A stretch of DNA of 64,000 bases from assembly GCF_009725755.1 (NCBI RefSeq), contig NZ_WNIJ01000001.1:186001-250000 (forward strand), given 5' to 3'. The position numbers were made by a program, and so were the translations under genes. How positions within the stretch are numbered: the stretch's first letter is position 1; every line of letters starts with the position of its first letter. The stretch is from Bombella sp. ESL0385. GTDB lineage: Bacteria > Pseudomonadota > Alphaproteobacteria > Acetobacterales > Acetobacteraceae. Below, in pieces: positions 1-64,000 of the stretch. The notes below the pieces were generated by a model. That model ran no database searches, was not told the DNA's origin, and saw only the letters and a list, made by a program, of their open reading frames with translations.

Positions 1-2711
1 AGATTATGCTCAATAACCAGCACCGTATTGCCTTGCTCTACGAGTGCATGCAGGACGTTGAGGAGCTTATGCACATCCTCTGTATGCAGCCCAGTTGTGG
101 GTTCATCCAGTACATAGAGGGTTCGGCCTGTAGCGCGGCGGGCGAGTTCTTTCGCGAGCTTTACACGCTGGGCCTCACCACCGGAGAGGGTGGTGGCTTG
201 CTGGCCCAGGGCGACATAGCCTAGCCCCACTTGTTGAAGGATGGCGAGGCGGTCGGCAATGCGTGGTACCGCATTGAAGAAGGGCACAGCCTCATCCACC
301 GTCATGGCCAGAATATCGGCAATGGATTTACCTTTAAACTTAATCTCCAGCGTTTCCCGATTATAGCGCGCACCTTTGCAGCTATCGCAGGTTACGAACA
401 CATCCGGTAGGAAGTGCATCTCAATCTTCAATACACCATCACCTTGGCAGGCCTCGCAACGCCCCCCTTTGACATTGAAGGAGAAACGCCCCGGCTTATA
501 ACCCCGCGCTTTGGATTCTGGCAGTTCGGCAAACCAATCCCGAATAGGGGCAAAGAGGTCCGTATAAGTAGCAGGGTTGGAGCGGGGCGTGCGCCCGATG
601 GGGGATTGGTCAATCTCGATGATTTTATCGAGCTGCTCTGTGCCTTCTAGCCGTCCATAAGGGAGGGGGACGGCGGCCGATTTCATAATCTGTCGGGCTA
701 GGCCTTTATAGAAGGTATCGGTAATGAGAGTGGATTTCCCACTGCCAGAGACCCCGGTGATGGCAATAAAGGTCCCTAAAGGGAACTTTACGCTGATATT
801 TTTGAGGTTATTACCCTTTGCCCCATGGATGCTTACCCAGCGTTTGCTTTTGCGGCGGGTGGTGGGCACGGGGATGCCCCGGCGACCTGCGAGCCATGCG
901 CCGGTGAGGCTATCGGGATTTTGGGCGACTTCTTCTGGCGTGCCATAAGCGATGACGCGCCCGCCTTGGGTCCCGGCCCCCGGCCCCATATCAATGAGGT
1001 AATCAGCTTGGCGGATGGCATCTTCATCATGCTCCACAACAAGGACGGTATTGCCGAGATTGCGCAGCCGCTCCAGCATGGTGAGTAAACGGGCATTATC
1101 GCGCTGATGCAGCCCGATGGAGGGTTCATCTAACACATAGAGGACGCCCGTTAGGCCGGAGCCAATTTGCGAAGCCAGCCGGATGCGCTGGCTCTCCCCA
1201 CCTGAGAGCGTGCCAGAGCTGCGGGAGAGGGTGAGATAATCTAGCCCCACACGGTCGAGGAAATGCAGCCGCTCGGTAATTTCTTTGAGGATGCGCCGTG
1301 CAATCTCGGCCCGCTGGGGGGTGAGGCTGGCCTCCACAGTTTTAAACCATGCAAGAGCTTCCTGAATGGTAAGCTCTGAGGCTTCGGCAATATTGCTGTT
1401 ATTGACCTTCACACACAGGGCTTCTGGCCGCAATCGTGCCCCGTGGCAGGCAGGGCAGGGCATAGCGGATTGATATCGGCCAAGGGCCTCGCGCACATGG
1501 ATGCTGCTGCTCTGGGCAAGGCGGCGTTGTAGATGGCTGATGATGCCCTCAAAGGGGCGGTGGATGGTGTGTGTTTTGCCCTTACCATCCTGATAAGGGA
1601 TGCTGACAGCCTCCGCCCCACCATGGAGAAGGAATTGGCGGGATGTCTCTTTCAGCTTGCTCCATGGTGTATCAAGAGTTTCCTCGCAATGGCGGGCGAG
1701 GGCGGCGAGGGTTTGGTCAAAGAGCGGGTCTTGCTCATTACGCCATGGCGCAATGGCGCCTTCTCGCAGGGTTAGGCTATCATCAGGGATGATGAGATTG
1801 GGGTCAAAATGCGTTTCTGTACCCAACCCATCACAGGTTGGGCAGGCCCCCATTGGCGCGTTGAAGGAGAAAAGGCGCGGCTCCACACTCTCTAGCATAA
1901 AGCCAGATTCTGGGCAGGAATAGCGGGAGGAGAAGGAGGCTTTAAGCGGCTCCCGCTCTTCCCCGCTGCGGAGGACTTCCTCAACAGAGGCCAAACCGTC
2001 TGAGAGTTCCAAAGCGGTTTCAAAACTATCGGCGAGCCGGGTTTCTATCCCCTCTTTTAGGACGATGCGATCGACCACAACATCGACATTATGGCGTGTT
2101 TTGCGGTTGAGTTTGGGGGCATCGGTGATTTCATAAAGTGTGCCATCAATCCGCACGCGCGCAAAGCCACGGCGGGTCAGCTCGGCGAGTTCTTTCACAC
2201 AATCGCCTTTGCGGTCCCGCACGATGGGGGCGAGCAGCATAAGCCGCGTGCCCGCGGGCATGGCCATAACACGGTCCACCATTTGGCTGATGCTCTGCGC
2301 CTCAATCGGTAGGCCCGTAGTAGGGGAGTAAGGCACCCCCGCCCGCGCCCAGAGCAAGCGCATATAATCGTGAATCTCGGTGATGGTCCCAACGGTAGAG
2401 CGTGGATTGCGCGAGGTGGTTTTTTGCTCGATGGAAATAGCGGGGGACAGCCCCTCGATGGACTCTACATCTGGCTTGCCCATGAGCTCCAAAAATTGCC
2501 GCGCATAGGCAGAGAGGCTCTCCACATAACGGCGTTGGCCTTCGGCATAGATGGTATCAAAGGCGAGGGAGGATTTACCAGAGCCAGAAAGCCCCGTCAT
2601 GACCGTAAGCTTATCGCGTGGGATCGTGACGTTGACATTTTTTAGATTATGCGTGCGGGCACCACGGACAATGATATGGCTGGTGCCGGTAGGTGTGGGT
2701 GTGTCTGTCAC
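1..2711 (-). CDS. uvrA: Excinuclease ABC subunit A (partial, C-terminus cut off)
   Basis: UvrA is the damage-sensing ATPase of nucleotide excision repair; it loads UvrB on distorted DNA. The minus-strand reading from a GTG at 2709-2711 begins [20 protein letters not shown] and stays open to the window edge (about 903 codons; the family has about 940-960, so some 40-60 residues are missing). Visible are the first Walker A (GLSGSGKSS), the first ABC signature ([13 protein letters not shown]) with [10 protein letters not shown], the second Walker A (GVSGSGKST), zinc-finger cysteine pairs (CEACQGDG and [10 protein letters not shown]), and the second signature ([15 protein letters not shown]) with [12 protein letters not shown]. 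It is divergent from ssb across 139 bp. No clear alphaproteobacterial LexA box (GTTC-N7-GTTC) is visible in that gap; only single half-sites occur. The GTG start is chosen because no in-frame ATG precedes the conserved N-terminus. Confidence 0.97.
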
Positions 2712-2850
2712 GCTATGTCCTCTTGATGGTCTTTATGGCAGGGTGGATGCATGGGCGATTGTTCTGTGCAATATAAGCAATAAGGGCACATGGTGCCAGA
2801 ATCGAACCGTAAGAGTGCAAACAGCTTCTTAAGAGAGATGGGGATTATAC

Positions 2851-3384
2851 ATGGCTGGTAGTGTAAATAAGGTTATTCTCGTAGGTAATTTGGGGCGTGA
2901 TCCAGAAACGCGCAATACGCAGTCCGGCAGTAAGATTGTTAATCTCGCCATTGCGACTAGTGATACATGGAATGACCGTAATAGTGGTGAGCGGCGCGAG
3001 CGGACTGAATGGCACCGTGTTGTGATTTTTAATGAGCGCGTGGGGGAGGTTGCTGAGCGATATCTGCGGAAGGGCCGGAAAGTCTATATTGAGGGCGAAT
3101 TGCGTACGCGTAAATGGACGGACCAACAAGGGGTAGAGAAATACACTACCGAGGTGGTGATTGACCGCTTCCGTGGCAATCTTGTGCTGCTTGATGGCCA
3201 GCGCAGCGGTGGTGATGATGGTGGTTATAATGATGGCGGCTATAATGACGGGGGCAGTAATTTTGGGGGACAACAGGCCGGTCCTGCAAACCGTGGGGGC
3301 AGTAATGGCGGTATGGGAGGCGGCAATGGCTGGGATAGCTCTGCTGGCCACGACCAAGGCTTGGATGATGAAATCCCCTTCTAA
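2851..3384 (+). CDS. ssb: Single-stranded DNA-binding protein
   Basis: SSB coats single-stranded DNA during replication, recombination and repair. The 177-residue protein has a typical OB-fold in residues 1-110 (MAGSVNKVILVGNLGRDPE, then RTEWHRVVIFNERV and YIEGELRTRKW). A glycine/asparagine-rich flexible linker with YNDGGYNDGG repeats follows (about 115-165), and it ends in the acidic DDEIPF tip that recruits partner proteins. Length is normal. A purine-rich ribosome binding site (agagag) lies about 10 bp upstream of the ATG. It is divergent from uvrA, a common arrangement in proteobacteria, and its stop codon is 2 bp from the next gene, so the two are probably co-transcribed. Confidence 0.98.
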   Translation: MAGSVNKVILVGNLGRDPETRNTQSGSKIVNLAIATSDTWNDRNSGERRERTEWHRVVIFNERVGEVAERYLRKGRKVYIEGELRTRKWTDQQGVEKYTTEVVIDRFRGNLVLLDGQRSGGDDGGYNDGGYNDGGSNFGGQQAGPANRGGSNGGMGGGNGWDSSAGHDQGLDDEIPF

Positions 3385-3386
3385 CT

Positions 3387-4031
3387 ATGGCTGCGAATCA
3401 ACAGGTCATACAGCCTAGGTGGGCTGGGGTCCTTGCTGTGATGGCGGGGGTAATGCTGGCGGGCTGTACCACAACCCCGCCCCAGCATCCTGATGATTTA
3501 TGCTCAATTTATCGGGAGAAGCGTAGCTGGTATCACACTGCGATGCGGCAGGAGGAGAAATGGCACATCCCTTCTGCCATCCCGATGGCGATTATGAATC
3601 AGGAATCGAGCTTTCGGGCTAATGCGCGGACGCGGCGAACTTATATCCTATGGGTGATTCCGTGGGGGCATATTAGTACCGCCTACGGTTATGCACAGGC
3701 GAAGAATGAAATCTGGCGGGATTATCAACGCCAGACCGGGGCCGGGGGTAGCCGGACAAACTACGCTGATGCGTTGAATTTTGTGAATTGGTATCTCACC
3801 AATAGCCATAAAATTGATGGGATTCCCCTCACTAATGCAACACGGCAATATCTTGCGTATCACGAAGGTTGGGGTGGCTACCGCAAGCGGAGTTACGAGG
3901 CAAAGCCGTGGTTGGTCACTGTTGCGCGTAAAGTGGGGCGGCGTGCCCAGCAATATCAAAAGCAATATAATGCGTGTAAAGATGAGCTAAAGGGTAGTTG
4001 GTGGGAGCGTTTTTGGAATAGTATTTTTTAG
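3387..4031 (+). CDS. Transglycosylase SLT-domain lipoprotein
   Basis: The 214-residue protein has an N-terminal signal peptide ending in a lipobox (LAGC, cysteine near residue 27), so it is probably a membrane-anchored lipoprotein. The mature part resembles the SLT lytic transglycosylase fold that cleaves peptidoglycan: AIMNQESSFRANAR carries the expected catalytic glutamate (in QESSF), followed by STAYGYAQAKN in place of the usual GLMQ segment and a later YLAYHEGWGGY motif. The C-terminus is basic and aromatic (KGSWWERFWNSIF). It begins 2 bp after the ssb stop. The family assignment is fairly secure; the cellular role (cell-wall turnover) is inferred from the fold. Confidence 0.8.
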   Translation: MAANQQVIQPRWAGVLAVMAGVMLAGCTTTPPQHPDDLCSIYREKRSWYHTAMRQEEKWHIPSAIPMAIMNQESSFRANARTRRTYILWVIPWGHISTAYGYAQAKNEIWRDYQRQTGAGGSRTNYADALNFVNWYLTNSHKIDGIPLTNATRQYLAYHEGWGGYRKRSYEAKPWLVTVARKVGRRAQQYQKQYNACKDELKGSWWERFWNSIF

Positions 4032-4043
4032 GATTATTATATG

Positions 4044-4081
4044 TCATCTTGCCAGCATGGTTATAAATACTGGCAAGATGA
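4044..4081. terminator. 12-bp perfect inverted repeat between convergent genes
   Basis: TCATCTTGCCAG at 4044-4055 is matched by its exact reverse complement at 4070-4081 with a 14-base loop. It sits between the ends of two convergent genes (stops at 4031 and 4099), so it is probably a bidirectional terminator. There is no strong T-run on either side, which lowers confidence in intrinsic termination. Confidence 0.6.
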
Positions 4082-4098
4082 CCGGAAAAGACGGTAGA

Positions 4099-4893
4099 TC
4101 AGGCCGTCTCTTCTTTTGCGCCGGGGGTAAGAGCGTCTTTACGCTCTTCAGCTTTTTTCTTTGCTTCTTCTTCTGCGAGCTTTTTAGCTTCTTCTTGCTC
4201 TCTGTCCTTACGCGGATGAGGCACAACGAGACCATTCATCAAGACATAATGGAACTGCTTGTCTTTAATCTCGGCCATAAAGACATCATCAAGGGATTCG
4301 ATGCCTTTACGCTTTGCATCTTCTTTTAGATCATCGCCAGAAAGACCAACGTCTTTGAGGTCATCTTCCCGGATAACACCATCATAATAGACGATGAGAG
4401 CAGGGAGTTTCTTTTTATCCGTAATGGCTGTTAGCGCGCCGCTTGGCTCAACTTGGGCGAAATAGACTTCATCAAAAGAATAAATACCCTGTAGGTTAAG
4501 CTGAGAGGCGATATTGAGCATATCAATTTTATTGTTTTTATCGCGGATATTTTCCATCAGGAAACGCCCATCTTTTATGATGGGGATTTGCCGACCAATG
4601 GCAACGTTTCTGAACATATTAATTTTCCGGCAGAAACGCGTAATGGTTAGCAAAATACCCACCCCGATAAGCAGGGCGATGACATATTCATGGAAGGAAA
4701 TATTGGTTGTGTAGAGAACACCGCCAACAAGCCCACCGAGGATGAAGTTACCGACAAGGTCGATGGCGTTCATTTGGGAGACTTGGCTACGGCCAGAGAT
4801 GTTGAGATACCCAATGATGATAGCAAAGCCAGTGACGAGTTTTAAGAACATCCATATGTTAAGAGCAAGATTGGGAAAAAGTTGATGGAGCAT
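4099..4893 (-). CDS. DUF421 (YetF/YcaP-type) membrane protein
   Basis: The 264-residue protein has three hydrophobic segments in residues 8-100 (LVTGFAIIIGYL; VGNFILGGLVGGVLY; VIALLIGVGILLTI). A cytoplasmic DUF421 domain follows, including RQIPIIKDGRFLMENIRDKN and the characteristic ADIxxQLRxQGI-like stretch read here as LNIASQLNLQGIYSFDEVYFAQVEPSGAL (positions about 128-156). The last 40 residues are a lysine/glutamate-rich coiled coil (EEAKKLAEEEAKKKAEE) not typical of the short family members. The biochemical function of DUF421 proteins is not well established. It is convergent with the lytic-transglycosylase gene and divergent from the HAD gene. Confidence 0.8.
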   Translation of the reverse strand: MLHQLFPNLALNIWMFLKLVTGFAIIIGYLNISGRSQVSQMNAIDLVGNFILGGLVGGVLYTTNISFHEYVIALLIGVGILLTITRFCRKINMFRNVAIGRQIPIIKDGRFLMENIRDKNNKIDMLNIASQLNLQGIYSFDEVYFAQVEPSGALTAITDKKKLPALIVYYDGVIREDDLKDVGLSGDDLKEDAKRKGIESLDDVFMAEIKDKQFHYVLMNGLVVPHPRKDREQEEAKKLAEEEAKKKAEERKDALTPGAKEETA

Positions 4894-5119
4894 GAAAGAG
4901 AACCTTAACGTGGTGGATAGGTAGTATGCCCCGGCGGGTTAATGCATTATAACATCCGCGTAGGCGCAGGGGATGAAGCCCTTGCATTAGCATGCTATAA
5001 GCCTCTTTAATAAGTTTTCAAGATGTTGCGCTCTCTTCTTCTCCTGTTACTCTCAAGGGCAGGTTAGCGCACAGATGTGTGAGACACTAAGAACCATATA
5101 AGGCAGATAAGGAGCATTC

Positions 5120-5863
5120 ATGAGCAAGCACACGAATTTTCCGATTCCCGATCAGGCACCTGCTGCCATTCTGCCTACGGGGCGTTTGGAGATGATTATT
5201 TTTGATTGTGACGGCGTGTTGGTCGGTGGGGAGCATCTCTCTACCGCGTTGATGTCCGAAGACGCACGCAGCCACGGTTGGGATATCAGTGATGAGGAAG
5301 GCAATAAGCTTTTTGGCGGGGGTGAACTTGCCAAAATCGGCGAGATGATTGCTAAAGAAACAGGCGATAAACTGCCCGATGATTGGGATATGATTATGCA
5401 GAATCGCATCGTTGAGATGATGCGACAAAAGGCTAAAGAGGTTCCCGGTGCATCCAAAATGCTGCGGGATGTCGTTAATGAGATTCGCTTACCGATTCGT
5501 GTTGGTTCCAACTCCTCAGAGGCAGAGATGGAGGCTAAGTTCTCCAGCACGGGGCTGAATAAAATCCTCAAGGATGAGCGTATACATTCCGGTCGGGATT
5601 TAAATATGCCAAAGCCCCGCCCCGATATCTACCTCTATGGCGCAAAGCAGGAAGGGATAGACCCAGCACATTGCCTTGTGTTGGAGGATTCTGATGCTGG
5701 GGTAGAAGCTGCTCACCGGGCAGGAATGGCCTGTGTGTTGCTACGGGATTTAAACAAGCCTGCTCCATCTTGGCCGGGCCTGTTGCGTATTGAGCATCTA
5801 GATGAATTTGTCCCCTTGTTAAAGAAGATCATCGCTGCGCAGAAAGACCATCACAAAGGCTGA
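5120..5863 (+). CDS. HAD-superfamily (subfamily IA) phosphatase
   Basis: A 247-residue HAD hydrolase of the beta-phosphoglucomutase/phosphoglycolate-phosphatase type. Motif I is IIFDCDGVLVGGEH (nucleophile and acid/base aspartates), motif II lies in RVGSNSSEAEM, the motif III lysine in NMPKPRPDIY, and motif IV is LVLEDSDAGVEAA. A helical cap occupies residues about 40-110. The start is supported by AAGGAG 7 bp upstream. It lies 38 bp before mannitol dehydrogenase in the same direction, so a sugar- or polyol-phosphate substrate is a reasonable inference, but the substrate cannot be read from the sequence. Confidence 0.85.
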   Translation: MSKHTNFPIPDQAPAAILPTGRLEMIIFDCDGVLVGGEHLSTALMSEDARSHGWDISDEEGNKLFGGGELAKIGEMIAKETGDKLPDDWDMIMQNRIVEMMRQKAKEVPGASKMLRDVVNEIRLPIRVGSNSSEAEMEAKFSSTGLNKILKDERIHSGRDLNMPKPRPDIYLYGAKQEGIDPAHCLVLEDSDAGVEAAHRAGMACVLLRDLNKPAPSWPGLLRIEHLDEFVPLLKKIIAAQKDHHKG

Positions 5864-5901
5864 GTTTCTTCATAGTCGTAACCGTTTTTTGGAGACATGT
5901 T

Positions 5902-7365
5902 ATGCTGACATATGAAGGTTTAAAAACATTACCGAAGAATGTCGCTGGCCCTTCTTACGATGTGCGTAAGGTTACATCGGGCATTGTTCATTTTGGTGTG
6001 GGTAACTTCTTCCGTGCCCATTTAGGGTATTATGTGGACCGTGTCTTGGCTTTGCCGGGGCAGGAGCAGTGGGGCATTACTGGGGTAGGGCTACGCTCGG
6101 GTGAACGCTCAGAGAAAAAGGCGGAGGAGTTTCGTGCGCAGGAGGGGCTTTACTCCCTGACGGAAATCGCCGCTGATGGTACGACACAAATTCGCGTGAT
6201 GGGCGGGTTACGGGATTATCTGCAAGCCCCTGATGAGCCGGAAAAAGTGCTGGCTTTGTTGGCTGATAAGGCTACGAAGATCATCTCCATGACCATCACC
6301 GAGGGTGGTTATAATATTGATGAAACAACTGGGGAGTTTCGGCTTACACATCCAGAGGTGAAGGAAGACCTCGCAGACCCGCAACATCCTAAGACAGTCT
6401 TTGGCTATGTGGTGGAGGGTCTACGCCGCCGCCGTGAGGCTGGTCATGGGGGTTTGACGGTGATGTCCTGTGATAATTTGCGCCATAATGGGGATGTATC
6501 CCGTAAGGCTTTTGTTGGTTATGCGCGTGCTGTGGATGGCGAGCTTGCTCAGTGGATTGAGCAGAATGTCACCTTCCCCAACGCGATGGTGGACCGTATC
6601 ACGCCATCTGTCTCCTCCGAGGGGAAAGCGAAGCTGAATGAGCGTAGCGGGTTGGATGACCTTCAGCCATTAATCTCGGAGGATTTTATCCAGTGGGTGA
6701 TAGAGGATAGGTTTGCCGCAGGTCGTCCCGCTTTTGAGAAGGTAGGGGTAGAGTTTAGCGACCAAGTGAGTGCGTATGAGCATGCGAAGATTCGTATGCT
6801 GAACTCCAGCCATCTCATCCTTAGTGCTGCGGGGATGCTCTTGGGCTTGAAGCTCGTGGACCAAGTGTTAGCAGAGCAGCCTGTGCATAAGTTTGTGGAT
6901 TTAATGTTGGAGAAAGACGTCATCCCAACATTAAAGGCTCCCCCTGGTGTAGATTTGCACAAATATAAGGCCACCTTGTTAAGTCGCTTTTCTAACAAAG
7001 CGATGGCGGACCAAGTGGCGCGTATCGCCTCCGATGCGACCTCTAAAGCACAAGTATTCTGGACGGAGACCGTCCGCGCTGTCCTTAGTGAGGGGCGGGA
7101 GCGTAGTCGTATTGTGTACTGCATGGCGTTATTGTTGGAGCTACTGCGTGGCAAGACGGAGAAGGGCGAAACCATTAAGCTGGAGGAGCCTTTCCTTAAT
7201 GCCGATCAGCTAAAATCTGCGGCATCTAATGATTTTAAGGCGTCTATTGCTCTACCAGCCTTTGACGGATGGCGTGATTTGCTGACTCCTGAGATTGAGC
7301 AGGAGATTGCACAGGCGCGCGACGTTATTCGCCAAAAAGGTGTATTGGCGAGCCTACCTGTGTAA
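5902..7365 (+). CDS. mtlK: Mannitol 2-dehydrogenase (long-chain polyol dehydrogenase family)
   Basis: This 487-residue enzyme belongs to the polyol-specific long-chain dehydrogenase/reductase family and interconverts D-fructose and D-mannitol with a nicotinamide cofactor. The N-terminal nucleotide-binding region reads IVHFGVGNFFRAHLGYYVD, the middle part contains VMSCDNLRHNGD and DRITPSVS, and the family catalytic signature K-x4-N-x2-H is present as KIRMLNSSH (about residue 293). Length matches the family. In fructose-loving acetic acid bacteria such an enzyme can use fructose as an electron sink; that role is inference here. It is followed by a clear intrinsic terminator. The gene symbol is given by family, and a sister polyol substrate (arabinitol, sorbitol) cannot be excluded. 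Confidence 0.9.
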   Translation: MLTYEGLKTLPKNVAGPSYDVRKVTSGIVHFGVGNFFRAHLGYYVDRVLALPGQEQWGITGVGLRSGERSEKKAEEFRAQEGLYSLTEIAADGTTQIRVMGGLRDYLQAPDEPEKVLALLADKATKIISMTITEGGYNIDETTGEFRLTHPEVKEDLADPQHPKTVFGYVVEGLRRRREAGHGGLTVMSCDNLRHNGDVSRKAFVGYARAVDGELAQWIEQNVTFPNAMVDRITPSVSSEGKAKLNERSGLDDLQPLISEDFIQWVIEDRFAAGRPAFEKVGVEFSDQVSAYEHAKIRMLNSSHLILSAAGMLLGLKLVDQVLAEQPVHKFVDLMLEKDVIPTLKAPPGVDLHKYKATLLSRFSNKAMADQVARIASDATSKAQVFWTETVRAVLSEGRERSRIVYCMALLLELLRGKTEKGETIKLEEPFLNADQLKSAASNDFKASIALPAFDGWRDLLTPEIEQEIAQARDVIRQKGVLASLPV

Positions 7366-7395
7366 CGCGTCGCACGGTTGATAGAAGGCTTAGTG

Positions 7396-7428
7396 AAAGA
7401 GGAGAGGGGAAACCTTCTCCTCTTTTTT
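7396..7428 (+). terminator. Rho-independent terminator after mannitol dehydrogenase
   Basis: AAAGAGGAGA (7396-7405) pairs with TCTCCTCTTT (7416-7425) and runs into a stretch of T residues, 30 bp after the mannitol dehydrogenase stop. It separates that operon from the CRISPR leader. Confidence 0.85.
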
Positions 7429-7429
7429 A

Positions 7430-7556
7430 TGGGATGGATGTAGGAGGTAGAAAATTGAGAAAAAGCTTGTAGGGAAAAGGATATTAAATTTATATTTAAG
7501 TTGGTACGGCCTTTGACATATGAATTATGTTTATAATACAAGCAGTTCTAGGAAGT
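7430..7556 (+). promoter_or_regulatory. Putative CRISPR leader
   Basis: This AT-rich, gene-free stretch precedes the first repeat on the side expected for the leader, judged from repeat orientation (the type I-E 5' handle ATGAACCG is the 3' end of the plus-strand repeat). It contains a consensus -35 hexamer TTGACA (7513-7518) and a TATAAT (7532-7537), but they are only 13 bp apart, so the exact promoter is uncertain. No match to the IHF consensus used by the E. coli type I-E leader was seen. Confidence 0.6.
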
Positions 7557-10500
7557 ATGTTCCCCGCCCTCGCGGGGATGAACCGCGAACTGGCTCTCTT
7601 TGTCGTCGGGGTCACGGATGTTCCCCGCCCTCGCGGGGATGAACCGCAACAGGGTAGGAGTAGTTTAATTATGGTCGAATGTTCCCCGCCCTCGCGGGGA
7701 TGAACCGAAAGGCTTTGCAGACGGAGAAAAAGCTTTTTCATGTTCCCCGCCCTCGCGGGGATGAACCGATGAATATGGCCTTTCGACATTGCTAAACGCA
7801 ATGTTCCCCGCCCTCGCGGGGATGAACCGTCCCTGTTAATGCATATCTTACCCCTAGACCGATGTTCCCCGCCCTCGCGGGGATGAACCGCAATTTCTGA
7901 CTTGAAACAAACTTTCCAGAAAATGTTCCCCGCCCTCGCGGGGATGAACCTATATATTTACTTGACAAGTGACGAATACAATAATGTTCCCCGCCCTCGC
8001 GGGGATGAACCGAAAAACTTTCCCAAAACGATTAATACACTCTCATGTTCCCCGCCCTCGCGGGGATGAACCGAAGCCTATATTTATGCTCACTAATGAC
8101 AAGAAATGTTCCCCGCCCTCGCGGGGATGAACCGAATACGCTTGGCCATATCCTTACACTCACTAGATGTTCCCCGCCCTCGCGGGGATGAACCGGCTCG
8201 TATGCTGTGCATACTATCCCTCTTCCTATGTTCCCCGCCCTCGCGGGGATGAACCGCAATATCGGGCCGGAGAAGACAGGTGAAGGAGATGTTCCCCGCC
8301 CTCGCGGGGATGAACCGTCATGGGTCCGCACGGTTTTGGGGAATATATCATGTTCCCCGCCCTCGCGGGGATGAACCGCTTCTTTCAATATAACCTATAG
8401 GGTAATGAGAATGTTCCCCGCCCTCGCGGGGATGAACCGGCCTTTTTATTTGCCAACCTCAATATTTATTAATGTTCCCCGCCCTCGCGGGGATGAACCG
8501 CGTAAATAACGCCATCCTTGCGGTTATCAATAATGTTCCCCGCCCTCGCGGGGATGAACCGAAAGTTTTCTCTTTAGGAGAAGAGGTATGACGATGTTCC
8601 CCGCCCTCGCGGGGATGAACCGGTGACTGACAAGAGGGCTTTCGGGTTTCATGAATGTTCCCCGCCCTCGCGGGGATGAACCGAATACTTGCGTTTTATT
8701 GTATTGGAATGTTGGATGTTCCCCGCCCTCGCGGGGATGAACCGTAAAACTATGAGCAAGGCCCGTCTCTCTACTGATGTTCCCCGCCCTCGCGGGGATG
8801 AACCGACGGATGTGGACACCCAATCTGACTTGAATGCATGTTCCCCGCCCTCGCGGGGATGAACCGTATCCATTCTTCCTCTTAACGAGGATGCTCCTAT
8901 GTTCCCCGCCCTCGCGGGGATGAACCGTCAACAACACAGGTTTCAGACCCCTCTAATTCATGTTCCCCGCCCTCGCGGGGATGAACCGTACCACGCATCT
9001 CCTTTTTGCAACTGTGCATAATGTTCCCCGCCCTCGCGGGGATGAACCGTGTCGGTTTAGTATCAAAACGGTTGGTGGTGCATGTTCCCCGCCCTCGCGG
9101 GGATGAACCGGTGTTACGGTTTGGAAAGCCGATATTGGTAGTATGTTCCCCGCCCTCGCGGGGATGAACCTTTCCTGTGCAAATCGTCTGCAGCATAAAG
9201 CCCATGTTCCCCGCCCTCGCGGGGATGAACCGAGAGTCAGTTTGCATATATTTCGAGCCGTGTTATGTTCCCCGCCCTCGCGGGGATGAACCGGTCTTCC
9301 TTTCGTTTGTTTTTCTTTCGCAACAATGTTCCCCGCCCTCGCGGGGATGAACCGGCTCCCGATAGTGTGTTAGTGTAATGAATACTATGTTCCCCGCCCT
9401 CGCGGGGATGAACCGTAACGCAAGCTAAAAAGGTGCTGGGATTGTGAATGTTCCCCGCCCTCGCGGGGATGAACCGGTTATTTTGTTACAAATCGAACGA
9501 GCTCTGCCATGTTCCCCGCCCTCGCGGGGATGAACCGCAACGGTTTGGGTTTGTTCTGGAACTGGAATAATGTTCCCCGCCCTCGCGGGGATGAACCGAG
9601 GGGGAGGTAGAAAATGAATAGTTTCGATTTATGTTCCCCGCCCTCGCGGGGATGAACCGCAATGTCATGATAATCGGATGTTCTTTATTGAATGTTCCCC
9701 GCCCTCGCGGGGATGAACCGTAAAAAGGCCTCCCCTTAGTTTGTTTCTCTTTATGTTCCCCGCCCTCGCGGGGATGAACCGATATAGGAAAGGCCAAAAA
9801 AGCTCTAGCGGAAATGTTCCCCGCCCTCGCGGGGATGAACCGAGGCGACTATAGTTCCTCTTAGTGCGAAAGCCATGTTCCCCGCCCTCGCGGGGATGAA
9901 CCGCATTTCAAGACGAATACGGCCTCGATACTCTTATGTTCCCCGCCCTCGCGGGGATGAACCGCACTAGCAGAGGAAATAAGGAAAGCTTATCATATGT
10001 TCCCCGCCCTCGCGGGGATGAACCGCCATCGCAAGGATAAAAACCGTTGCCAGCGATATGTTCCCCGCCCTCGCGGGGATGAACCGACCCAGTATCAGAG
10101 TGAGGATGAACTTGAGAAATGTTCCCCGCCCTCGCGGGGATGAACCGCTCATGACTGACACTCCGCAATCGGGCTATCCATGTTCCCCGCCCTCGCGGGG
10201 ATGAACCGTATTTCCGGATATAGGAATGAGAGTGAAGAGGATGTTCCCCGCCCTCGCGGGGATGAACCGCCTATTTTATTCAGGCTTTTGTGTCGGTTTC
10301 GATGTTCCCCGCCCTCGCGGGGATGAACCGCTATTCCTACTCCACATAGAAGTTGCTCGAATATGTTCCCCGCCCTCGCGGGGATGAACCGGATACATCG
10401 AATTCACATCATAAACCCGCACGATGTTCCCCGCCCTCGCGGGGATGAACCGCATTGCCGCTGCCGCCGCCCCTTTACCCGTTCATGTTCCCCGCCCTCG

Positions 10501-13500
10501 CGGGGATGAACCGTTAACCCAATATTTGACAGCGGGTCAGGTTTCATGTTCCCCGCCCTCGCGGGGATGAACCGAAGCAAATGAAAGCACAGGCGGCGTT
10601 GCCGCAATGTTCCCCGCCCTCGCGGGGATGAACCGATTTATAATTCTATCCACAAATTCGGATATATATGTTCCCCGCCCTCGCGGGGATGAACCGGCAG
10701 TAGTAAATCTAATAATAGAGATACTGAAATGTTCCCCGCCCTCGCGGGGATGAACCGCAGTCTTTCAAATCGTATCGAGTCTATTACCCATGTTCCCCGC
10801 CCTCGCGGGGATGAACCGTAATGGCTTCGTGGTGTAAAAAACACACTGTCATGTTCCCCGCCCTCGCGGGGATGAACCGGGAAATATTTTTAACGAGGGT
10901 TACTTAACACAATGTTCCCCGCCCTCGCGGGGATGAACCGCGGATGTCATTACTGAGTCCTATAAAGCCGCGATGTTCCCCGCCCTCGCGGGGATGAACC
11001 GTCGACTATTCGAGCTACTTCTATGTGGTCGCGATGTTCCCCGCCCTCGCGGGGATGAACCGTTTTGCGAATTCACGCATTGCTCCCGTATTATATGTTC
11101 CCCGCCCTCGCGGGGATGAACCGGGTACATGGAGTTGACGTCATAAACCCGCACAATGTTCCCCGCCCTCGCGGGGATGAACCGGGAGTTCTTAAAAATG
11201 GTTCTGGGTGCGATTTATGTTCCCCGCCCTCGCGGGGATGAACCGAATACGCGTTGCATCGTGTTGACGAAAAACGAATGTTCCCCGCCCTCGCGGGGAT
11301 GAACCGGCTTTCTTTACTAGCAAAGCCAAAATGACTTTATGTTCCCCGCCCTCGCGGGGATGAACCGGAGCTGCAAAAGCTTTCTTTACTAGCAAAGCAA
11401 TGTTCCCCGCCCTCGCGGGGATGAACCGTAGATAGTCGACCTATGAGGTAGATTTATAATATGTTCCCCGCCCTCGCGGGGATGAACCGCCAGCAACGCA
11501 ACACCCGCCCCCCTCGTGACCATGTTCCCCGCCCTCGCGGGGATGAACCGGGATGTCGTGGCTTATATCCCTAAAAGCCAAGATGTTCCCCGCCCTCGCG
11601 GGGATGAACCGTGAAATTGGACACTATGCAACGCGTTAATTTGATGTTCCCCGCCCTCGCGGGGATGAACCGAAAATACCTAGGAAAGATAGTGAAATAG
11701 GGGAATGTTCCCCGCCCTCGCGGGGATGAACCGTATCAGCAATATTTGATTTGGAAAGACGCGCAATGTTCCCCGCCCTCGCGGGGATGAACCGGGATGT
11801 CGTGGCTTATATCCCTAAAAGCCAAGATGTTCCCCGCCCTCGCGGGGATGAACCGTGAAATTGGACACTATGCAACGCGTTAATTTGATGTTCCCCGCCC
11901 TCGCGGGGATGAACCGAAAATACCTAGGAAAGATAGTGAAATAGGGGAATGTTCCCCGCCCTCGCGGGGATGAACCGTATCAGCAATATTTGATTTGGAA
12001 AGACGCGCAATGTTCCCCGCCCTCGCGGGGATGAACCGGCAACAGCGGACATCAGAGCGTTAGCACAAGAATGTTCCCCGCCCTCGCGGGGATGAACCGA
12101 CGTGTTAGGATTAGCAGAGGCTCTTCGTAACATGTTCCCCGCCCTCGCGGGGATGAACCGGAGGGGGAGGAATACTGTCTATATGTAGCAACATGTTCCC
12201 CGCCCTCGCGGGGATGAACCGCCAGAACAGAGCTGATTGACGCCGGGTTACTGATGTTCCCCGCCCTCGCGGGGATGAACCGTGAAAAATGCCTATTTAA
12301 GATGCGCTTGGCCAATGTTCCCCGCCCTCGCGGGGATGAACCGGAAATACTTTTAACGTGTCAAAAAATAACCATATGTTCCCCGCCCTCGCGGGGATGA
12401 ACCGTTATGAGCAAAGCCCGTCTTTCCACCGCAAAAATGTTCCCCGCCCTCGCGGGGATGAACCGACGTGCTAGGCTTGGCAGAGGCCTTGCGTAACATG
12501 TTCCCCGCCCTCGCGGGGATGAACCGTGCGTGTTGTTCTGCCAGAAGACCCCGGCCAAATGTTCCCCGCCCTCGCGGGGATGAACCGCCTTATATGATGT
12601 ATATGAAAGGAAATTTTTTATGTTCCCCGCCCTCGCGGGGATGAACCGCTGATATTGGGAGTGAGGAGAGTTACACGTGAATGTTCCCCGCCCTCGCGGG
12701 GATGAACCGTAACAAGAGGTAAGGATGGAACGGCTCATCCTATGTTCCCCGCCCTCGCGGGGATGAACCGGACCTTGAGGCCTTTAATCAAAACGAGGTC
12801 CAATGTTCCCCGCCCTCGCGGGGATGAACCGTTGGTTTGTAGTTGACTTACATTAGTATTGAGATGTTCCCCGCCCTCGCGGGGATGAACCGGCCTTGAC
12901 AGAGAAAATTATTTTCTAGACCGTATGTTCCCCGCCCTCGCGGGGATGAACCGGCTTTTCTGATAGTGAAAAAACTATTTCGGATATGTTCCCCGCCCTC
13001 GCGGGGATGAACCGTATATATTTACCTAACAAGTGATGAATATAATATGTTCCCCGCCCTCGCGGGGATGAACCGGCGGCATTCTGCAGGGACGAGTTCA
13101 CTGAGATATGTTCCCCGCCCTCGCGGGGATGAACCGACACCTAAAGAATTGATCCAACGAGTGGGGAGATGTTCCCCGCCCTCGCGGGGATGAACCGTTA
13201 TGAGGGCGGCTGGTATTTTAAAGCCAGAAATGTTCCCCGCCCTCGCGGGGATGAACCGGGTTCTCCCTCTACATGGAAAGCCCCCATTAAATGTTCCCCG
13301 CCCTCGCGGGGATGAACCATGGCAGCATTTTGCCACGATGGGCCCGCGTATATGTTCCCCGCCCTCGCGGGGATGAACCGTCTTTCTCAGACATTTCAGA
13401 AATGGTCTTGCTATGTTCCCCGCCCTCGCGGGGATGAACCGATGGACGATGGGGAATTGTCCAAGAACCGCTCATGTTCCCCGCCCTCGCGGGGATGAAC

Positions 13501-13807
13501 CGAGATGGTCGAGCGTGCCCGCCATATCCCTGCAATGTTCCCCGCCCTCGCGGGGATGAACCGCAACGCGTCAATCTTCTCAATAACGCGGTGTCATGTT
13601 CCCCGCCCTCGCGGGGATGAACCGTCTTAACAAAAATATCTTCGTTGAGCGTCGTGATGTTCCCCGCCCTCGCGGGGATGAACCGAGCGTCCTCGGCCGC
13701 ATCCAGACGCCCTTGATATGTTCCCCGCCCTCGCGGGGATGAACCGCCGAGATTGGTAGTGTGGAGAGTTATAAATGAATGTTCCCCGCCCTCGCGGGGA
13801 TGAACCG
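7557..13807 (+). CRISPR. Type I-E-like CRISPR array, 103 repeats / 102 spacers
   Basis: A 29-bp repeat starts ATGTTCCCCGCC, has a CTC centre and ends GCGGGGATGAACCG. Its inverted arms (CCCCGC/GCGGGG) and 3' handle ATGAACCG match the E. coli-type I-E repeat family. Repeats recur every 61 bp from 7557 to 13779; (13779-7557)/61 is exactly 102, giving 103 repeats and 102 spacers of 32 bp. Repeats look identical by eye except for position 29 in three of them: T at 7951, T at 9171 and A at 13319 instead of G. The terminal repeat is intact rather than degenerate. Transcription is inferred to be on the plus strand from the leader at 7430-7556. No cas gene lies in the window; the flanks are mannitol dehydrogenase and cysG. 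Minus-strand open frames through it (with RFIPARAGNI-type motifs) are artefacts of the repeat. Confidence 0.99.
11522..12009 (+). repeat. Tandem duplication of four CRISPR repeat-spacer units
   Basis: The 244-bp block 11522-11765 (four repeats plus four spacers) is repeated directly at 11766-12009. The four spacers begin GGATGTCGTGG, TGAAATTGGAC, AAAATACCTAGG and TATCAGCAATA, and occur in the same order in both copies without a visible difference. This is best explained by unequal recombination between repeats after acquisition rather than by eight independent acquisitions. Confidence 0.97.
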
Positions 13808-13952
13808 CAGAACGGCAGAAGCGGGAAGAGGCGGTAGCAATTGGTAACTTTCAGAGGAAGGTTAGGCATAAAAACAACTAAAATTTATCGTTATTAAAAA
13901 AAACAACAAAATAATGAGTTGATTTTTGCACCAGATTTGACATGCTCCCTGC

Positions 13953-15401
13953 ATGACGATGAAGCCCTTCTCTTATCTGCCGATTATGATGCGGACAGGC
14001 CAACGCGATGCCCTTCTCATTGGGGGGGGGCAGGTGGCGGTGCAGAAGATGCGCTTGCTTAAAGGGCGGTGCCGGCGGCTTCATATTTGGGCGGAGAGCG
14101 TGCATCCTGAGCTAGAGGCTCTCATTGCGCAGGGGCAGGCGGTGTTTCGTCAAGGGCGTGTTGAGGAGCAAGCCCTGCGAGAGATATTGCCGGAGATGGC
14201 TGTAGTCTTTGCCGCTACGGATGATGAGGCTGTTAATGAGATGGTGTCGCGGCAGGCTCATGCGTTGCGTGTGCCTGTATGCGTGGTGGATAATCAAGAG
14301 CTTTCCAGCTTTATTACCCCGGCGTTGGTGGATCGCTCCCCCGTGCAAGTGGCGATTACCACGGGGGGAGCCTCTCCCGTTTTAGCGCGCCGGGTGCGGC
14401 AGATGGTCGAGGCTATGCTCCCGGCTAGAGTGGGTGAGGCCGCACGGTTTATGCAGCAACAGCGCGGTTGGCTGAAGGCTCGCCTCCCGCATGTGAAGCA
14501 GCGGCAACGTGTGTGGGAATCCTTTGTGGATGGCCCTGCTTATGAGGCCGCTTTGGCGGGGGAGGAGGCTTCAGCCCGTCATCAGCTAGAGCAGCTTGTC
14601 GAGGCAGCGGAGGGAGTCGCCACGCGCCCGCAAGGGGAGGTGTGGCTTGTGGGGGCTGGGCCGGGGAATCCCGATTGGTTGACCCTTGCCGCCCTCCGTT
14701 TGATGCAAAATGCTGATAGTGTTTTATATGATAACCTCGTGGCTCCAGAGGTTCTGGACCGCGTGCGGCGGGATGCGGAGCGTGTGTATGTTGGCAAAAA
14801 GCGTAGCTATCATACGCTGCCGCAACGTGATATAGAATCCGAGCTTTTGCGCCGTGCCCAGCGGGGGGAACGCGTCCTACGGTTAAAAGGAGGGGACCCG
14901 TTTGTTTTTGGCCGTGGGGGTGAGGAGATGGAGAGTTTGCTCGCCGCGCATGTGCCGGTGCGGGTTGTCCCTGGCATTACGGCGGCGAATGGTTGTGCGG
15001 TAGCGGCGGGGATTCCGCTCACACATCGGGATTGTGCCCAAAGCTGCATTATGGTGACGGGTCATGCGCGCGCAGATGGTACGTTAAATCTGCATTGGCC
15101 CAGCCTTGCCCGTAAGGGGCAAACGGTGGTGATTTATATGGGGTTAAGCTCTATAGGGGAGCTATGCCAGCAAATGCAGGGGCATGGTCTGCCCGCCCAT
15201 TGGCCTGTTGCGGTGATTTATCGTGGCTCCTGCCCGGATCAACGATGCGTCAAGGGTACGTTGGGCACAATTACCGCGCTTGTGCAGCAGCAGGGGTTGG
15301 AAAGCCCAGTCTTAATTATTGTGGGGGAAGTGGTGCAGCATCGTGGTGCGGTGGAGCCGCCGGCTGCTTCCAGTGAGAGCACATCAAAGGAGCGTGCGTG
15401 A
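13953..15401 (+). CDS. cysG: Siroheme synthase (trifunctional CysG)
   Basis: This 482-residue protein makes siroheme, the prosthetic group of sulfite reductase. Residues 1-150 are the precorrin-2 dehydrogenase/sirohydrochlorin ferrochelatase part (ALLIGGGQVAVQKMRLL, VFAATDDEAVN, VDNQELSSFITPALVDRS). From about residue 230 onward is the uroporphyrinogen-III C-methyltransferase part, with VWLVGAGPGNPDWLTL, VLRLKGGDPFVFGRGGEE, VVPGITAANGCAVAAGIPLTHR and VVIYMG. Length matches full CysG. It heads an operon with DUF2849, cysI and DUF934, overlapping the next gene by one base. The start has a second ATG 6 bp downstream and no strong ribosome binding site. It begins 145 bp after the CRISPR array; those 145 bp are AT-rich and must hold its promoter. 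Confidence 0.97.
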   Translation: MTMKPFSYLPIMMRTGQRDALLIGGGQVAVQKMRLLKGRCRRLHIWAESVHPELEALIAQGQAVFRQGRVEEQALREILPEMAVVFAATDDEAVNEMVSRQAHALRVPVCVVDNQELSSFITPALVDRSPVQVAITTGGASPVLARRVRQMVEAMLPARVGEAARFMQQQRGWLKARLPHVKQRQRVWESFVDGPAYEAALAGEEASARHQLEQLVEAAEGVATRPQGEVWLVGAGPGNPDWLTLAALRLMQNADSVLYDNLVAPEVLDRVRRDAERVYVGKKRSYHTLPQRDIESELLRRAQRGERVLRLKGGDPFVFGRGGEEMESLLAAHVPVRVVPGITAANGCAVAAGIPLTHRDCAQSCIMVTGHARADGTLNLHWPSLARKGQTVVIYMGLSSIGELCQQMQGHGLPAHWPVAVIYRGSCPDQRCVKGTLGTITALVQQQGLESPVLIIVGEVVQHRGAVEPPAASSESTSKERA

Positions 15402-15754
15402 TGAAACGTCTATCCCGCCCGGGAGAGGGGGAAGTCCTATTGCTGACGGCAAATCGCTTGCTGGATGGCCGTATTGTTTGGCTTGGCGAGGGAGAGCATT
15501 GGCGTGAATCCATTGCTGAGGCAAAACGCTTTAGCTATGAGGAGGCAGGCCCTGCCTTAGAGCGTGCTTTGGCCGCAGCGGCGCAAAAAGAGATTGTGGC
15601 GATTTATGAAGTTGTCGCCCATGATACACAGCCGCCAGAGCCTGTAACAGCACGCGAAGTGATTCGTGCCCACGGGCCGAGTGTTCACCCTGATTTTTCG
15701 TATGACGATGCCCTAGCGCGGACCTCAGCGCAGGAGAAGGAGCGTGCGCAATGA
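15401..15754 (+). CDS. DUF2849 domain protein of the sulfite reductase operon
   Basis: A small protein of 117 residues (118 from an overlapping GTG at 15398). The ATG at 15401 is preferred because AAGGAG lies 8 bp upstream. It opens VLLLTANRLLDGRIVWLGEG and has a conserved acidic middle part, matching the DUF2849 family that in alphaproteobacteria sits directly before the sulfite reductase hemoprotein gene. It overlaps cysG by one base and cysI by four, so translation is likely coupled. No catalytic motif is evident. An accessory role in sulfite reduction is inferred from position only. Confidence 0.8.
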   Translation: MKRLSRPGEGEVLLLTANRLLDGRIVWLGEGEHWRESIAEAKRFSYEEAGPALERALAAAAQKEIVAIYEVVAHDTQPPEPVTAREVIRAHGPSVHPDFSYDDALARTSAQEKERAQ

Positions 15755-17433
15755 CTCAATCTAACTCACATTCTGTTGGGCATTATCAATATGAGGAGCG
15801 GGACCGGGGCTTTCTTCAAGAGCGGATTAATGAGTTTGAAGGCCAAGTGCGCCGCCGTCTTGCTGGCGAATTAAGCGAGGAGGAGTTTAAGCCGTTCCGT
15901 TTGATGAATGGCGTTTATCTTCAGCTTCATGCCTATATGTTACGCGTGGCGATTCCGTATGGTGTGTTAGATAGCCGCCAGCTGCATAAGCTTGCTGATG
16001 TTGCTGCGAAATATGACCGCAATTACGGCCATTTCACCACCCGGCAGAATATTCAGTTTAATTGGATTGCGTTGCAGGATATGCCAGCCATCCTGCGGGA
16101 ATTGGCCGAGGTGGATATGCACGCCATCCAAACAAGTGGTAATTGCATCCGTAATGTCACCTCTGATGAGTTCGCTGGGGCGGCTAAGGATGAGCTGATG
16201 GACCCGCGCATCCATGCCGAGATTGTGCGGCAATGGTCCACTTTGCATCCTGAGTTCACCTTCCTGCCCCGTAAGTTTAAAATCGCGATTTCTGGTAGCC
16301 CAGAGGACCGTGTAGCGGCGCGCTTTCATGATATTGGCTTGCTGGCACGTCCTAGCGAACATGGCCCGCTCTTTCGCCTTTTTGTGGGGGGTGGTTTAGG
16401 GCGGACGCCCGTTGTTGGGCAGGAATTGTTCGATTCCGTGAGGGAAGAAGACCTCATCGCCACGCTAGAGGCCGTGTTGCGTGTTTATAATGCGTTTGGT
16501 CGGCGAGATAATCTCTATAAAGCGCGTATCAAGATTTTGGTGCAGACCATTGGGTTAGAGGCTTTCCGCAAAGCTGTGGAGGAGGAGCTTAGCCGCATGG
16601 ACCGTGCGGCTTACCGCTTGACGCCGGAGCATGTTGCACAGATTCGGGCGCGTTTTGCTGTGCCGGACCTTCAAGCCCCAGCGGATGCGGCCTCTCTCTT
16701 TGAGCAGCATAAGCAGGCAGACCCAGCCTTTGCCCGTTGGGTGGCAAGCAATACGCACCCTCATCATCATGACAGTTATATTTGTGCGGTTGTTTCTCTC
16801 AAAACGCCGGGGGCTATCCCCGGTGATGTAACGGCAGAGCAAATGCACGGTCTGGCAGATTTATCCGCTCGTTATGCCTTTGGGGAAGTGCGGGTGACGC
16901 ATTTGCAGAATCTGGTGTTTGGTCATGTGCGTAAGGACCAGCTTTATGATGTGTGGCAGGGCTTGCAGAAGCTTGACCTTGCCGCGCCGAATGTTGGGCT
17001 GATTAGCGATATTGTGAGCTGCCCCGGTTTGGATTATTGCAATCTGGCCAATGCGCGCTCCCTCCCCTTGGCGCAGAAATTGGGAGCCCGTTTTGGGGAT
17101 GCAGCGTTGCAGGCTGAGATTGGGGCGTTGAGCATCCATATGTCGGGCTGCATTAATGCGTGCGGGCATCATCATGTGGGTAATATCGGCCTTTTGGGTG
17201 TTGATAAGCGCGGGGCCGAGACGTACCAGATTCTCCTTGGGGGGGATGGGGGAGAGAATGCCGCCATTGGCGGGATTTTAGGCCCTTCCTTTGCAGAGGA
17301 TGAAGCCGTAGAGGCCGTAGCGCGGATTGTGGAGTTCTATCTCGCACAGCGGCAGAAGGGGGAAAGCTTCGCTGCTATGCTGAAGCGGTGCGGGCTGAGG
17401 GCCTTTAAGGAGGTGGCTTATGAAACTGTTTAA
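15751..17433 (+). CDS. cysI: Sulfite reductase hemoprotein subunit (siroheme/4Fe-4S)
   Basis: This 560-residue nitrite/sulfite reductase-family protein reduces sulfite to sulfide with six electrons in assimilatory sulfur metabolism. Two ferredoxin-like half domains are seen; NYGHFTTRQNIQFNWI and SGNCIRNVTSDEFAG are the substrate/siroheme-binding segments of the first half. The iron-sulfur/siroheme ligands are the cysteine pairs SCPGLDYCNLA (C-x5-C, about residue 430) and SGCINACGHHH (C-x3-C, about residue 470). No flavoprotein (CysJ) gene is adjacent, so electrons probably come from ferredoxin or a separately encoded reductase. The siroheme synthase upstream supports sulfite over nitrite as substrate. 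It overlaps DUF934 by 14 bp. Confidence 0.95.
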   Translation: MTQSNSHSVGHYQYEERDRGFLQERINEFEGQVRRRLAGELSEEEFKPFRLMNGVYLQLHAYMLRVAIPYGVLDSRQLHKLADVAAKYDRNYGHFTTRQNIQFNWIALQDMPAILRELAEVDMHAIQTSGNCIRNVTSDEFAGAAKDELMDPRIHAEIVRQWSTLHPEFTFLPRKFKIAISGSPEDRVAARFHDIGLLARPSEHGPLFRLFVGGGLGRTPVVGQELFDSVREEDLIATLEAVLRVYNAFGRRDNLYKARIKILVQTIGLEAFRKAVEEELSRMDRAAYRLTPEHVAQIRARFAVPDLQAPADAASLFEQHKQADPAFARWVASNTHPHHHDSYICAVVSLKTPGAIPGDVTAEQMHGLADLSARYAFGEVRVTHLQNLVFGHVRKDQLYDVWQGLQKLDLAAPNVGLISDIVSCPGLDYCNLANARSLPLAQKLGARFGDAALQAEIGALSIHMSGCINACGHHHVGNIGLLGVDKRGAETYQILLGGDGGENAAIGGILGPSFAEDEAVEAVARIVEFYLAQRQKGESFAAMLKRCGLRAFKEVAYETV

Positions 17434-17824
17434 TCTCAGCGGGCGTAAGACGTTAGAGGAAGCCTCCCCTGTGGCTTTTGCAGATTGGAAGGACGCTCCC
17501 CACGGTACAGCTATCTCTCTGCCTCAGGATGTCGAGGTGGAGGATTTACGCTCTCATCTCAACGAGCTGACCTTGATTGTGTTGGAGTTCCCCATCTTCC
17601 GGGATGGGCGGGCTTTTACGCAAGCGCGCTCTCTGCGGGAATATGAGGGGTATAAAGGGGAGATCCGGGCCTCTGGTCATCTTTTGCCAGACCAAGCGAT
17701 TCACCTTAAACGCTGCGGGTTTGATAGTGTGGCCTTACCAGAGGAAGCCAATACGCAGGATTGGGACGAGCAGTTGAGCCGTTATCAGTTTTATTATCAG
17801 AATACTGCTGTTAGTTCTGCCTGA
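17420..17824 (+). CDS. DUF934 family protein of the sulfite reductase operon
   Basis: A 134-residue protein with the DUF934 core VLEFPIFRDGRAFTQARSLR followed by GEIRASGHLLPDQ and FDSVALPEE. The family is almost always encoded directly after cysI in proteobacteria and is thought to assist sulfite reduction, although its precise reaction is not established. Its start overlaps the end of cysI by 14 bp, with the ribosome binding site (aaggagg) inside cysI. It is the last gene before a strong terminator. Confidence 0.85.
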   Translation: MKLFNLSGRKTLEEASPVAFADWKDAPHGTAISLPQDVEVEDLRSHLNELTLIVLEFPIFRDGRAFTQARSLREYEGYKGEIRASGHLLPDQAIHLKRCGFDSVALPEEANTQDWDEQLSRYQFYYQNTAVSSA

Positions 17825-17863
17825 AGGGGCCATAAAAGAATCGTTGGAACGGCTTTACAGAAT

Positions 17864-17906
17864 AAACAAGCCGGAAGGGATGTGATGTCCCCTCCGGCTT
17901 GTTTGT
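17864..17906. terminator. Strong hairpin terminator after the cysG-cysI operon
   Basis: ACAAGCCGG (17866-17874) pairs with CCGGCTTGT (17894-17902), extended by the AGGGA/TCCCCT inner arms. It lies between the DUF934 stop (17824) and the 3' end of the convergent TonB-receptor pseudogene (17922), so it may serve both directions. Confidence 0.8.
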
Positions 17907-17921
17907 ATCAGGGGTGTTGTT

Positions 17922-20324
17922 TTAGAACTCTGCCTTAACAGAGCCAAAGAACTGGCGGGGCGCACCAAGTAGGATGGGTTGGTTATTGTAAGCGGCCCCC
18001 TCTTTATTATCCATGGTGAAGCCATTTTGCCCCATAGTGGAGGCGTATTTTTGGTTTGCTAGATTATAGATGTTAAAAGAGAAGACAAGCTTCCGTACGG
18101 CGGTGGGGTTACGCATTCCAAAATGGGTTAAGTCCCATGAATAGATAAGCCCGAAATTGGCCAGCCAATAGCTTGGCAATTTATAATCACCAACATAATC
18201 ATAGCTGCGTTTGCCATAATATTGGGTATCGATATAGGCTTGTAGATGCTGCCATTCGTAAGAGAGGCGGGCCTTGTATATAAAGCGAGGATAAGCAACG
18301 ACTTGCCGTCCTTTTGTGGCATAAAGTGTGCCGCCGCTGCGTATATTTTGGTCATAAGTCGCTTTATCGTAGCTAACGCTATTAAATAAGGCGAGGCCGG
18401 GTAGTGGTGTGATGGTAATGGCACCATCCACGCCATTCATGGTTACACCCCCTACATTTTGTACAGTGGACGTATTGTTGGTGAGGATGGACCCAGCCCC
18501 CGCACTGCCTAGAATCTGCTGCAAGCGGTTATGGAAGTTAGTGCGGTATAGATAGAGGCTGCTTTGGATGAGATGGTCGGTGTAGCGGTAACCTCCGGTG
18601 AAGGTCCATGCGGTTTCTAGCTTTAGGCTGTCTTTTGTGGCGTTATACGCTAGTTGAGACACTGCAAAGGGGGAGTTGCTGGAGTTATAGCCCGACTGGC
18701 TGTAGGCATGGGCATTTTCCGAAATATCAAAGAATAATTCATGATGATGGAGAAAATGCCAATCCCCGCTAATATGGGGGAGGAAGGCTTTGGCCGTTGT
18801 TAAGCTTTCAGCATTGGCCAGAGCGGGAAAGCGAGGCCCCCAGTTGGTGGCATGGCCTACACGGGTTGTATTGAGGATGGACTTAAAGCCAAAATGCAGC
18901 GCAACGGATTTAATGGGATGGTAGGTGTCCTGCACATAAGCCGTGAAGCTATTAGTGTTGTAACGCTGGCCCCAAAGGGGTTTAGAGGCGTGCCGTCTGG
19001 GCTGTTGGGTTGTTGGTAGGCATAAGCGTAGGAATCATATTGGTTATTCTCGTACCAAAACCCTGTAGAAAGCTCATGCTGCTTTAAATGGTACTCAAAG
19101 GAGGTTACCCGCCAAAACGTTCGATGGAAGGATGGCGCACCTGCTCGAAGATAGGCCCGCCATTAAGCTGCACTGTATCGACACCATTTTGATACGCATA
19201 GGGGCTGGCATATGTGCCGTGCCCGGTTTCGCTATGGCCATAGAGGCTGCTTTTCCATGTTAAGTGGTCTGTAAGGGCGAGGTCTGCTTTAACCCCGCCG
19301 AAAAAGTCGGAGGAGCTAGCGGTACTATCGTAATAAGAGACGTCCTTAGGGTCTGTCAGCCCATTATAGGCAGCAGGATACCGCCCTTGTGCCGCATGAT
19401 AAGCCTGTGCCCATGCGCCGGGCCGCCCGTAGAAATTATCTAATCGAGACCCGGCTTGATCCAGCCAGCTAGGGGCGTAATCCTGATAATTCACCATCTG
19501 GAGGGCATCCCAGTTAAAGAAGGCGGAGAGCTGGCTTCTCTCCCCAATCGGTTGGACGAGCTTAGCATTGACCTGTTGCATAAACTGGTCCCCACCGCCC
19601 TTCCATTTATCGCCCTGATTGCGCATGTATGAGACGTAGAACTTTGTACCACTCTCATTTAACGTACCGGAATCAAAACGGAAGAAGGAATGGAATAGCG
19701 CATTACTCCCAAAGGTCTGTGCGATGGTCCCGCCTAATTTATCCTTCGGATTGCTGGAGATGTAATTCAGGCTTCCCCCCCAGATTATTGGTGCTAGCTG
19801 TGCTTTCTGCCCCGGCACTTTGGGTGACCTCTAGCCGCTCCACATTTTCGGAAGAAATTGCCTGTAAAGGGTTCAGCCCGTTATAGTTACGGAAGGTTGG
19901 CTCACCAAGGGGCAGGCCATCTAGCGTCATGCCGATTTCACTTTGAACAAAGCCGTGCATGTAAAGTTGGGTAGAGTAGGTATCAATGCCTTGCGGGTCA
20001 TCGGATTGGAATTGAACCCCCGGTAATTGAGCAAGGGTGCGTAATGGGTTGGTACCGGGCACTTGTTGTTCTAGCTGCTTGTGGCCCAATACAAGCTTGT
20101 CCCTTGCGTTAAATGGCGGGTATGGACGGATAGCGTCTCATACCCACCAGAGAGGCTTTTGCGCGCCAGACGCTGTGTATGAGCGCGTGTTTTAAGGGGC
20201 TGTGGGGTGTTTATTAGATGTTTTTTTGTTGTGGCACGGTGGGAAGGGGTTTGTGCCGCAACAGGCACAATAAAGGGTACGGACAAGCCCGTTAGGCCGC
20301 CCACAGGAGATGGCGTGGTTTCAT
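17922..20324 (-). pseudogene. TonB-dependent outer-membrane receptor, broken by five frameshifts
   Basis: Joined across frames, the minus strand encodes a TonB-dependent receptor: a signal peptide from an ATG at 20324 (MKPRHLLWAA then LTGLSVPFIVPVAAQ), a plug domain (LPGVQFQSDDPQGIDTY, GMTLDGLPLGEPT, ENVERLEVTQSAGAES) and a barrel that ends GAPRQFFGSVKAEF with the terminal aromatic residue. The frame changes at about 20293-20300 (one C missing), 20097-20105 (one base missing), 19775-19781 (seven C where six keep the frame), 19114-19117 (one A missing) and 18970-18973 (one C missing). Every break is in or beside a short homopolymer. As it stands no full product can be made. Substrate is unknown; neighbouring tauD, permease and sulfur genes hint at a sulfur compound. 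Homopolymer sequencing errors are an alternative, but flanking genes over many kilobases are intact. Confidence 0.85.
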
Positions 20325-20418
20325 GATGATTATCCAGTAAGGGGCTGGGACGAGGCGAGCGAGGGGGCTAGGCCGATAGCTCGCCTTAATTAGCTATGCG
20401 CAGAAAATGGATTAGGCC

Positions 20419-21759
20419 TTACCGCAGACATCGTTGAGAGAGTGCTAAGAGGCTGATGATGCTCAGCACGAGAATGACCGCTAAGGAGAGCAATGCATCT
20501 CCCCGTGCAGCGGGTAGAATGAGAAGAATAGCCCCTAAAATGGGGATGAGCAGGATTAATCCACGCGCCACGGGCATGGCTGTGGCTGTTTGTGATTGTC
20601 GGCCCCACAGCCAATAAGCAATGGCGATGATGAAATAGATAAAGAGGATCAACCCACCTGATGAGCCAAGTAGGACGGGGTAGAGTGTTTCTGGCGAGCC
20701 AATGGCCGAGGCAATGACGAGCAACTCCAACAAAGTTGTAAGCCGTAATGACCAGAGCGGTACATGGCGAGCGGTCTCAAGGGTTAGCTTTTGCGGGGCT
20801 AAGCGCAGGCTTGCGAGTTCCTTTAGTGTACGAGAGACAACATAAACCGCCGAGTTTAAGCAAGAGAGAACAGCTACAAGCGTTACCGCAATCGCGGCAT
20901 AGCGCGCCAAGGGGACCTTGAGATATTCCAACACGCTGAGGAAGGGTGATTGCCCGACATGCACGTCACTCCACGGCAGAAGGGCGATAATGACCAAAAC
21001 CGACCCAGCGTAGAAGAACAGCACTTGCAAAGGTAGCCGCCGCATAGTCCGTGCAATAGCGCGTAGGGGGCGATCACTATCGGTTGCGGCAATGATGGCA
21101 ATTTCGCAGCCGGTGAAGGTCTGTACAATCATGGGCACAGCCCCGATGACAGCCCATCCCCCTTTAGGGAAGACCCCACCATGAGCAGTAATGTTCTGGA
21201 AGGCTATCGCAAAGGGATGGCCCGAAAGGGCTAGCCATCCTAAGCCAAGGGCAATAAACCCACCTAGAAAGAGTAGCTTAAAAATGGAAAGGCCTGTCTC
21301 TGCTTGTCCATAATGGCGGAGTGAAAGACGGTTAATAGACCAAGCGATGGCTACAAGGACGAGCGCACCCCATAAAGGGGCAATATGAGCCAGCCGCCCG
21401 ATAATCATACCCCCGGCCACAGCTTGCGCTCCAGCGGTCACAGCCCAGAGGAAAGCATAGCTCCAACCTGTAATAAAGGCGGTGCGTGAGCCGATATGGG
21501 TGGCAATATGGGTAATAAAGGACCCTTGCCCGCGTGCGGTAATGGCTAAGCCGCCCAAAAGACGCATCACCAGCCAGACCACTAACCCTGCCGCAAGGTA
21601 GGAGAGCAGCACTGCAGGTCCTGCCGCAGCGATGGTGGCAGAGGTGCCGACAAATAGCCCCGCCCCGATGATCCCACCAATAGAGATCATCGCGACATGG
21701 ATGCCCTTAAAACGGCTTTGGCTAGCACTAGCTGGTGATGGTGCGGGGGGGTGGGCCAT
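20419..21759 (-). CDS. Amino-acid permease (APC superfamily)
   Basis: A 446-residue inner-membrane transporter with about 12 hydrophobic helices. The first helix carries the APC-type motif ISIGGIIGAGLFVGTSATI, and KGGWAVIGAVPMIVQTFTGCEIAIIAATDSDRP matches the central segment of AAT-type amino-acid permeases (positions about 198-232). It starts 6 bp after the tauD stop in the same direction, so the two form an operon. A sulfur-containing amino acid or taurine-like substrate is an inference from that pairing; the sequence alone supports only 'amino acid'. Confidence 0.85.
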   Translation of the reverse strand: MAHPPAPSPASASQSRFKGIHVAMISIGGIIGAGLFVGTSATIAAAGPAVLLSYLAAGLVVWLVMRLLGGLAITARGQGSFITHIATHIGSRTAFITGWSYAFLWAVTAGAQAVAGGMIIGRLAHIAPLWGALVLVAIAWSINRLSLRHYGQAETGLSIFKLLFLGGFIALGLGWLALSGHPFAIAFQNITAHGGVFPKGGWAVIGAVPMIVQTFTGCEIAIIAATDSDRPLRAIARTMRRLPLQVLFFYAGSVLVIIALLPWSDVHVGQSPFLSVLEYLKVPLARYAAIAVTLVAVLSCLNSAVYVVSRTLKELASLRLAPQKLTLETARHVPLWSLRLTTLLELLVIASAIGSPETLYPVLLGSSGGLILFIYFIIAIAYWLWGRQSQTATAMPVARGLILLIPILGAILLILPAARGDALLSLAVILVLSIISLLALSQRCLR

Positions 21760-21765
21760 CGGGCT

Positions 21766-22674
21766 TTAACCTTCCTGATGTCCGGGGCCAAAGGGACGTT
21801 CCCCGATGATGGTAACGCGGTTCATGATGCGCCGGGCAGGGAGATAGTCATTTACGGCATAATGCTGCGTAATGCGATTATCCCAAAACGCGACATCGCC
21901 TTCTTCCCACCGCCAACGGACGGAGAACTCCGGTTTTGTGGCATGACGGGTGAGATAAGCCAAGAGGGATGCACTCTCCTCGGGGTCAACATCATTGATT
22001 TCTGTTGTAAAGCCCTCATTAACAAATAGAGCTTTTTTCCCTGTCTCTGGGTGGATGCGGACAACAGGATGGGTCACCGGGGGATAAGCATCGCGCGTTT
22101 CGGCCCATTTTTTCCGTTCCGCTTCTGTCCGTCCATAACGGGAGACGGGGAAAGAGCGGAGGAAGTCATGCTGGGCGGTGAGGGGGTCGATCCGCTGTTT
22201 TAACCCTTCAGAAAGCGCATCATAAGCGGCAGTGCCACTGGCCCAAATTGTATCACCACCGCCTGTCTCCGGTAAGAGACGGCTTGTGAGGACAGCACCT
22301 AAAGGTGGGTTTTGCTGGAAGGTAACATCAGCATGCCAGAGGGCATTATCGCGTAGGTCGTTCTTGGCTGTGTCCAGCACAATGGCCTCAGGTACATCGG
22401 GCACAGTCGGGAAGATAGGATGGAGATGAAGCTTGCCAAAATTACGGGCAAAGTCTCGCTGTTGAGCTGGGCTAATGGTCTGCTTACGGAAAAAGAGAAC
22501 CTCATAGCGTAATAATAGCTGATGAAGGGTGTCTTTTTGCTCTGCGGAGAGCGGTTTGGAAATATCGATCCCCTCGATAATCGCCCCGATGGCAGGGCTG
22601 AGGGGAGTCGCTTTAATATCCGCATTAGCGGGTGAGGGAAAGGATGGGGCGAAGGCAGCGGCAGTAGATACCAT
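21766..22674 (-). CDS. TauD/TfdA-family Fe(II)/2-oxoglutarate dioxygenase
   Basis: TauD-type enzymes hydroxylate taurine or related sulfonates so that sulfite is released. Iron ligands are visible as WHADVTF (H-x-D) and the distal histidine in TQHYAVND, and the 2-oxoglutarate-binding arginine as ARRIMNRVTI near the end. Also typical are SPAIGAIIEGIDISKPLS and GGGDTIWAS. The ATG at 22674 (MVSTAAAF) is preferred over an in-frame start 48 bp upstream because AGGAG sits 8 bp before it, giving 302 residues, the usual size. It precedes the permease in an operon. Together with sulfite reductase nearby this suggests sulfonate-sulfur use, but other TauD substrates are possible. Confidence 0.85.
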   Translation of the reverse strand: MVSTAAAFAPSFPSPANADIKATPLSPAIGAIIEGIDISKPLSAEQKDTLHQLLLRYEVLFFRKQTISPAQQRDFARNFGKLHLHPIFPTVPDVPEAIVLDTAKNDLRDNALWHADVTFQQNPPLGAVLTSRLLPETGGGDTIWASGTAAYDALSEGLKQRIDPLTAQHDFLRSFPVSRYGRTEAERKKWAETRDAYPPVTHPVVRIHPETGKKALFVNEGFTTEINDVDPEESASLLAYLTRHATKPEFSVRWRWEEGDVAFWDNRITQHYAVNDYLPARRIMNRVTIIGERPFGPGHQEG

Positions 22675-23147
22675 GATGAGCACTCCTAAAAAGCGATTAT
22701 GTATCGTTATTAAGTAAAACAACGATTCATATGTACATAATGATATAAATAATCATTTTGAAAAGTGAAAATTAGCAAAAACGCGATTATTTTTTATAGC
22801 TTATTGTTTTATAAGGATTAATTAAGGGTAAGACGCGAGGGATTTTGTCCGATTCGGAGGGAGGGAGTCATTTAAAAACTTTTTAAATGACTATTATTAG
22901 TCGTGTTAATTGCCTTTTGAGGGTAGCCATAGCTAATTGCTCTAATCGGTTTGCTCTATAGGCATGGAAGATATGCAGCTTAGGGTGAGGGTGTCCATTA
23001 AGGGCTGAAAATGGCGGCTTATGGCTCTGCTCACCCTCTAAAACCAGTGCGATGAGCCAAAGTACGGGTGTTATTTTGATGTAAGTTCAGATGGTTTTAT
23101 GCAAAGACGGTTATGTGACACAGACCCTTTATCTGAGGAGATGACAG
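22675..23147. other. AT-rich intergenic region with a perfect palindrome
   Basis: This 473-bp gene-free stretch lies between the divergent tauD and short-chain dehydrogenase genes. It holds a perfect inverted repeat at 22867-22891 (GTCATTTAAAAA, one base, and its complement), which could be an operator or the stem of a small transcript. Near the tauD start is a looser AATCGTT-type repeat around 22697-22725. A weak promoter-like pair for the downstream gene is TTGATG (23076-23081) with TATGCA (23098-23103). No protein-coding signal was seen. Confidence 0.5.
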
Positions 23148-23918
23148 ATGGGACGGATTTCTGGAAAGATCGCATTAGTCACCGGTGGTGGTAGCGGCAT
23201 CGGTAAAGGCATCGCCGTACTTTTGGCTAAAGAAGGGGCCAAGGTCATCGTTGCGGACCTCAACCCAAAGGGTGGTGAAGAGGTCGTAGAAGAGATTCGC
23301 AAAGCTGGTGGCAAAGCATGCTTCTTACCGCTGAACGTGGCGAAAGAAGATGAGTGGAAAAAGACGATGGCCGCCATCAAAGAGCATGATGGCCGTCTGG
23401 ATATTGTCGTCAATAACGCTGGTATCGCTTTTGATGGTACGATTGAGAGCACCTCTTTGGAGGAATGGCGGCGTGTGCAGTCCATCAATTTGGATGGTGT
23501 CTTCCTCGGTGTGAAATATGCCGTTGCTGCGATGCGTGAGCTGAATGGTGGGGATGGCGGGTCCATCGTCAATATGTGCTCCAGCTCGGCTCTGGTAGGG
23601 ATTCCCAACCTCGCTGCTTATGGCTCCTCCAAGGGTGGGGTGAAGATGCTGACCAAGTCCGCTGCGCTGCATTGTGCGCGTAAGGGCTATAAGATCCGCG
23701 TCAATAACGTCTGCCCCGGCTACATCCAAACACCGCTGGTTGATGAACTGACCCGCACAGATAAAGCTGCTTATCAGCATCTTGTGGATATTCACCCTGT
23801 CGGTCATCTGGGTACGCCAGAAGATGTGGCTTATGGTGTGCTGTATCTGGCCTCTGATGAATCCAAATTCGTCACCGCTACCGAGCTGGTGATTGATGGT
23901 GGTTACACCTCCGAGTGA
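23148..23918 (+). CDS. Short-chain dehydrogenase/reductase
   Basis: A 256-residue classical SDR. The cofactor motif TGGGSGIGKG is near residue 12, NNAG near 90, and the catalytic serine and YxxxK are in MCSSSALVGIPNLAAYGSSKGG. The C-terminus ends VIDGGYTSE, as in cyclic-alcohol, carbonyl and 3-oxoacyl reductases. VADLNP after beta-2 supplies an acidic residue, which favours NAD(H). A GAGGAG ribosome binding site lies about 11 bp upstream of the ATG, and a strong terminator follows. It stands alone between divergent tauD and convergent cysK. Substrate is unknown. It is also the only visible reductase that could, in principle, supply the ketoreduction missing from the polyene cluster, but nothing links them directly. 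Confidence 0.9.
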   Translation: MGRISGKIALVTGGGSGIGKGIAVLLAKEGAKVIVADLNPKGGEEVVEEIRKAGGKACFLPLNVAKEDEWKKTMAAIKEHDGRLDIVVNNAGIAFDGTIESTSLEEWRRVQSINLDGVFLGVKYAVAAMRELNGGDGGSIVNMCSSSALVGIPNLAAYGSSKGGVKMLTKSAALHCARKGYKIRVNNVCPGYIQTPLVDELTRTDKAAYQHLVDIHPVGHLGTPEDVAYGVLYLASDESKFVTATELVIDGGYTSE

Positions 23919-23947
23919 GGTAAAGCGCGCTTACGATGCGTTACTAA

Positions 23948-23984
23948 AAAGGCCTGCTCCCTTGGGGGCAGGCCTTTCCTTTTA
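23948..23984 (+). terminator. Rho-independent terminator after the SDR gene
   Basis: AAAGGCCTGC (23948-23957) pairs with GCAGGCCTTT (23968-23977), followed by CCTTTT. It lies between the SDR stop and the convergent cysK 3' end and may work in both directions. Confidence 0.9.
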
Positions 23985-24012
23985 GGTAGATTGCCTCTTA
24001 GGCAGGCTCGTC

Positions 24013-25014
24013 TTACAAGCCAGAAAAGAGAGCGGTTGAGAGGTAGCGTTCAGCAAAGTCAGGAATGACGGCAACAATGGTTTTGCCTGCCCATTCATCT
24101 TGTTTGGCAAGCTCCATCGCCGCAAAGAGGGACGCCCCGGAGGAAATACCAATAGGTAGCCCTTCTACCTTGGCGCAGAGGCGCGCTGTGGTAAGAGCGT
24201 CATGCTCAGCAACAGGGATGACTTTATCAATAGCGCGGATGTCCAATGTCTCAGGCTTAAAGCCCGGTCCAAGGCCCTGAATCCCATGCGGGCCGGGGTC
24301 ATCCCCATTAAGGACAGCACTTTCAGAAGGTTCCAACCCGAAGACTTTAAGCCCTTCTTTGCGTGGTTTAAGGGCATGGGCAATCCCAGAGGCTGTCCCG
24401 CCTGTGCCTAACCCGGCTACGATGGCATCAACCTGCCCTGCTGTATCAGTCCAAATCTCCTCAGCGGTGGTTTTTTCATGCACGTGTGGATTGGCAGGGT
24501 TTGTAAACTGGCTTGGCATCCACGCATCTTTAGTCTGTTTGAGGATTTCTTCTGCTTTGCGGATAGCCCCTTTCATTCCTTGTTGAGCCGGTGTTAGCTC
24601 CAAGGTAACGCCAAGGAGAGCCATCATTTTACGTCGCTCTAGCGAGGCACTTTCGGGCATCGTGACGATGAGCTTATAGCCCATAGAGGCCGCGGCAAAG
24701 GCTAAGCCAATCCCTGTATTGCCAGAGGTTGGCTCAACAAGGACGGATTTGCCCGGTGTGATGAGGCCCTTTTCTTGCGCATCACGCAGCATTGCCACGC
24801 CGATACGATCTTTAACGGAGGCAAGCGGGTTAAAGAACTCTAATTTGAGTAACACATGAGCTTTAAGATGCTCTTGTTTGGTAAGATGGGGAATGGCCAC
24901 AAGCGGTGTGCCGCCCACGACTTCCAAAAATGAAGGATAAACCTGCCCACGCGGTGTTGCAAAGGCTGTTTTGGAGAGTGGAAAAGGAACAGAAGTGGAG
25001 GATGACCCTGACAT
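24013..25014 (-). CDS. cysK: Cysteine synthase A (O-acetylserine sulfhydrylase)
   Basis: CysK makes cysteine from O-acetylserine and sulfide with pyridoxal phosphate. The PLP lysine is in FFNPLASVKDRIG, the substrate loop is PTSGNTGIGLAFAA, the phosphate-binding glycine loop is AGLGTGGTASGIA, and the C-terminal GISSGAS motif is present. At 333 residues it has about 25 extra N-terminal residues compared with the usual 305-315. AAGGAG precedes the ATG. It is divergent from an Rrf2-family regulator, with a promoter and palindrome between them, and closes the sulfite-to-cysteine route started by the cysG-cysI operon 7 kb away. Confidence 0.95.
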   Translation of the reverse strand: MSGSSSTSVPFPLSKTAFATPRGQVYPSFLEVVGGTPLVAIPHLTKQEHLKAHVLLKLEFFNPLASVKDRIGVAMLRDAQEKGLITPGKSVLVEPTSGNTGIGLAFAAASMGYKLIVTMPESASLERRKMMALLGVTLELTPAQQGMKGAIRKAEEILKQTKDAWMPSQFTNPANPHVHEKTTAEEIWTDTAGQVDAIVAGLGTGGTASGIAHALKPRKEGLKVFGLEPSESAVLNGDDPGPHGIQGLGPGFKPETLDIRAIDKVIPVAEHDALTTARLCAKVEGLPIGISSGASLFAAMELAKQDEWAGKTIVAVIPDFAERYLSTALFSGL

Positions 25015-25068
25015 GTGCGGTACTCCTTGTCAGATGGAAAGGTGGCCTTAAAAGACCGGCCTTCAATA

Positions 25069-25098
25069 TTTATAGCTCTACCTTAACCGATTGTAAGG
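25069..25098 (-). promoter_or_regulatory. Putative cysK promoter with overlapping operator
   Basis: On the minus strand TATAAA (25069-25074) and TTACAA (25091-25096) are 16 bp apart and lie about 55 bp before the cysK ATG, a plausible -10/-35 pair. The inverted repeat CCTTA-N8-TAAGG (25081-25098) covers the -35 element. Its position between cysK and the divergent Rrf2 regulator makes it a candidate binding site for that regulator; this is inference. Confidence 0.5.
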
Positions 25099-25197
25099 GC
25101 AATACGCAAAGAAAGGCGGTTAAAATTATAATTCCCTTTTTTCTATCGTAAAATGCGGTAAAATGGGAGGCGCAGCTCTGCTTATGAGGATGATATT

Positions 25198-25650
25198 ATG
25201 TACTTAAAGACAGACCGTATCCTAACAGCTTTGTCCATCATGTTGGATGTCGCCTTTTATGCGGGGCGGTCTGGTGTGGCGAGCGGGGCTGATATTGCAC
25301 AGCGTAGCGGGCTTTTGCGACGGGGAATCGAGCCTGTTTTACAGGCACTCTCACGGGCAGGCTTATTAGATAGCATACGTGGCCCCAAAGGGGGCTATCG
25401 GCTAGGGCGTTCACCTCGTGTTGTGAACTTGCATGAGATTGCCAGTGCCGTAGGGGCGTACGATTCGTCTTGCTTCCCGGTGGAGCAGGATAATCCTTTA
25501 AGGACACTTGTGATGAAGCCTTTATGGGAAGAGTTAAATGATGGCATAAAAGGCAAGTTAGGCAATATTACGTTAGCAGATTTGCTACAACAAGCAGAAC
25601 GCTTAGGGTTGGAGCGTCCGCGGCAGATTCCTATCTCATTCACTATTTAA
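25198..25650 (+). CDS. Rrf2-family transcriptional regulator
   Basis: A 150-residue winged-helix regulator. The N-terminus (MYLKTDRILTALSIMLDVAFYAG, positions 1-23) and the recognition region with SGADIAQRSGLLRRGIEPVLQ and GPKGGYRLGR fit the Rrf2/IscR/CymR fold. Only one cysteine is present (in YDSSCFP), so it lacks the three cysteines that hold the cluster in IscR and is more like the CymR group that controls cysteine metabolism. Divergent placement next to cysK supports a role in sulfur regulation. GAGGATGAT precedes the ATG as ribosome binding site. Confidence 0.85.
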   Translation: MYLKTDRILTALSIMLDVAFYAGRSGVASGADIAQRSGLLRRGIEPVLQALSRAGLLDSIRGPKGGYRLGRSPRVVNLHEIASAVGAYDSSCFPVEQDNPLRTLVMKPLWEELNDGIKGKLGNITLADLLQQAERLGLERPRQIPISFTI

Positions 25651-25972
25651 AAAAATAGTTTTTTAGAAATAAACAATAAAAAAATATTTTTTTTACTTTG
25701 CTATACAACAAGGCGTAATCCTTCTCATCTCGATAATTTACTTATCCAATACACAGCCAAAAGGATGTTTTCTTTTCCATTACTTTTGGATGGAAAACCA
25801 TTAAAAAATTATATCCTTTTTTCATCCTTGTAATAAAAAAATTATTTTTGATTAATCTATATTGATATAGCGTTAATTCTTGGTTACCTTAGCGTAAGGT
25901 TTTTATCTGTAACGATACGAGTCTTTGAGAGCCCATTTCAGTGGGTGTGGTTCTTGGGCGCGGGGAGGAAAT
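25651..25972. other. AT-rich region upstream of the autotransporter
   Basis: This 322-bp gene-free stretch has very low GC compared with its surroundings. It contains TTTTCCA (25773-25779) with TGGAAAA (25791-25797) as an inverted repeat, and a short hairpin ACCTTA-GCG-TAAGGT (25886-25900) followed by TTTT, which looks like a small intrinsic terminator or attenuator about 70 bp before the autotransporter start. TTGATT near 25846 is a possible -35. The region probably holds the autotransporter promoter and untranslated leader. Confidence 0.45.
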
Positions 25973-28900
25973 ATGCGCAACAAACTCTTGTTTACAGCGG
26001 CATTGTTCTGCGTAGAAATGACGCCGTTCGGGCGTATTTATACGCCTGCCCGTGCAGCTGATGCTTATGATGCTGCTGTAACGGGTCTTGATGATTCTGG
26101 TGTGACGGGTGTTTATAACGCTAATGGTGACCTTTCCGGTGACACCGATCATCCGACAAATGCTGTTGCCTCGCAGATTTTAGAGCGCGAGAAAGCAAGC
26201 CTGCCAACGGGTCCTAATGGGGTCAAAAGTGGCTTCTTTGGGCAAGGCACGGCTTACGTTACAGATACAACAAATAACAAAAAGTTGCCGTTCGTTCAGG
26301 CGTCTTCTGGGATGATGGTTGGTGCGGGTTCTGACCCAGCATCAACACAGAAGAATAATATTGTGACTCTGGATAAGACTATTAATTATGATGGTTATAC
26401 TCTTGTCCGGGGTAATGGGAGTTTGGTCCTTCAGAATGGGGGGACAATCAACTCGCAAGGTGTGACAGAGGTTGGCTATTTGGCCAAAGATGCGGCTCAC
26501 ATGATTGTGGACCGTAACAGTGCCTTACATATGAATGGTGATGTAGCGGGCGCAACGCCGAATACCATCATTGGCTCTTTGATCGTTGGTAATAATGACC
26601 CAACACCTGATACGACTGGGACGATTACTAGCTCGGGCAATAGTGAGCTTATTGTCCAAAATGGTGGTGCTGTTACGGCGCGTACTGTTTCCGTCACGAA
26701 CTATGTCGGTGGGAATGGTGGCGTTATTTACGTCACGGGTGATGGGTCTCAGCTTGTTGCTGGTGATGGTGGCCTCACAATCAATAGCGGCAAAGGTGTT
26801 GTCCTTGTCGATCGTAGTGGTGTGATTGAGAGTAAGGGTGTTATCTCCTTCGGTGATGCTCAGCTCGTTAGCACGACTGATGGGGCGCAAAATGGTAATA
26901 ACGGCACCACGAATGACGTTTACGATACTGTACGTGGCAACTTGATTGTTGGGCGGCGTGGTACTCTTATTGCTGGGGATAGTGAGGTTGCATTAACCAA
27001 CACTATGCCTGATGGCAGCACAGATAATGGCCTGACAGGGCATCAGCAGGTCGTTTATAATTACGGTCGCACGGATGGCATTACGCAGAATTATGGCCAG
27101 AATGCTATCGTCTCCAATGTTGATTATCCTCAGAGCACACAATTCTCCATCATAGATGGTACATTGGCAAACCGGACGGATGCTGGCTCTGATGGGAAGG
27201 GTGTTGACCCACTCCATACGGATATGAATATTGGCATCGCTGGTACAGCTACCTTTAATGCCACAAATGCCGCTGTTAATGCCTCCACGCCGTTAGATCC
27301 AATTAGTGGTAAGCAGGATGCAACGGGTATTACTGTTGCTGGTGATATTGCCAACTATAAAGATGTGTCTGGCAACAGCTATACGGGGAGCTTGAATAAA
27401 ACAGGCTCTGGGACATTGACCCTGCTGGGGAATAATACTTACACCGGCACAACAACTGTCCAAGATGGTACATTGCAGTTGGGTGGTATTGTTGGGTCTT
27501 CCACACCATCCACGCCGTATGATCAACGTTTGGCTGCGCGTACATTGGAGCATAATACTCAAGGTTCGGCTGCGTCCTATAAGGGCAGTCAGGCCTATAA
27601 TAGTGCTCTGCAAGATGCATATAATCAGGCCGGTAAGATTGATCCTTCTAGCGCGATTACTATCGGCAAAACGGGTACGGTCAATCTTGCTTGGGCTACA
27701 AATACGCTGGCTGATACACCTAATAATCCTAACCATTCGCCCAATAGTGCAGCGCGTGAAAATTATCGCGTTATCTCCAATAATATTTCCGGGCAAGGTC
27801 AGCTTCTGCGTGATGCGACAGACGGGGTTATTGGTGAGTCCGTAAATGTCTTAGACCAGGCAAATAGTGTTACTCATCTGACGGGTCAGGTTAATTTGAC
27901 TCATGTTGATGGTAGCCCTGAGACGGCCCTTCTACTGCGGAAGGGGAACCTCGCGGTTGACTCCTATGCAGGTAAGACAGGTGCTATCAATATTACCGGT
28001 GGGGGTAATGTTGTCATCGGGAGCGATCTTGGTGGTCAGAAAGATTACACCAACGATAAAGCTGCACGGGGTGACGATAATAACCGGTTTATCCTACAAA
28101 ATGGTGGTAGCTTAACCACCGATGGTAATATGGTCATCGCTGATAAGGCCGCTGGTGTTGGTAATGTTATCGTCACTGGTAAAAATGTGACGGGTGATTT
28201 GCCCTCTGGCCAAGGTGATACAGGGGCAACATCTAGTCTGACCTTGAAGAATACCGGCAATACAGGCAACCTTGTTGTGGGTAATGCTGGGACTGGCTTC
28301 TTAACGGTAGGTGAGCGCGGGACGGTTGCCGTTGGCGGTAACCTGACACTTGGTAAAGAGGCAGGCTCTTACGGTGTCTTGACCGTTGGTAATGGGATTT
28401 ACGGGAACCACAATACGGATGTGGTGTCTCGTGTAGATCTTACCGGCACGGGCAGCACTGGTAACTTGGTTGTCGGTGGTCAAGGTTATGGTAACGTAAG
28501 CTTGCAGAGCGGTGGCGAGATTTCAGCTTATAGCGTTAGTGTTGGTGGTACACCGGGCAGCACGGTTGGCGTTGGGGCTATTCCGCCGGGCTTGGCAACG
28601 GATGCTAATGCATTGGATGGTGGTCAGCTCCTCAATATCGGCAAGGGTGGCTTGACGATTGGTGAAGATAAGCAGGATGCGACTCTGTATGCTGTTGGGG
28701 TGACCCATGGTGGGACCATCAACAGTGAAGGTCAGGTCCGCATTACGCGGGATGGCTTCTTGAAAGTTGGTGATGGTGATGCTTCCTTCGCCACGGTCAA
28801 GAAGGGCACGTTGATTGCTGGTGATGTTGGAGGCAATCCGGGTATTGTCAGCACATCCACTCAGGCCAATGCGTTCACGTTGTTTGGTAACGGTGTTATC

Positions 28901-30946
28901 CAGAATCGTCAGGGCTCTGACCTGCACATCGCGTCTGATATTTATCTCTCTGATGGGCATTATGCGACAGATGTTCGGCGTGGGACGTTCGACACCAACG
29001 GTCAGAATACCTACATCATGGGTAATTTGTTAGATCGTGGCCAAGGTGGGCTTGTCAAAACAGGTGCAGGTACCCTCTATATTAATGGGCACCAGAATAA
29101 CTACACGGGTCAGACAGTCATTGATCAGGGCGCATTGGCTCTGGGGACAGATGATGGCGTGGCCTCTGATGTGAATCTGTCTTCTTCTGCAGGGTTGAGC
29201 GTTGGTGACGGCGGCAAGCTTACAGGTAATACGAAGCAGGACGTGAATGATTATGGTGCGGCTCCTGTAACGACTGTTGCCGGTGGTGGTACGCTTGAGG
29301 CGAACTGGGGTCATTCTACCGGTACGTTGAATATCGGTGCGCTGAATCACACAGGTACCGCCCTGACGATGAATGGCACTGATGGCCATCAGTCCATCTT
29401 GTCTGTCGGTGCGGGGACAACCGCAACGAATAATCGCATCGTCTTGCAGAATGCGACAGCTTATACGCCAAATGCGAGCGCGGGGGATCTCACTCTGCGT
29501 GATGGTGATGCGACAACGACCCCGACGGGCAAGACGGTTAGCGGGAGCTTTAGGCAGCTTACCAGTGGTGAGATCCACGTTAATGGTGATGCGGCTCTTA
29601 ATAGCGCAACGCTCAATGTTCAGCGGACGGGCGATGGCCGGATTTTTGCTGGTGATGCGTATCGTATCTTAACAGCAACCGGTAAAGTGACAGCAAATCA
29701 TGATAACGCCTTGACGGGGAACCTAGGGACAGGCTCGCTGTTCGTCGCGCCTTACACCGTGTTCGAGGATCATGCTGTTGATATTATCTACGATCGTAGT
29801 GATGTCTCCTTCAGCAGTGTGGCCAACACCCGTAACGAAGCGGCTGTTGGCCATGGGTTGGATAGCCTGCCGAGTAGTAGTGATGTTGTGAGAGCCGTTT
29901 CTGGTGTGATGACGGCTCAAGAAGCACGTCGGGCTATGAATAACCTCTCTGGTGAAATTCATGCGTCTGCCCGTACGGCTCTTATCCAGGATAGCTACCT
30001 GCTAGAGCAGGCTGTGCTGGATAGGCTGGCAGATGCTGGTTGCCATGATGGTGATTATGTCTCCTCTCAAGGGCGGTATGACTTCTATACACGGCGCAAG
30101 GAATCCCGTTGCTATCGTGATCATGCTGTCATGTGGGGTCAGGCTTATGGGAGCATGGGGCATAATGGCGGCGGCGGTAGTGTCGATGCCTTGCACCATC
30201 AGACCGCAGGCTTTGTTATAGGGGCGGATGCTCCGGTGGCCAATCGCTGGCGTGTTGGTGGCATGATTTCCTACGGGCATTCCATGTTCAACACAAACAG
30301 AGCGAGCAATTCCTCTGGTAACAGCAATAACATCAGCATTGGTGCCTATGCTGGGTCTCATTGGGGGCGGTTCAACTTGAAGTTGGGCGCGTTCTACACA
30401 TGGAACTTGATGAATACGCGCCGCCATGTTGATGTGCTTGGCTTTGGTGGGCGCCAGACAAGCCATTATCGTGATGGTACGGCACGCGCCTTTACGGAGC
30501 TGAGCTATAAGATGAATGTCGGCAAGCTCCAGTTTGAGCCGTTTGTCGAGGGGGCTTATGTAAACCAATATGCGGGTAGCTTCCACGAACATGGGGCGGC
30601 GGCTCTTTACAGCCACTCCGGGAACCGCAGCGTTGGCTTTACGACCTTCGGCTTCCGTACGGGTCAGGACTTCCGGATTGGTGATTTGCGGATGCATGCC
30701 CATGTCATGGCCGCTTACCGGCGGGCTTATGGCTCCTTGGGGTCTAGCCGTGGGCAGCGTTTCCTCGATGGTGGGGATAATATGAACATCACTGGTGTGC
30801 TGCTCTCCCGTGATGCTGCTGTGACGAAGGCTGGTGTCTCCGCTAAGCTGACGAATCGGATTGACCTTGACCTGTCCTATATCGGGCAATACGGGAACCA
30901 CTCTATTGATAGTGGGGCCACAGGGTCTATTAAGGTTGCCTTCTAA
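25973..30946 (+). CDS. Large autotransporter adhesin-like protein (type Va)
   Basis: A 1657-residue surface protein read from the ATG at 25973, which has GGGGAGGAA just upstream; an in-frame ATG 48 bp earlier lacks one. Residues 1-30 are a signal peptide ending at ARAA-DAYDAA. Residues about 30-1330 are a glycine/asparagine/threonine-rich passenger that should form a beta-helix, with at least two autotransporter-associated repeats (KTGSGTLTLLGNNTYTGTTT, and KTGAGTLYINGHQNNYTGQT). The last 270 residues are the outer-membrane barrel (HAVMWGQAYGSMG through TGSIKVAF, with terminal Phe). Cysteine is almost absent from the passenger. It is monocistronic, with two terminators downstream. Adhesion or biofilm is the usual role for this class; no protease or lipase catalytic motif was recognised. 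Confidence 0.93.
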   Translation: MRNKLLFTAALFCVEMTPFGRIYTPARAADAYDAAVTGLDDSGVTGVYNANGDLSGDTDHPTNAVASQILEREKASLPTGPNGVKSGFFGQGTAYVTDTTNNKKLPFVQASSGMMVGAGSDPASTQKNNIVTLDKTINYDGYTLVRGNGSLVLQNGGTINSQGVTEVGYLAKDAAHMIVDRNSALHMNGDVAGATPNTIIGSLIVGNNDPTPDTTGTITSSGNSELIVQNGGAVTARTVSVTNYVGGNGGVIYVTGDGSQLVAGDGGLTINSGKGVVLVDRSGVIESKGVISFGDAQLVSTTDGAQNGNNGTTNDVYDTVRGNLIVGRRGTLIAGDSEVALTNTMPDGSTDNGLTGHQQVVYNYGRTDGITQNYGQNAIVSNVDYPQSTQFSIIDGTLANRTDAGSDGKGVDPLHTDMNIGIAGTATFNATNAAVNASTPLDPISGKQDATGITVAGDIANYKDVSGNSYTGSLNKTGSGTLTLLGNNTYTGTTTVQDGTLQLGGIVGSSTPSTPYDQRLAARTLEHNTQGSAASYKGSQAYNSALQDAYNQAGKIDPSSAITIGKTGTVNLAWATNTLADTPNNPNHSPNSAARENYRVISNNISGQGQLLRDATDGVIGESVNVLDQANSVTHLTGQVNLTHVDGSPETALLLRKGNLAVDSYAGKTGAINITGGGNVVIGSDLGGQKDYTNDKAARGDDNNRFILQNGGSLTTDGNMVIADKAAGVGNVIVTGKNVTGDLPSGQGDTGATSSLTLKNTGNTGNLVVGNAGTGFLTVGERGTVAVGGNLTLGKEAGSYGVLTVGNGIYGNHNTDVVSRVDLTGTGSTGNLVVGGQGYGNVSLQSGGEISAYSVSVGGTPGSTVGVGAIPPGLATDANALDGGQLLNIGKGGLTIGEDKQDATLYAVGVTHGGTINSEGQVRITRDGFLKVGDGDASFATVKKGTLIAGDVGGNPGIVSTSTQANAFTLFGNGVIQNRQGSDLHIASDIYLSDGHYATDVRRGTFDTNGQNTYIMGNLLDRGQGGLVKTGAGTLYINGHQNNYTGQTVIDQGALALGTDDGVASDVNLSSSAGLSVGDGGKLTGNTKQDVNDYGAAPVTTVAGGGTLEANWGHSTGTLNIGALNHTGTALTMNGTDGHQSILSVGAGTTATNNRIVLQNATAYTPNASAGDLTLRDGDATTTPTGKTVSGSFRQLTSGEIHVNGDAALNSATLNVQRTGDGRIFAGDAYRILTATGKVTANHDNALTGNLGTGSLFVAPYTVFEDHAVDIIYDRSDVSFSSVANTRNEAAVGHGLDSLPSSSDVVRAVSGVMTAQEARRAMNNLSGEIHASARTALIQDSYLLEQAVLDRLADAGCHDGDYVSSQGRYDFYTRRKESRCYRDHAVMWGQAYGSMGHNGGGGSVDALHHQTAGFVIGADAPVANRWRVGGMISYGHSMFNTNRASNSSGNSNNISIGAYAGSHWGRFNLKLGAFYTWNLMNTRRHVDVLGFGGRQTSHYRDGTARAFTELSYKMNVGKLQFEPFVEGAYVNQYAGSFHEHGAAALYSHSGNRSVGFTTFGFRTGQDFRIGDLRMHAHVMAAYRRAYGSLGSSRGQRFLDGGDNMNITGVLLSRDAAVTKAGVSAKLTNRIDLDLSYIGQYGNHSIDSGATGSIKVAF

Positions 30947-30953
30947 TGAGAAA

Positions 30954-30982
30954 GCCCCCGGGGTTTATCCGGGGGCGCTTTT
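30954..30982 (+). terminator. First terminator after the autotransporter
   Basis: GCCCCCGG (30954-30961) pairs with CCGGGGGC (30969-30976), followed by GCTTTT. It lies 8 bp after the autotransporter stop. Confidence 0.9.
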
Positions 30983-31003
30983 AGAAAGTTCTTATGTAAA
31001 AGG

Positions 31004-31034
31004 ACGGATCACCATCTCGGTGATCCGTTTTTTT
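31004..31034 (+). terminator. Second terminator, bidirectional position
   Basis: ACGGATCACC (31004-31013) pairs with GGTGATCCGT (31019-31028), followed by a run of seven T. It lies between the autotransporter and the convergent lysE-like gene, so it backs up the first terminator. Confidence 0.92.
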
Positions 31035-31040
31035 ATGTCT

Positions 31041-31673
31041 TTATGGATTGGGTAAAGCGGCGTGGTAGATAAGTGTACCTGCTAAAGTCAGCATGATGAG
31101 GGCTGTTAACCCGTCTAATATGCGCCATGAAAGAGGGTTGCTGAATATAGGTTTTAGTATGGCGGCACCATAGCCAAGTAGGGGAAACCAAACGAAACTT
31201 GCCATTATGGCCCCTAGCCCAAAATAAGGACGACTGGCCTCTGGTTGGGTTAAGCTGACAGAGCCCATAAGGAGTACTGTATCTAAGTATAAATGGGGGT
31301 TGAGCAGCGTAAAGCCGCAGGTCATCATCATAACCTTTTTAAGGCTTTGGGGCGGTTGGTCCTCTAGGGTAAGGTGGTTGTGGCTCATCATATGGCGTAG
31401 GGCTTGTAGCCCCTGCCAGAGCAGAAAAGCAGCGCCTCCGTAGGTCAGAGCTGTTGTAAGATACGGGACGGTTTGCACAACATGTCCAACCCCTAGGACA
31501 GAAAGGGTAATCATCACCGCATCCACCCCAGCACAGAGCAGGATGATAGGCAGGACATGCTCTCGTTTTAGGCCCTGCCGTAGGATGAAAACATTTTGGG
31601 CGCCGATGGCGATGATAGCCGAAGCTCCCAAACAAAAACCAGTGAAGACGGGTGTGAAGATTGTATGCATCAT
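31041..31673 (-). CDS. LysE/ArgO-family amino-acid exporter
   Basis: About 210 residues from the ATG at 31673 (MMHTIFTPVF); an upstream in-frame start at 31730 would add 19 polar residues unlike the family. The family N-terminal motif GFCLGASAIIAIGAQNVFIL includes the GPQN-like loop (here GAQN), and about six hydrophobic helices follow, with FTLLNPHLYLDTVLLMGS in the middle. LysE/ArgO proteins export basic amino acids. It is the last gene on the minus strand after the polyene cluster, 62 bp behind the flavoprotein gene, so it may be co-transcribed, although it is not a usual member of such clusters. Confidence 0.85.
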   Translation of the reverse strand: MMHTIFTPVFTGFCLGASAIIAIGAQNVFILRQGLKREHVLPIILLCAGVDAVMITLSVLGVGHVVQTVPYLTTALTYGGAAFLLWQGLQALRHMMSHNHLTLEDQPPQSLKKVMMMTCGFTLLNPHLYLDTVLLMGSVSLTQPEASRPYFGLGAIMASFVWFPLLGYGAAILKPIFSNPLSWRILDGLTALIMLTLAGTLIYHAALPNP

Positions 31674-31735
31674 TAAAGGGAGTGGTTGGTGGTGGAGCCG
31701 TGCGTAGTTATTTATGCAGGGCGTAAACATTTTTA

Positions 31736-32998
31736 TTAAAGTCCAGATGAGTGCTTAAAGCGTTTTGCAAGCCCGAAGATTACTGTAAAAGCGCGGAAGG
31801 GAATCATAACCCGCCATGAAGGGGCAAAATTTCCCGCTAAGAGGGCAATGATAGCATCGCGCATTCTAAGAGGTTTGTTTTTAGGGCGCATGAAGAAATA
31901 GCGTAACAGCGGGTCATTGATGCGATAGACGAGCCAGCTAATCAGTTGCATTTCTTGGCGTGTTTGACGCTCAGCCTTACGGGCGGCTTTGCGGCCCCAT
32001 TGGGGGCTAAGTAACCATTGGGAGGCAACATGAGCCCCACGGAGGGCCCCTTTCATGGCTAGCATGACGCCGGAGGAAAAGACGGGGTCCAAAAAGCCGA
32101 ACGCATCTCCAATGATGAAATAACGCTCCCCCCATGCTTTGTCGCCTTTATAGGAATAATTGCCCGTGGTGGAGAGGGGGGCGAGGGCTTCGGCTTTGGC
32201 CATACGGGCTTGTACGCTAGGGCTTGCTTGCACATGCTTCCAGAAGAGTGCGTCGAGAGAGCCACCATGATGTTTAAAGCTTTCATGGTCGCCTACAAAA
32301 CCAACACTCATGACATCATCTGGCAGGGGGATCATCCAAAACCAACCGCCCTGGACAAGATGGACGGAGATATAGCCCTCCATCCCTTCGCCTTCAGCGC
32401 GTGGGACATTGCGGAAATGGCTGAAGATTGCCGCTTTATTATTGCGAAGGTCGCTATATTTCTGCCCATGTTGGCGGAGCATGAGCGTATCTCTCCCAGA
32501 GGCATCAAGGAGAAAACGAGGGGCAAAGAGGCGCATCTCGCCCGTTTCCGTTCTGGCTTCGATTAAAAGGGTTGCGGTGGATGTGAAAGATACTTTTGTA
32601 ACGCGTGTTTTCTCTAGCGTTGTGGCCCCAGCTTTTGCGGCATGGCGAAAGAGTATTTCATCAAATTCAGCCCGTCGAACCTGGAAGGCATGGTCCGCTT
32701 GTGCATCAATGGCGTAACGAAAAGGGAAGGACATGCGCCCCTCTCCTGTGTCGGTAACAAATTCTGCACCAGGTTTGTACACGCCTATAGCGGCAACATC
32801 GTCCAAGACGCCCAGCTCTTTTAGAATGGGTATATTGCAGGCGAGCAAGGATTCCCCAATGTGAAAGCGGGGATGCTGCTCTTTTTCTATTATAACGACA
32901 TCAAGTCCTTGTCGTGCCAAGGTGATTGCCGCTGTGCTGCCTGCTGGCCCACCACCGATAATGAGAACATCACAAGGAAGGGGAGAGTTGTTGGTCAT
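31736..32998 (-). CDS. FAD-dependent oxidoreductase, flavin halogenase-like
   Basis: A 420-residue flavoprotein with an N-terminal FAD-binding motif VLIIGGGPAGSTAAITLARQ and HPRFHIGESLL, as in the geranylgeranyl-reductase/tryptophan-halogenase superfamily. GGWFWMIPLPDD contains the W-x-W-x-I-P motif associated with flavin-dependent halogenases, and GDAFGFLDPVFSSGV is the second FAD contact. The final 60 residues are basic and may touch the membrane. Related flavoproteins occur in xanthomonadin and flexirubin clusters. Halogenation of the polyene aryl ring is possible; hydroxylation or reduction is the alternative. It ends the biosynthetic operon, 5 bp after the dehydratase stop. Confidence 0.8.
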   Translation of the reverse strand: MTNNSPLPCDVLIIGGGPAGSTAAITLARQGLDVVIIEKEQHPRFHIGESLLACNIPILKELGVLDDVAAIGVYKPGAEFVTDTGEGRMSFPFRYAIDAQADHAFQVRRAEFDEILFRHAAKAGATTLEKTRVTKVSFTSTATLLIEARTETGEMRLFAPRFLLDASGRDTLMLRQHGQKYSDLRNNKAAIFSHFRNVPRAEGEGMEGYISVHLVQGGWFWMIPLPDDVMSVGFVGDHESFKHHGGSLDALFWKHVQASPSVQARMAKAEALAPLSTTGNYSYKGDKAWGERYFIIGDAFGFLDPVFSSGVMLAMKGALRGAHVASQWLLSPQWGRKAARKAERQTRQEMQLISWLVYRINDPLLRYFFMRPKNKPLRMRDAIIALLAGNFAPSWRVMIPFRAFTVIFGLAKRFKHSSGL

Positions 32999-33003
32999 AA
33001 CAG

Positions 33004-33429
33004 TTATCCAGTTGGTAACATGACAGTCCCTGTCCCGCTCAGTAGGAGCGTGGTAGAAGGGCTCAAGAGGGAGAAATCATAAATCATGCCATTATGGCTC
33101 TGATGTTTCTGCGTGACGGTAATGGTCAGCCTATCCCAATGGGGGATATCCAGCCTATCGCAATGGATGTGAATATCACGCACGCTTGTTAGCCAGCCTT
33201 GGCGGGCTTCATGGGCGGTTAGTGCTCCATGAAGGGCCGCTGCTTGCATGGCTATCTCTACCCCTGTGATAGGTGGGAGATGGTCTGCGATACGGTAAGG
33301 ATTCGCGGGGTCATTATGGCATAATATCTGGGCTGTTAGCTGTGTTGCATCCCAGTGGGTGGCACGGTCTAACAAACAGCTTACCCCTTGGTGAGGAATA
33401 AGGGTGAGTATGTCATCACGAGTTAGCAT
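33004..33429 (-). CDS. 3-hydroxyacyl-ACP dehydratase (ApeP-like hot-dog protein)
   Basis: A 141-residue single hot-dog domain protein. It opens LTRDDILTLIPHQGVSCLLDRA, where the histidine after IP corresponds to the catalytic region of FabZ-like dehydratases of aryl polyene clusters, and continues with ITGVEIAMQAAALHGAL. It would remove water from the 3-hydroxyacyl chain in each elongation round to create the double bonds. Its start overlaps the preceding ketosynthase-like gene by 14 bp, so the two are translationally coupled. It is distinct from the dehydratase fused to the ligase. Confidence 0.85.
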   Translation of the reverse strand: MLTRDDILTLIPHQGVSCLLDRATHWDATQLTAQILCHNDPANPYRIADHLPPITGVEIAMQAAALHGALTAHEARQGWLTSVRDIHIHCDRLDIPHWDRLTITVTQKHQSHNGMIYDFSLLSPSTTLLLSGTGTVMLPTG

Positions 33430-34213
33430 GAGCGAGGGCGAGTCTAAGATGGTTCTCCCCGTAAGGCAAGGTGAGCGTGCAGTCCCGTTTATGGGCTATG
33501 GCATAGAGTAGCGGGAGAACATGCCCTGCTGGGTTATGACGTAGAATGTTCATCATCACGTCTGGGAGAGGCGGTGGCGGAGTGGCCTCACCTTTTCCCT
33601 CTTGGAAGGATAATGTGAGCGATAGGGCTCCGTTTGTACCAGGTGTGAGGATGAACGCACAACTAAATGCGTGGTCTGTGCGGCGTGCTGTGCCTAAAGA
33701 GCCGGGGACGGGCGCATCATAAATGCAGAATAGAACGGGGCGTTGCTCTATATGCGCTTCAATAGCGGCTTTGAGGAGCGCGGCGGGGAGGGTTTCATCA
33801 TGAAGGCCGAGTGAAACAGCCGACTGGTGGCTGTGATGGCCGATCATCCAATAACCTGCTGGTGCATTATGGACGGAATTATGAAAGAGCGAGGGAGATA
33901 CCGCCCCCCCCGGTGTGGTGAGGGATTCCAAAATTCGGTTGATGATAAAGCCATCCCCATTAGAGCTTGCAAAAATAATGGGGAGGTCCTCCGGCTTATA
34001 GGGGGTTTGTTGGCAGGCTTCTTCAGCGCAGAGCACAGCAAGACGGATAATCTGGCTTGCTCGGCGTTGTTCATTGATCGGGAGGCTCGTAGGAGCGGGA
34101 AGTTTTAGCGATTCAGCACATAAAGAGGCTTCACCACGAAGGATGTTTTGTACGGTTGGCCAACCATGCAGCCCCTCTCCCCAACAGCCAATGGCTTCGA
34201 TTGCGACGATCAT
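33416..34213 (-). CDS. Beta-ketoacyl synthase-like partner (chain-length-factor-like)
   Basis: A 265-residue protein with only the N-terminal half of a thiolase fold (DLPIIFASSNGDGFIINRILE; SPSLFHNSVHNAPAGYWMIG). The segment where an active ketosynthase would have its cysteine reads VHNAPAGYW, so it cannot carry an acyl thioester. It matches the short ketosynthase-like proteins of aryl polyene clusters, which pair with the full ketosynthase. It overlaps that gene by 4 bp (ATGA type), consistent with a heterodimer. A role in controlling chain length is inferred. Confidence 0.85.
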   Translation of the reverse strand: MIVAIEAIGCWGEGLHGWPTVQNILRGEASLCAESLKLPAPTSLPINEQRRASQIIRLAVLCAEEACQQTPYKPEDLPIIFASSNGDGFIINRILESLTTPGGAVSPSLFHNSVHNAPAGYWMIGHHSHQSAVSLGLHDETLPAALLKAAIEAHIEQRPVLFCIYDAPVPGSLGTARRTDHAFSCAFILTPGTNGALSLTLSFQEGKGEATPPPPLPDVMMNILRHNPAGHVLPLLYAIAHKRDCTLTLPYGENHLRLALAHANS

Positions 34214-35415
34214 GCAAACCTCCCTAGAATGAGGCTGCTATTAGTCCCGCCAAAGCCAAAGGCATTATTCATTACATAATCAGAGCGGCTATGACGGGCG
34301 GTAAGGAGAATATCGCTGCGAAAGGTAGGGTCAGTTGTGTGGCTATTCATGCAAGGGGGGAGGTGATGAGTATTGAGTACGATAGCGCAGATCATCGTCT
34401 CTAAAATACCAGAAGCTCCTAGCGTATGGCCTGACCATCCTTTGGTAGAAGAGCATGGCACGCGAGACCCAAAGAGTGCGTAAATCGCACTATCCTCCAT
34501 TTTATCATTTGCGCGGGTGCCGGTACCATGCATGTTGATATAGCCAATCGCCTTGGCGGGGAGGTGTGCGTGTTCTAATGCGCGTTGCATAGCGCGTATG
34601 GCCCCTGCCCCAGTGGGATCGGGAGAGGACATATGGTAGCCATCACTACTCGCCCCATAGCCGACAAGCCGCGCTCTATAACTTGATGTTCCGAGGGGAA
34701 GAGGGCGGGCGTTAGCACGCTCTAATAAAGCAAAACCGGCGGCCTCCCCAATGGAAATGCCATCACGCTCGGCATCACATGGGCGAGCAGGGTGAGGGGA
34801 GATGAGCTCTAGTGAAGTAAAACCTTGGAGGGTCATCCGGCATAGGCTATCGGCCCCGCCAACAATAGCGGCATCACATACGCCGCTCGTAATAAGATGA
34901 GCGGCATCTATAAAAGCCCGTGTGGAGGAGGCGCAAGCGTTGGAAATGGTCAGCAAAGGCCCACTAACACCGAGTCGTGCAGCGACATAACGGGGGAGGG
35001 AAGAGAGGTCTTGCGTGTTGGTGTAATGAAAGCTCTTTGGTAGCGTCGGGTCACCGGGCGTACGGGCTGCGTATGCCTCTTCTGCACTGAGAATACCGGA
35101 TGTGCTTGTACCCATAATGACCGCAATGCGATGAGGACCATAATGCGCAGATGCGGTTTTTACAGTTTCTATGAAGCCATCTGTCATTAAGGCCATATCG
35201 GCCAGTCGGTTATTCCGGCAGTCAAATTGTGCGAGATGAGGGGGGATGACATGCTCCTCCACCCCGGCGACTCGTCCTATATAACCATGCCCTGTTGGTT
35301 GAAATTGGTCAGGTTGGAGGGTGTGTTGCTTATTTTGTAAACAACGCTGCGTTGCTTCTATGCCGCGCCCCATAGCACTAATAGCGGTTCCTGCGGTGAT
35401 GATAAGCTCTGTCAT
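34210..35415 (-). CDS. Beta-ketoacyl-ACP synthase (FabF-type, polyene chain elongation)
   Basis: A 401-residue condensing enzyme. The nucleophilic cysteine is in TISNACASSTRAFIDAA, and the two histidines are in INMHGTGTRANDKMED and STKGWSGHTLGASG. AFGFGGTNSSLILGR closes the fold. It would extend the aryl starter with malonyl-ACP units. Length is normal and all three catalytic residues are present, unlike the partner encoded next. It overlaps both neighbours by 4 bp. Within aryl polyene clusters it matches the main ketosynthase (ApeO/ApeR type). Confidence 0.92.
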   Translation of the reverse strand: MTELIITAGTAISAMGRGIEATQRCLQNKQHTLQPDQFQPTGHGYIGRVAGVEEHVIPPHLAQFDCRNNRLADMALMTDGFIETVKTASAHYGPHRIAVIMGTSTSGILSAEEAYAARTPGDPTLPKSFHYTNTQDLSSLPRYVAARLGVSGPLLTISNACASSTRAFIDAAHLITSGVCDAAIVGGADSLCRMTLQGFTSLELISPHPARPCDAERDGISIGEAAGFALLERANARPLPLGTSSYRARLVGYGASSDGYHMSSPDPTGAGAIRAMQRALEHAHLPAKAIGYINMHGTGTRANDKMEDSAIYALFGSRVPCSSTKGWSGHTLGASGILETMICAIVLNTHHLPPCMNSHTTDPTFRSDILLTARHSRSDYVMNNAFGFGGTNSSLILGRFA

Positions 35416-37727
35416 AGCTTCGCTCTCATTGATGCTTTGGGAGGCATGGCCCCCATAAGGAGGAAGCTAAAGATCAACGCCAATAAGGCCCCGCAGGAGA
35501 TGGTGAGGCCAATTTCTCGCAAGAGGGGTGTTTGGCAGCTGGCGAGGATAGCAAAGGAAGAAACAGTCATCAGGTTACAGGTTAAGAGTGTGCGTAGGGT
35601 GCGGGTGCGTTCGGCCTCATCTAATTGAGGTCGTCCAAAAAAAAGAGCGTAATCTATATTTACACCTAGCACAAAGGCGAGGGCGACAATATGGATGATT
35701 GAAAAAACAGGGTGATGAAGGCGCAATAAGGCTAATGTACTTAGGCCGGTGAGCGTTAAGGTGAGGGCCACACGGCCAACGCGCCCTGGGCTTTTAAGGC
35801 AGAAAAAGAGGGTTATGAGGGCAAAAGCTGTCCCGATGATGAGCCATAAGGCCGCTTGTTGAACATAAGGGTGAAGCAGGTCGCCTACGGCTGTCCTCAT
35901 ATTCACCAGCAATATTGTAGGGTCGTGCTGAGCATCACGACGCAACCATTCGGCTGCTTCTGGCGTGCGGGGGATAAGCAGGCCGTACCAACTGCCATGA
36001 CGGGGAAAGAGTAGGAGTGCAAGGCGATAAGCGAGCGTGGTGTTAGTGAGGTCTTCTATTCCTAGGGATGGTTGTTGTTGTGCGGAGGCAACGTCCCGAG
36101 GGATAGTGGCGAAGGCATCAGCTGAGAAGGGAGAGCCTTGTAACGCTGTATGTAGATTAGCTGTGATAAGTTTTTCTGGCGGGAGGCTCTCCACCCTGTG
36201 TTGCTGGCGGGCTTTGCTGGGGAGTAGTAACGCAGCAGCTTCTATATCATGTGAGGGGGGGAGACGCTCTAGAATGGCTTCTTCCCGCTGAAGGACAGTT
36301 TCACTATCAGCGGCGTGGATAACACCTAACAGGCCTGCTTGGGGGGCTCCAAGTTGTTGACGGAGTTGGCGGTCCGTTTCGAGCATGGAAGGGGGTATGG
36401 GGTTGAGGATTTGGCCTTGGCGTTCGATTTGAAAAGGATGAAGCCAGAGGAGGGCCAAAGCTAAGGGGGCAGCAAGAAGGCAGAGCATACGATAATGCCG
36501 TAATTTTTCCCAGCGTAAGAGCGAGCGGGAAATGCCTTGATGATAGGCTGCTAAGTCGGCCTGGGTGATGAGATGGGGCAGCACCCAGATGGTCAAGCAT
36601 GCGGCGGTGAGGATGCCGATGGCTGAGAACAAACCGAGTTGCATAAGCCCCGGCAAGCCGCAGAAGATCATACTTAATAGGCCGATGATGGCTGTCAGAG
36701 CGGCTAATTTCAGGCTTGTACCGATACGGCCTAAGACAATGGGGATGGCCTCGCCTTTATCACGATGGCCGAGGAGGAGAACGGGATAATCTAACGAAAC
36801 CCCCAGCATAGTCATGCCAAACCCTAGGGCAATGCCATGTACCCAGCCAAAGAGGAGGTGTAGCCCGAGCATAGCGAGAGAGAGAGACAGCAAAAACGGC
36901 ACACCAATGGCGGCTAGGACCCAAAGGGAGCGAAACCGCCAATATAGGATTATAATAACGAGTGAGAGAGAGAGTAGGGCCAGGCGGTCCATATCATGCC
37001 GCAGGGATTGTGCAGCAAAAAAAGAGAAAGCTGGTGTGCCTGTAAGGGTGAGCGTGTAGCCTTTATGCCCGTCTACACTTTGGGCAAAGGCTTGCATAAT
37101 GGTGTGATGAAGTTGCGTGAGCTGGGCGGTATCAAGGCTGGGATGGCGGAGATGGAGCAGCATCAATGTGGCGTGATGGTCCGTTGTGAGCCATAAACCA
37201 TCTTTGCTCTGAGGTGGGTTTACTTCATTGAGACTTGCCAAGTAATCCCCATAAGCCCCTGTAGGGTCATGTAGGCCGACATCTTCCACCACGGGGGCTG
37301 CCATAGATTGTAGGAGGTCGTAAAGCTGGTTTAGGTCGGTTCTGAGAGCCGTTGGGGTGAAAAGGCGGGTATGGTCATGAGGGGCAAGACCATAACGATG
37401 AGCAAAAAGAAGGGGCTGGTCCTTTTGCCATGAGAGGGCGCTCGGGCCATCAAGAATAAGGTTGAACTGCCCTCCCGCGACTAAAGCGTCATGAAAGCGA
37501 TGGCCTATGTTGAGGAGAGTGGCTTCATCATCGCCTTTGATAGAGGCGAGCATAAGGGATTGCGTCGTCCCGTTATTAAGCTCGTCAAGCAGGAACTGAG
37601 ATGTATCGTCATGGGGCCGGGGGAGGAAGGCCCGCATATCCATGCGTAAAGGGATGCAGGAGAATGTACCTATGGCTACGGCGATGGCGCAAAAAACTGC
37701 GAGTAGGAGGGGGAGGCGGCGTCTCAT
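35412..37727 (-). CDS. RND/MMPL-family exporter of the polyene cluster
   Basis: A 771-residue inner-membrane protein with the duplicated RND plan: one N-terminal helix, a periplasmic loop (about 30-235), a helix bundle, then the same again. The D-Y motifs typical of MMPL proteins are visible as MTMLGVSLDYPVLLLGHRD (about residue 330) and LGVNIDYALFFGRP (about residue 680). Such exporters are constant members of aryl polyene and xanthomonadin clusters and are thought to move the lipid-linked pigment toward the outer membrane together with a LolA-like protein, which is encoded directly upstream here with a 4-bp overlap. Confidence 0.9.
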   Translation of the reverse strand: MRRRLPLLLAVFCAIAVAIGTFSCIPLRMDMRAFLPRPHDDTSQFLLDELNNGTTQSLMLASIKGDDEATLLNIGHRFHDALVAGGQFNLILDGPSALSWQKDQPLLFAHRYGLAPHDHTRLFTPTALRTDLNQLYDLLQSMAAPVVEDVGLHDPTGAYGDYLASLNEVNPPQSKDGLWLTTDHHATLMLLHLRHPSLDTAQLTQLHHTIMQAFAQSVDGHKGYTLTLTGTPAFSFFAAQSLRHDMDRLALLSLSLVIIILYWRFRSLWVLAAIGVPFLLSLSLAMLGLHLLFGWVHGIALGFGMTMLGVSLDYPVLLLGHRDKGEAIPIVLGRIGTSLKLAALTAIIGLLSMIFCGLPGLMQLGLFSAIGILTAACLTIWVLPHLITQADLAAYHQGISRSLLRWEKLRHYRMLCLLAAPLALALLWLHPFQIERQGQILNPIPPSMLETDRQLRQQLGAPQAGLLGVIHAADSETVLQREEAILERLPPSHDIEAAALLLPSKARQQHRVESLPPEKLITANLHTALQGSPFSADAFATIPRDVASAQQQPSLGIEDLTNTTLAYRLALLLFPRHGSWYGLLIPRTPEAAEWLRRDAQHDPTILLVNMRTAVGDLLHPYVQQAALWLIIGTAFALITLFFCLKSPGRVGRVALTLTLTGLSTLALLRLHHPVFSIIHIVALAFVLGVNIDYALFFGRPQLDEAERTRTLRTLLTCNLMTVSSFAILASCQTPLLREIGLTISCGALLALIFSFLLMGAMPPKASMRAKL

Positions 37728-38332
37728 TGCGGGGTGATGATGGTCTCGGTGCTATCGCCATTTGCTTGGATGAGGCGTGTACGTTCTAGCACGTTATTGC
37801 GCCCCTCTAGTTGGACGCGTTGGATAATCTGCGCAACCTCTGATGTGCGGGGGGTGAGGAGGAGCGTCCAATGTCCCATATCGCCTTGTGCGCTGAGATT
37901 ATAGTAGGTTTGTAACAAAGTTACGTCACCTTGGAGGGGGCCGCGGATTGTTGCTGCCATAATTTGCATAGTTGGGTTTATGTGCAGGGGGATGCTCCGC
38001 ATAGGGCTTTGCCCATGTTGGAGCTGCACCATATCGCCTTCCAAAATAAAGTGATCTTGCACAGGGGTGAGGGTGTATTTCTCTATATGGTCAGGGGGTA
38101 CGAAGCGGAGCAGCCCTTCGCTATGGAGGGGTTGCTTTAACGCATGGAGCTGGCGTGTTTCACGAAAGTGATTATCCCGTTGGGAGACCAGCCCAATATG
38201 GTGAATGATCTCTACGGCTAGGGCCTCATTAGATGTGGAGGAGGCTATAGGGGCGTGGTCTTGCCTGTAGAGGGGCTGGGCTAGAGCAGGGCTGAAGGTA
38301 AGGCAGCAGAGAAGAAGAGAGAGATATTTCAT
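37724..38332 (-). CDS. LolA-like periplasmic outer-membrane lipoprotein carrier
   Basis: A 202-residue secreted protein. The ATG at 38332 (MKYLSLLLCCLTFSPALAQ) gives a clean signal peptide and lies 4 bp after the acyltransferase stop; a longer open frame upstream overlaps that gene and has no signal. The mature part is beta-rich with SEGLLRFVPPDHIEKYTL, HGQSPMRSIPLHINPTM and WTLLLTPRTSEVAQII, matching the LolA-like/DUF domain of aryl polyene clusters. It probably shuttles the lipidic product across the periplasm with the MMPL exporter. Confidence 0.82.
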   Translation of the reverse strand: MKYLSLLLCCLTFSPALAQPLYRQDHAPIASSTSNEALAVEIIHHIGLVSQRDNHFRETRQLHALKQPLHSEGLLRFVPPDHIEKYTLTPVQDHFILEGDMVQLQHGQSPMRSIPLHINPTMQIMAATIRGPLQGDVTLLQTYYNLSAQGDMGHWTLLLTPRTSEVAQIIQRVQLEGRNNVLERTRLIQANGDSTETIITPQ

Positions 38333-38336
38333 AAGG

Positions 38337-39236
38337 TCAGAGACCTTCTTCCCAGAAGTCGAAAAAATTGAACCAAGCATAAGGGTTTTGCTCACATAAA
38401 TCTTCCATCCAGCGGGCATAGGCGAGGATGTGCGGATGTAAAGTGGACTGTGTTTCCCCTTGTGAGAGAGTATCAGTAAGGCGGCGGCATGCAATATGGT
38501 AAGAGCCATTTTTCTGCCGAATGGCTGAGACAAGCACAACCGGGGCGCCTGTACGGGCAGCAAGTTGATGCGGCCCTGCGGGAAGGCGGGCGGTTTGCCC
38601 AAGAAATGTCACAGGGACAGAGCGGCTATCATCATGGGCGCGGTCGGCTAATATGCCCACTACCTCCCCTTGTTTAAGGGCGTTGAAGGTTGTGAGCATA
38701 CTATCTGCATGGCCAAGCTCAATGAGGTCGGCTTGAAAGGTCGGGGCAAGGGTTTCAATCAAACGTGAGGTTTCCCCTAGGAACCGTCGATACATCAACA
38801 TGCGAAAGCGGACAGGGGCATCTATGCCGAAATAACGGAGGACATCAAAAGAGCCAATATGTGCCCCCATGATGATGCAGCCTTTTTGTTGTTTTAGGGC
38901 GTCTAAGAGGTAGTCGCGCCCATGGATATGGATTTTATGGGGTGGGAAACGTCCACTGAGAAGATAAATGCGGTCTAAAATATTGGTGCTGTAAGCATAA
39001 ATATGTGCAAGGACCATACCATAATGGGGCTGTTGACCTCGCCCAACATTATGGAGATGAGTAAGATAGCGCCATGAGGCACGGCGCACCGAAGGATAAA
39101 AGGTGGCGTAATAAAGGGTTGCAGGCCAGCGGAATAACGCTGTGATGTGGTACCCCAAATGCAGTGCAACCCAAATGAGCAGCCGGCCGATTACTAGATT
39201 ACCCTTTTCTGGGCGGAGCCATGTGTTGGCGCTCAT
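38337..39236 (-). CDS. LpxL/HtrB-like acyltransferase
   Basis: A 299-residue protein of the lipid A late-acyltransferase superfamily. The active-site H-x4-D is seen as GAHIGSFDVLR (about residue 124), with a hydrophobic N-terminal stretch (VIGRLLIWVALHLGYHITALF) anchoring it to the membrane and a later GILADRAHDD motif. In aryl polyene and xanthomonadin clusters this enzyme is thought to attach the polyene acid to a glycerolipid or other lipid acceptor. It overlaps the ligase gene by 4 bp. Conventional lipid A acylation is less likely given the operon. Confidence 0.87.
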   Translation of the reverse strand: MSANTWLRPEKGNLVIGRLLIWVALHLGYHITALFRWPATLYYATFYPSVRRASWRYLTHLHNVGRGQQPHYGMVLAHIYAYSTNILDRIYLLSGRFPPHKIHIHGRDYLLDALKQQKGCIIMGAHIGSFDVLRYFGIDAPVRFRMLMYRRFLGETSRLIETLAPTFQADLIELGHADSMLTTFNALKQGEVVGILADRAHDDSRSVPVTFLGQTARLPAGPHQLAARTGAPVVLVSAIRQKNGSYHIACRRLTDTLSQGETQSTLHPHILAYARWMEDLCEQNPYAWFNFFDFWEEGL

Positions 39237-40882
39237 AAGGATGGGCCCTTAGCCGTACCACGGAGGATGGTGCTTGTGGTGGTATGGCCGTCATGATGAT
39301 GCAAACTAAAGCGGATCCGGCCACCGCCTAAAGCACTGGAGAAAAGATGGAGTGGTTCCTCCGGGCGGACAATGGAGAGAAATTTTACATTTTCGATAAA
39401 ATGGGGTTTGAGCTTTAAGCGTGTAAAGACTTCCTCCAGCAGGACAATGCCTGGCACAGTAGGATTCTGGGGAAAATGGCCAGGGAGGGCAGGGTGTGTA
39501 GCTGGGATGGAAAAAGGTGGATAGGAGCGTTTTTCAGCATAATCGCGGATGAGGCTCTCCCAAGCGTGCCGTGTAAGTTTGCCAATGGCATTGCGTGGTA
39601 AATGCGGCAGGCGGACAAACCGGCGTGGCATAAAGGCGGGGTCAATATAATGGCGCAGGGCCCGCATAAGGGCAGTAGTATCGTCTATTGAGCTGACAAT
39701 AAAGGCTTGCAAGCGCGTGGGTTCTGGCTTGTCGTTTTGGAGCTCTGCTTCACTAAAGAGGGGGGCGAAGCAGCCATCTAAGACCCCGTCTAGTTGGAGG
39801 AGTGCTTTGTTAAGGGCTCCATAAGAGGTGCGTTTTCCCGCGATTTTGAGGAGGTCCCCTTTGCGGCTCATGAGCGTGAAATGGCGTGGCCCTTTTTGGG
39901 TGATAATGTCATTAAGGGGGTGAGGTGTTGCATAGGGAGCGGTGCAGATATAGGCCTCTGCATCTGTTGAGGTTGGGTCTGCAGTTAGGGTTACCCCGTC
40001 GTAAAGTTGCCATGGGTCGGGGTTTATTGTGCGGCGGCTAGCAATGGAGCCTGTCTCGGTAGAGCCATAAATCTCCATCACTGGGGCGTGGAAAAGGGTT
40101 TCTGCCTCAAGAGCGAGGTCATGGGGCAGGGGAGCAGAGGCGGAGATAATGCGCCTTACTTCTGGCAGGGCGATACGTGCTGTGGTGAGGGAGCGTAGAT
40201 GCACTGGCGTTGTGATGAGCGTATGTTCTGTGGGTATGTGAGCGGCTAGTTTTTCGACATCGCGGGGGAAGAAGGAAGGGCCGCTTGCTGTGGCTGTGTG
40301 GGTATGGAGGCTTTGGAGGATGAGTGTCTCAAACCCGTACATATGGTAGGGCGGTACCGTACCTAGCATAGTCGTAGTGGTGGGATGATGTGGGGCGAGG
40401 AGGGGTAGGGCTGCGTGACTGCGAGCGACAAGCTCCCCCCAATATTTAATATGCATTTTAGCTTGGCCCGTACTGCCTGAGGTAAAGACGTAGGCCGCTT
40501 TATAGTCCACAGCAAGGTGGGGATTATCTGATTGTGTTGCCTTGAGTGTGGCCAGAGGTGGGAGGGACAGATTCACCAGCTCTTCTGGCAACGCTGTAGG
40601 GCTGCTGCAAAGGGCGTTATGTTCCTTTTGTAAGGCCAGTAATTGCGAAGCTGCGTGATTGCTGGAGAGTATGCAATATTGTCCCTTTAGCAGGCTTGCT
40701 AAAAAGACGATGGTAAAGTGTAGAGGGTCGGTATGGAGGTTGATAATGGGGCGTTCTGGCCAATGATCAGCCAAGGCCCATGCGAAGGAGAGAAGTTGCT
40801 CACCGCTAATAGGCCCGGCCATCATGTAAAAAATAGGGCGTGCTGGTGCGGTGATGAGGGATAGATCAAAAGAGGCGTGCAT
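39233..40882 (-). CDS. Acyl-adenylating ligase fused to a hot-dog dehydratase
   Basis: A 549-residue fusion. Residues 1-445 are an adenylate-forming ligase with AAYVFTSGSTGQAKMHIK (phosphate loop), VMEIYGSTETGSIA and, near the end, the catalytic lysine region LPRNAIGKLTRHAW. Residues about 450-549 are a FabZ/ApeI-type hot-dog domain with HPALPGHFPQNPTVPGIVLL, where PGHFP carries the catalytic histidine and PGIVLLE the partner glutamate. In E. coli-type aryl polyene clusters these are separate genes (ApeH and ApeI). The ligase would activate the aryl acid, possibly hydroxybenzoate from the chorismatase, and load it onto the ACP encoded 17 bp upstream. Confidence 0.9.
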   Translation of the reverse strand: MHASFDLSLITAPARPIFYMMAGPISGEQLLSFAWALADHWPERPIINLHTDPLHFTIVFLASLLKGQYCILSSNHAASQLLALQKEHNALCSSPTALPEELVNLSLPPLATLKATQSDNPHLAVDYKAAYVFTSGSTGQAKMHIKYWGELVARSHAALPLLAPHHPTTTTMLGTVPPYHMYGFETLILQSLHTHTATASGPSFFPRDVEKLAAHIPTEHTLITTPVHLRSLTTARIALPEVRRIISASAPLPHDLALEAETLFHAPVMEIYGSTETGSIASRRTINPDPWQLYDGVTLTADPTSTDAEAYICTAPYATPHPLNDIITQKGPRHFTLMSRKGDLLKIAGKRTSYGALNKALLQLDGVLDGCFAPLFSEAELQNDKPEPTRLQAFIVSSIDDTTALMRALRHYIDPAFMPRRFVRLPHLPRNAIGKLTRHAWESLIRDYAEKRSYPPFSIPATHPALPGHFPQNPTVPGIVLLEEVFTRLKLKPHFIENVKFLSIVRPEEPLHLFSSALGGGRIRFSLHHHDGHTTTSTILRGTAKGPSL

Positions 40883-40899
40883 GGATGAGGCAAATCGCG

Positions 40900-41196
40900 T
40901 TACGATGGACGATGAGCCTCAATATAATGTGCAAGGGAGCGTAATGAGTGGAATATCTCACGATTGTTATCATCATGTGATTCCAGCTTGATGCCGTACT
41001 GTGTGTTGACCATCAGGGCAATTTCAAGCACATCAATGGAATCGAGCCCCAACCCTTCCCCAAAAAGGGGCGTCTCTGGGTCGATGTCGTGGGGGTCCAT
41101 ATCAAGCTGCACGGCGTCCACAAGATGTGTTGCAACCTCGTGCTCAAAGGGGGTTTGTTCATGCAAAGGGGCAGTGGCTGTCACTGAAAGAGGCAT
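40900..41196 (-). CDS. Acyl carrier protein
   Basis: A 98-residue carrier protein from the ATG at 41196 (MPLSVTATAPLHEQ); an upstream in-frame start at 41235 would overlap the divergent gene. The phosphopantetheine attachment serine is in GEGLGLDSIDVLEIAL. It heads the minus-strand biosynthetic operon. Only 8 bp separate its start from the proposed start of the divergent membrane protein, so promoters for both operons must lie inside the opposing coding sequences or one of the starts is further in. Confidence 0.92.
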   Translation of the reverse strand: MPLSVTATAPLHEQTPFEHEVATHLVDAVQLDMDPHDIDPETPLFGEGLGLDSIDVLEIALMVNTQYGIKLESHDDNNREIFHSLRSLAHYIEAHRPS

Positions 41197-41204
41197 CCAT
41201 TTAT

Positions 41205-41873
41205 ATGAAGGGTAAAAGCTGTGACCTCTTAACACCGGGTGTAGCAGGCAGCAAGAGCCGTAGGGCTTGGCTTTGGCGGATTGTCATATTTGCTAGTGGT
41301 GTAGGAGTGGTGAATCTGACAATCGGAGGGCCTCAGTGGCAGGCAGTATGTGTCGGGTTGGGTATGATGATGCAGCTTGTGATGTTGCTGCCATACCGGG
41401 TGTGTTGGGGTTATGGATTATTATTGTGTATAGGGGTGGCCGGCGGGTTATGGCCGGGCTTTGTGCGGCTGGGGGACCAGCTCTTACTTTATGCGCTGGC
41501 TTTGCTGGGGCCGTTTATGATGTTTGTACGCTCCTTACGGCGGGGGCAGACGGCGTTTATCACACAATTAGCTGAGGCAGTACACGGGTCTTTGCGCCAG
41601 GATATACGGCGTTACACGATCATCCTAACATGGGTGTGGAGCGGCTTTTTTATGATCGCCTTGGGGGCCCCGGTTATTTTGTGGCTCTATGCGCCACAGC
41701 AAGGATGGTGGCATATCCCCATACGCGGCGGTACGTTGGGCGTGGCATTGCTTTTATTTTGTGGTGAGATGCCTCTGCGGCGGGTGATTATCCGTCACTA
41801 TCAACATGCCACATTAAAGCAAAATATTATGGCAAGCCGTGTTGTTTTTATGAGAAAGAACTCTCTATTCTGA
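41205..41873 (+). CDS. COG4648-type membrane protein of the polyene cluster
   Basis: A 222-residue inner-membrane protein with about five hydrophobic helices. The middle segment FVRSLRRGQTAFITQLAEAV followed by LRQDIRRYTIILTWVWSGFF resembles the COG4648 proteins found in aryl polyene and xanthomonadin clusters, whose function is unknown. The ATG at 41205 (MKGKSCDLL) is chosen as the first one outside most of the divergent ACP gene; a longer frame starts at 41127 inside it. It heads the plus-strand operon with the two methyltransferases and the chorismatase. Confidence 0.75.
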   Translation: MKGKSCDLLTPGVAGSKSRRAWLWRIVIFASGVGVVNLTIGGPQWQAVCVGLGMMMQLVMLLPYRVCWGYGLLLCIGVAGGLWPGFVRLGDQLLLYALALLGPFMMFVRSLRRGQTAFITQLAEAVHGSLRQDIRRYTIILTWVWSGFFMIALGAPVILWLYAPQQGWWHIPIRGGTLGVALLLFCGEMPLRRVIIRHYQHATLKQNIMASRVVFMRKNSLF

Positions 41874-41913
41874 TAGGTCTTAAATAGTTCACTCATATGT
41901 GATGAAATAGGCC

Positions 41914-42645
41914 ATGTCTGATAGTACATTTTCTTCACAACGCTCATCGTCTTTTGTGCCTGGGGACATGCGGGAGGGCATTATGGCGCGTGGTTTATTT
42001 GATGACGTGGCAATATATTATGATCGGATAAATAGCTTATTTTCTCTAGGGACGGGTCGTTGGTATCGTCGTCGTATGCTCAGGCGTGCGGGGTTGCAGC
42101 CGGGGCAAACCGTTTTGGATGTGGCTATTGGCACAGGCCTCATCGCGCGGGAGGAGGTAGCTATTATAGGGGCGGAGCATGTTATAGGGGTGGATGTAAG
42201 TTGGGGTATGCTCCAGCAATGCCAACGCGCTTTGCCTATTTCGCTTGTGCAGGGGGATGTGATGTCCCTTCCTTTTGGCGATGAGAGTATTGACTTCCTT
42301 AGTCTAGGTTATGCGTTGCGTTTGATGGAAGATTTGACTCAAACCTTCGCTGCTTGCCGCCGTGTGTTAAAACCGGGCGGGCGGATTTTGGTCCTGGAGA
42401 TTGGGCGGGCGGAGAGCCGTCTATTGCATAAATTATTGCATATTTATCTAGGACGGGTTGTTCCATTTTTATCGGGGCAAGCGGCGTATCGGGCGAGTCG
42501 CGGCCTGATGAATTATTATTGGGATACGCTAGAGAGCTGTGTATTTCGCCACGATGTGATCGCAGCGATGGAGCGTGCGGGGTTTCATAATATACGGTGC
42601 GAGGTCTCTTGTGGTGTGTTTCACGCATATATGGGGTGTGTGTAA
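41914..42645 (+). CDS. UbiE-like SAM-dependent methyltransferase, copy 1
   Basis: A 243-residue class I methyltransferase similar to UbiE/COQ5. The SAM-binding motif I is TVLDVAIGTGLIARE, with GVDVSWGML (motif II), LPFGDESIDFLSLGYAL (where UbiE has YGLRN) and LKPGGRILVLE (motif III). The N-terminal FDDVAIYYDRINSLFSLGT is the UbiE-type leader (VAxxYDxxNxLxSxG). The next gene is a clear paralogue, and this copy is the more diverged: ALRLMEDL here against ALRHVADL in copy 2. Methylation of the aryl headgroup or of a quinone precursor are both possible. Confidence 0.85.
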   Translation: MSDSTFSSQRSSSFVPGDMREGIMARGLFDDVAIYYDRINSLFSLGTGRWYRRRMLRRAGLQPGQTVLDVAIGTGLIAREEVAIIGAEHVIGVDVSWGMLQQCQRALPISLVQGDVMSLPFGDESIDFLSLGYALRLMEDLTQTFAACRRVLKPGGRILVLEIGRAESRLLHKLLHIYLGRVVPFLSGQAAYRASRGLMNYYWDTLESCVFRHDVIAAMERAGFHNIRCEVSCGVFHAYMGCV

Positions 42646-42691
42646 GAGGGATAGTAGATGCATTTATTGTCGGATGTGCTAAGGAGGCGGC

Positions 42692-43426
42692 ATGTCTAAT
42701 TCTCCTAAATCTCCTCATCCTGTTTTATCGCGCTTTTATGCACATCGTGAAGAACGCGAAGAATTCGTTAGTGGTTTGTTTGATGAAACAGCCAGCCATT
42801 ATGACCGTATCAACGCTTTGTTTTCGTTAGGGACGGGTGGTCGTTATCGCCGGCAAATGTTGCACAAGGCGGGGTTAAGGGCAGGCCAAAATGTTTTAGA
42901 TGTCGCGGTGGGGACGGGCCTTGTTGCGCGCGAGGCAATGGCCATTGTGGGCGCAGAAAAGGTGACCGGGCTGGATATGAGCTTTGGGATGCTCCAGCAA
43001 TGCCGTCATTCTTTACCTATTTCTCTTGTACAAGGGAATGCGATGTCATTGCCTTTTGCTGATGGGAGTATCGATTTCCTCAGCATGGGCTATGCGTTGC
43101 GGCATGTAGCGGATTTACAGCAAACGTTTGCCTCTTACCATCGTGTGTTGAAGCCTGGCGGTCGTGTTTTGATTTTGGAGATCAGCCGGGCAGAGCATAA
43201 AATCGTTCAAAAGCTTTTGCAGTTTTATTTAGGGCGTGTTGTGCCGTTTCTCTCTGGTGTGGCGGCCTCGCGGGCTAGTCGTCGTTTGATGGATTATTAT
43301 TGGGATACGATAGATCATTGCGTGTCTTATCAGGAGATTATGGCCGCGATGGAAGCTGCGGGGTTTCAGGATGTGCGCTGTGATGTCGCGTTGGGGATTT
43401 TCCGTGCTTATATGGGGCGCGTCTAA
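42692..43426 (+). CDS. UbiE-like SAM-dependent methyltransferase, copy 2
   Basis: A 244-residue paralogue of the gene before it, 46 bp downstream with AAGGAGG before its ATG. Motifs are FDETASHYDRINALFSLGT, NVLDVAVGTGLVARE, GLDMSFGML, LPFADGSIDFLSMGYALRHV and LKPGGRVLILEI. It keeps the ALRHV form closer to canonical UbiE, so it may have the ancestral activity while copy 1 has drifted. The chorismatase starts 3 bp after its stop, so the pair is transcriptionally and probably translationally linked to benzoate formation. Confidence 0.87.
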   Translation: MSNSPKSPHPVLSRFYAHREEREEFVSGLFDETASHYDRINALFSLGTGGRYRRQMLHKAGLRAGQNVLDVAVGTGLVAREAMAIVGAEKVTGLDMSFGMLQQCRHSLPISLVQGNAMSLPFADGSIDFLSMGYALRHVADLQQTFASYHRVLKPGGRVLILEISRAEHKIVQKLLQFYLGRVVPFLSGVAASRASRRLMDYYWDTIDHCVSYQEIMAAMEAAGFQDVRCDVALGIFRAYMGRV

Positions 43427-43429
43427 GCT

Positions 43430-44455
43430 GTGACATCGTCTTTTAAGCGGCGGGTATTGGTGCCCCATTATGCGAGGGGTACGCCTGTTGAGACAGCGCA
43501 TAACCCTCTGGCTTGCGTGCGTTATGGGGGCGATGAAGCTGGGGTAGAGGTCGCACAGGGATGTGTTTTTATGACCCTTCCCGGCCCTTCGCCTGTTCTT
43601 TATGAAACATGGCATCCTATGCAGATAGGAGAACAACAGGCTGAGGGCACAGCGTCTATTATACCGCGTATGGCCGGTAAGGAATCTGGCATAGGTTGGA
43701 GCTGCGAAGGTGATGTGTTGTTTGCAGCTTTTTGGGTGCAAGACCAGCCAGAATTATGCGATGCAGTACAAACACATTATGAGCGTTTGATCACATTAAG
43801 CCGGCAGAAGGGCTTCCCCCATATTTATCGGATGTGGAATTATTTAGGGGCGATCAATCAGGATAATGAGTATGGGGAGGAGCGCTATCGCGATTTCTGC
43901 CGCGGGCGAGCGCAGGCATTCGATGCGCTGGGGGTAGAGCTTACGGCCCTACCTGCTGCGACAGGGATTGGGTTGCCCGCGGGAGGAGTGGCTGTTTATC
44001 TTATTGCTCATCGTGTCATGCAGGGCGTGAATGTAGAAAACCCATCTCAGTTGCCTGCTTATCATTATCCACCACGTTATGGGCGGCGGTCCCCGTCTTT
44101 TGCACGGGCTACAGTGATGGAGGGTGAGAGTCAGACAGTCCTTTACCTTTCTGGCACGGCTAGTATTCGTGGGCATGAATCGGTTGGTCATACGCTTGAT
44201 GAGCAACTTGCCATTACAATTGAGACAATCCATAGCCTGCGTGCGGCAGCAGAGAAACGCTTTCCGTGCCTTCAGGCTGGTCGGTTTGAGAGCATAAAGC
44301 TCTATGTGCGTCATCCTAAGGATGTGTCTGCTGTGCAAGCGGCAATAGAGCGTGCTTTTCCGTGTCCTGCTGGTCAAGCCCCGCTCTTGGTGGCAGATAT
44401 TTGCCGAGCGGAGCTGTTGGTAGAGGTAGAGGGTATTCTCTTAGCGCGTCATTAG
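43430..44455 (+). CDS. Chorismatase (FkbO/Hyg5/XanB2-type), hydroxybenzoate-forming
   Basis: A 341-residue protein starting at a GTG 3 bp after the methyltransferase stop. IYRMWNYLGAINQDNEYGEE followed by RYRDFCRGRAQAF, LPAATGIGLPAG and PSFARATVM match the chorismatase fold (RhWNYhxxIN and RaxaF motifs) that removes pyruvate from chorismate. Family members give 3-hydroxybenzoate, 4-hydroxybenzoate or a dihydroxycyclohexadiene acid depending on subtype. In Xanthomonas the XanB2 member feeds both xanthomonadin and ubiquinone. Next to a polyene cluster with an aryl-type ligase and no ammonia-lyase gene, it is the likely starter-unit source. It overlaps the convergent efeB gene by 15 bp. Confidence 0.87.
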   Translation: MTSSFKRRVLVPHYARGTPVETAHNPLACVRYGGDEAGVEVAQGCVFMTLPGPSPVLYETWHPMQIGEQQAEGTASIIPRMAGKESGIGWSCEGDVLFAAFWVQDQPELCDAVQTHYERLITLSRQKGFPHIYRMWNYLGAINQDNEYGEERYRDFCRGRAQAFDALGVELTALPAATGIGLPAGGVAVYLIAHRVMQGVNVENPSQLPAYHYPPRYGRRSPSFARATVMEGESQTVLYLSGTASIRGHESVGHTLDEQLAITIETIHSLRAAAEKRFPCLQAGRFESIKLYVRHPKDVSAVQAAIERAFPCPAGQAPLLVADICRAELLVEVEGILLARH

Positions 44456-45646
44456 CAGGTCCTCACCGAGATAATGACCTTTACGATAGCCGGGGCAGGC
44501 AAACAGACCGCTGCCAATATGGGTTGTGTATTGGTTCATCATATCGAACTTTGCCATACGCTCAAAAATGCGGGTGAAGGCTTTGCGTGGGTCTTGCTGA
44601 TAGGCAAGGAACATCAAGCCAGTATCAAACTCATTGCCCTGTCGCCACGGGGGCCAACGCTCTGCGATGTAGCTTAGGCCATTATCGTAGGAGTAAGCGC
44701 GCCTTAAAAACTCCGCTCCGCCATTCTCTTCTGGGGCGGCAAGGCGTGCATGGGAAGCCTCCGCCGTGATGGGATTACCGTATTTATCGGTTTGTTTGAG
44801 GGTGAGGGGATCAAACTCATGATGCCCCCCAATAGGGGCCCCGCTGCGTTTTTGCCGCCCCATTGTCTCCTCTTGGAAGCTGGTTTTCGTGCGGTCCCAA
44901 TGCTCTAGGGCAATGCGGATAATCCGGGCAACGAGATAGGTCCCGCCTGCCATCCATGCTTTATCATCATCTGCGGCCCAGAGGACGCGCTTAGCAACAG
45001 CAGGGTCGGCAATATTGGGCTGCATGGTCCCATCTTTAAAGCCCATAAGATTGCGGCCCGTTTGGTGCGGCCCAAAATCGGGGAGGAAGCCCGTTTGTGC
45101 CCAACGTGGTGTGGCGATGCCATCAGCAAGGCGGGTGAGGATGCGGATGGCATGAAAAGCCGTTTGCGGATTATCGGCACAGCTTTGGATGCACAAATCG
45201 CCCCCCGTATGGGCGGGGACAAGCTGGTCCCCTGTAAAGCGGGGGAGGTCGGCTAAGGGGGCGGGCCGTTGGGCAGCGAGGCCGAACCTATCTTTCCCCT
45301 CTTTGGTAAAAAGGGTGGGGCCAAAGCCAAAGGTGAGCGTTAGGGCCTGATGAGGCAGGCCGTATGTCTCATCAGAATCAACAAGGCCGGGGATGGGCTT
45401 CCCTGCCATAAGAGCCGCTGCGGCGTCCGTCCAGCGTTGCATAAGCTGGGCAACATCATGGCGGTTCTCGGTCGTGATATCCAGCGTGAGGAAATAGAGA
45501 AAAGGCAGTTGTGGCAGGGTAATACCCGGTTGATGGAGGAACTCTGCGGGGGATGTCGCCCAAGCATGGCGCGGGGCGAGGCAGCCCAGCCCAGCCATAC
45601 CAAGAGCAGTGCCTAGAGCTTTACGGCGTGTGAGGAGATGAGCCAT
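44441..45646 (-). CDS. efeB: DyP-type heme peroxidase (EfeB-like), Tat-exported
   Basis: A dye-decolorizing-type peroxidase of 401 residues from the ATG at 45646 (MAHLLTRRKALG), preferred over a GTG three codons upstream because of an AAGGGTG sequence before it. The twin-arginine signal is TRRKALGTALGMAGLG. The catalytic GxxDG motif is LMGFKDGTMQPN (about residue 230), and the proximal heme ligand histidine is expected in APIGGHHEFDPL. EfeB proteins take electrons or iron from heme in the periplasm. The usual efeU and efeO partners are not next to it; instead it follows a secreted beta-propeller and two porins. Its 3' end overlaps the chorismatase. Confidence 0.88.
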   Translation of the reverse strand: MAHLLTRRKALGTALGMAGLGCLAPRHAWATSPAEFLHQPGITLPQLPFLYFLTLDITTENRHDVAQLMQRWTDAAAALMAGKPIPGLVDSDETYGLPHQALTLTFGFGPTLFTKEGKDRFGLAAQRPAPLADLPRFTGDQLVPAHTGGDLCIQSCADNPQTAFHAIRILTRLADGIATPRWAQTGFLPDFGPHQTGRNLMGFKDGTMQPNIADPAVAKRVLWAADDDKAWMAGGTYLVARIIRIALEHWDRTKTSFQEETMGRQKRSGAPIGGHHEFDPLTLKQTDKYGNPITAEASHARLAAPEENGGAEFLRRAYSYDNGLSYIAERWPPWRQGNEFDTGLMFLAYQQDPRKAFTRIFERMAKFDMMNQYTTHIGSGLFACPGYRKGHYLGEDLLMTR

Positions 45647-45657
45647 GGCTTTCACCC

Positions 45658-46833
45658 TTATGGTAGGCTGACATTGAGGGTATTCATATCGTCTTCGACA
45701 TAATAAAAACCCTTATTATCTGGTGTCATAGCAAGGCCAAAGAGGTCGCCATTACCGGGTGGTTGCTGGGCTTGGTCATTATCTACCCATTGGGCGTAAA
45801 GCTGTTTTTTCGCCACCGGGTCAATCTCTACCACTTGCCCATTACGGCCATTGGCAACAAGCAAATGATGGCCGGGGACCCAAATCATCGCTAAAGGCCA
45901 GTTGAGCAATTTGCCTTTGGTGATGATGCGTCCAACAGCATCATTTTGGCGTGTTACAGGCTCGGTGCGGGTGAGGGCGTTATCAATAGCGGTGACTTCC
46001 TCATCATAGCCATCGGTGACGTATAATGTGCCATCAGTATCTAGGGCTAAGCCTGTGGGGCCAAAGAGGAAGTTATCGCGGTCCGCACGCCCAGCAAAAC
46101 CACTGGCAATGACGGTTTGTTGGGCGATAACAGGGGGCTTGCCTGCGGGGATGTCGAGGTTAAAGCGCACCACTGTCGCATTATGTAAGATGGGAGGATA
46201 ATGGGTGACAGGGTCGCTCACATAAGGGCTGGGCAAGCCCGCTGCGGCCATGGAGATAAAAAGCACTGCCTTATCGCCATTATCTACGCTGGCAATATTG
46301 CCCCATGGGCCAGTGATGAGCGGGCCTTTCCATGCTGTGGTAAAGGTGCCGTTTGCATCAAAGACGAGCAAGCAACCATCGCCCTTTGTGCCGGTTGTGC
46401 CATCTTTGCTAGGGGTGCTGCCGACAATCACCCAGCCGGATTTGAGCACTGTGAGAGCCGTAGTAAAGCCTATACCACCGGGGCAGGCGGCGAGATGAGC
46501 GGGCGCGCTGGCAAAGAGGCGTACGCTTTTCGTTACGGGAGAGTAAGCAACAATGGTTGTGCCTGTACCTTGTAGATTATTGACGTTGTTAAAATTAGTA
46601 ACAAGTACCTCATCTTTCTTCAGGCTCCCCATATCTTGGGGGACAACATAAATTGCATAAGGGTTGAGGTCGCCATTACCGGGGCTAGTGGAAGCGAGCA
46701 TGGCATGGCGGTGGATGGTCTCTAAAAACCCTTTTGGGGCAGCCTGAGCCTGCGTGGAGGAGAGCTGCCAGCCTAGCAAGAAGCCGAGAGTAAGGAGGGT
46801 AAAAGGGCGAGAGGAGAGTGGTTTAATGCGCAT
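45658..46833 (-). CDS. Secreted NHL/SMP-30-like beta-propeller protein
   Basis: A 391-residue exported protein with a signal peptide (LLTLGFLLGWQLSSTQAQAA). The mature part has repeated blade-like segments such as FGPTGLALDTDGTLYVTDGY, LLVANGRNGQVVEIDP and GDLFGLAMTPDNKGFYYVED, as in NHL-repeat and strictosidine-synthase-like propellers. AAGGA precedes the ATG. It ends 2 bp before the efeB upstream GTG and starts 11 bp after the porin stop, so it belongs to the same operon. It could be a lactonase or a carrier of a redox partner; no catalytic site was identified. Confidence 0.75.
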   Translation of the reverse strand: MRIKPLSSRPFTLLTLGFLLGWQLSSTQAQAAPKGFLETIHRHAMLASTSPGNGDLNPYAIYVVPQDMGSLKKDEVLVTNFNNVNNLQGTGTTIVAYSPVTKSVRLFASAPAHLAACPGGIGFTTALTVLKSGWVIVGSTPSKDGTTGTKGDGCLLVFDANGTFTTAWKGPLITGPWGNIASVDNGDKAVLFISMAAAGLPSPYVSDPVTHYPPILHNATVVRFNLDIPAGKPPVIAQQTVIASGFAGRADRDNFLFGPTGLALDTDGTLYVTDGYDEEVTAIDNALTRTEPVTRQNDAVGRIITKGKLLNWPLAMIWVPGHHLLVANGRNGQVVEIDPVAKKQLYAQWVDNDQAQQPPGNGDLFGLAMTPDNKGFYYVEDDMNTLNVSLP

Positions 46834-46844
46834 GATGTCTATCC

Positions 46845-48341
46845 TTACAGAGCAATGATGGCGCGCAGCCCAAGGACGGCAATATCTTTAATGCGCCGTG
46901 TGGGATGGAGTGGGTTGGGGATGCCCCCAGAGGGGTTAAAGAGATATTGGAAGTCCGGCTGAAGTTGGAGCCAGCCTGTCATCTGGCATTGATACATCAG
47001 CTCCATATAGGTCTCGCCGGTTTGGGTAGGGTTATAGGTGCCAGAATAGTTCCGCACGGCGCGATCATATTTTGCCAGGGCGTGGCTAACATGGGTGTAG
47101 CCCATCCCGAGGCCTAACGTATCATCTTGGCGGTAGGGGAGAGGGTCTTTTAAGGTGAAGCCAAAATTCATGCTGAAATCAATCGGCACGCGGTGTGATT
47201 GCGGCGTTCCCATAACGCGGGCAAACATATTGAAGGTGCGGTTAGGGTCGAAGTGACTATGCCAGAGCATTTGGTCAACCACGGCATAAAGGCTAAAAGC
47301 CCCTCTATGCCTGCGTGGGGCTCCATTACTATCGGGGGAGGCGAGGGATGTGCCACTTGTATCCCAATATTGGTCGGCAAAAGGCTCGGAATTATACCAG
47401 CCTCCGATGCGATAAACGCGGGAGAGGGCGTCAGCATCATCGGGGGAGACCATAGCCCCAAGGCCCGGATAGACATATTGGAGCTCCATAATCGCCATCA
47501 CCCCACGGTCGAGCGTAAAGCTTGTGCCAGAGCGATTATGTTGTTGGGGGTCGCCTGTACGGTTATGGACGGGGCTGCCGCTAAACACGCCTCCTTGAAT
47601 ATAAAGCGGCGTTGCTGCCCAATAGCGTGCGCGTACCCCAAGGCTGGAGAGCGGATAGGCCGGGCCACCGCCGGGGAGGTCGGCAGAGGGGAGCATCGGC
47701 CAGCCGAACATCGTATTGGCAAAGACGAGGGCGTTATTGCTGACCATCCATTCTTGGTCCAAGCTTTGTTGGCCAATTTTAATATCAAGAGCCTGTTGGT
47801 CGAGGAATTTTTGGTCAAACCACATTTCCCATAAGCGGGTGGAGCGGTCAGCCTCAATCCCGCTGACAGTTTGATACACACCAAGATTATCAGCACTTAA
47901 ACTACGGCCATGGATTTGTTCCATACTGATTTGGAAGGTCCCGCCATACCAGCCAAAAGCGCGTTGTGTGTTCATTTGCAGGACGGCCGTTGTCAGCCCA
48001 TCATAAGCAGGGCCTTTATGAAACCCACCAGAGACATTGGCAAAAAGCTCCGATGTTTCTTGAATAGCAAGGACAAGCCCGGCTTTGCCCATCTCTGTGC
48101 GTAAGCCCCACATATTGCCAAGCAGGTTGGCATCGCGCTTCCAGTTGGAGAGGAAGCCAAATACACCATCTGATGATTCATCACCCGCAGCGGCCGCATT
48201 GCCGATATTGACCATCGGCGCACGGGCATAAGCTATATGTCCAGCTAAAAGGAGGGCACCCGCCCCTGCGAGATTCATTGCTTTTAGGAAACGTTTTAGG
48301 GGTGATTGTCTATCCAGCAGAGCGGTGTGAGGAGGGGTCAT
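46845..48341 (-). CDS. OprB-family carbohydrate-selective porin, copy 1
   Basis: About 498 residues from the ATG at 48341 (a TTG 12 bp upstream is in frame). A signal peptide ends near ARAPMVNIG. The conserved OprB stretch IGQQSLDQEWMVSNNALVFA followed by MFGWPMLPSADLPGGGPAYP lies mid-protein, and the C-terminus PLHPTRRIKDIAVLGLRAII is barrel-like. OprB porins pass sugars through the outer membrane and are typically numerous in acetic acid bacteria. It is highly similar to the next porin over its whole length. Shorter by about 20 residues near the N-terminus, where copy 2 has an insertion. Confidence 0.9.
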   Translation of the reverse strand: MTPPHTALLDRQSPLKRFLKAMNLAGAGALLLAGHIAYARAPMVNIGNAAAAGDESSDGVFGFLSNWKRDANLLGNMWGLRTEMGKAGLVLAIQETSELFANVSGGFHKGPAYDGLTTAVLQMNTQRAFGWYGGTFQISMEQIHGRSLSADNLGVYQTVSGIEADRSTRLWEMWFDQKFLDQQALDIKIGQQSLDQEWMVSNNALVFANTMFGWPMLPSADLPGGGPAYPLSSLGVRARYWAATPLYIQGGVFSGSPVHNRTGDPQQHNRSGTSFTLDRGVMAIMELQYVYPGLGAMVSPDDADALSRVYRIGGWYNSEPFADQYWDTSGTSLASPDSNGAPRRHRGAFSLYAVVDQMLWHSHFDPNRTFNMFARVMGTPQSHRVPIDFSMNFGFTLKDPLPYRQDDTLGLGMGYTHVSHALAKYDRAVRNYSGTYNPTQTGETYMELMYQCQMTGWLQLQPDFQYLFNPSGGIPNPLHPTRRIKDIAVLGLRAIIAL

Positions 48342-48495
48342 GATGATGTCCAACTCATGGGTGATATTTATTACAGATATAAAAAAGCTTTTCTAAAAGT
48401 CAACGATTCTAATAATCATTCGCAACAAAATAGTAACGCTAGCTTCTGTCACTCCATTTTGACGTAGGATGGGGCATTATGGAGTATATTTGTTT

Positions 48496-50046
48496 TTATA
48501 ACGTAATATTTGCGCGCAGCCCAAAGACGGCGATATTTTTAATACGCCGTGTGGGATGGAGCGGATTAGGGATGCCCCCAGAGGGGTTGAAGATATATTG
48601 AAAATCCGGCTGGAGTTGGAGCCAACCTGTCATTTGGCCAAGATACATTAGCTCCATAAAGGTTTCGCTGCCTTGAGCAGGGCTATAGCGATTTGTATGT
48701 GTTTGTACAGCGCGGTCATATTGGGCAAGGCTATGGCTTGTATGGGTGTAGCCCATGCCAAGGCCCAGCACATCATAAGGATGAGCGGGGAGAGGGGCTT
48801 TGAGGGTGAGGCCAGCATTCATGCTGAAATCAATCGGCACACGGTCTGATTGTGGGGTGCCCATTACACGGGCAAAGAGAGCCAGAGCGCGGCTTAAATT
48901 GTGATGGCTGTGCCAGAGTGTTTGGTCCATCACAGCATAGAGGCTAAAGGCCCCACGATGGAGGCGTGCCCTACCGGTACTTTGGGGGGAGCTTAGGGCG
49001 ATGCCATGTTCATCCCCATATTGGTCAGCAAAGGGCTCGGAATCATACCAACCGCCTAGACGATAGACATAGGGCAGGGTTGTGGCTTCCTCAGGTGAGG
49101 CGATATGTTTTAGCTCGCCACGCGCATATTGGAGTTCCGCAATAGCAAATATACCGCGATTGAGGACAAAGCTTGTGCCGGAGCGGTTGCTCTTTTGGGC
49201 ATCGCCAGTGCGGGCATAAGCGGGGCTACCACTAAAGATGCCTGCTTGGATGTAGAGTGGCTTTACGACATGATACCGGGCACGTCCCCCAAGGCTGGCA
49301 AGAGGAGAGGCTGGGCCACCACCGGGGAGGTCGGCTGAAGGGAGCATCGGCCAGCCGAACATCGTATTGGCAAAGAGCAGCGCATTATTGCTGATCATCC
49401 ATTCTTGGTCCAAGCTTTGCTGGCCGATTTTGATGTCGAGCGTGTGATGGGGGAGGAATTTTTGGTCAAACCATAACTCCCATAAACGGGTGGAGCGGTC
49501 GGCCTCAATCCCGCTGATAGTTTGATACACACCAAGATTATCCGCACTGAGATTACGGCCGTGTATTTGCTCCATACTGACTTGGAATGTCCCGCCCGAC
49601 CATCCAAAAGCGCGTTGTGTGTTGAGTTGAAGGACGGCTGTTGTCATGCCGTCATAAGCTGCCCCGCGACGGAACCCACCAGAGATATTGCCAAAAAGTT
49701 CTGATGTTTCTTGAACGGCTAGAACAAGGCCGATTTTGGCCATTTGGGTCCGCAGCCCCCCCATTGCGCCGAGGAGGGTGAGATGATTGCTCCAACTCGG
49801 GAAAGGGGAGAGCAGGCTATAAAGGCTGCCTAAAGGCGATATATCGAAGATGTTGTGGGAGAGGTTATCAAAGATGGCCGTGGAGGCGTCCTCCCCCGCT
49901 GCAGTGGCATTGCCGAGATTCACCAATGGCGCACGCGCATAAGCGGGAAGGACAATAAGAGGCAGGGCTAACCCTGTGATAGCGATGCGGGGAAGATGGC
50001 GCTTTAATAAAGATAATATGTTGGGTAGGGAGGCAAGAGAGGGCAT
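48496..50046 (-). CDS. OprB-family carbohydrate-selective porin, copy 2
   Basis: About 516 residues from the ATG at 50046 (MPSLASLPN), which has GGAGG 6 bp upstream; a TTG 12 bp earlier is a less likely start. It shares nearly all motifs with copy 1 (IGQQSLDQEWMISNNALLFA, MFGWPMLPSADLPGGGPASP, NPSGGIPNPLHPTRRIKNIA). Residues about 60-95 carry an insertion (IFDISPLGSLYSLLSPF) absent from copy 1. The 142-154 bp gap between the copies is AT-rich and may hold a second promoter. The two are evidently a tandem duplication. Confidence 0.9.
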   Translation of the reverse strand: MPSLASLPNILSLLKRHLPRIAITGLALPLIVLPAYARAPLVNLGNATAAGEDASTAIFDNLSHNIFDISPLGSLYSLLSPFPSWSNHLTLLGAMGGLRTQMAKIGLVLAVQETSELFGNISGGFRRGAAYDGMTTAVLQLNTQRAFGWSGGTFQVSMEQIHGRNLSADNLGVYQTISGIEADRSTRLWELWFDQKFLPHHTLDIKIGQQSLDQEWMISNNALLFANTMFGWPMLPSADLPGGGPASPLASLGGRARYHVVKPLYIQAGIFSGSPAYARTGDAQKSNRSGTSFVLNRGIFAIAELQYARGELKHIASPEEATTLPYVYRLGGWYDSEPFADQYGDEHGIALSSPQSTGRARLHRGAFSLYAVMDQTLWHSHHNLSRALALFARVMGTPQSDRVPIDFSMNAGLTLKAPLPAHPYDVLGLGMGYTHTSHSLAQYDRAVQTHTNRYSPAQGSETFMELMYLGQMTGWLQLQPDFQYIFNPSGGIPNPLHPTRRIKNIAVFGLRANITL

Positions 50047-50157
50047 GCAAGCCTCCAAATGAAAAGGGAAGGCTGCATCACTATAGGAGTAACGTTAAAG
50101 GTTAGAAAATTGTTTTTGAATGAAACTGAGCCGCTTTATTTTCAATTATACTGAAAA

Positions 50158-50233
50158 TGGCGTCCCGTACGGGATTCGAACCCGTGTTGCCGCCGTGAAA
50201 GGGCGGTGTCCTAGGCCTCTAGACGAACGGGAC
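50158..50233 (-). tRNA. tRNA-Glu (anticodon UUC)
   Basis: The minus strand folds as a 76-nt tRNA: acceptor stem GTCCCGT/ACGGGAC (50227-50233 with 50162-50168), discriminator G at 50161, and encoded CCA (50158-50160). The anticodon loop CTTTCAC (50195-50201) has UUC at 50197-50199, closed by the CCGCC/GGCGG stem. The T arm contains GTTCGAATC. Confidence 0.97.
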
Positions 50234-50273
50234 TAAAGGCGTGAGGGGTTAATAGGCAGGATGGGGCGTGACG

Positions 50274-52097
50274 TCAAGCCAATGCGGCGTCAAAAATGAA
50301 AAAAGTAAGATTTTCTCGCTCTTGCCAACGCTCTAATCGTAATTGTCCAGCAATATGGAGGAGGGGGCGGCTCTTATCCTCTAAGAGGGGGGTAAAACGC
50401 TTTTCCCCAGCGCGAAAAAGCAACCCTTTAAGGCGGTTACGGCCATCGCTATCTTGGAGAATCACCCGTAACGTATTGCCATCTTGGCCGATGCGGTCGG
50501 CCTTAACACAGCGTACATTGCGGAGGGCTAAAAGGGGTTCTTCATTTCCCGGTCCAAAAGGGGCTAGTTGGGCAATGGTCTGGGCGAGCGTAGCTGTTGC
50601 CCCTTGAATATTCACCACACCATCCAAGAGCAAATCATCTTGCGGGGGGAGAGTGCGTGCCTCACTGAGCATATCGTCTAGGAAGGTGTGAAAAGCGGGG
50701 CATTGTTCCTCAGTAAGGGAGAAACCAGCCGCCATAGCATGGCCCCCACCGGTTAAGAGTAACCCGGATTGTTGGGCCTGAATAATGGCTGCCCCCATAT
50801 CCAACCCTGTGACGGAGCGGGCAGAGCCTTTTACTATCCCTTCCTGCAAGGCTCCGACAAGGGCAGGGCGGTTAAAGCGTTCTTTCAACCGGCCTGCGAC
50901 AATGCCTACCACACCGGGATGCCAATCTGCCCCGTGGAGGAAGATAACCGCACGGCCAGCATCGAGCTGCGTTTGGGCTTGCTCTATAGCTGCATCAAGA
51001 ATATGGCTCTCAACGGTTTGTCTTTTGCGGTTGATTTCATCTAGGGCTTCGGCAATGGGGCGGGCATCGTCTTCAGTCGGGCTGAGGAGGAGCCGCAAAC
51101 CTTGCCCAGCTTTACTAATACGTCCCCCAGCATTAATGCGCGGGCCTAGGGCAAAGCCGCAGCTCATTGCGGTGGCATCGGCCTTTACCCCGGCAATATC
51201 AGCCAGTGCGGCTAAGCCGGGGCGTTGACGGCGATTCATGATTTTGAGGCCTTGGGCAACAAGAGCGCGATTAAGCCCCTGTAAGGGCATTACATCACAA
51301 ATGGTTGCTAAAGCTGTGAGGTCTAGCAGAGCCATAAGGTCAGGCTCTGGATGGTGGTTGAACCACCCTTGCTGGCGGAGTGTGCGTTGGAGGGCTATGA
51401 TGGTGAGGAACGCAACAGATGTGGCACAGAGCTGCCCAAGGCCGGACTCACAATCAAGACGATTCGGGTTGACGACCAACCCTTTGGGTAAGCGCATACC
51501 ATCGGGCTTGTGATGGTCTAGTACGATGCGGTCCGCCCTGCTCTCAAAATGGTCGAGTGTTTCAACCGCGGCGGTACCGCAATCCACACATACGAGCAGT
51601 GTCGCCCCTTGTTGGAGGAGCCCTTCTAAAGCGGGGATGTTGGGGCCATAGCCTTCGGCAATGCGGTCAGGGATGTGGGTAAAAACCTGGCAGCCTAAAG
51701 CAGTGAGTGTGGAGCAGAGCAGGGCCGTCCCACAAGCTCCATCAACATCATAATCCCCTAAGATGCCGATTGTCTCATGGTGTGTCACGGCTGCTGCCAA
51801 ACGGGCTGCTGTGGCGTCCATATCTTTGAGGCAAGAAGGGTTTGGCAGCGCATCGCGCAAACGGGGTTGGAGGTAAGATTCCACCGTTTCTACCGTGATG
51901 CCACGCCCTGCAAGGATGCGTGCTGTAAGCTCGGACATATCCAGCTTCTGGGCAAGGGCGAGGGCCAGCCTGTTATCTGCTTGGGCAAGGAGGGGATGCC
52001 GCCATACCCAGCGGCGTAGCCCTGCACTGCGTTGTATATTTAAAACAAGGTCCGGCGTAGTGGGGGGAGTGGTGGTAGAAGGCGAGGTGGCACGCAT
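50274..52097 (-). CDS. recJ: Single-stranded-DNA exonuclease RecJ
   Basis: A 607-residue DHH-family 5'-3' exonuclease used in recombination and mismatch repair. Metal-binding motifs are GILGDYDVDGACGTALL, LVCVDCGTAA and RIVLDHHKPDG, and the DHHA1 motif is LTGGGHAMAAGFSL. Length fits the family. It is the last of a row of minus-strand genes (aminotransferase, hom, glpX, recJ) and starts 18 bp after glpX, so it is likely in the same operon. Confidence 0.96.
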   Translation of the reverse strand: MRATSPSTTTPPTTPDLVLNIQRSAGLRRWVWRHPLLAQADNRLALALAQKLDMSELTARILAGRGITVETVESYLQPRLRDALPNPSCLKDMDATAARLAAAVTHHETIGILGDYDVDGACGTALLCSTLTALGCQVFTHIPDRIAEGYGPNIPALEGLLQQGATLLVCVDCGTAAVETLDHFESRADRIVLDHHKPDGMRLPKGLVVNPNRLDCESGLGQLCATSVAFLTIIALQRTLRQQGWFNHHPEPDLMALLDLTALATICDVMPLQGLNRALVAQGLKIMNRRQRPGLAALADIAGVKADATAMSCGFALGPRINAGGRISKAGQGLRLLLSPTEDDARPIAEALDEINRKRQTVESHILDAAIEQAQTQLDAGRAVIFLHGADWHPGVVGIVAGRLKERFNRPALVGALQEGIVKGSARSVTGLDMGAAIIQAQQSGLLLTGGGHAMAAGFSLTEEQCPAFHTFLDDMLSEARTLPPQDDLLLDGVVNIQGATATLAQTIAQLAPFGPGNEEPLLALRNVRCVKADRIGQDGNTLRVILQDSDGRNRLKGLLFRAGEKRFTPLLEDKSRPLLHIAGQLRLERWQERENLTFFIFDAALA

Positions 52098-52115
52098 GAA
52101 AGGGGTAAAAGGTCC

Positions 52116-53120
52116 TTAAGCGAGATGAGGGTCGAAATGGTGATAAGCATCCATATAGCGGATTGTGCCACTCTCTGAGCGCATCATGACGGAATGGGTG
52201 CGGATATAATGCGGGTTGGGATATTCCACCCCTTTTAGCAAATCACCAGAGGTCACCCCTGTAGCGCAGAAAAAGACAGGACCAGCCGCCATATCGGCCA
52301 AGGTAAGGGCCTGTGTAGGGTCGAGGTCAGCGCGAATCATGCTGCGTGTGCGTGTAATTTGGGCCTCGTTCTCAAAAAGGAGGCGGCCTTGCATTTGGCC
52401 ATTCAGGCACCGTATTGCCGCGGCGGCTAATACACCTTCCGGTGCGCCACCGCTGCCTGCATAAATATCGACCCCGCTATTGGGCAAACATGTGGCGATG
52501 ACGGCGGCTACATCACCATCACTGATGAGCCGGACACGCGCCCCGGCTTCGCGTGCTTTGGCCACAAGCTCATTATGGCGTTCCCGCTCTAGCGCACAGA
52601 GGGTGAGGTCGCTGACATCGCAGTGTTTGGCGCGTGCTAGATTAGCGAGATTTTGGCCTATAGAGGCATCAATCTCTATCACGCCGTCCGGCAGGCCGGG
52701 GCCTACAGCGAGCTTTTGCATATAGATATCTGGCGCGTGGAGGAAGCAGCCTTTTTGGGCGAGGGCTACAACAGTGATGGCATTGGGCAGGCTACGGGCG
52801 CAGAGATTGGTTCCCTCCAGCGGGTCCACAGCAATATCCATCTCTGGGCCGCCGCGGCCTACTTTTTCGCCAATATAGAGCATGGGGGCTTCATCCATTT
52901 CCCCCTCACCAATGGTCACTGTGCCGCTGATGGCAACAGTGTCAAAGGCTGTACGCATTGCTGCAACAGCGGCCGCATCCGCAGCATTTTTATCGCCACG
53001 GCCTGTCCAACGGGCAGAGGCAATGGCAGCGGCCTCGGTCACACGGGCGAGGTCAAGGCCCAGATTCCGCCCCGTTACACGGTACGCATGAGGTGTGATG
53101 CTGGAGGGCTGGGAACTCAT
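52116..53120 (-). CDS. glpX: Fructose-1,6-bisphosphatase, class II (GlpX)
   Basis: A 334-residue GlpX-type phosphatase of gluconeogenesis, also used in the regenerative phase of pentose cycles. Motifs are VTIGEGEMDEAPMLYIGE, MDIAVDPLEGTNLCA (Li-sensitive phosphatase-type metal site) and DIYAGSGGAPEGVLAAAAIR. Its start overlaps the hom stop by 4 bp. In acetic acid bacteria with an incomplete Embden-Meyerhof pathway, the enzyme supports sugar-phosphate recycling; that role is established for the family but not shown here. Confidence 0.95.
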   Translation of the reverse strand: MSSQPSSITPHAYRVTGRNLGLDLARVTEAAAIASARWTGRGDKNAADAAAVAAMRTAFDTVAISGTVTIGEGEMDEAPMLYIGEKVGRGGPEMDIAVDPLEGTNLCARSLPNAITVVALAQKGCFLHAPDIYMQKLAVGPGLPDGVIEIDASIGQNLANLARAKHCDVSDLTLCALERERHNELVAKAREAGARVRLISDGDVAAVIATCLPNSGVDIYAGSGGAPEGVLAAAAIRCLNGQMQGRLLFENEAQITRTRSMIRADLDPTQALTLADMAAGPVFFCATGVTSGDLLKGVEYPNPHYIRTHSVMMRSESGTIRYMDAYHHFDPHLA

Positions 53121-54460
53121 GGTAAATCCTCCAGCTTGAGGGCAAGCGGTGTGCCGTTGATAAAGGCGACTTCCTCTAAAATGGGGAGGAGGCGGTTAAT
53201 CTCGGCCAAGCTTGTGGTGCCGGTGAGGAAGATAAGCTGGGCAGCATCACCCTCCATATGGTGATGGCCGCTCTCTACCGGGAGGGCCTCATTTTCTAAA
53301 ATAGTGCGGACCTCACGCAGGGCCGTAGCAGCATCTGGTGCCGCATCTGATGGGGTTTTGAGCGTGATGCGGAGATAGAACCGGCTGGGCAAGCCTTCAA
53401 CCGGCTCACACGCGATGGGGGCTTGCTCTGCCATACGGCCCCAGAGAGGGAGGGCATGACCACGGGCGAGGTCGATAATATCGGCCATGACCGCATTTGC
53501 TGTAGGGCCTTCTCCCGCCCCTTGGCCGGAGATGGTAATCGGCCCGCTGAAAGGCCCTTCCGTTGTGAGGGCATTATACACGCCATTAACCTGCGCGAGG
53601 CCCGATTGTGCGGGGATGAGGCAGGGTTGCACCCATGCTTCTACGCGGTCATCGGCAAGGCGGCGGGTAACACCGAGCATTTTGATGGCATAACCCAGCT
53701 TACGGGCCTGATGAATATCGCTTGTTGTGATGCGGCGCATCCCGCTGACGGCAAGACTATCAAAGAGAATCGGGCGGAAGGCAATGGCCGTGAGGATGCT
53801 TAGCTTATGGGCGGCATCCCAGCCATCAATATCAGCGGAGGGATCAGCCTCGGCATAGCCTTTCTCTTGAGCTTCCTTCAATACATCATCAAAAGCGCGG
53901 CCTGTTTCCGCCATCTCGGTGAGGATGAAGTTGCTTGTCCCATTGAGGATGCCGCCTAAGCGTGTGAGGGCATCTGGGGCGACCCCTTCGCGCACCATTT
54001 TGATAGCGGGGATGCCCCCTGCCACGGCTGCTTCAAACAAAAGCGGGGCGTTATGTTTATGGCTGAGACGCGCGAGCGTTTGGGCACGACGAGCTACAAG
54101 GGCTTTATTAGCTGTGACGACAGCTTTGCCCGCCTTTAAGGCGGCCTCTACCAAAGCACGGGCCGCGCCATCTGCCCCGCCCATAAGCTCTACCACCACA
54201 TCAATATCAGGGGCGGCAGCAAGGGCGATAGGGTCATCGTACCATTGCAGGGCGGAGAGGTCGATCCCCCGGTCGCGTGTGCGATTGCGGGCACTGACGG
54301 CAATAACCTCAATCTGACGGCCTGTACGGCTTTGGAGCAGAGCCGCGTGGGCGCGCAATAGGCGAATGACACCCGTCCCCACTGTCCCAAGGCCTGCAAT
54401 ACCTAACCGAAGTGGCGGAAGGGCGGGAGATGATACAGTGTTGTGAAGGGCAGCAGTCAT
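53117..54460 (-). CDS. hom: Homoserine dehydrogenase
   Basis: A 447-residue enzyme converting aspartate semialdehyde to homoserine on the way to threonine and methionine. The nucleotide-binding start is LRLGIAGLGTVGTGVIRLL, the family signature GILNGTSNFILTEM (about residue 177) and AEADPSADIDGWDAAHKLSI hold the catalytic lysine and acidic residues. From about residue 360 is a regulatory ACT domain (FYLRITLKTPS, AQLIFLTGTTSLAEINRLL). Length is normal. It lies 48 bp after the aminotransferase and overlaps glpX. Confidence 0.96.
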   Translation of the reverse strand: MTAALHNTVSSPALPPLRLGIAGLGTVGTGVIRLLRAHAALLQSRTGRQIEVIAVSARNRTRDRGIDLSALQWYDDPIALAAAPDIDVVVELMGGADGAARALVEAALKAGKAVVTANKALVARRAQTLARLSHKHNAPLLFEAAVAGGIPAIKMVREGVAPDALTRLGGILNGTSNFILTEMAETGRAFDDVLKEAQEKGYAEADPSADIDGWDAAHKLSILTAIAFRPILFDSLAVSGMRRITTSDIHQARKLGYAIKMLGVTRRLADDRVEAWVQPCLIPAQSGLAQVNGVYNALTTEGPFSGPITISGQGAGEGPTANAVMADIIDLARGHALPLWGRMAEQAPIACEPVEGLPSRFYLRITLKTPSDAAPDAATALREVRTILENEALPVESGHHHMEGDAAQLIFLTGTTSLAEINRLLPILEEVAFINGTPLALKLEDLP

Positions 54461-54508
54461 GTGCAGTGGCTTTCATCAGGGTGAGACAAGCCCCAAAAGG
54501 GGCGGGGT

Positions 54509-55702
54509 TTATGATTTAACGGCGTTATGGTGGTTCATGAATGTTTTAATGGAGCGTGTGGCTTGGCGGAGGCGTTGGTTATTTTCCACCAGCCCGATGC
54601 GGACGAATCCATCCCCATGTTCACCAAAGCCTAATCCGGGGGCAACGGCGACTTTTGCTTCCTTCAATAAGAGCTTGGAGAAAGCCACACTGCCCATATG
54701 AGCGAAGTGAGGCGGAATGGGTGCCCATGCGAACATCGATCCCTCCGGTGTGGGGACATCCCATCCCGCAGCATGGAGGCCGCGGATAAGAACATCGCGC
54801 CTATCTTTATAAAGTAGGCGCATATCTTCCACATAATCTTGCGGGCCATTAAGAGCGGCCGTGGCAGCAACCTGCACAGGGGTAAAAGCCCCATAATCCA
54901 GGTAGGATTTAATGCGTGTGAGGGCCTGAATTAAACGCGGGTTGCCCGCTGCAAAGCCAATGCGCCAACCCGCCATGGAGTAGGTCTTGGACATGGAGGT
55001 GAACTCCACAGCGATGTCCTTTGCACCCTCAATAGAGAGGATGGAAGGAGGAGGCTCATCACCAAAATAGATTTCCGAATAAGCGAGGTCGGAGAGGACC
55101 CAGATATTCTCCTTCCGCGCGAAGGCGACGATCTCTTTATAAAACTCCTTAGAGGCGAGATAGGCTGTCGGATTGGAGGGGAAATTGATGATGAGGGCCG
55201 TTGGCTTGGGGACGGAGTGACGAACAGCACGATGGAGCGCACGCAGCATCGTCTCATCAGGTGAGGCAGGGACAGAGCGGACAGAGGCCCCAGCAATGAT
55301 GAAGCCGAATTGATGGATAGGATAAGAGGGGTTAGGCACCAAGATGGTATCGCCGGGGCTAGTGATGGCTGAGGCGAGGTTCGCTAAGCCTTCTTTAGAG
55401 CCGATGGTGGCGATAATCTCCGTCTCTGGGTCCAACTTCACACCAAAGCGGCGGTCATAATAAGCGGCTTGGGCTTTACGTAACCCGGGGATGCCACGGC
55501 TGACAGAGTAACCATGCACACGCGGGTTACGCAGTGTCTCGGTTAATTTATCAATAACATGCTGCGGGGGTGGGCTGTCTGGGTTGCCCATGCCGAGATC
55601 CACAATATCCTCCCCGGCGGCGCGTGCGGCGGCTTTGGCTTTGTTGACTTCAGCAAAGACATAAGGCGGCAGGCGGCGGATTTTGTGGAATTCTTCAGTC
55701 AT
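54509..55702 (-). CDS. Class I/II aminotransferase (AlaC/DapL-like)
   Basis: A PLP-dependent aminotransferase of 397 residues from the ATG at 55702 (MTEEFHKIRRLPPYV); a TTG three codons upstream is in frame. The PLP lysine is in FTSMSKTYSMAGWRIGFAAG, with IINFPSNPTA and ENIWVLSDLAYSEIYF as cofactor contacts and FVRIGLVEN holding the substrate-binding arginine. It resembles the alanine aminotransferase AlaC and methionine- or LL-diaminopimelate-related enzymes. Linkage to hom suggests the aspartate-family amino acids, but the exact substrate is not settled. Confidence 0.88.
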   Translation of the reverse strand: MTEEFHKIRRLPPYVFAEVNKAKAAARAAGEDIVDLGMGNPDSPPPQHVIDKLTETLRNPRVHGYSVSRGIPGLRKAQAAYYDRRFGVKLDPETEIIATIGSKEGLANLASAITSPGDTILVPNPSYPIHQFGFIIAGASVRSVPASPDETMLRALHRAVRHSVPKPTALIINFPSNPTAYLASKEFYKEIVAFARKENIWVLSDLAYSEIYFGDEPPPSILSIEGAKDIAVEFTSMSKTYSMAGWRIGFAAGNPRLIQALTRIKSYLDYGAFTPVQVAATAALNGPQDYVEDMRLLYKDRRDVLIRGLHAAGWDVPTPEGSMFAWAPIPPHFAHMGSVAFSKLLLKEAKVAVAPGLGFGEHGDGFVRIGLVENNQRLRQATRSIKTFMNHHNAVKS

Positions 55703-55752
55703 GACACTCAATCAATCAACAGGCGGGGCAATAGGGCAGGGCCTAAAGCCTC

Positions 55753-55793
55753 AAAAAACGAACGCCCCATGTTTCATGAGGGCGGGGCGTTCG
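55753..55793 (-). terminator. Rho-independent terminator of the OmpA-like lipoprotein gene
   Basis: CGAACGCCCC (55759-55768) pairs with GGGGCGTTCG (55784-55793). On the minus strand the stem is followed by TTTTTT (complement of 55753-55758), so it ends transcription of the lipoprotein gene that stops at 55854. Confidence 0.9.
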
Positions 55794-55853
55794 ACAAGGG
55801 TTTTTCGCGCAGATGAGGCGATTTTTATTTCACAGGAGTGCGATGACAGCCCG

Positions 55854-56792
55854 TTAGCGTTGGGCTGTTTGGGTGGGTTTGATGTTTAGCTCGTAAGAGA
55901 CGCGCACCCCATCGCCGATAGGCTCACCTGTTAGGCGCATATCGTTTGCTGAAACACCCATGAGGGTTAATTGCTGCGCGACTGCCCGGGCGCGTAGGAG
56001 GGCGAGGGCAATCTCATTGGCTTGCTCTGTAGGGGAGAGGCCCGCTTGTGCGGTAAGGGTGGTGCCGAAGCCACGGATGACAAGCCGATGATGGCGGCGA
56101 TGGGCGATAATCTCGTTAAAACGATCGGTTTGATTTTCCACCATATGGTCCGTACCGGATTGAAAACGGATGAGCGTCCCTGCTGGGGTGGTGGTATCAA
56201 AATTGGGGATGAGAGAGCGAGCCGCATCCGGCAGTGTGAAGCTGGGGAACAGAATCGGCAGGGGGGGATGCCCGGGGTCTGGCAGATAGGTGGGCATTTT
56301 GTGGGAGATGGGTTGATAGATGAGCGTTGAGCCAGAGCTAGAGATTCGTGCAGGAGGAGGCGCGGGTGTGTCCTCCAATGCGGGGGGCTGGCTTGGGCTG
56401 TTTAAGGTTGTTGCCCCGCCATGTTGAGTGCGTGGGGGAAGGGGATTGACCATACCAATTGGCAATGCGCCCCCTGCTGCCCCGACATGCTGGGTAAGAT
56501 TACGGTCTTGCTCTAGCTTGGTCGTAATCATGGCGCGATTTTCTGGGCTAGGAAACTCTGGAATAGTCGTAGGAGTAAAGGCGATATTAGGGGCAGGTGT
56601 GTCATAACCCGGTGTAAGAGGGTGCAGTTTTTTAATTTCGCCGCCCATGAGGTCATGCGAGAGGTCGCGTGTCATTTCCACCGGGCCGCGATGTTGGCAG
56701 GCTGTGAGGAGGAAAGGCACAGCCAGAATAGAAACGGCTTTGCTGCTATGGCGCATAATGTGGGAGAAGCGGTTAAAAAAACTGGGTGTCAT
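55854..56792 (-). CDS. OmpA-like C-terminal domain lipoprotein
   Basis: About 312 residues. The signal peptide leads to the lipobox LLTACQHRG, so the protein is probably lipid-anchored. The ATG at 56792 is chosen (an alternative at 56756 lies closer to the lipobox); a longer frame to 56885 is unlikely to be used. A long proline-rich linker (NPLPPRTQHGG, PALEDTPAPPPARIS) precedes an OmpA/MotB-like domain (LIRFQSGTDHMVENQTDRFN, HHRLVIRGFG, and the terminal LRARAVAQQLTLMGVSANDMRL) that normally binds peptidoglycan. It is divergent from clpP and ends at a strong terminator. Confidence 0.8.
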   Translation of the reverse strand: MTPSFFNRFSHIMRHSSKAVSILAVPFLLTACQHRGPVEMTRDLSHDLMGGEIKKLHPLTPGYDTPAPNIAFTPTTIPEFPSPENRAMITTKLEQDRNLTQHVGAAGGALPIGMVNPLPPRTQHGGATTLNSPSQPPALEDTPAPPPARISSSGSTLIYQPISHKMPTYLPDPGHPPLPILFPSFTLPDAARSLIPNFDTTTPAGTLIRFQSGTDHMVENQTDRFNEIIAHRRHHRLVIRGFGTTLTAQAGLSPTEQANEIALALLRARAVAQQLTLMGVSANDMRLTGEPIGDGVRVSYELNIKPTQTAQR

Positions 56793-57028
56793 AGTCCGGG
56801 CGTATCTACGGGGGCAAAGGGACAGGGCCCAAAAAGCCCTAGAGAAATTATGGGGCAGAATATGTATCTCTGCGGTTTGACGCAATTCCTTATCTGCATC
56901 TCTATGAGGTGAGGCTGGGATGGGGAGAAATAGAGTCCTAATTTTCCCTTAGGAAATAATAAAAAAGCGACCCAGAAGTGCGTTTTTATGGCTTGGCAGA
57001 GAGACAAAGCGGGAGCAGGATAGCGCAC

Positions 57029-57715
57029 ATGATGACATATGACGAACGCGATACTTATACCGCACCCTCCCGGTCTGCTCTGTCTACCTCTCCTGTAAGG
57101 GGGCCGCTCCGTATGGAGGAGGCTGAAAAACCGGCCGAGGAGGAGAAAAAGGCCGCTCCTGCGCCAGAGGTAGAACGCCATCTCTTTGAGCAACGCAAGG
57201 TGCTCATCTTTGGGGAGGTGCATGACCGCATGGCCCGTGAGATTACCGGCCGCCTTCTCGCTCTTGCTGGGGAGTCGGATAAGCCGATTGAGGTTTATGT
57301 AAACTCTCCCGGTGGCCATGTAGAGAGCGGTGATACCATCCATGACATGATTCGCTTTGTGGATTCTATCGCCCCTGTGACGATGATTGGTACAGGCTGG
57401 GTGGCCTCGGCTGGGGCGTTGATTTTTGCCGCAGGTCGGGCAGAGCGGCGTGTATGTCTTCCTAATACCCGGTTCCTTTTACATCAGCCGATGGGCGGTG
57501 TGCGGGGGCCGGCGACCGATATTGATATCGAGGCCCGCGAGATCATCAAAATGCGTGAACGCCTCAACCGGCTTTTCGCGCGGGAAACAGGGCAGCCTTA
57601 CGAGAAAGTGGCCCGTGATACGGACCGCAATTACTGGATGTCGGCGAAGGAGGCGGTTGAATACGGGCTTGTTAACCGCATCATTTCGTCTGCAGCTGAT
57701 CTTAAAAAAGGTTGA
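57029..57715 (+). CDS. ATP-dependent Clp protease proteolytic subunit (ClpP paralogue)
   Basis: A 228-residue serine protease subunit from the ATG at 57029, with AGGA upstream. The active serine is in GTGWVASAGALIFAAG (the usual sequence is GxAASMG), the histidine in TRFLLHQPMGGV and the aspartate in ARDTDRNYWMSA, so the triad is complete. The N-terminal 55 residues are an unusual charged extension (EEAEKPAEEEKKAAPAPE). No Clp ATPase gene is adjacent. It is followed after 29 bp by a ferritin-like protein in the same direction. The paralogue status is inferred from the divergent active-site surroundings. Confidence 0.88.
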   Translation: MMTYDERDTYTAPSRSALSTSPVRGPLRMEEAEKPAEEEKKAAPAPEVERHLFEQRKVLIFGEVHDRMAREITGRLLALAGESDKPIEVYVNSPGGHVESGDTIHDMIRFVDSIAPVTMIGTGWVASAGALIFAAGRAERRVCLPNTRFLLHQPMGGVRGPATDIDIEAREIIKMRERLNRLFARETGQPYEKVARDTDRNYWMSAKEAVEYGLVNRIISSAADLKKG

Positions 57716-57744
57716 GCCTTAAAGCAAGGAAAGGAAGCCTATCG

Positions 57745-58743
57745 ATGAGTGACGTGAAGAATCTGGCGGATATTTATTCCCATTTGCCCGATAGCCCCTC
57801 CGAAAAAACATTGGAGCAGGTGGATTATGATGCCCGCCATTGGAGCAGCCCGGTAAAAGGGCCGCTAAAGCCGGGTACACCGGAGCATAAAAAGGCGATG
57901 GCCGATATGTTCCGTGATACGTTTAATCCCTACAAGCCTTCCGTCATTCCTTGGCCGGAGCTGGACCCGGAGACGATGCAGCGCATCACTTCCTTGCCTA
58001 TCTGGGATATTGCGGTGCAGACAGAGGGTAAGGCCCGCCTGCGTATGGCTGCCTATGCCGAGATGCTGGATGACCCGGATGTGAAAGATGCTATCGCGCG
58101 TAATGCGTGGGAGGAGAATCGCCATAAAGAAGTGCTCGCCCGTATGGTCGAGCATTACGGCATTCCGCTAGCCCCGGAAGACCCGTATATCGAGCCACGC
58201 GATACGGAATGGGCTTATCTGGTGACGGGTTTCTCTGAATGTTGGGATAGCTTCTTTGCATTTGGGCTGTTCTCTCTTGCTGAGAAGGCGGGCCTGTTCC
58301 CGATGGAGCTGATTGAGACATTCGAGCCAGTGATGCAGGAAGAATGTCGCCATATTCTGCTCTTTGCAAACTGGCTGGCTTATCACCGTGCGGTTATGCC
58401 GCTCTGGCGTCGCCCATGGTTTGAGATGCGCGTTATTGGGGTTCTGTTCTTCTTGCTCTATGAGCGTTTGAGCTTGGTGCGTAGCTTTGATGATAATGGC
58501 GTGGAGCATACGCAGGATAACAACTTCACCGTTACAGGTGCGAAGAGCATGACGGATAAGCAGGTCGATTTTGTCGATTTGATGGAGTTGTGCTTGCGTG
58601 AGAATGAACGCCGCTTTGCCGGGTACGATTCGCGCCTTGTGCGGCCTCAGATGGCACCATTTGCTGCGCGTGTAGCGTTGGGTGGTGTGAAGCTCTGGCG
58701 GCGTTTAACAGGCCATAAAGGGGCCTCACAACAGGCTGCTTAA
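57745..58743 (+). CDS. Ferritin-like di-iron domain protein
   Basis: A 332-residue soluble helical protein read from the ATG at 57745, with AAGGAAAGGAAG upstream. Two helix pairs carry the carboxylate/histidine ligands of a di-iron site: EENRHKEVLARM (about residue 125) and QEECRHILLFANWL (about residue 205), with further glutamates in AYAEML and IETFEPVM. A short hydrophobic stretch (VIGVLFFLLYERL) follows. Such proteins can store or oxidise iron or act as oxygenases. The family was not identified more precisely. It is co-directional with the ClpP paralogue. Confidence 0.7.
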   Translation: MSDVKNLADIYSHLPDSPSEKTLEQVDYDARHWSSPVKGPLKPGTPEHKKAMADMFRDTFNPYKPSVIPWPELDPETMQRITSLPIWDIAVQTEGKARLRMAAYAEMLDDPDVKDAIARNAWEENRHKEVLARMVEHYGIPLAPEDPYIEPRDTEWAYLVTGFSECWDSFFAFGLFSLAEKAGLFPMELIETFEPVMQEECRHILLFANWLAYHRAVMPLWRRPWFEMRVIGVLFFLLYERLSLVRSFDDNGVEHTQDNNFTVTGAKSMTDKQVDFVDLMELCLRENERRFAGYDSRLVRPQMAPFAARVALGGVKLWRRLTGHKGASQQAA

Positions 58744-58792
58744 AGGTTACATTCTGTTAGCCTTCGGGCTGATAGTGTGGTGAACAAAGAAG

Positions 58793-58829
58793 AATCCTGC
58801 CTCATAATTAGAATGAGGTGGGATTTTTT
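58793..58829 (+). terminator. Rho-independent terminator after the ferritin-like gene
   Basis: AATCCTGCCTCAT (58793-58805) pairs with ATGAGGTGGGATT (58813-58825, one G-T pair) and is followed by a T-run, 50 bp after the ferritin-like stop. Confidence 0.88.
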
Positions 58830-58924
58830 GTGTCATGTTAGTGACTTTGTAATGATTTTCCTCGCAAAGTTGGGAATGGTTGCTCGCTTGGAGGCGGGTA
58901 GGCTTTAGCAATGCCGAGGTGAAT

Positions 58925-59191
58925 ATGGTTTCTATATCAGGTTATGCAGAATTTTTTATCCCTCCAGATAAGAAGGTGATTGTCTCCTCTGCTGATATTG
59001 CGTGGAATGATGCGGCTACGTCGAATCGCAGTACAGGAGGTAGTGCGAATCATTCTGGCCAATTTGATATTGCAGGGGTCGGAGAAGCCTCTTTAGAGGT
59101 TTACGAATATTCAAAAGGGGTGTGCAGTTATCGCAATGTTACGCTGCCTAATGGCTGCGAATGTGTGAGTATGTTTAATATCGAGGCGTAA
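58925..59191 (+). CDS. Hypothetical small protein
   Basis: An 88-residue open frame from the ATG at 58925 (MVSISGYAEFFIPPDKKVIV), with GAGGTG just upstream. It lies alone after a terminator, so it should have its own promoter in 58830-58924. It is beta-rich in appearance, with three cysteines close to the end (GVCSYRNVTLPNGCECVSMF). No family was recognised. There is no signal peptide from this start. It may be a horizontally acquired or lineage-specific gene. Confidence 0.55.
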   Translation: MVSISGYAEFFIPPDKKVIVSSADIAWNDAATSNRSTGGSANHSGQFDIAGVGEASLEVYEYSKGVCSYRNVTLPNGCECVSMFNIEA

Positions 59192-59208
59192 AATAATATT
59201 AGGGGTGT

Positions 59209-59237
59209 GGTCCTATGAAGATACCCTCCATAGGACC
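59209..59237. terminator. Hairpin between the small protein gene and recA
   Basis: GGTCCTATG (59209-59217) pairs with CATAGGACC (59229-59237). It lies between the end of the small plus-strand gene (59191) and the recA stop (59246). No long T-run follows in either direction, so it is only a probable bidirectional terminator. Confidence 0.55.
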
Positions 59238-59245
59238 AAAGGATT

Positions 59246-60340
59246 TTAGCTTTTACGTTTTGAGGGAGCGTTATCCAGGGGGAGTTCTTCCCCTGTAAGG
59301 TCGGTGTCGTCTTCTTGTTCTCCCGTCATCATATCATCAGCGATGAGACCAGCACTCTGGCGGACGCGTTTTTCAATTTCATCGGCCATTTCAGGATGCT
59401 CGCGCAGATACTGCTTGGCATTTTCCCGCCCTTGGCCAATGCGCGTACTATCGTATGAGAACCACGCGCCGGATTTCTCCACCACATTCGCTTTAACGCC
59501 GAGATCCAGCAATTCACCCATTTTGCTGACCCCCTCACCATACATGATGTCAAACTCGACCTGACGGAAGGGCGGGGCCATTTTGTTCTTCACCACCTTA
59601 ACGCGTGTCTGGTTCCCCACCACCTCGTCTTTATCTTTGACCGAGCCGATACGGCGGATATCCAGCCGAACAGAGGCATAGAACTTCAGCGCATTACCGC
59701 CTGTTGTGGTCTCTGGGTTGCCGAACATTACCCCAATCTTCATACGGATTTGGTTGAGGAAGATGATGGTGGTGTTAGAGCGGGAGACGGAGCCGGTAAG
59801 TTTACGCAGGGCTTGGCTCATCAGGCGGGCATGGAGGCCGACATGGCTATCGCCCATATCGCCTTCTAACTCAGCCTTGGGGACGAGAGCAGCCACAGAA
59901 TCCACCACAAGGATGTCAATTGCCCCAGAGCGGACCAGTGTGTCGGCAATCTCCAAAGCTTGCTCGCCTGCATCAGGTTGGCTGAGGAGGAGGTTATCAA
60001 TATCCACACCCAGTTTGCGGGCATAGATGGGGTCAAGCGCATGCTCGGCATCAATAAACGCAGCCGTACCGCCTTTTTTCTGCGCTTCAGCAACGGCATG
60101 GAGGGCTAAGGTTGTTTTACCGGAGCTTTCAGGCCCGTAAATCTCAATGATGCGCCCCCGTGGTAGCCCCCCAATCCCAAGGCCAATATCCAAGCCGAGC
60201 GAACCGGTGGAGATAACATCCACCTGCTCTTTAGGGCGTTGGCCCAACCGCATGATGGAGCCTTTACCAAAGGAGCGTTCAATTTGGCTGAGTGCGCCCT
60301 CTAAGGCTTTGCTTTTTTCGGCGTTTTTACCTGCTGACAT
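59246..60340 (-). CDS. recA: Recombinase RecA
   Basis: A 364-residue DNA recombinase and SOS co-protease. The Walker A motif is [17 protein letters not shown], and [34 protein letters not shown], and [20 protein letters not shown] (loop L2) are all present. The C-terminus is acidic ([17 protein letters not shown]). It starts only 51 bp from the end of the gamma-glutamyltransferase gene on the same strand. No GTTC-N7-GTTC LexA box is visible in those 51 bp, so any SOS promoter would have to lie inside the upstream gene. Confidence 0.98.
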
Positions 60341-60391
60341 GAAGAAGACCTCGTTACTATGCGTCTCACACAGGGAGAGCGTGAATTAGAT

Positions 60392-61861
60392 TTAGCGATG
60401 TTGTAGGGTTTGTGCGCTTAACCCTTTACCATTCGTAGCGGCATGGCCTGTGCAGCTTGTGTCTGTGCAGGTAATGCTATTAAGCACACCAGAGCCGCTT
60501 GTGGTGGTCGCAACCATGTGGTTTTGGGTGATGTTGCGTAGCCCATCAGCGATAGCTTGGGCAGCGTCATTTTGACCAGAAGCCGCAAGGATAGCCTGCA
60601 TGTGGGTACGCGACGAACTGATAAAGGCGGCACTAAGGAGCGGTGTGGGGTAATAACGTGGTGCCCCACCGAGGACAACGCCTGTGCTGCCAGCCAGACG
60701 CCCCGTACCGAAGAGGTTATTTTCCGTCAGGACACAGCCAACGCTTAGGCCTTGGCCATCGCGCACCACAAAGGAGGTTGAGGCAGGGAGCGGGGGCAAG
60801 CCTGTGGCATCACTCTGGCCAGAGGTAATAAAGCTTTGTGCGTCCCGAAGGCTGTTGTGCGAGCCAGAATGCCGCCAGGCATTAACGACATTTTCTGCTG
60901 GTAGACCACGGCTGAAGGCCGCTGCACTGCCTATGCCGCCATCAGCGGGAGGAGCTAGGAAATTGAGACTATATTGCCCATCAGAGAGAGAGAGGGCTTT
61001 GGTCCATTCGGGTATGGCGTGGCGAAGGTCATCACGCGTGAGGGCCGCTCCCGCTTGGTTAGCTTGTGAGACAAATACGTCAGAGAGCGCACCTGTATAG
61101 AGGTCACCAACCCCTACAAGTTTGAGGCGGGAGAGGAAGGAGGTCAGGCGTGGTTGGGTGAGCTGATCCCCCTCGCTAACAGCTGTGCCGGTGGCATCCT
61201 TGCTTAAAAGAGCGCGCATGCCCTCATTAGAGAAGAGTGGTGCTTTGACAGTCGCAATATCGTCTGAAAGGAGACGGCTGACAGTAATGCCCTGTTGGCC
61301 AAGGGTAATGGCGGGGTCGATTGTCTCGCCAAATTGAACAGAGCCATAACGTAGATGCAGGAGGAACAACCCGCGTGCGACCATCGGGACGGAGGCCGGG
61401 CGATCGCCTGTTGGGCCACTGCCATTAACAGGGACAAAGGTGATGCTCTCGGCCGCTTTGCCGGGGCGGACAACAAGACAAGCCCCACCCCCGCCAAGAG
61501 AGGCGCGTGAGGGCAGCGTGACGGAGAGCGCAAAGGCCGTGGCTGTTGCAGCATCGGCAGCATTACCCCCTCGGGCGAGGACATCCCGCCCAATCAGCGC
61601 GGCTTGGGGTTCATCAGCGACAACAATACCGCTATTAGGTGCGTTTGTTGGGCCAAAGAGGTGATGTTTAAGGCTCTTACCGCTGGAGCATGCACTAAGC
61701 GCACCACCTAAAAGGCTGACAGAGGCCAGTAAGGCACAATGGCGGACCCACCGGCGGGTTGGTCTTTTAGACAGGCAGGAGGATGAGGGTGTCTGGCTGT
61801 CATGCTGTGGCACGGTGGCGGCTCTCCAGTATTTTGCGGTCACGTTTAAGTAGGTGGTCAT
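60392..61861 (-). CDS. Gamma-glutamyltransferase-like lipoprotein
   Basis: About 489 residues (473 from a GTG at 61813, which has GGAGAG upstream and may be the real start). A signal-peptide region ends in the lipobox GGALSAC. The fold matches the N-terminal-nucleophile gamma-glutamyltransferases: GIVVADEPQAALIGRDVLARGGNAADAA, SLGGGGACLVV, and the processing-site region PASTSFVVRDGQGLSVG, where a threonine could be the nucleophile. It is shorter than usual (about 560-580) and the SSMxPT motif near the end is not seen (VLGGAPRYYPTPLLSAA instead). It may be a diverged glutathione hydrolase. recA follows after 51 bp. Confidence 0.75.
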   Translation of the reverse strand: MTTYLNVTAKYWRAATVPQHDSQTPSSSCLSKRPTRRWVRHCALLASVSLLGGALSACSSGKSLKHHLFGPTNAPNSGIVVADEPQAALIGRDVLARGGNAADAATATAFALSVTLPSRASLGGGGACLVVRPGKAAESITFVPVNGSGPTGDRPASVPMVARGLFLLHLRYGSVQFGETIDPAITLGQQGITVSRLLSDDIATVKAPLFSNEGMRALLSKDATGTAVSEGDQLTQPRLTSFLSRLKLVGVGDLYTGALSDVFVSQANQAGAALTRDDLRHAIPEWTKALSLSDGQYSLNFLAPPADGGIGSAAAFSRGLPAENVVNAWRHSGSHNSLRDAQSFITSGQSDATGLPPLPASTSFVVRDGQGLSVGCVLTENNLFGTGRLAGSTGVVLGGAPRYYPTPLLSAAFISSSRTHMQAILAASGQNDAAQAIADGLRNITQNHMVATTTSGSGVLNSITCTDTSCTGHAATNGKGLSAQTLQHR

Positions 61862-62028
61862 TCAGACTGTGGAAAGCTATGGTGGGCTTCCAGATAAGCC
61901 ATCATAGCGTTAAAGCGGTCGGCAGGGAAAGAGCAAGCTCTTTTCATGGGAATTGTGATGTTTGGATCGTTTTGTGTAAAAGGGACGGCCTGAGGGCCAT
62001 ATTATTGAAGGTATTGGAAGGCATGAGC

Positions 62029-62796
62029 ATGAAGAATTATGTAGCCACATGTGCATTAGCGTTATGTATTGGCCTACCTGTAGGGGGAGGGGCGTTCTTT
62101 CAGCAAGCCCATGCGGCAGAGGGGGATGTTTTTAATCCTCAGCAACGTGCCGCTATTATAGAGATTGTCCGTAATGCCTTAAAGACGGACCCGACTATCC
62201 TCTCTGAGGCGATTCAGTCTATCCGCCAACAAGCGACAGCGCAGCAGGATGCCCAAGCAAAAGCGGCTGTACGGACGAATTGGGCGGCTCTTTCCACCGC
62301 GCCTTCTTATGCGGTGCGGGGTAATCCACAAGGGCAAGTTACGGTTGTAGAGTTTCTCGACCCTCGTTGTGGCTATTGCCGCCGTATGGCCCCGTTGGTG
62401 GACCAATTCCTTACAAAACATCCTGATGTGCGCTTGGTGGAGAAGGTCATCCCTGTATTGGGTGAAGCCAGTATTTTGGAAGCGCGGGCGATTTATGCGG
62501 CGGCCTTTCAAGGGCAATATGATGCGATGCGCCGCCGTTTGATGGAAGATAATGCTAAGCCAAGCATGGAGCGTATTCGCGATATTGCGAAGGGTTTAAA
62601 GCTAGACCTAGCACGGTTTGAGAAAGATATGGCTAACCCGGCTGTTATGGGCCTTCTTGCTACGAATCTAAACCAAGCTCAAACGGTTGGTGTGCAAGGG
62701 ACGCCAACCTTCCTATTTGGCCAAGCTGCGATTGCCCCCGGTGCGTTGGATATGGCGCAGATGGAGCAGTTCTTGACCCTCGCGCAGAAGGGTTAA
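62029..62796 (+). CDS. DsbA-family periplasmic thiol:disulfide protein
   Basis: About 255 residues with a signal peptide (CALALCIGLPVGGGAFFQQAHA). The ATG at 62029 is preferred over the one 6 bp upstream because the GGAAGG site then has normal spacing. The thioredoxin-fold active site is FLDPRCGYCRRMAP (C-G-Y-C, about residue 120) and the cis-proline is in GVQGTPTFLFG. An N-terminal helical domain (residues 30-85) precedes it, as in DsbA/BdbD and ScsC-type proteins. It probably forms or isomerises disulfides in exported proteins. It is divergent from the gamma-glutamyltransferase gene. Confidence 0.88.
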   Translation: MKNYVATCALALCIGLPVGGGAFFQQAHAAEGDVFNPQQRAAIIEIVRNALKTDPTILSEAIQSIRQQATAQQDAQAKAAVRTNWAALSTAPSYAVRGNPQGQVTVVEFLDPRCGYCRRMAPLVDQFLTKHPDVRLVEKVIPVLGEASILEARAIYAAAFQGQYDAMRRRLMEDNAKPSMERIRDIAKGLKLDLARFEKDMANPAVMGLLATNLNQAQTVGVQGTPTFLFGQAAIAPGALDMAQMEQFLTLAQKG

Positions 62797-62833
62797 GCGT
62801 GCCGATGCCTTGTATGTAAGGTGGTGCGGATAG

Positions 62834-63712
62834 ATGAAACCTACCCTTGTTGAACAGATTGCGGCTTATGGTCCGTCTAACCTCACATCGCTGGGGCGGT
62901 GTCCTCTCATTATGGGGATTGTGAATGTCACGCCGGATTCATTCTCCGATGGGGGGCAGTTTTTCACCCCGGAGGCGGCACTCCAGCAAGCGCGTCTATT
63001 ACGCGCCCAAGGAGCTGATGTTCTGGACCTTGGGGCGGAATCTACAAGGCCGGGTTTTACCCCTGTGGAGGCGGATGAGGAATGGGGACGTCTAGCCTCT
63101 GTCATTCCTCCTTTAGTGGATGAGGGGGCGGTATTGTCTATCGATACCACTAAAGCCTCTGTTGCACGTCGGGCGTTAAAGGCTGGGGCGCAGATGATTA
63201 ATGATGTGTGGGGGTTGCAGGCGGACCCGGCTATGGCCTCTGTCGTGGCGGAAGGCGGGGCGGTTGTTGCAGTGATGCATAACCGACAAGAGGTTACTCC
63301 GCAGTTGGATTTATGGGATGAGTGGCAACGTTTTTTTGACCACTCCCTTACGTTGGCTGAGCAAGCGGGTATTGCGCGGGAGAAGATTATGCTGGACCCC
63401 GGCATTGGCTTCGGCAAAACAGTAGAGCAAAATCTATGGGCAATACGGCATATGCGCGCATTAGGGGCGTATTATGAGCGGCCTATTCTGCTCGGTGTGT
63501 CGCGTAAGTCGCTTTTTGGGAAGCTGCTTGGCCGAGAGGTGGGGGCCCGCTTGCCTGCAACCCTAGCGACGCATCTTTATGGGGCCGCAGAGGGGGCTTG
63601 TATGGTGCGTGTGCATGATGTTCAAGCGCATAAAGATGCCCTTACAATGGCGGCATTATTGGCTGGGCGCGATGAGGGGGCGGCTTGTGCTATGGTGGGA
63701 GAGACAGCGTGA
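62834..63712 (+). CDS. folP: Dihydropteroate synthase
   Basis: A 292-residue folate-pathway enzyme that joins hydroxymethyl-dihydropterin diphosphate with p-aminobenzoate. Signature 1 is MGIVNVTPDSFSDGGQF, signature 2 is LDLGAESTRPGFTPV, and DTTKASVARRALKAG, MINDVWG, MLDPGIGFGKT and LLGVSRKSLFGKL follow the barrel. Length is normal. It overlaps folB by 4 bp. Confidence 0.97.
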   Translation: MKPTLVEQIAAYGPSNLTSLGRCPLIMGIVNVTPDSFSDGGQFFTPEAALQQARLLRAQGADVLDLGAESTRPGFTPVEADEEWGRLASVIPPLVDEGAVLSIDTTKASVARRALKAGAQMINDVWGLQADPAMASVVAEGGAVVAVMHNRQEVTPQLDLWDEWQRFFDHSLTLAEQAGIAREKIMLDPGIGFGKTVEQNLWAIRHMRALGAYYERPILLGVSRKSLFGKLLGREVGARLPATLATHLYGAAEGACMVRVHDVQAHKDALTMAALLAGRDEGAACAMVGETA

Positions 63713-64000
63713 TTACTGCTCCTTTATCGCATGTGCGTGTGCATGATCTTTGCCTTTTTGGCCCTCATGGTGTGCATGGGGAGGAGCAACGTCTTGGCCA
63801 GCGTTTTTATATCTCAATAGATGTGCAGGCGGATCTTTCTGCTGCGACAAGCGCGGATGATTACGAAAAGGCCGTCTGTTATGGCCAGCTATGCCAGATT
63901 GCTGAGGCAGTGTTCCATGATACGACCTATCATTTGATAGAGACGTTAGCCGCGCAGATTGGTCATGCTGTGTTGGCGGCTCATGCTGTGGTGGAGCAGG
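63709..64000 (+). CDS. folB: Dihydroneopterin aldolase (partial, C-terminus cut off)
   Basis: A GTG at 63709, overlapping the folP stop, starts an open frame reading VITAPLSHVRVHDLCLFGPH, then GVHGEEQRLGQRFYISIDVQ and a later AVCYGQLCQIAEAVFHD and HLIETLAAQIG, all typical of FolB, which acts two steps before FolP. Ninety-seven codons are visible and the frame runs off the window. The folP-folB overlap is common in bacteria. Confidence 0.92.
   Translation, partial: MITAPLSHVRVHDLCLFGPHGVHGEEQRLGQRFYISIDVQADLSAATSADDYEKAVCYGQLCQIAEAVFHDTTYHLIETLAAQIGHAVLAAHAVVEQ

Follow-up and report, generated by a model that had tools for sequence, protein, structure and literature searches.

The described systems closest to the locus analyzed here are the arcuflavin genes (arcA-arcX) of Azoarcus sp. 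BH72, the xanthomonadin clusters of Xanthomonas and Lysobacter, and the apeA-R genes of E. coli and Xenorhabdus. In Azoarcus, ArcB converts chorismate to 3-hydroxybenzoate (3-HBA), which ArcT adenylates; 4-fluoro-3-HBA is also incorporated when it is fed (PMC3949708). In E. coli, the starter is 4-hydroxybenzoate (4-HBA) from UbiC, and the gene table lists neither a chorismatase nor a halogenase; nor does it contain an ammonia-lyase, the enzyme to which the initial annotation of our locus had ascribed starter formation in E. coli-type clusters (PMC8253772). The Xanthomonas and Lysobacter clusters encode a ketoreductase (KR) (PMC3691225, PMC3949708), the deletion of which renders Lysobacter pigment-deficient (PMC3691225), and A. 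baumannii FabG was unable to replace the KR ApeQ in vitro (PMC8041823). Aryl-polyene clusters have already been assigned by antiSMASH to Bombella apis and to other Acetobacteraceae (PMC8262860, PMC8776678), which weakens the earlier suggestion that the product of our locus may be new.

We analyzed a window of 64,000 nucleotides, the whole stretch of DNA under study, from the genome of a bee-associated Bombella strain close to B. saccharophila and 'Parasaccharibacter apium' AS1. Positions 31736-44455 hold 13 genes in two divergent operons, nine on the minus strand and four on the plus strand, and each gene named in the initial annotation was recovered as an open frame:

31736..32998, minus strand, halogenase-like flavin-dependent protein of 420 aa with WFWMIP and GGGPAG motifs (Pfam Trp_halogenase, 97.9 bits)
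33004..33429, minus strand, hot-dog 3-hydroxyacyl-ACP dehydratase of FabZ / ApeI-ApeP fold (profile and fold)
33416..34213, minus strand, chain-length-factor (CLF)-like ketosynthase partner of 265 aa without the active-site Cys (Pfam Ketoacyl-synt_2, 79.3 bits)
34210..35415, minus strand, ketosynthase (KS) of the PRK09185 subfamily (NCBIfam NF006618, 497 bits, cut-off 407)
35412..37727, minus strand, MMPL/RND-type exporter (Pfam MMPL, 53.9 bits)
37724..38323, minus strand, LolA-like carrier (Pfam LolA_3, 50.2 bits)
38337..39236, minus strand, lipid A/lysophospholipid-type acyltransferase (AT) (Pfam Lip_A_acyltrans, 58 bits)
39233..40882, minus strand, predicted aryl-acid ligase with a fused C-terminal FabA/ApeI-like dehydratase domain (Pfam AMP-binding, residues 116-292)
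40900..41196, minus strand, acyl carrier protein (ACP) with a DSID phosphopantetheine site (NCBIfam NF006617, 114 bits, cut-off 70)
41205..41873, plus strand, COG4648-type membrane protein (conserved place)
41914..42645, plus strand, UbiE-type methyltransferase MT1 (Pfam Ubie_methyltran, 104.4 bits)
42692..43426, plus strand, UbiE-type methyltransferase MT2 (Pfam Ubie_methyltran, 127.8 bits)
43430..44455, plus strand, FkbO/Hyg5/XanB2-family chorismatase (Pfam FkbO_Hyg5-like_N, 113.8 bits)

Family or fold matches supported 12 of the 13 assignments. The remaining label, that of the COG4648-type protein, is backed by place instead: the Pfam models searched gave no match, the gene occupies the same position in all eight intact Bombella clusters, and E. 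coli ApeG is annotated as COG4648 (PMC8253772). The 4-bp overlaps remarked on earlier occur at four of the eight junctions of the minus-strand operon (CLF/KS, KS/MMPL, MMPL/LolA and AT/ligase) and at none of the three in the plus-strand operon.

The KS carries NACAS, HGT and GHT motifs, and its closest solved structure is 6qsp_A. Its partner lacks Cys in the active-site stretch when aligned with eight relatives, and 6qsp_B was the only solved match at E<=0.001. For the ACP the ATG start was used, a GTG upstream being a possible alternative. The small dehydratase (33004-33429) had no match among the Pfam models searched; a profile built from 23 relatives matched 6qsr_B (E=8.3e-7), and its AlphaFold model (pLDDT 93) matched FabZ and the ApeI:P complex in Foldseek. 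In the C-terminal 100 aa of the ligase, the motif HPxLxGHFP..P..PG is invariant in nine of nine aligned sequences; the FabA-like domain scored 15.3 bits in the window, under the Pfam cut-off of 23, and above that cut-off in all four relatives scanned. The LolA-like carrier scored 48 bits against the NCBIfam flexirubin LolA2 model, short of its cut-off of 125.

Except for a KR, the locus holds the components of a xanthomonadin/arcuflavin-type cluster, namely a KS with a Cys-less partner, an ACP, an AMP ligase of predicted substrate, a hot-dog dehydratase, a chorismatase within the cluster, an acyltransferase, a LolA-like carrier and an MMPL exporter. With Azoarcus it has in common the KS, KS-like partner, dehydratases, AMP-ligase, ACP, LolA, exporter, acyltransferases, halogenase-like gene, methyltransferase and XanB2-type chorismatase, whereas only Azoarcus has a reductase gene (arcH) as well as a glycosyltransferase and a dialkylresorcinol locus (PMC3949708). 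The polyene genes of Azoarcus are split over two loci; those of Bombella form one compact cluster with a ligase-dehydratase fusion and no KR, and the window adds two tandem methyltransferases. The xanthomonadin clusters likewise encode a type II PKS, an unusual CLF-like partner and a chorismate-utilizing enzyme (PMC3691225, PMC3949708); a halogenase gene is present in that of Xanthomonas, as in Bombella, but not in that of Lysobacter. ApeB, C, D, E, G, H, L, M and O and the dehydratase have Bombella counterparts, while E. coli additionally has ApeQ (KR), a thioesterase, and second copies of both the ACP and the 3-ketoacyl-ACP synthase (the latter being ApeR) (PMC8253772). Among solved structures, 6qsp is nearest to the KS and its partner, and 6qsr, titled ApeI:P of X. 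doucetiae, is nearest to the dehydratase.

The order of the shared cluster genes is the same in 8 of the 11 Bombella genomes, and the cluster is absent or a remnant in the other three. Because the KS and ACP exceed their NCBIfam cut-offs and this order is kept, the existence of the cluster is far beyond chance. In the eight genomes that keep it, the core genes gave near full-length matches without breaks. Across 11 cluster genes, dN/dS was 0-0.21 in one species pair, B. favorum versus B. intestini (dehydratase 0.07, ligase 0.10), and these genes are under purifying selection between the two species. In B. apis MRM1 (G004, L035), the cluster adjoins LysE and an autotransporter and has the shared genes in the same order, but both methyltransferases are missing; it is presumably the locus detected by antiSMASH (PMC8262860), although that account, in the part considered here, is silent on both the chorismatase and the absence of a KR. 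The words 'polyene' and 'pigment' are absent from the main text of a Bombella comparative-genomics paper (PMC9147383). Since the cluster type is known, a chorismatase starter has been published and the B. apis cluster has been reported, the headline of the initial annotation, an aryl-polyene/xanthomonadin-type cluster with a chorismatase as likely starter source, is ordinary; a bee symbiont whose pigment is fed by a chorismatase would mainly extend the range of a known cluster type.

That headline was nevertheless supported by the key residues of the chorismatase and by its co-occurrence with the KS. The protein scored 243.9 bits against TIGR04444, below the curated cut-off of 325, and exceeded the cut-off of Pfam FkbO_Hyg5-like_N. 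Aligned to the Hyg5-type structure 5ag3, it keeps Gly240, Cys327 and the catalytic Glu334; FkbO has Ala in place of both the Gly and the Cys. Gly and Cys are typical of 3-HBA-forming chorismatases (PMC7170507), although the product is not predictable from alignment (PMC3949708). Among Acetobacteraceae, a chorismatase occurs in 17 of 112 KS-positive and 2 of 187 KS-negative genomes (Fisher p 2e-6), and the association persists without Bombella (11/106 vs 1/185, p 9e-5). In 13 of the 17 co-occurring genomes no more than about 11 kb separates the gene from the polyene KS. A strong match is absent from 95 of the 112 KS-positive genomes, so clusters of this kind do not require a chorismatase. The noted absence of an ammonia-lyase held for the whole genome, in which PF00221 had no match; UbiC (PF04345) had none there either. 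The cluster probably supplies its aromatic starter itself, using chorismate.

The initial annotation had missed that a KR of the ApeQ/ArcH type is absent from all eight Bombella clusters. In 12 of 17 other clusters fetched, a KR adjoins the dehydratase; the five clusters without one outside Bombella (G190, G232, G032, G162 and G133) indicate that the KR-less state recurs in the family. No ApeQ-type reductase was found elsewhere in the window's genome among 10 of its 11 SDR matches compared: five cluster KRs share 57-77% identity with one another and at most 43% with these ten. When SDRs were grouped by eye, no group was common to the cluster-bearing G000, G001 and G004 and missing from G007, G008 and G009. 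At the gateway position, the window genome's FabG has the FabG-type Phe where 12 aligned cluster KRs have Val, Ile or Met, which counts against FabG as the polyene reductase. As the cluster has no KR gene, an enzyme encoded elsewhere, either the housekeeping FabG (C1:1079397) or a different SDR of this genome, would most likely reduce the beta-keto groups in trans. We tentatively propose, with slightly less than even confidence, that the aryl-polyene line of Bombella and its sister genus, and perhaps of other Acetobacteraceae lineages, lost its own KR and runs on FabG or another housekeeping SDR, against the in vitro result, with the ACP or FabG adapted so that one reductase would serve both pigment and fatty acids. 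This reductase gap is the useful part of the locus: according to the literature, a KR is needed in Lysobacter and FabG is no stand-in in A. baumannii, yet Bombella keeps KR-less clusters under selection.

Loss of the KR could instead have left a decaying, product-less relic, as the missing or remnant clusters in three genomes and the lack of a KR in all eight kept ones might suggest; the unbroken core genes, the low dN/dS over 11 genes in the one species pair and the recurrence of KR-less clusters outside Bombella make this highly improbable. It is also very unlikely that the assembly line stops short of a full polyene and yields an incompletely reduced aryl polyketide. The missing dedicated KR, the loss of yellow pigment upon KR deletion in Lysobacter and the rather long stem (0.5) bearing the Bombella and sister-genus KSs in the KS tree would fit such a product, but the dehydratase gene and the ligase-fused domain, both of which need a beta-hydroxy substrate, are retained, and the KSs of KR-less clusters nest among those of KR-bearing ones. 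The polyene reductase might be a resident SDR other than FabG, e.g., that at 23172-23903 of the window or C1:1096928, which we consider somewhat unlikely. Besides FabG, the window's genome has four FabG-like SDRs with TIGR01830 scores of 156-197 bits, the gene at 23172-23903 is about 10 kb away from the cluster in each of the three cluster-bearing Bombella searched, and C1:1096928 slightly outscores FabG for one of five cluster KRs. However, these two SDRs are 31-33% identical to the cluster KRs, compared with 35-43% for FabG, and their groups occur in cluster-less species too.

A further alternative, which we regard as unlikely, assigns the chorismatase and the UbiE-like pair to ubiquinone, with the chorismatase substituting for UbiC in 4-HBA formation and its site beside the pigment cluster being secondary. 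UbiC (PF04345) had no match in any of seven genomes tested, UbiA is present in all 11 Bombella, and, as recounted in PMC3949708, Xanthomonas uses XanB2 for both pathways. G007 and G009, however, have UbiA but matched neither UbiC nor a chorismatase, so a chorismatase is not present in every UbiA-bearing genome that lacks a UbiC match, and the sole chorismatase copy of B. dulcis is truncated. Moreover, a separate canonical UbiE (284.5 bits) lies at C1:1045427, and in all eight cluster-bearing Bombella the chorismatase gene is inside the COG4648 operon of the pigment cluster. Where the chorismatase exists, it may have a dual role in pigment and ubiquinone formation.

We consider it likely that the xanthomonadin/arcuflavin-type cluster of this bee-associated Bombella is a functional type II PKS system with reduction in trans, and infer its catalytic steps and product as follows. 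The chorismatase would convert chorismate to 3-HBA, perhaps with some 4-HBA, and the ligase would load the hydroxybenzoate onto the ACP. The KS and its Cys-less partner would extend the chain with malonyl units, FabG (C1:1079397) or another resident SDR would reduce the beta-keto groups in trans, and the dehydratase and the FabA-like domain of the ligase would introduce the double bonds. MT2 and its duplicate MT1 may methylate the ring (O- or C-methyl), and the flavoprotein may halogenate it. The acyltransferase would join the polyene to a lipid, and LolA and MMPL would transport the lipid-linked polyene to the outer membrane.

The halogenase-like protein contains both WxWxIP and GxGxxG, which we take to be motifs of flavin-dependent halogenases. 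WxWxIP occurs in 18 of 19 cluster halogenases examined, and the best solved matches of the window's protein are halogenases (ChlB4 first, PltA fourth). By analogy with arcuflavin, which is non-brominated although the Azoarcus clusters hold the halogenase gene arcA (PMC3949708), the gene would not prove a halogenated product. MT1 and MT2 are a tandem pair of one clade. MT2 is the conserved copy, 78% identical to the single methyltransferase of the G190 and G232 clusters, and MT1 evolves faster (branch 0.48 vs about 0.13). As the pair occurs in three of the eight Bombella clusters and the other five have no methyltransferase, methylation is unproved as a general trait. For testing pigment structure and role across species, Bombella provides a natural gradation from clusters with two methyltransferases, through clusters with none, to a remnant and complete absence; the aryl polyene is also among three candidates named for the antifungal activity of B. 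apis (PMC8262860).

We found all 13 genes named in the initial annotation at 31736-44455, arranged in two divergent operons as it had described, and counted four 4-base overlaps. Profile searches identified the halogenase-like flavoprotein, the ketosynthase (KS), the KS-like partner, the MMPL protein, the LolA-like carrier, the acyltransferase, the AMP ligase, the ACP, two UbiE-type methyltransferases and the chorismatase. Among solved structures, the KS and its partner were closest to the two chains of 6qsp. The small dehydratase gave no Pfam match; a profile built from 23 relatives matched the dehydratase chain 6qsr_B, and its structure model (pLDDT 93) matched both FabZ and the Xenorhabdus ApeI:P complex. 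The C-terminus of the ligase is a FabA-like domain, which scored 15.3 bits in the window, under the cut-off of 23, and above the cut-off in 4 of 4 relatives; its HPxLxGHFP..P..PG motif is invariant in 9 of 9 aligned sequences. The COG4648-type protein was without a match in the Pfam search, and COG4648 is the label of E. coli ApeG (PMC8253772). This gene (from 41205) and the ACP gene (to 41196) are divergent, with 8 bases between the starts of the two operons provided that both ATG assignments are correct, so that each promoter would have to sit within the opposite gene.

To characterize the source of the starter, the chorismatase was aligned to the Hyg5-type structure 5ag3, which we take to be Hyg5 itself, and the equivalents of Gly240, Cys327 and Glu334 were found to be kept. 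Glu334 is reported as the catalytic residue of Hyg5, and Gly-231 and Cys-318 of Nat-hyg5 are among the residues typical of enzymes forming 3-hydroxybenzoate (PMC7170507); given the constant offset of 9, the latter two would correspond to Hyg5 Gly240 and Cys327. According to PMC3949708, the product of a chorismatase is not settled by alignment. A starter derived from an ammonia-lyase was ruled out, since a search of the window's entire genome returned no match to such an enzyme, in agreement with the absence stated in the initial annotation. The contrast drawn there with E. coli did not hold: the E. coli ape gene table in PMC8253772 lists no ammonia-lyase, and the 4-hydroxybenzoate starter of E. 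coli is attributed in that source to UbiC.

We also considered the chorismatase as an obligatory enzyme of ubiquinone synthesis. UbiA is present in all 11 Bombella genomes, and a UbiC match was obtained in none of the seven genomes tested (five of them Bombella, the window's genome among the seven). G007 and G009, two Bombella genomes without the pigment cluster, have UbiA with neither a UbiC match nor a chorismatase match, which rules out an obligatory role and indicates that ubiquinone synthesis does not depend on the chorismatase in every member of the genus. It may contribute to ubiquinone in the species that have it. A canonical UbiE is encoded elsewhere in the window's genome.

The Bombella clusters differ from most of the others fetched in the absence of a ketoreductase (KR). 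A short-chain reductase (SDR) of the ApeQ kind adjoins the dehydratase in 12 of the 17 non-Bombella clusters, a hand-picked rather than random set made up of close relatives, genomes with a chorismatase and some further ones (16 Acetobacteraceae and G049, a genome from another family; G247, represented by its chorismatase region only, is not among the 17). The KR is absent from the cluster stretches of two sister-genus genomes, G190 and G232, and of G162, G032 and G133, and it was found in none of the eight Bombella clusters. The betaproteobacterial relative Noviherbaspirillum has the KR too. Relocation of ApeQ within the window's genome was rejected: five cluster ketoreductases, sharing 57-77% identity with one another, were compared with 10 of the 11 SDR matches of that genome (the eleventh, a domain in a 2159-aa PKS-like frame, was left out) and showed only FabG-level similarity. 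FabG was the best match (35-43%), with the SDR at C1:1096928 scoring slightly above it for one of the five. No SDR was common to the cluster-bearing and absent from the cluster-less Bombella when the matches were sorted by eye on their bit scores and positions; G004 (B. apis MRM1) alone had one additional SDR match.

For one cluster ketoreductase, the best solved matches were 7czc, 7caw and 6nrp, presumably all ApeQ of A. baumannii. FabG of the window's genome matched other FabG entries, and its 32 matches at E<=1e-60 include none of these three structures. The two enzymes are reported to differ at the lid position, with Leu185 in ApeQ versus Phe183 in FabG (PMC8041823); this position is Val, Ile or Met, never Leu, in 12 aligned cluster ketoreductases, and Phe in FabG of the window's genome (FabG of G004 was excluded from the comparison).

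Between B. favorum and B. intestini, dN/dS ranged from 0 to 0.21 across 11 cluster genes, which indicates that the KR-less cluster is under selection for something in these species; besides this Bombella pair, the estimates cover a single pair from the sister genus, and the comparison of the window with the genome G003 was saturated. The simplest reading is that FabG or another SDR carries out the beta-keto reduction in trans. ApeQ is reported not to be replaceable by FabG in vitro (PMC8041823), and Lysobacter with its KR deleted is described as having lost the pigment (PMC3691225). It is possible that a partly unreduced product is made instead of one reduced in trans. The cluster would work like one of the xanthomonadin type but lacks one of the features tested, the cluster ketoreductase, and for this reason we set it down as a variant.

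Aryl-polyene clusters called by antiSMASH have already been reported for B. apis, with 14% similarity to xanthomonadin (PMC8262860), and across the Acetobacteraceae, with a 'probable halogenase' (PMC8776678). Neither the chorismatase nor the missing KR is named in the available portions of these two accounts, and the string 'chorismat' is absent from the main text of PMC8776678. A literature search that paired the words chorismatase and aryl polyene returned no paper; chorismatase-fed aryl polyenes are established for Azoarcus and Xanthomonas (PMC3949708).

Eight of the 11 Bombella genomes carry the polyene KS, and the genes common to their clusters follow one order. Comparison with loci of named organisms puts the window in Bombella: its chorismatase shares 99% identity with the copies in 'Parasaccharibacter apium' AS1 and Bombella saccharophila TMW 2.2558, against 67-69% with the counterparts from B. 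favorum, B. intestini, B. apis and strain B3987. In B. dulcis, a 5'-truncated chorismatase is the sole remnant, while at the cluster site G007 has about 0.5 kb between LysE and the right flank, and G009 has other genes. The latter stretch (L124:3043-7928) holds two DNA methyltransferase-like genes, detected with PADLOC type II MTase models, and other frames, and is perhaps a restriction-modification or defence cassette.

To place these observations in the family, we surveyed 299 Acetobacteraceae, treating the KS and chorismatase surveys as one genome set (the handles agree where listed). A polyene-type KS scored above the cut-off in 112 genomes, and a strong chorismatase match (at least 137 bits, a line chosen once the scores had shown a gap that reached down to 66 bits) was obtained in 19, of which 17 are KS-positive. 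The chorismatase occurred in 17/112 KS-positive versus 2/187 KS-negative genomes (Fisher p 2e-6) and, with Bombella removed, in 11/106 versus 1/185 (p 9e-5), p values that serve as a guide only because the genomes are related. The KS and the chorismatase lie within about 11 kb of each other in 13 of the 17 genomes; they are far apart in G133, G189, G231 and G247. Since 95 of the 112 KS-positive genomes are without a strong chorismatase match, the link is real yet a minority trait. In 46 of the 299 genomes, which were excluded from the count, the matches to the FkbO/Hyg5 family are weak (up to 66 bits); many of these matches are frames of about 390-450 aa, and they may represent another chorismatase class or RidA-like proteins.

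Five of the Bombella clusters have no methyltransferase, and the tandem pair, MT1 and MT2, occurs only in the window's clade (3 genomes). G190 and G232 have a single methyltransferase between the COG4648 gene and the chorismatase, 78% identical to MT2. A recent gain of the pair from outside is not favoured, as the sister-genus clusters hold one relative in the same slot. In the tree, which was built without UbiE, MT1 has a long branch (0.48) and MT2 a short one (about 0.13), and MT1 grouped with G190/G232 on its long branch with support of just 80/78. We infer that a single ancestral methyltransferase gene disappeared from one Bombella branch and was duplicated in the other; a doubling before the genus split and one after it would both fit the tree.

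The WxWxIP motif is present in 18 of the 19 cluster halogenases examined, the exception being the second copy of G190. Both the G190 and G232 clusters contain a second halogenase-like gene (L082:1336-2583 and L083:13836-15080), 67-68% identical to that of the window. The G190 copy has WFWMTP in place of WFWMIP, and dN/dS between the two second copies is 0.065. Arcuflavin, an Azoarcus polyene, is described as non-brominated although its clusters carry a halogenase gene (PMC3949708).

Several other genes were observed around the cluster. In the window's clade, a DyP-type peroxidase gene (44441-45655) is convergent with the chorismatase gene, with a 15-base overlap, and no match to it was found in the flanks (about 2-5 kb) of the five methyltransferase-less Bombella clusters. 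Two adjacent porin-like frames of the OprB type, which share 67% identity, lie at 46845-50043; the Pfam run covered the first of them. About 10-15 kb to the left of the window (G000:C1:170911-176295, in the window's own genome), the open frame of 2159 aa, which matches both KS and KR, probably corresponds to the type I PKS that has been reported in Bombella, and such a frame (2159-2228 aa) is present in all 11 Bombella genomes. Adjoining the cluster at 25925-30946 is a gene for a 1673-aa autotransporter, with a Pfam Autotransporter beta-domain and PATR repeats.
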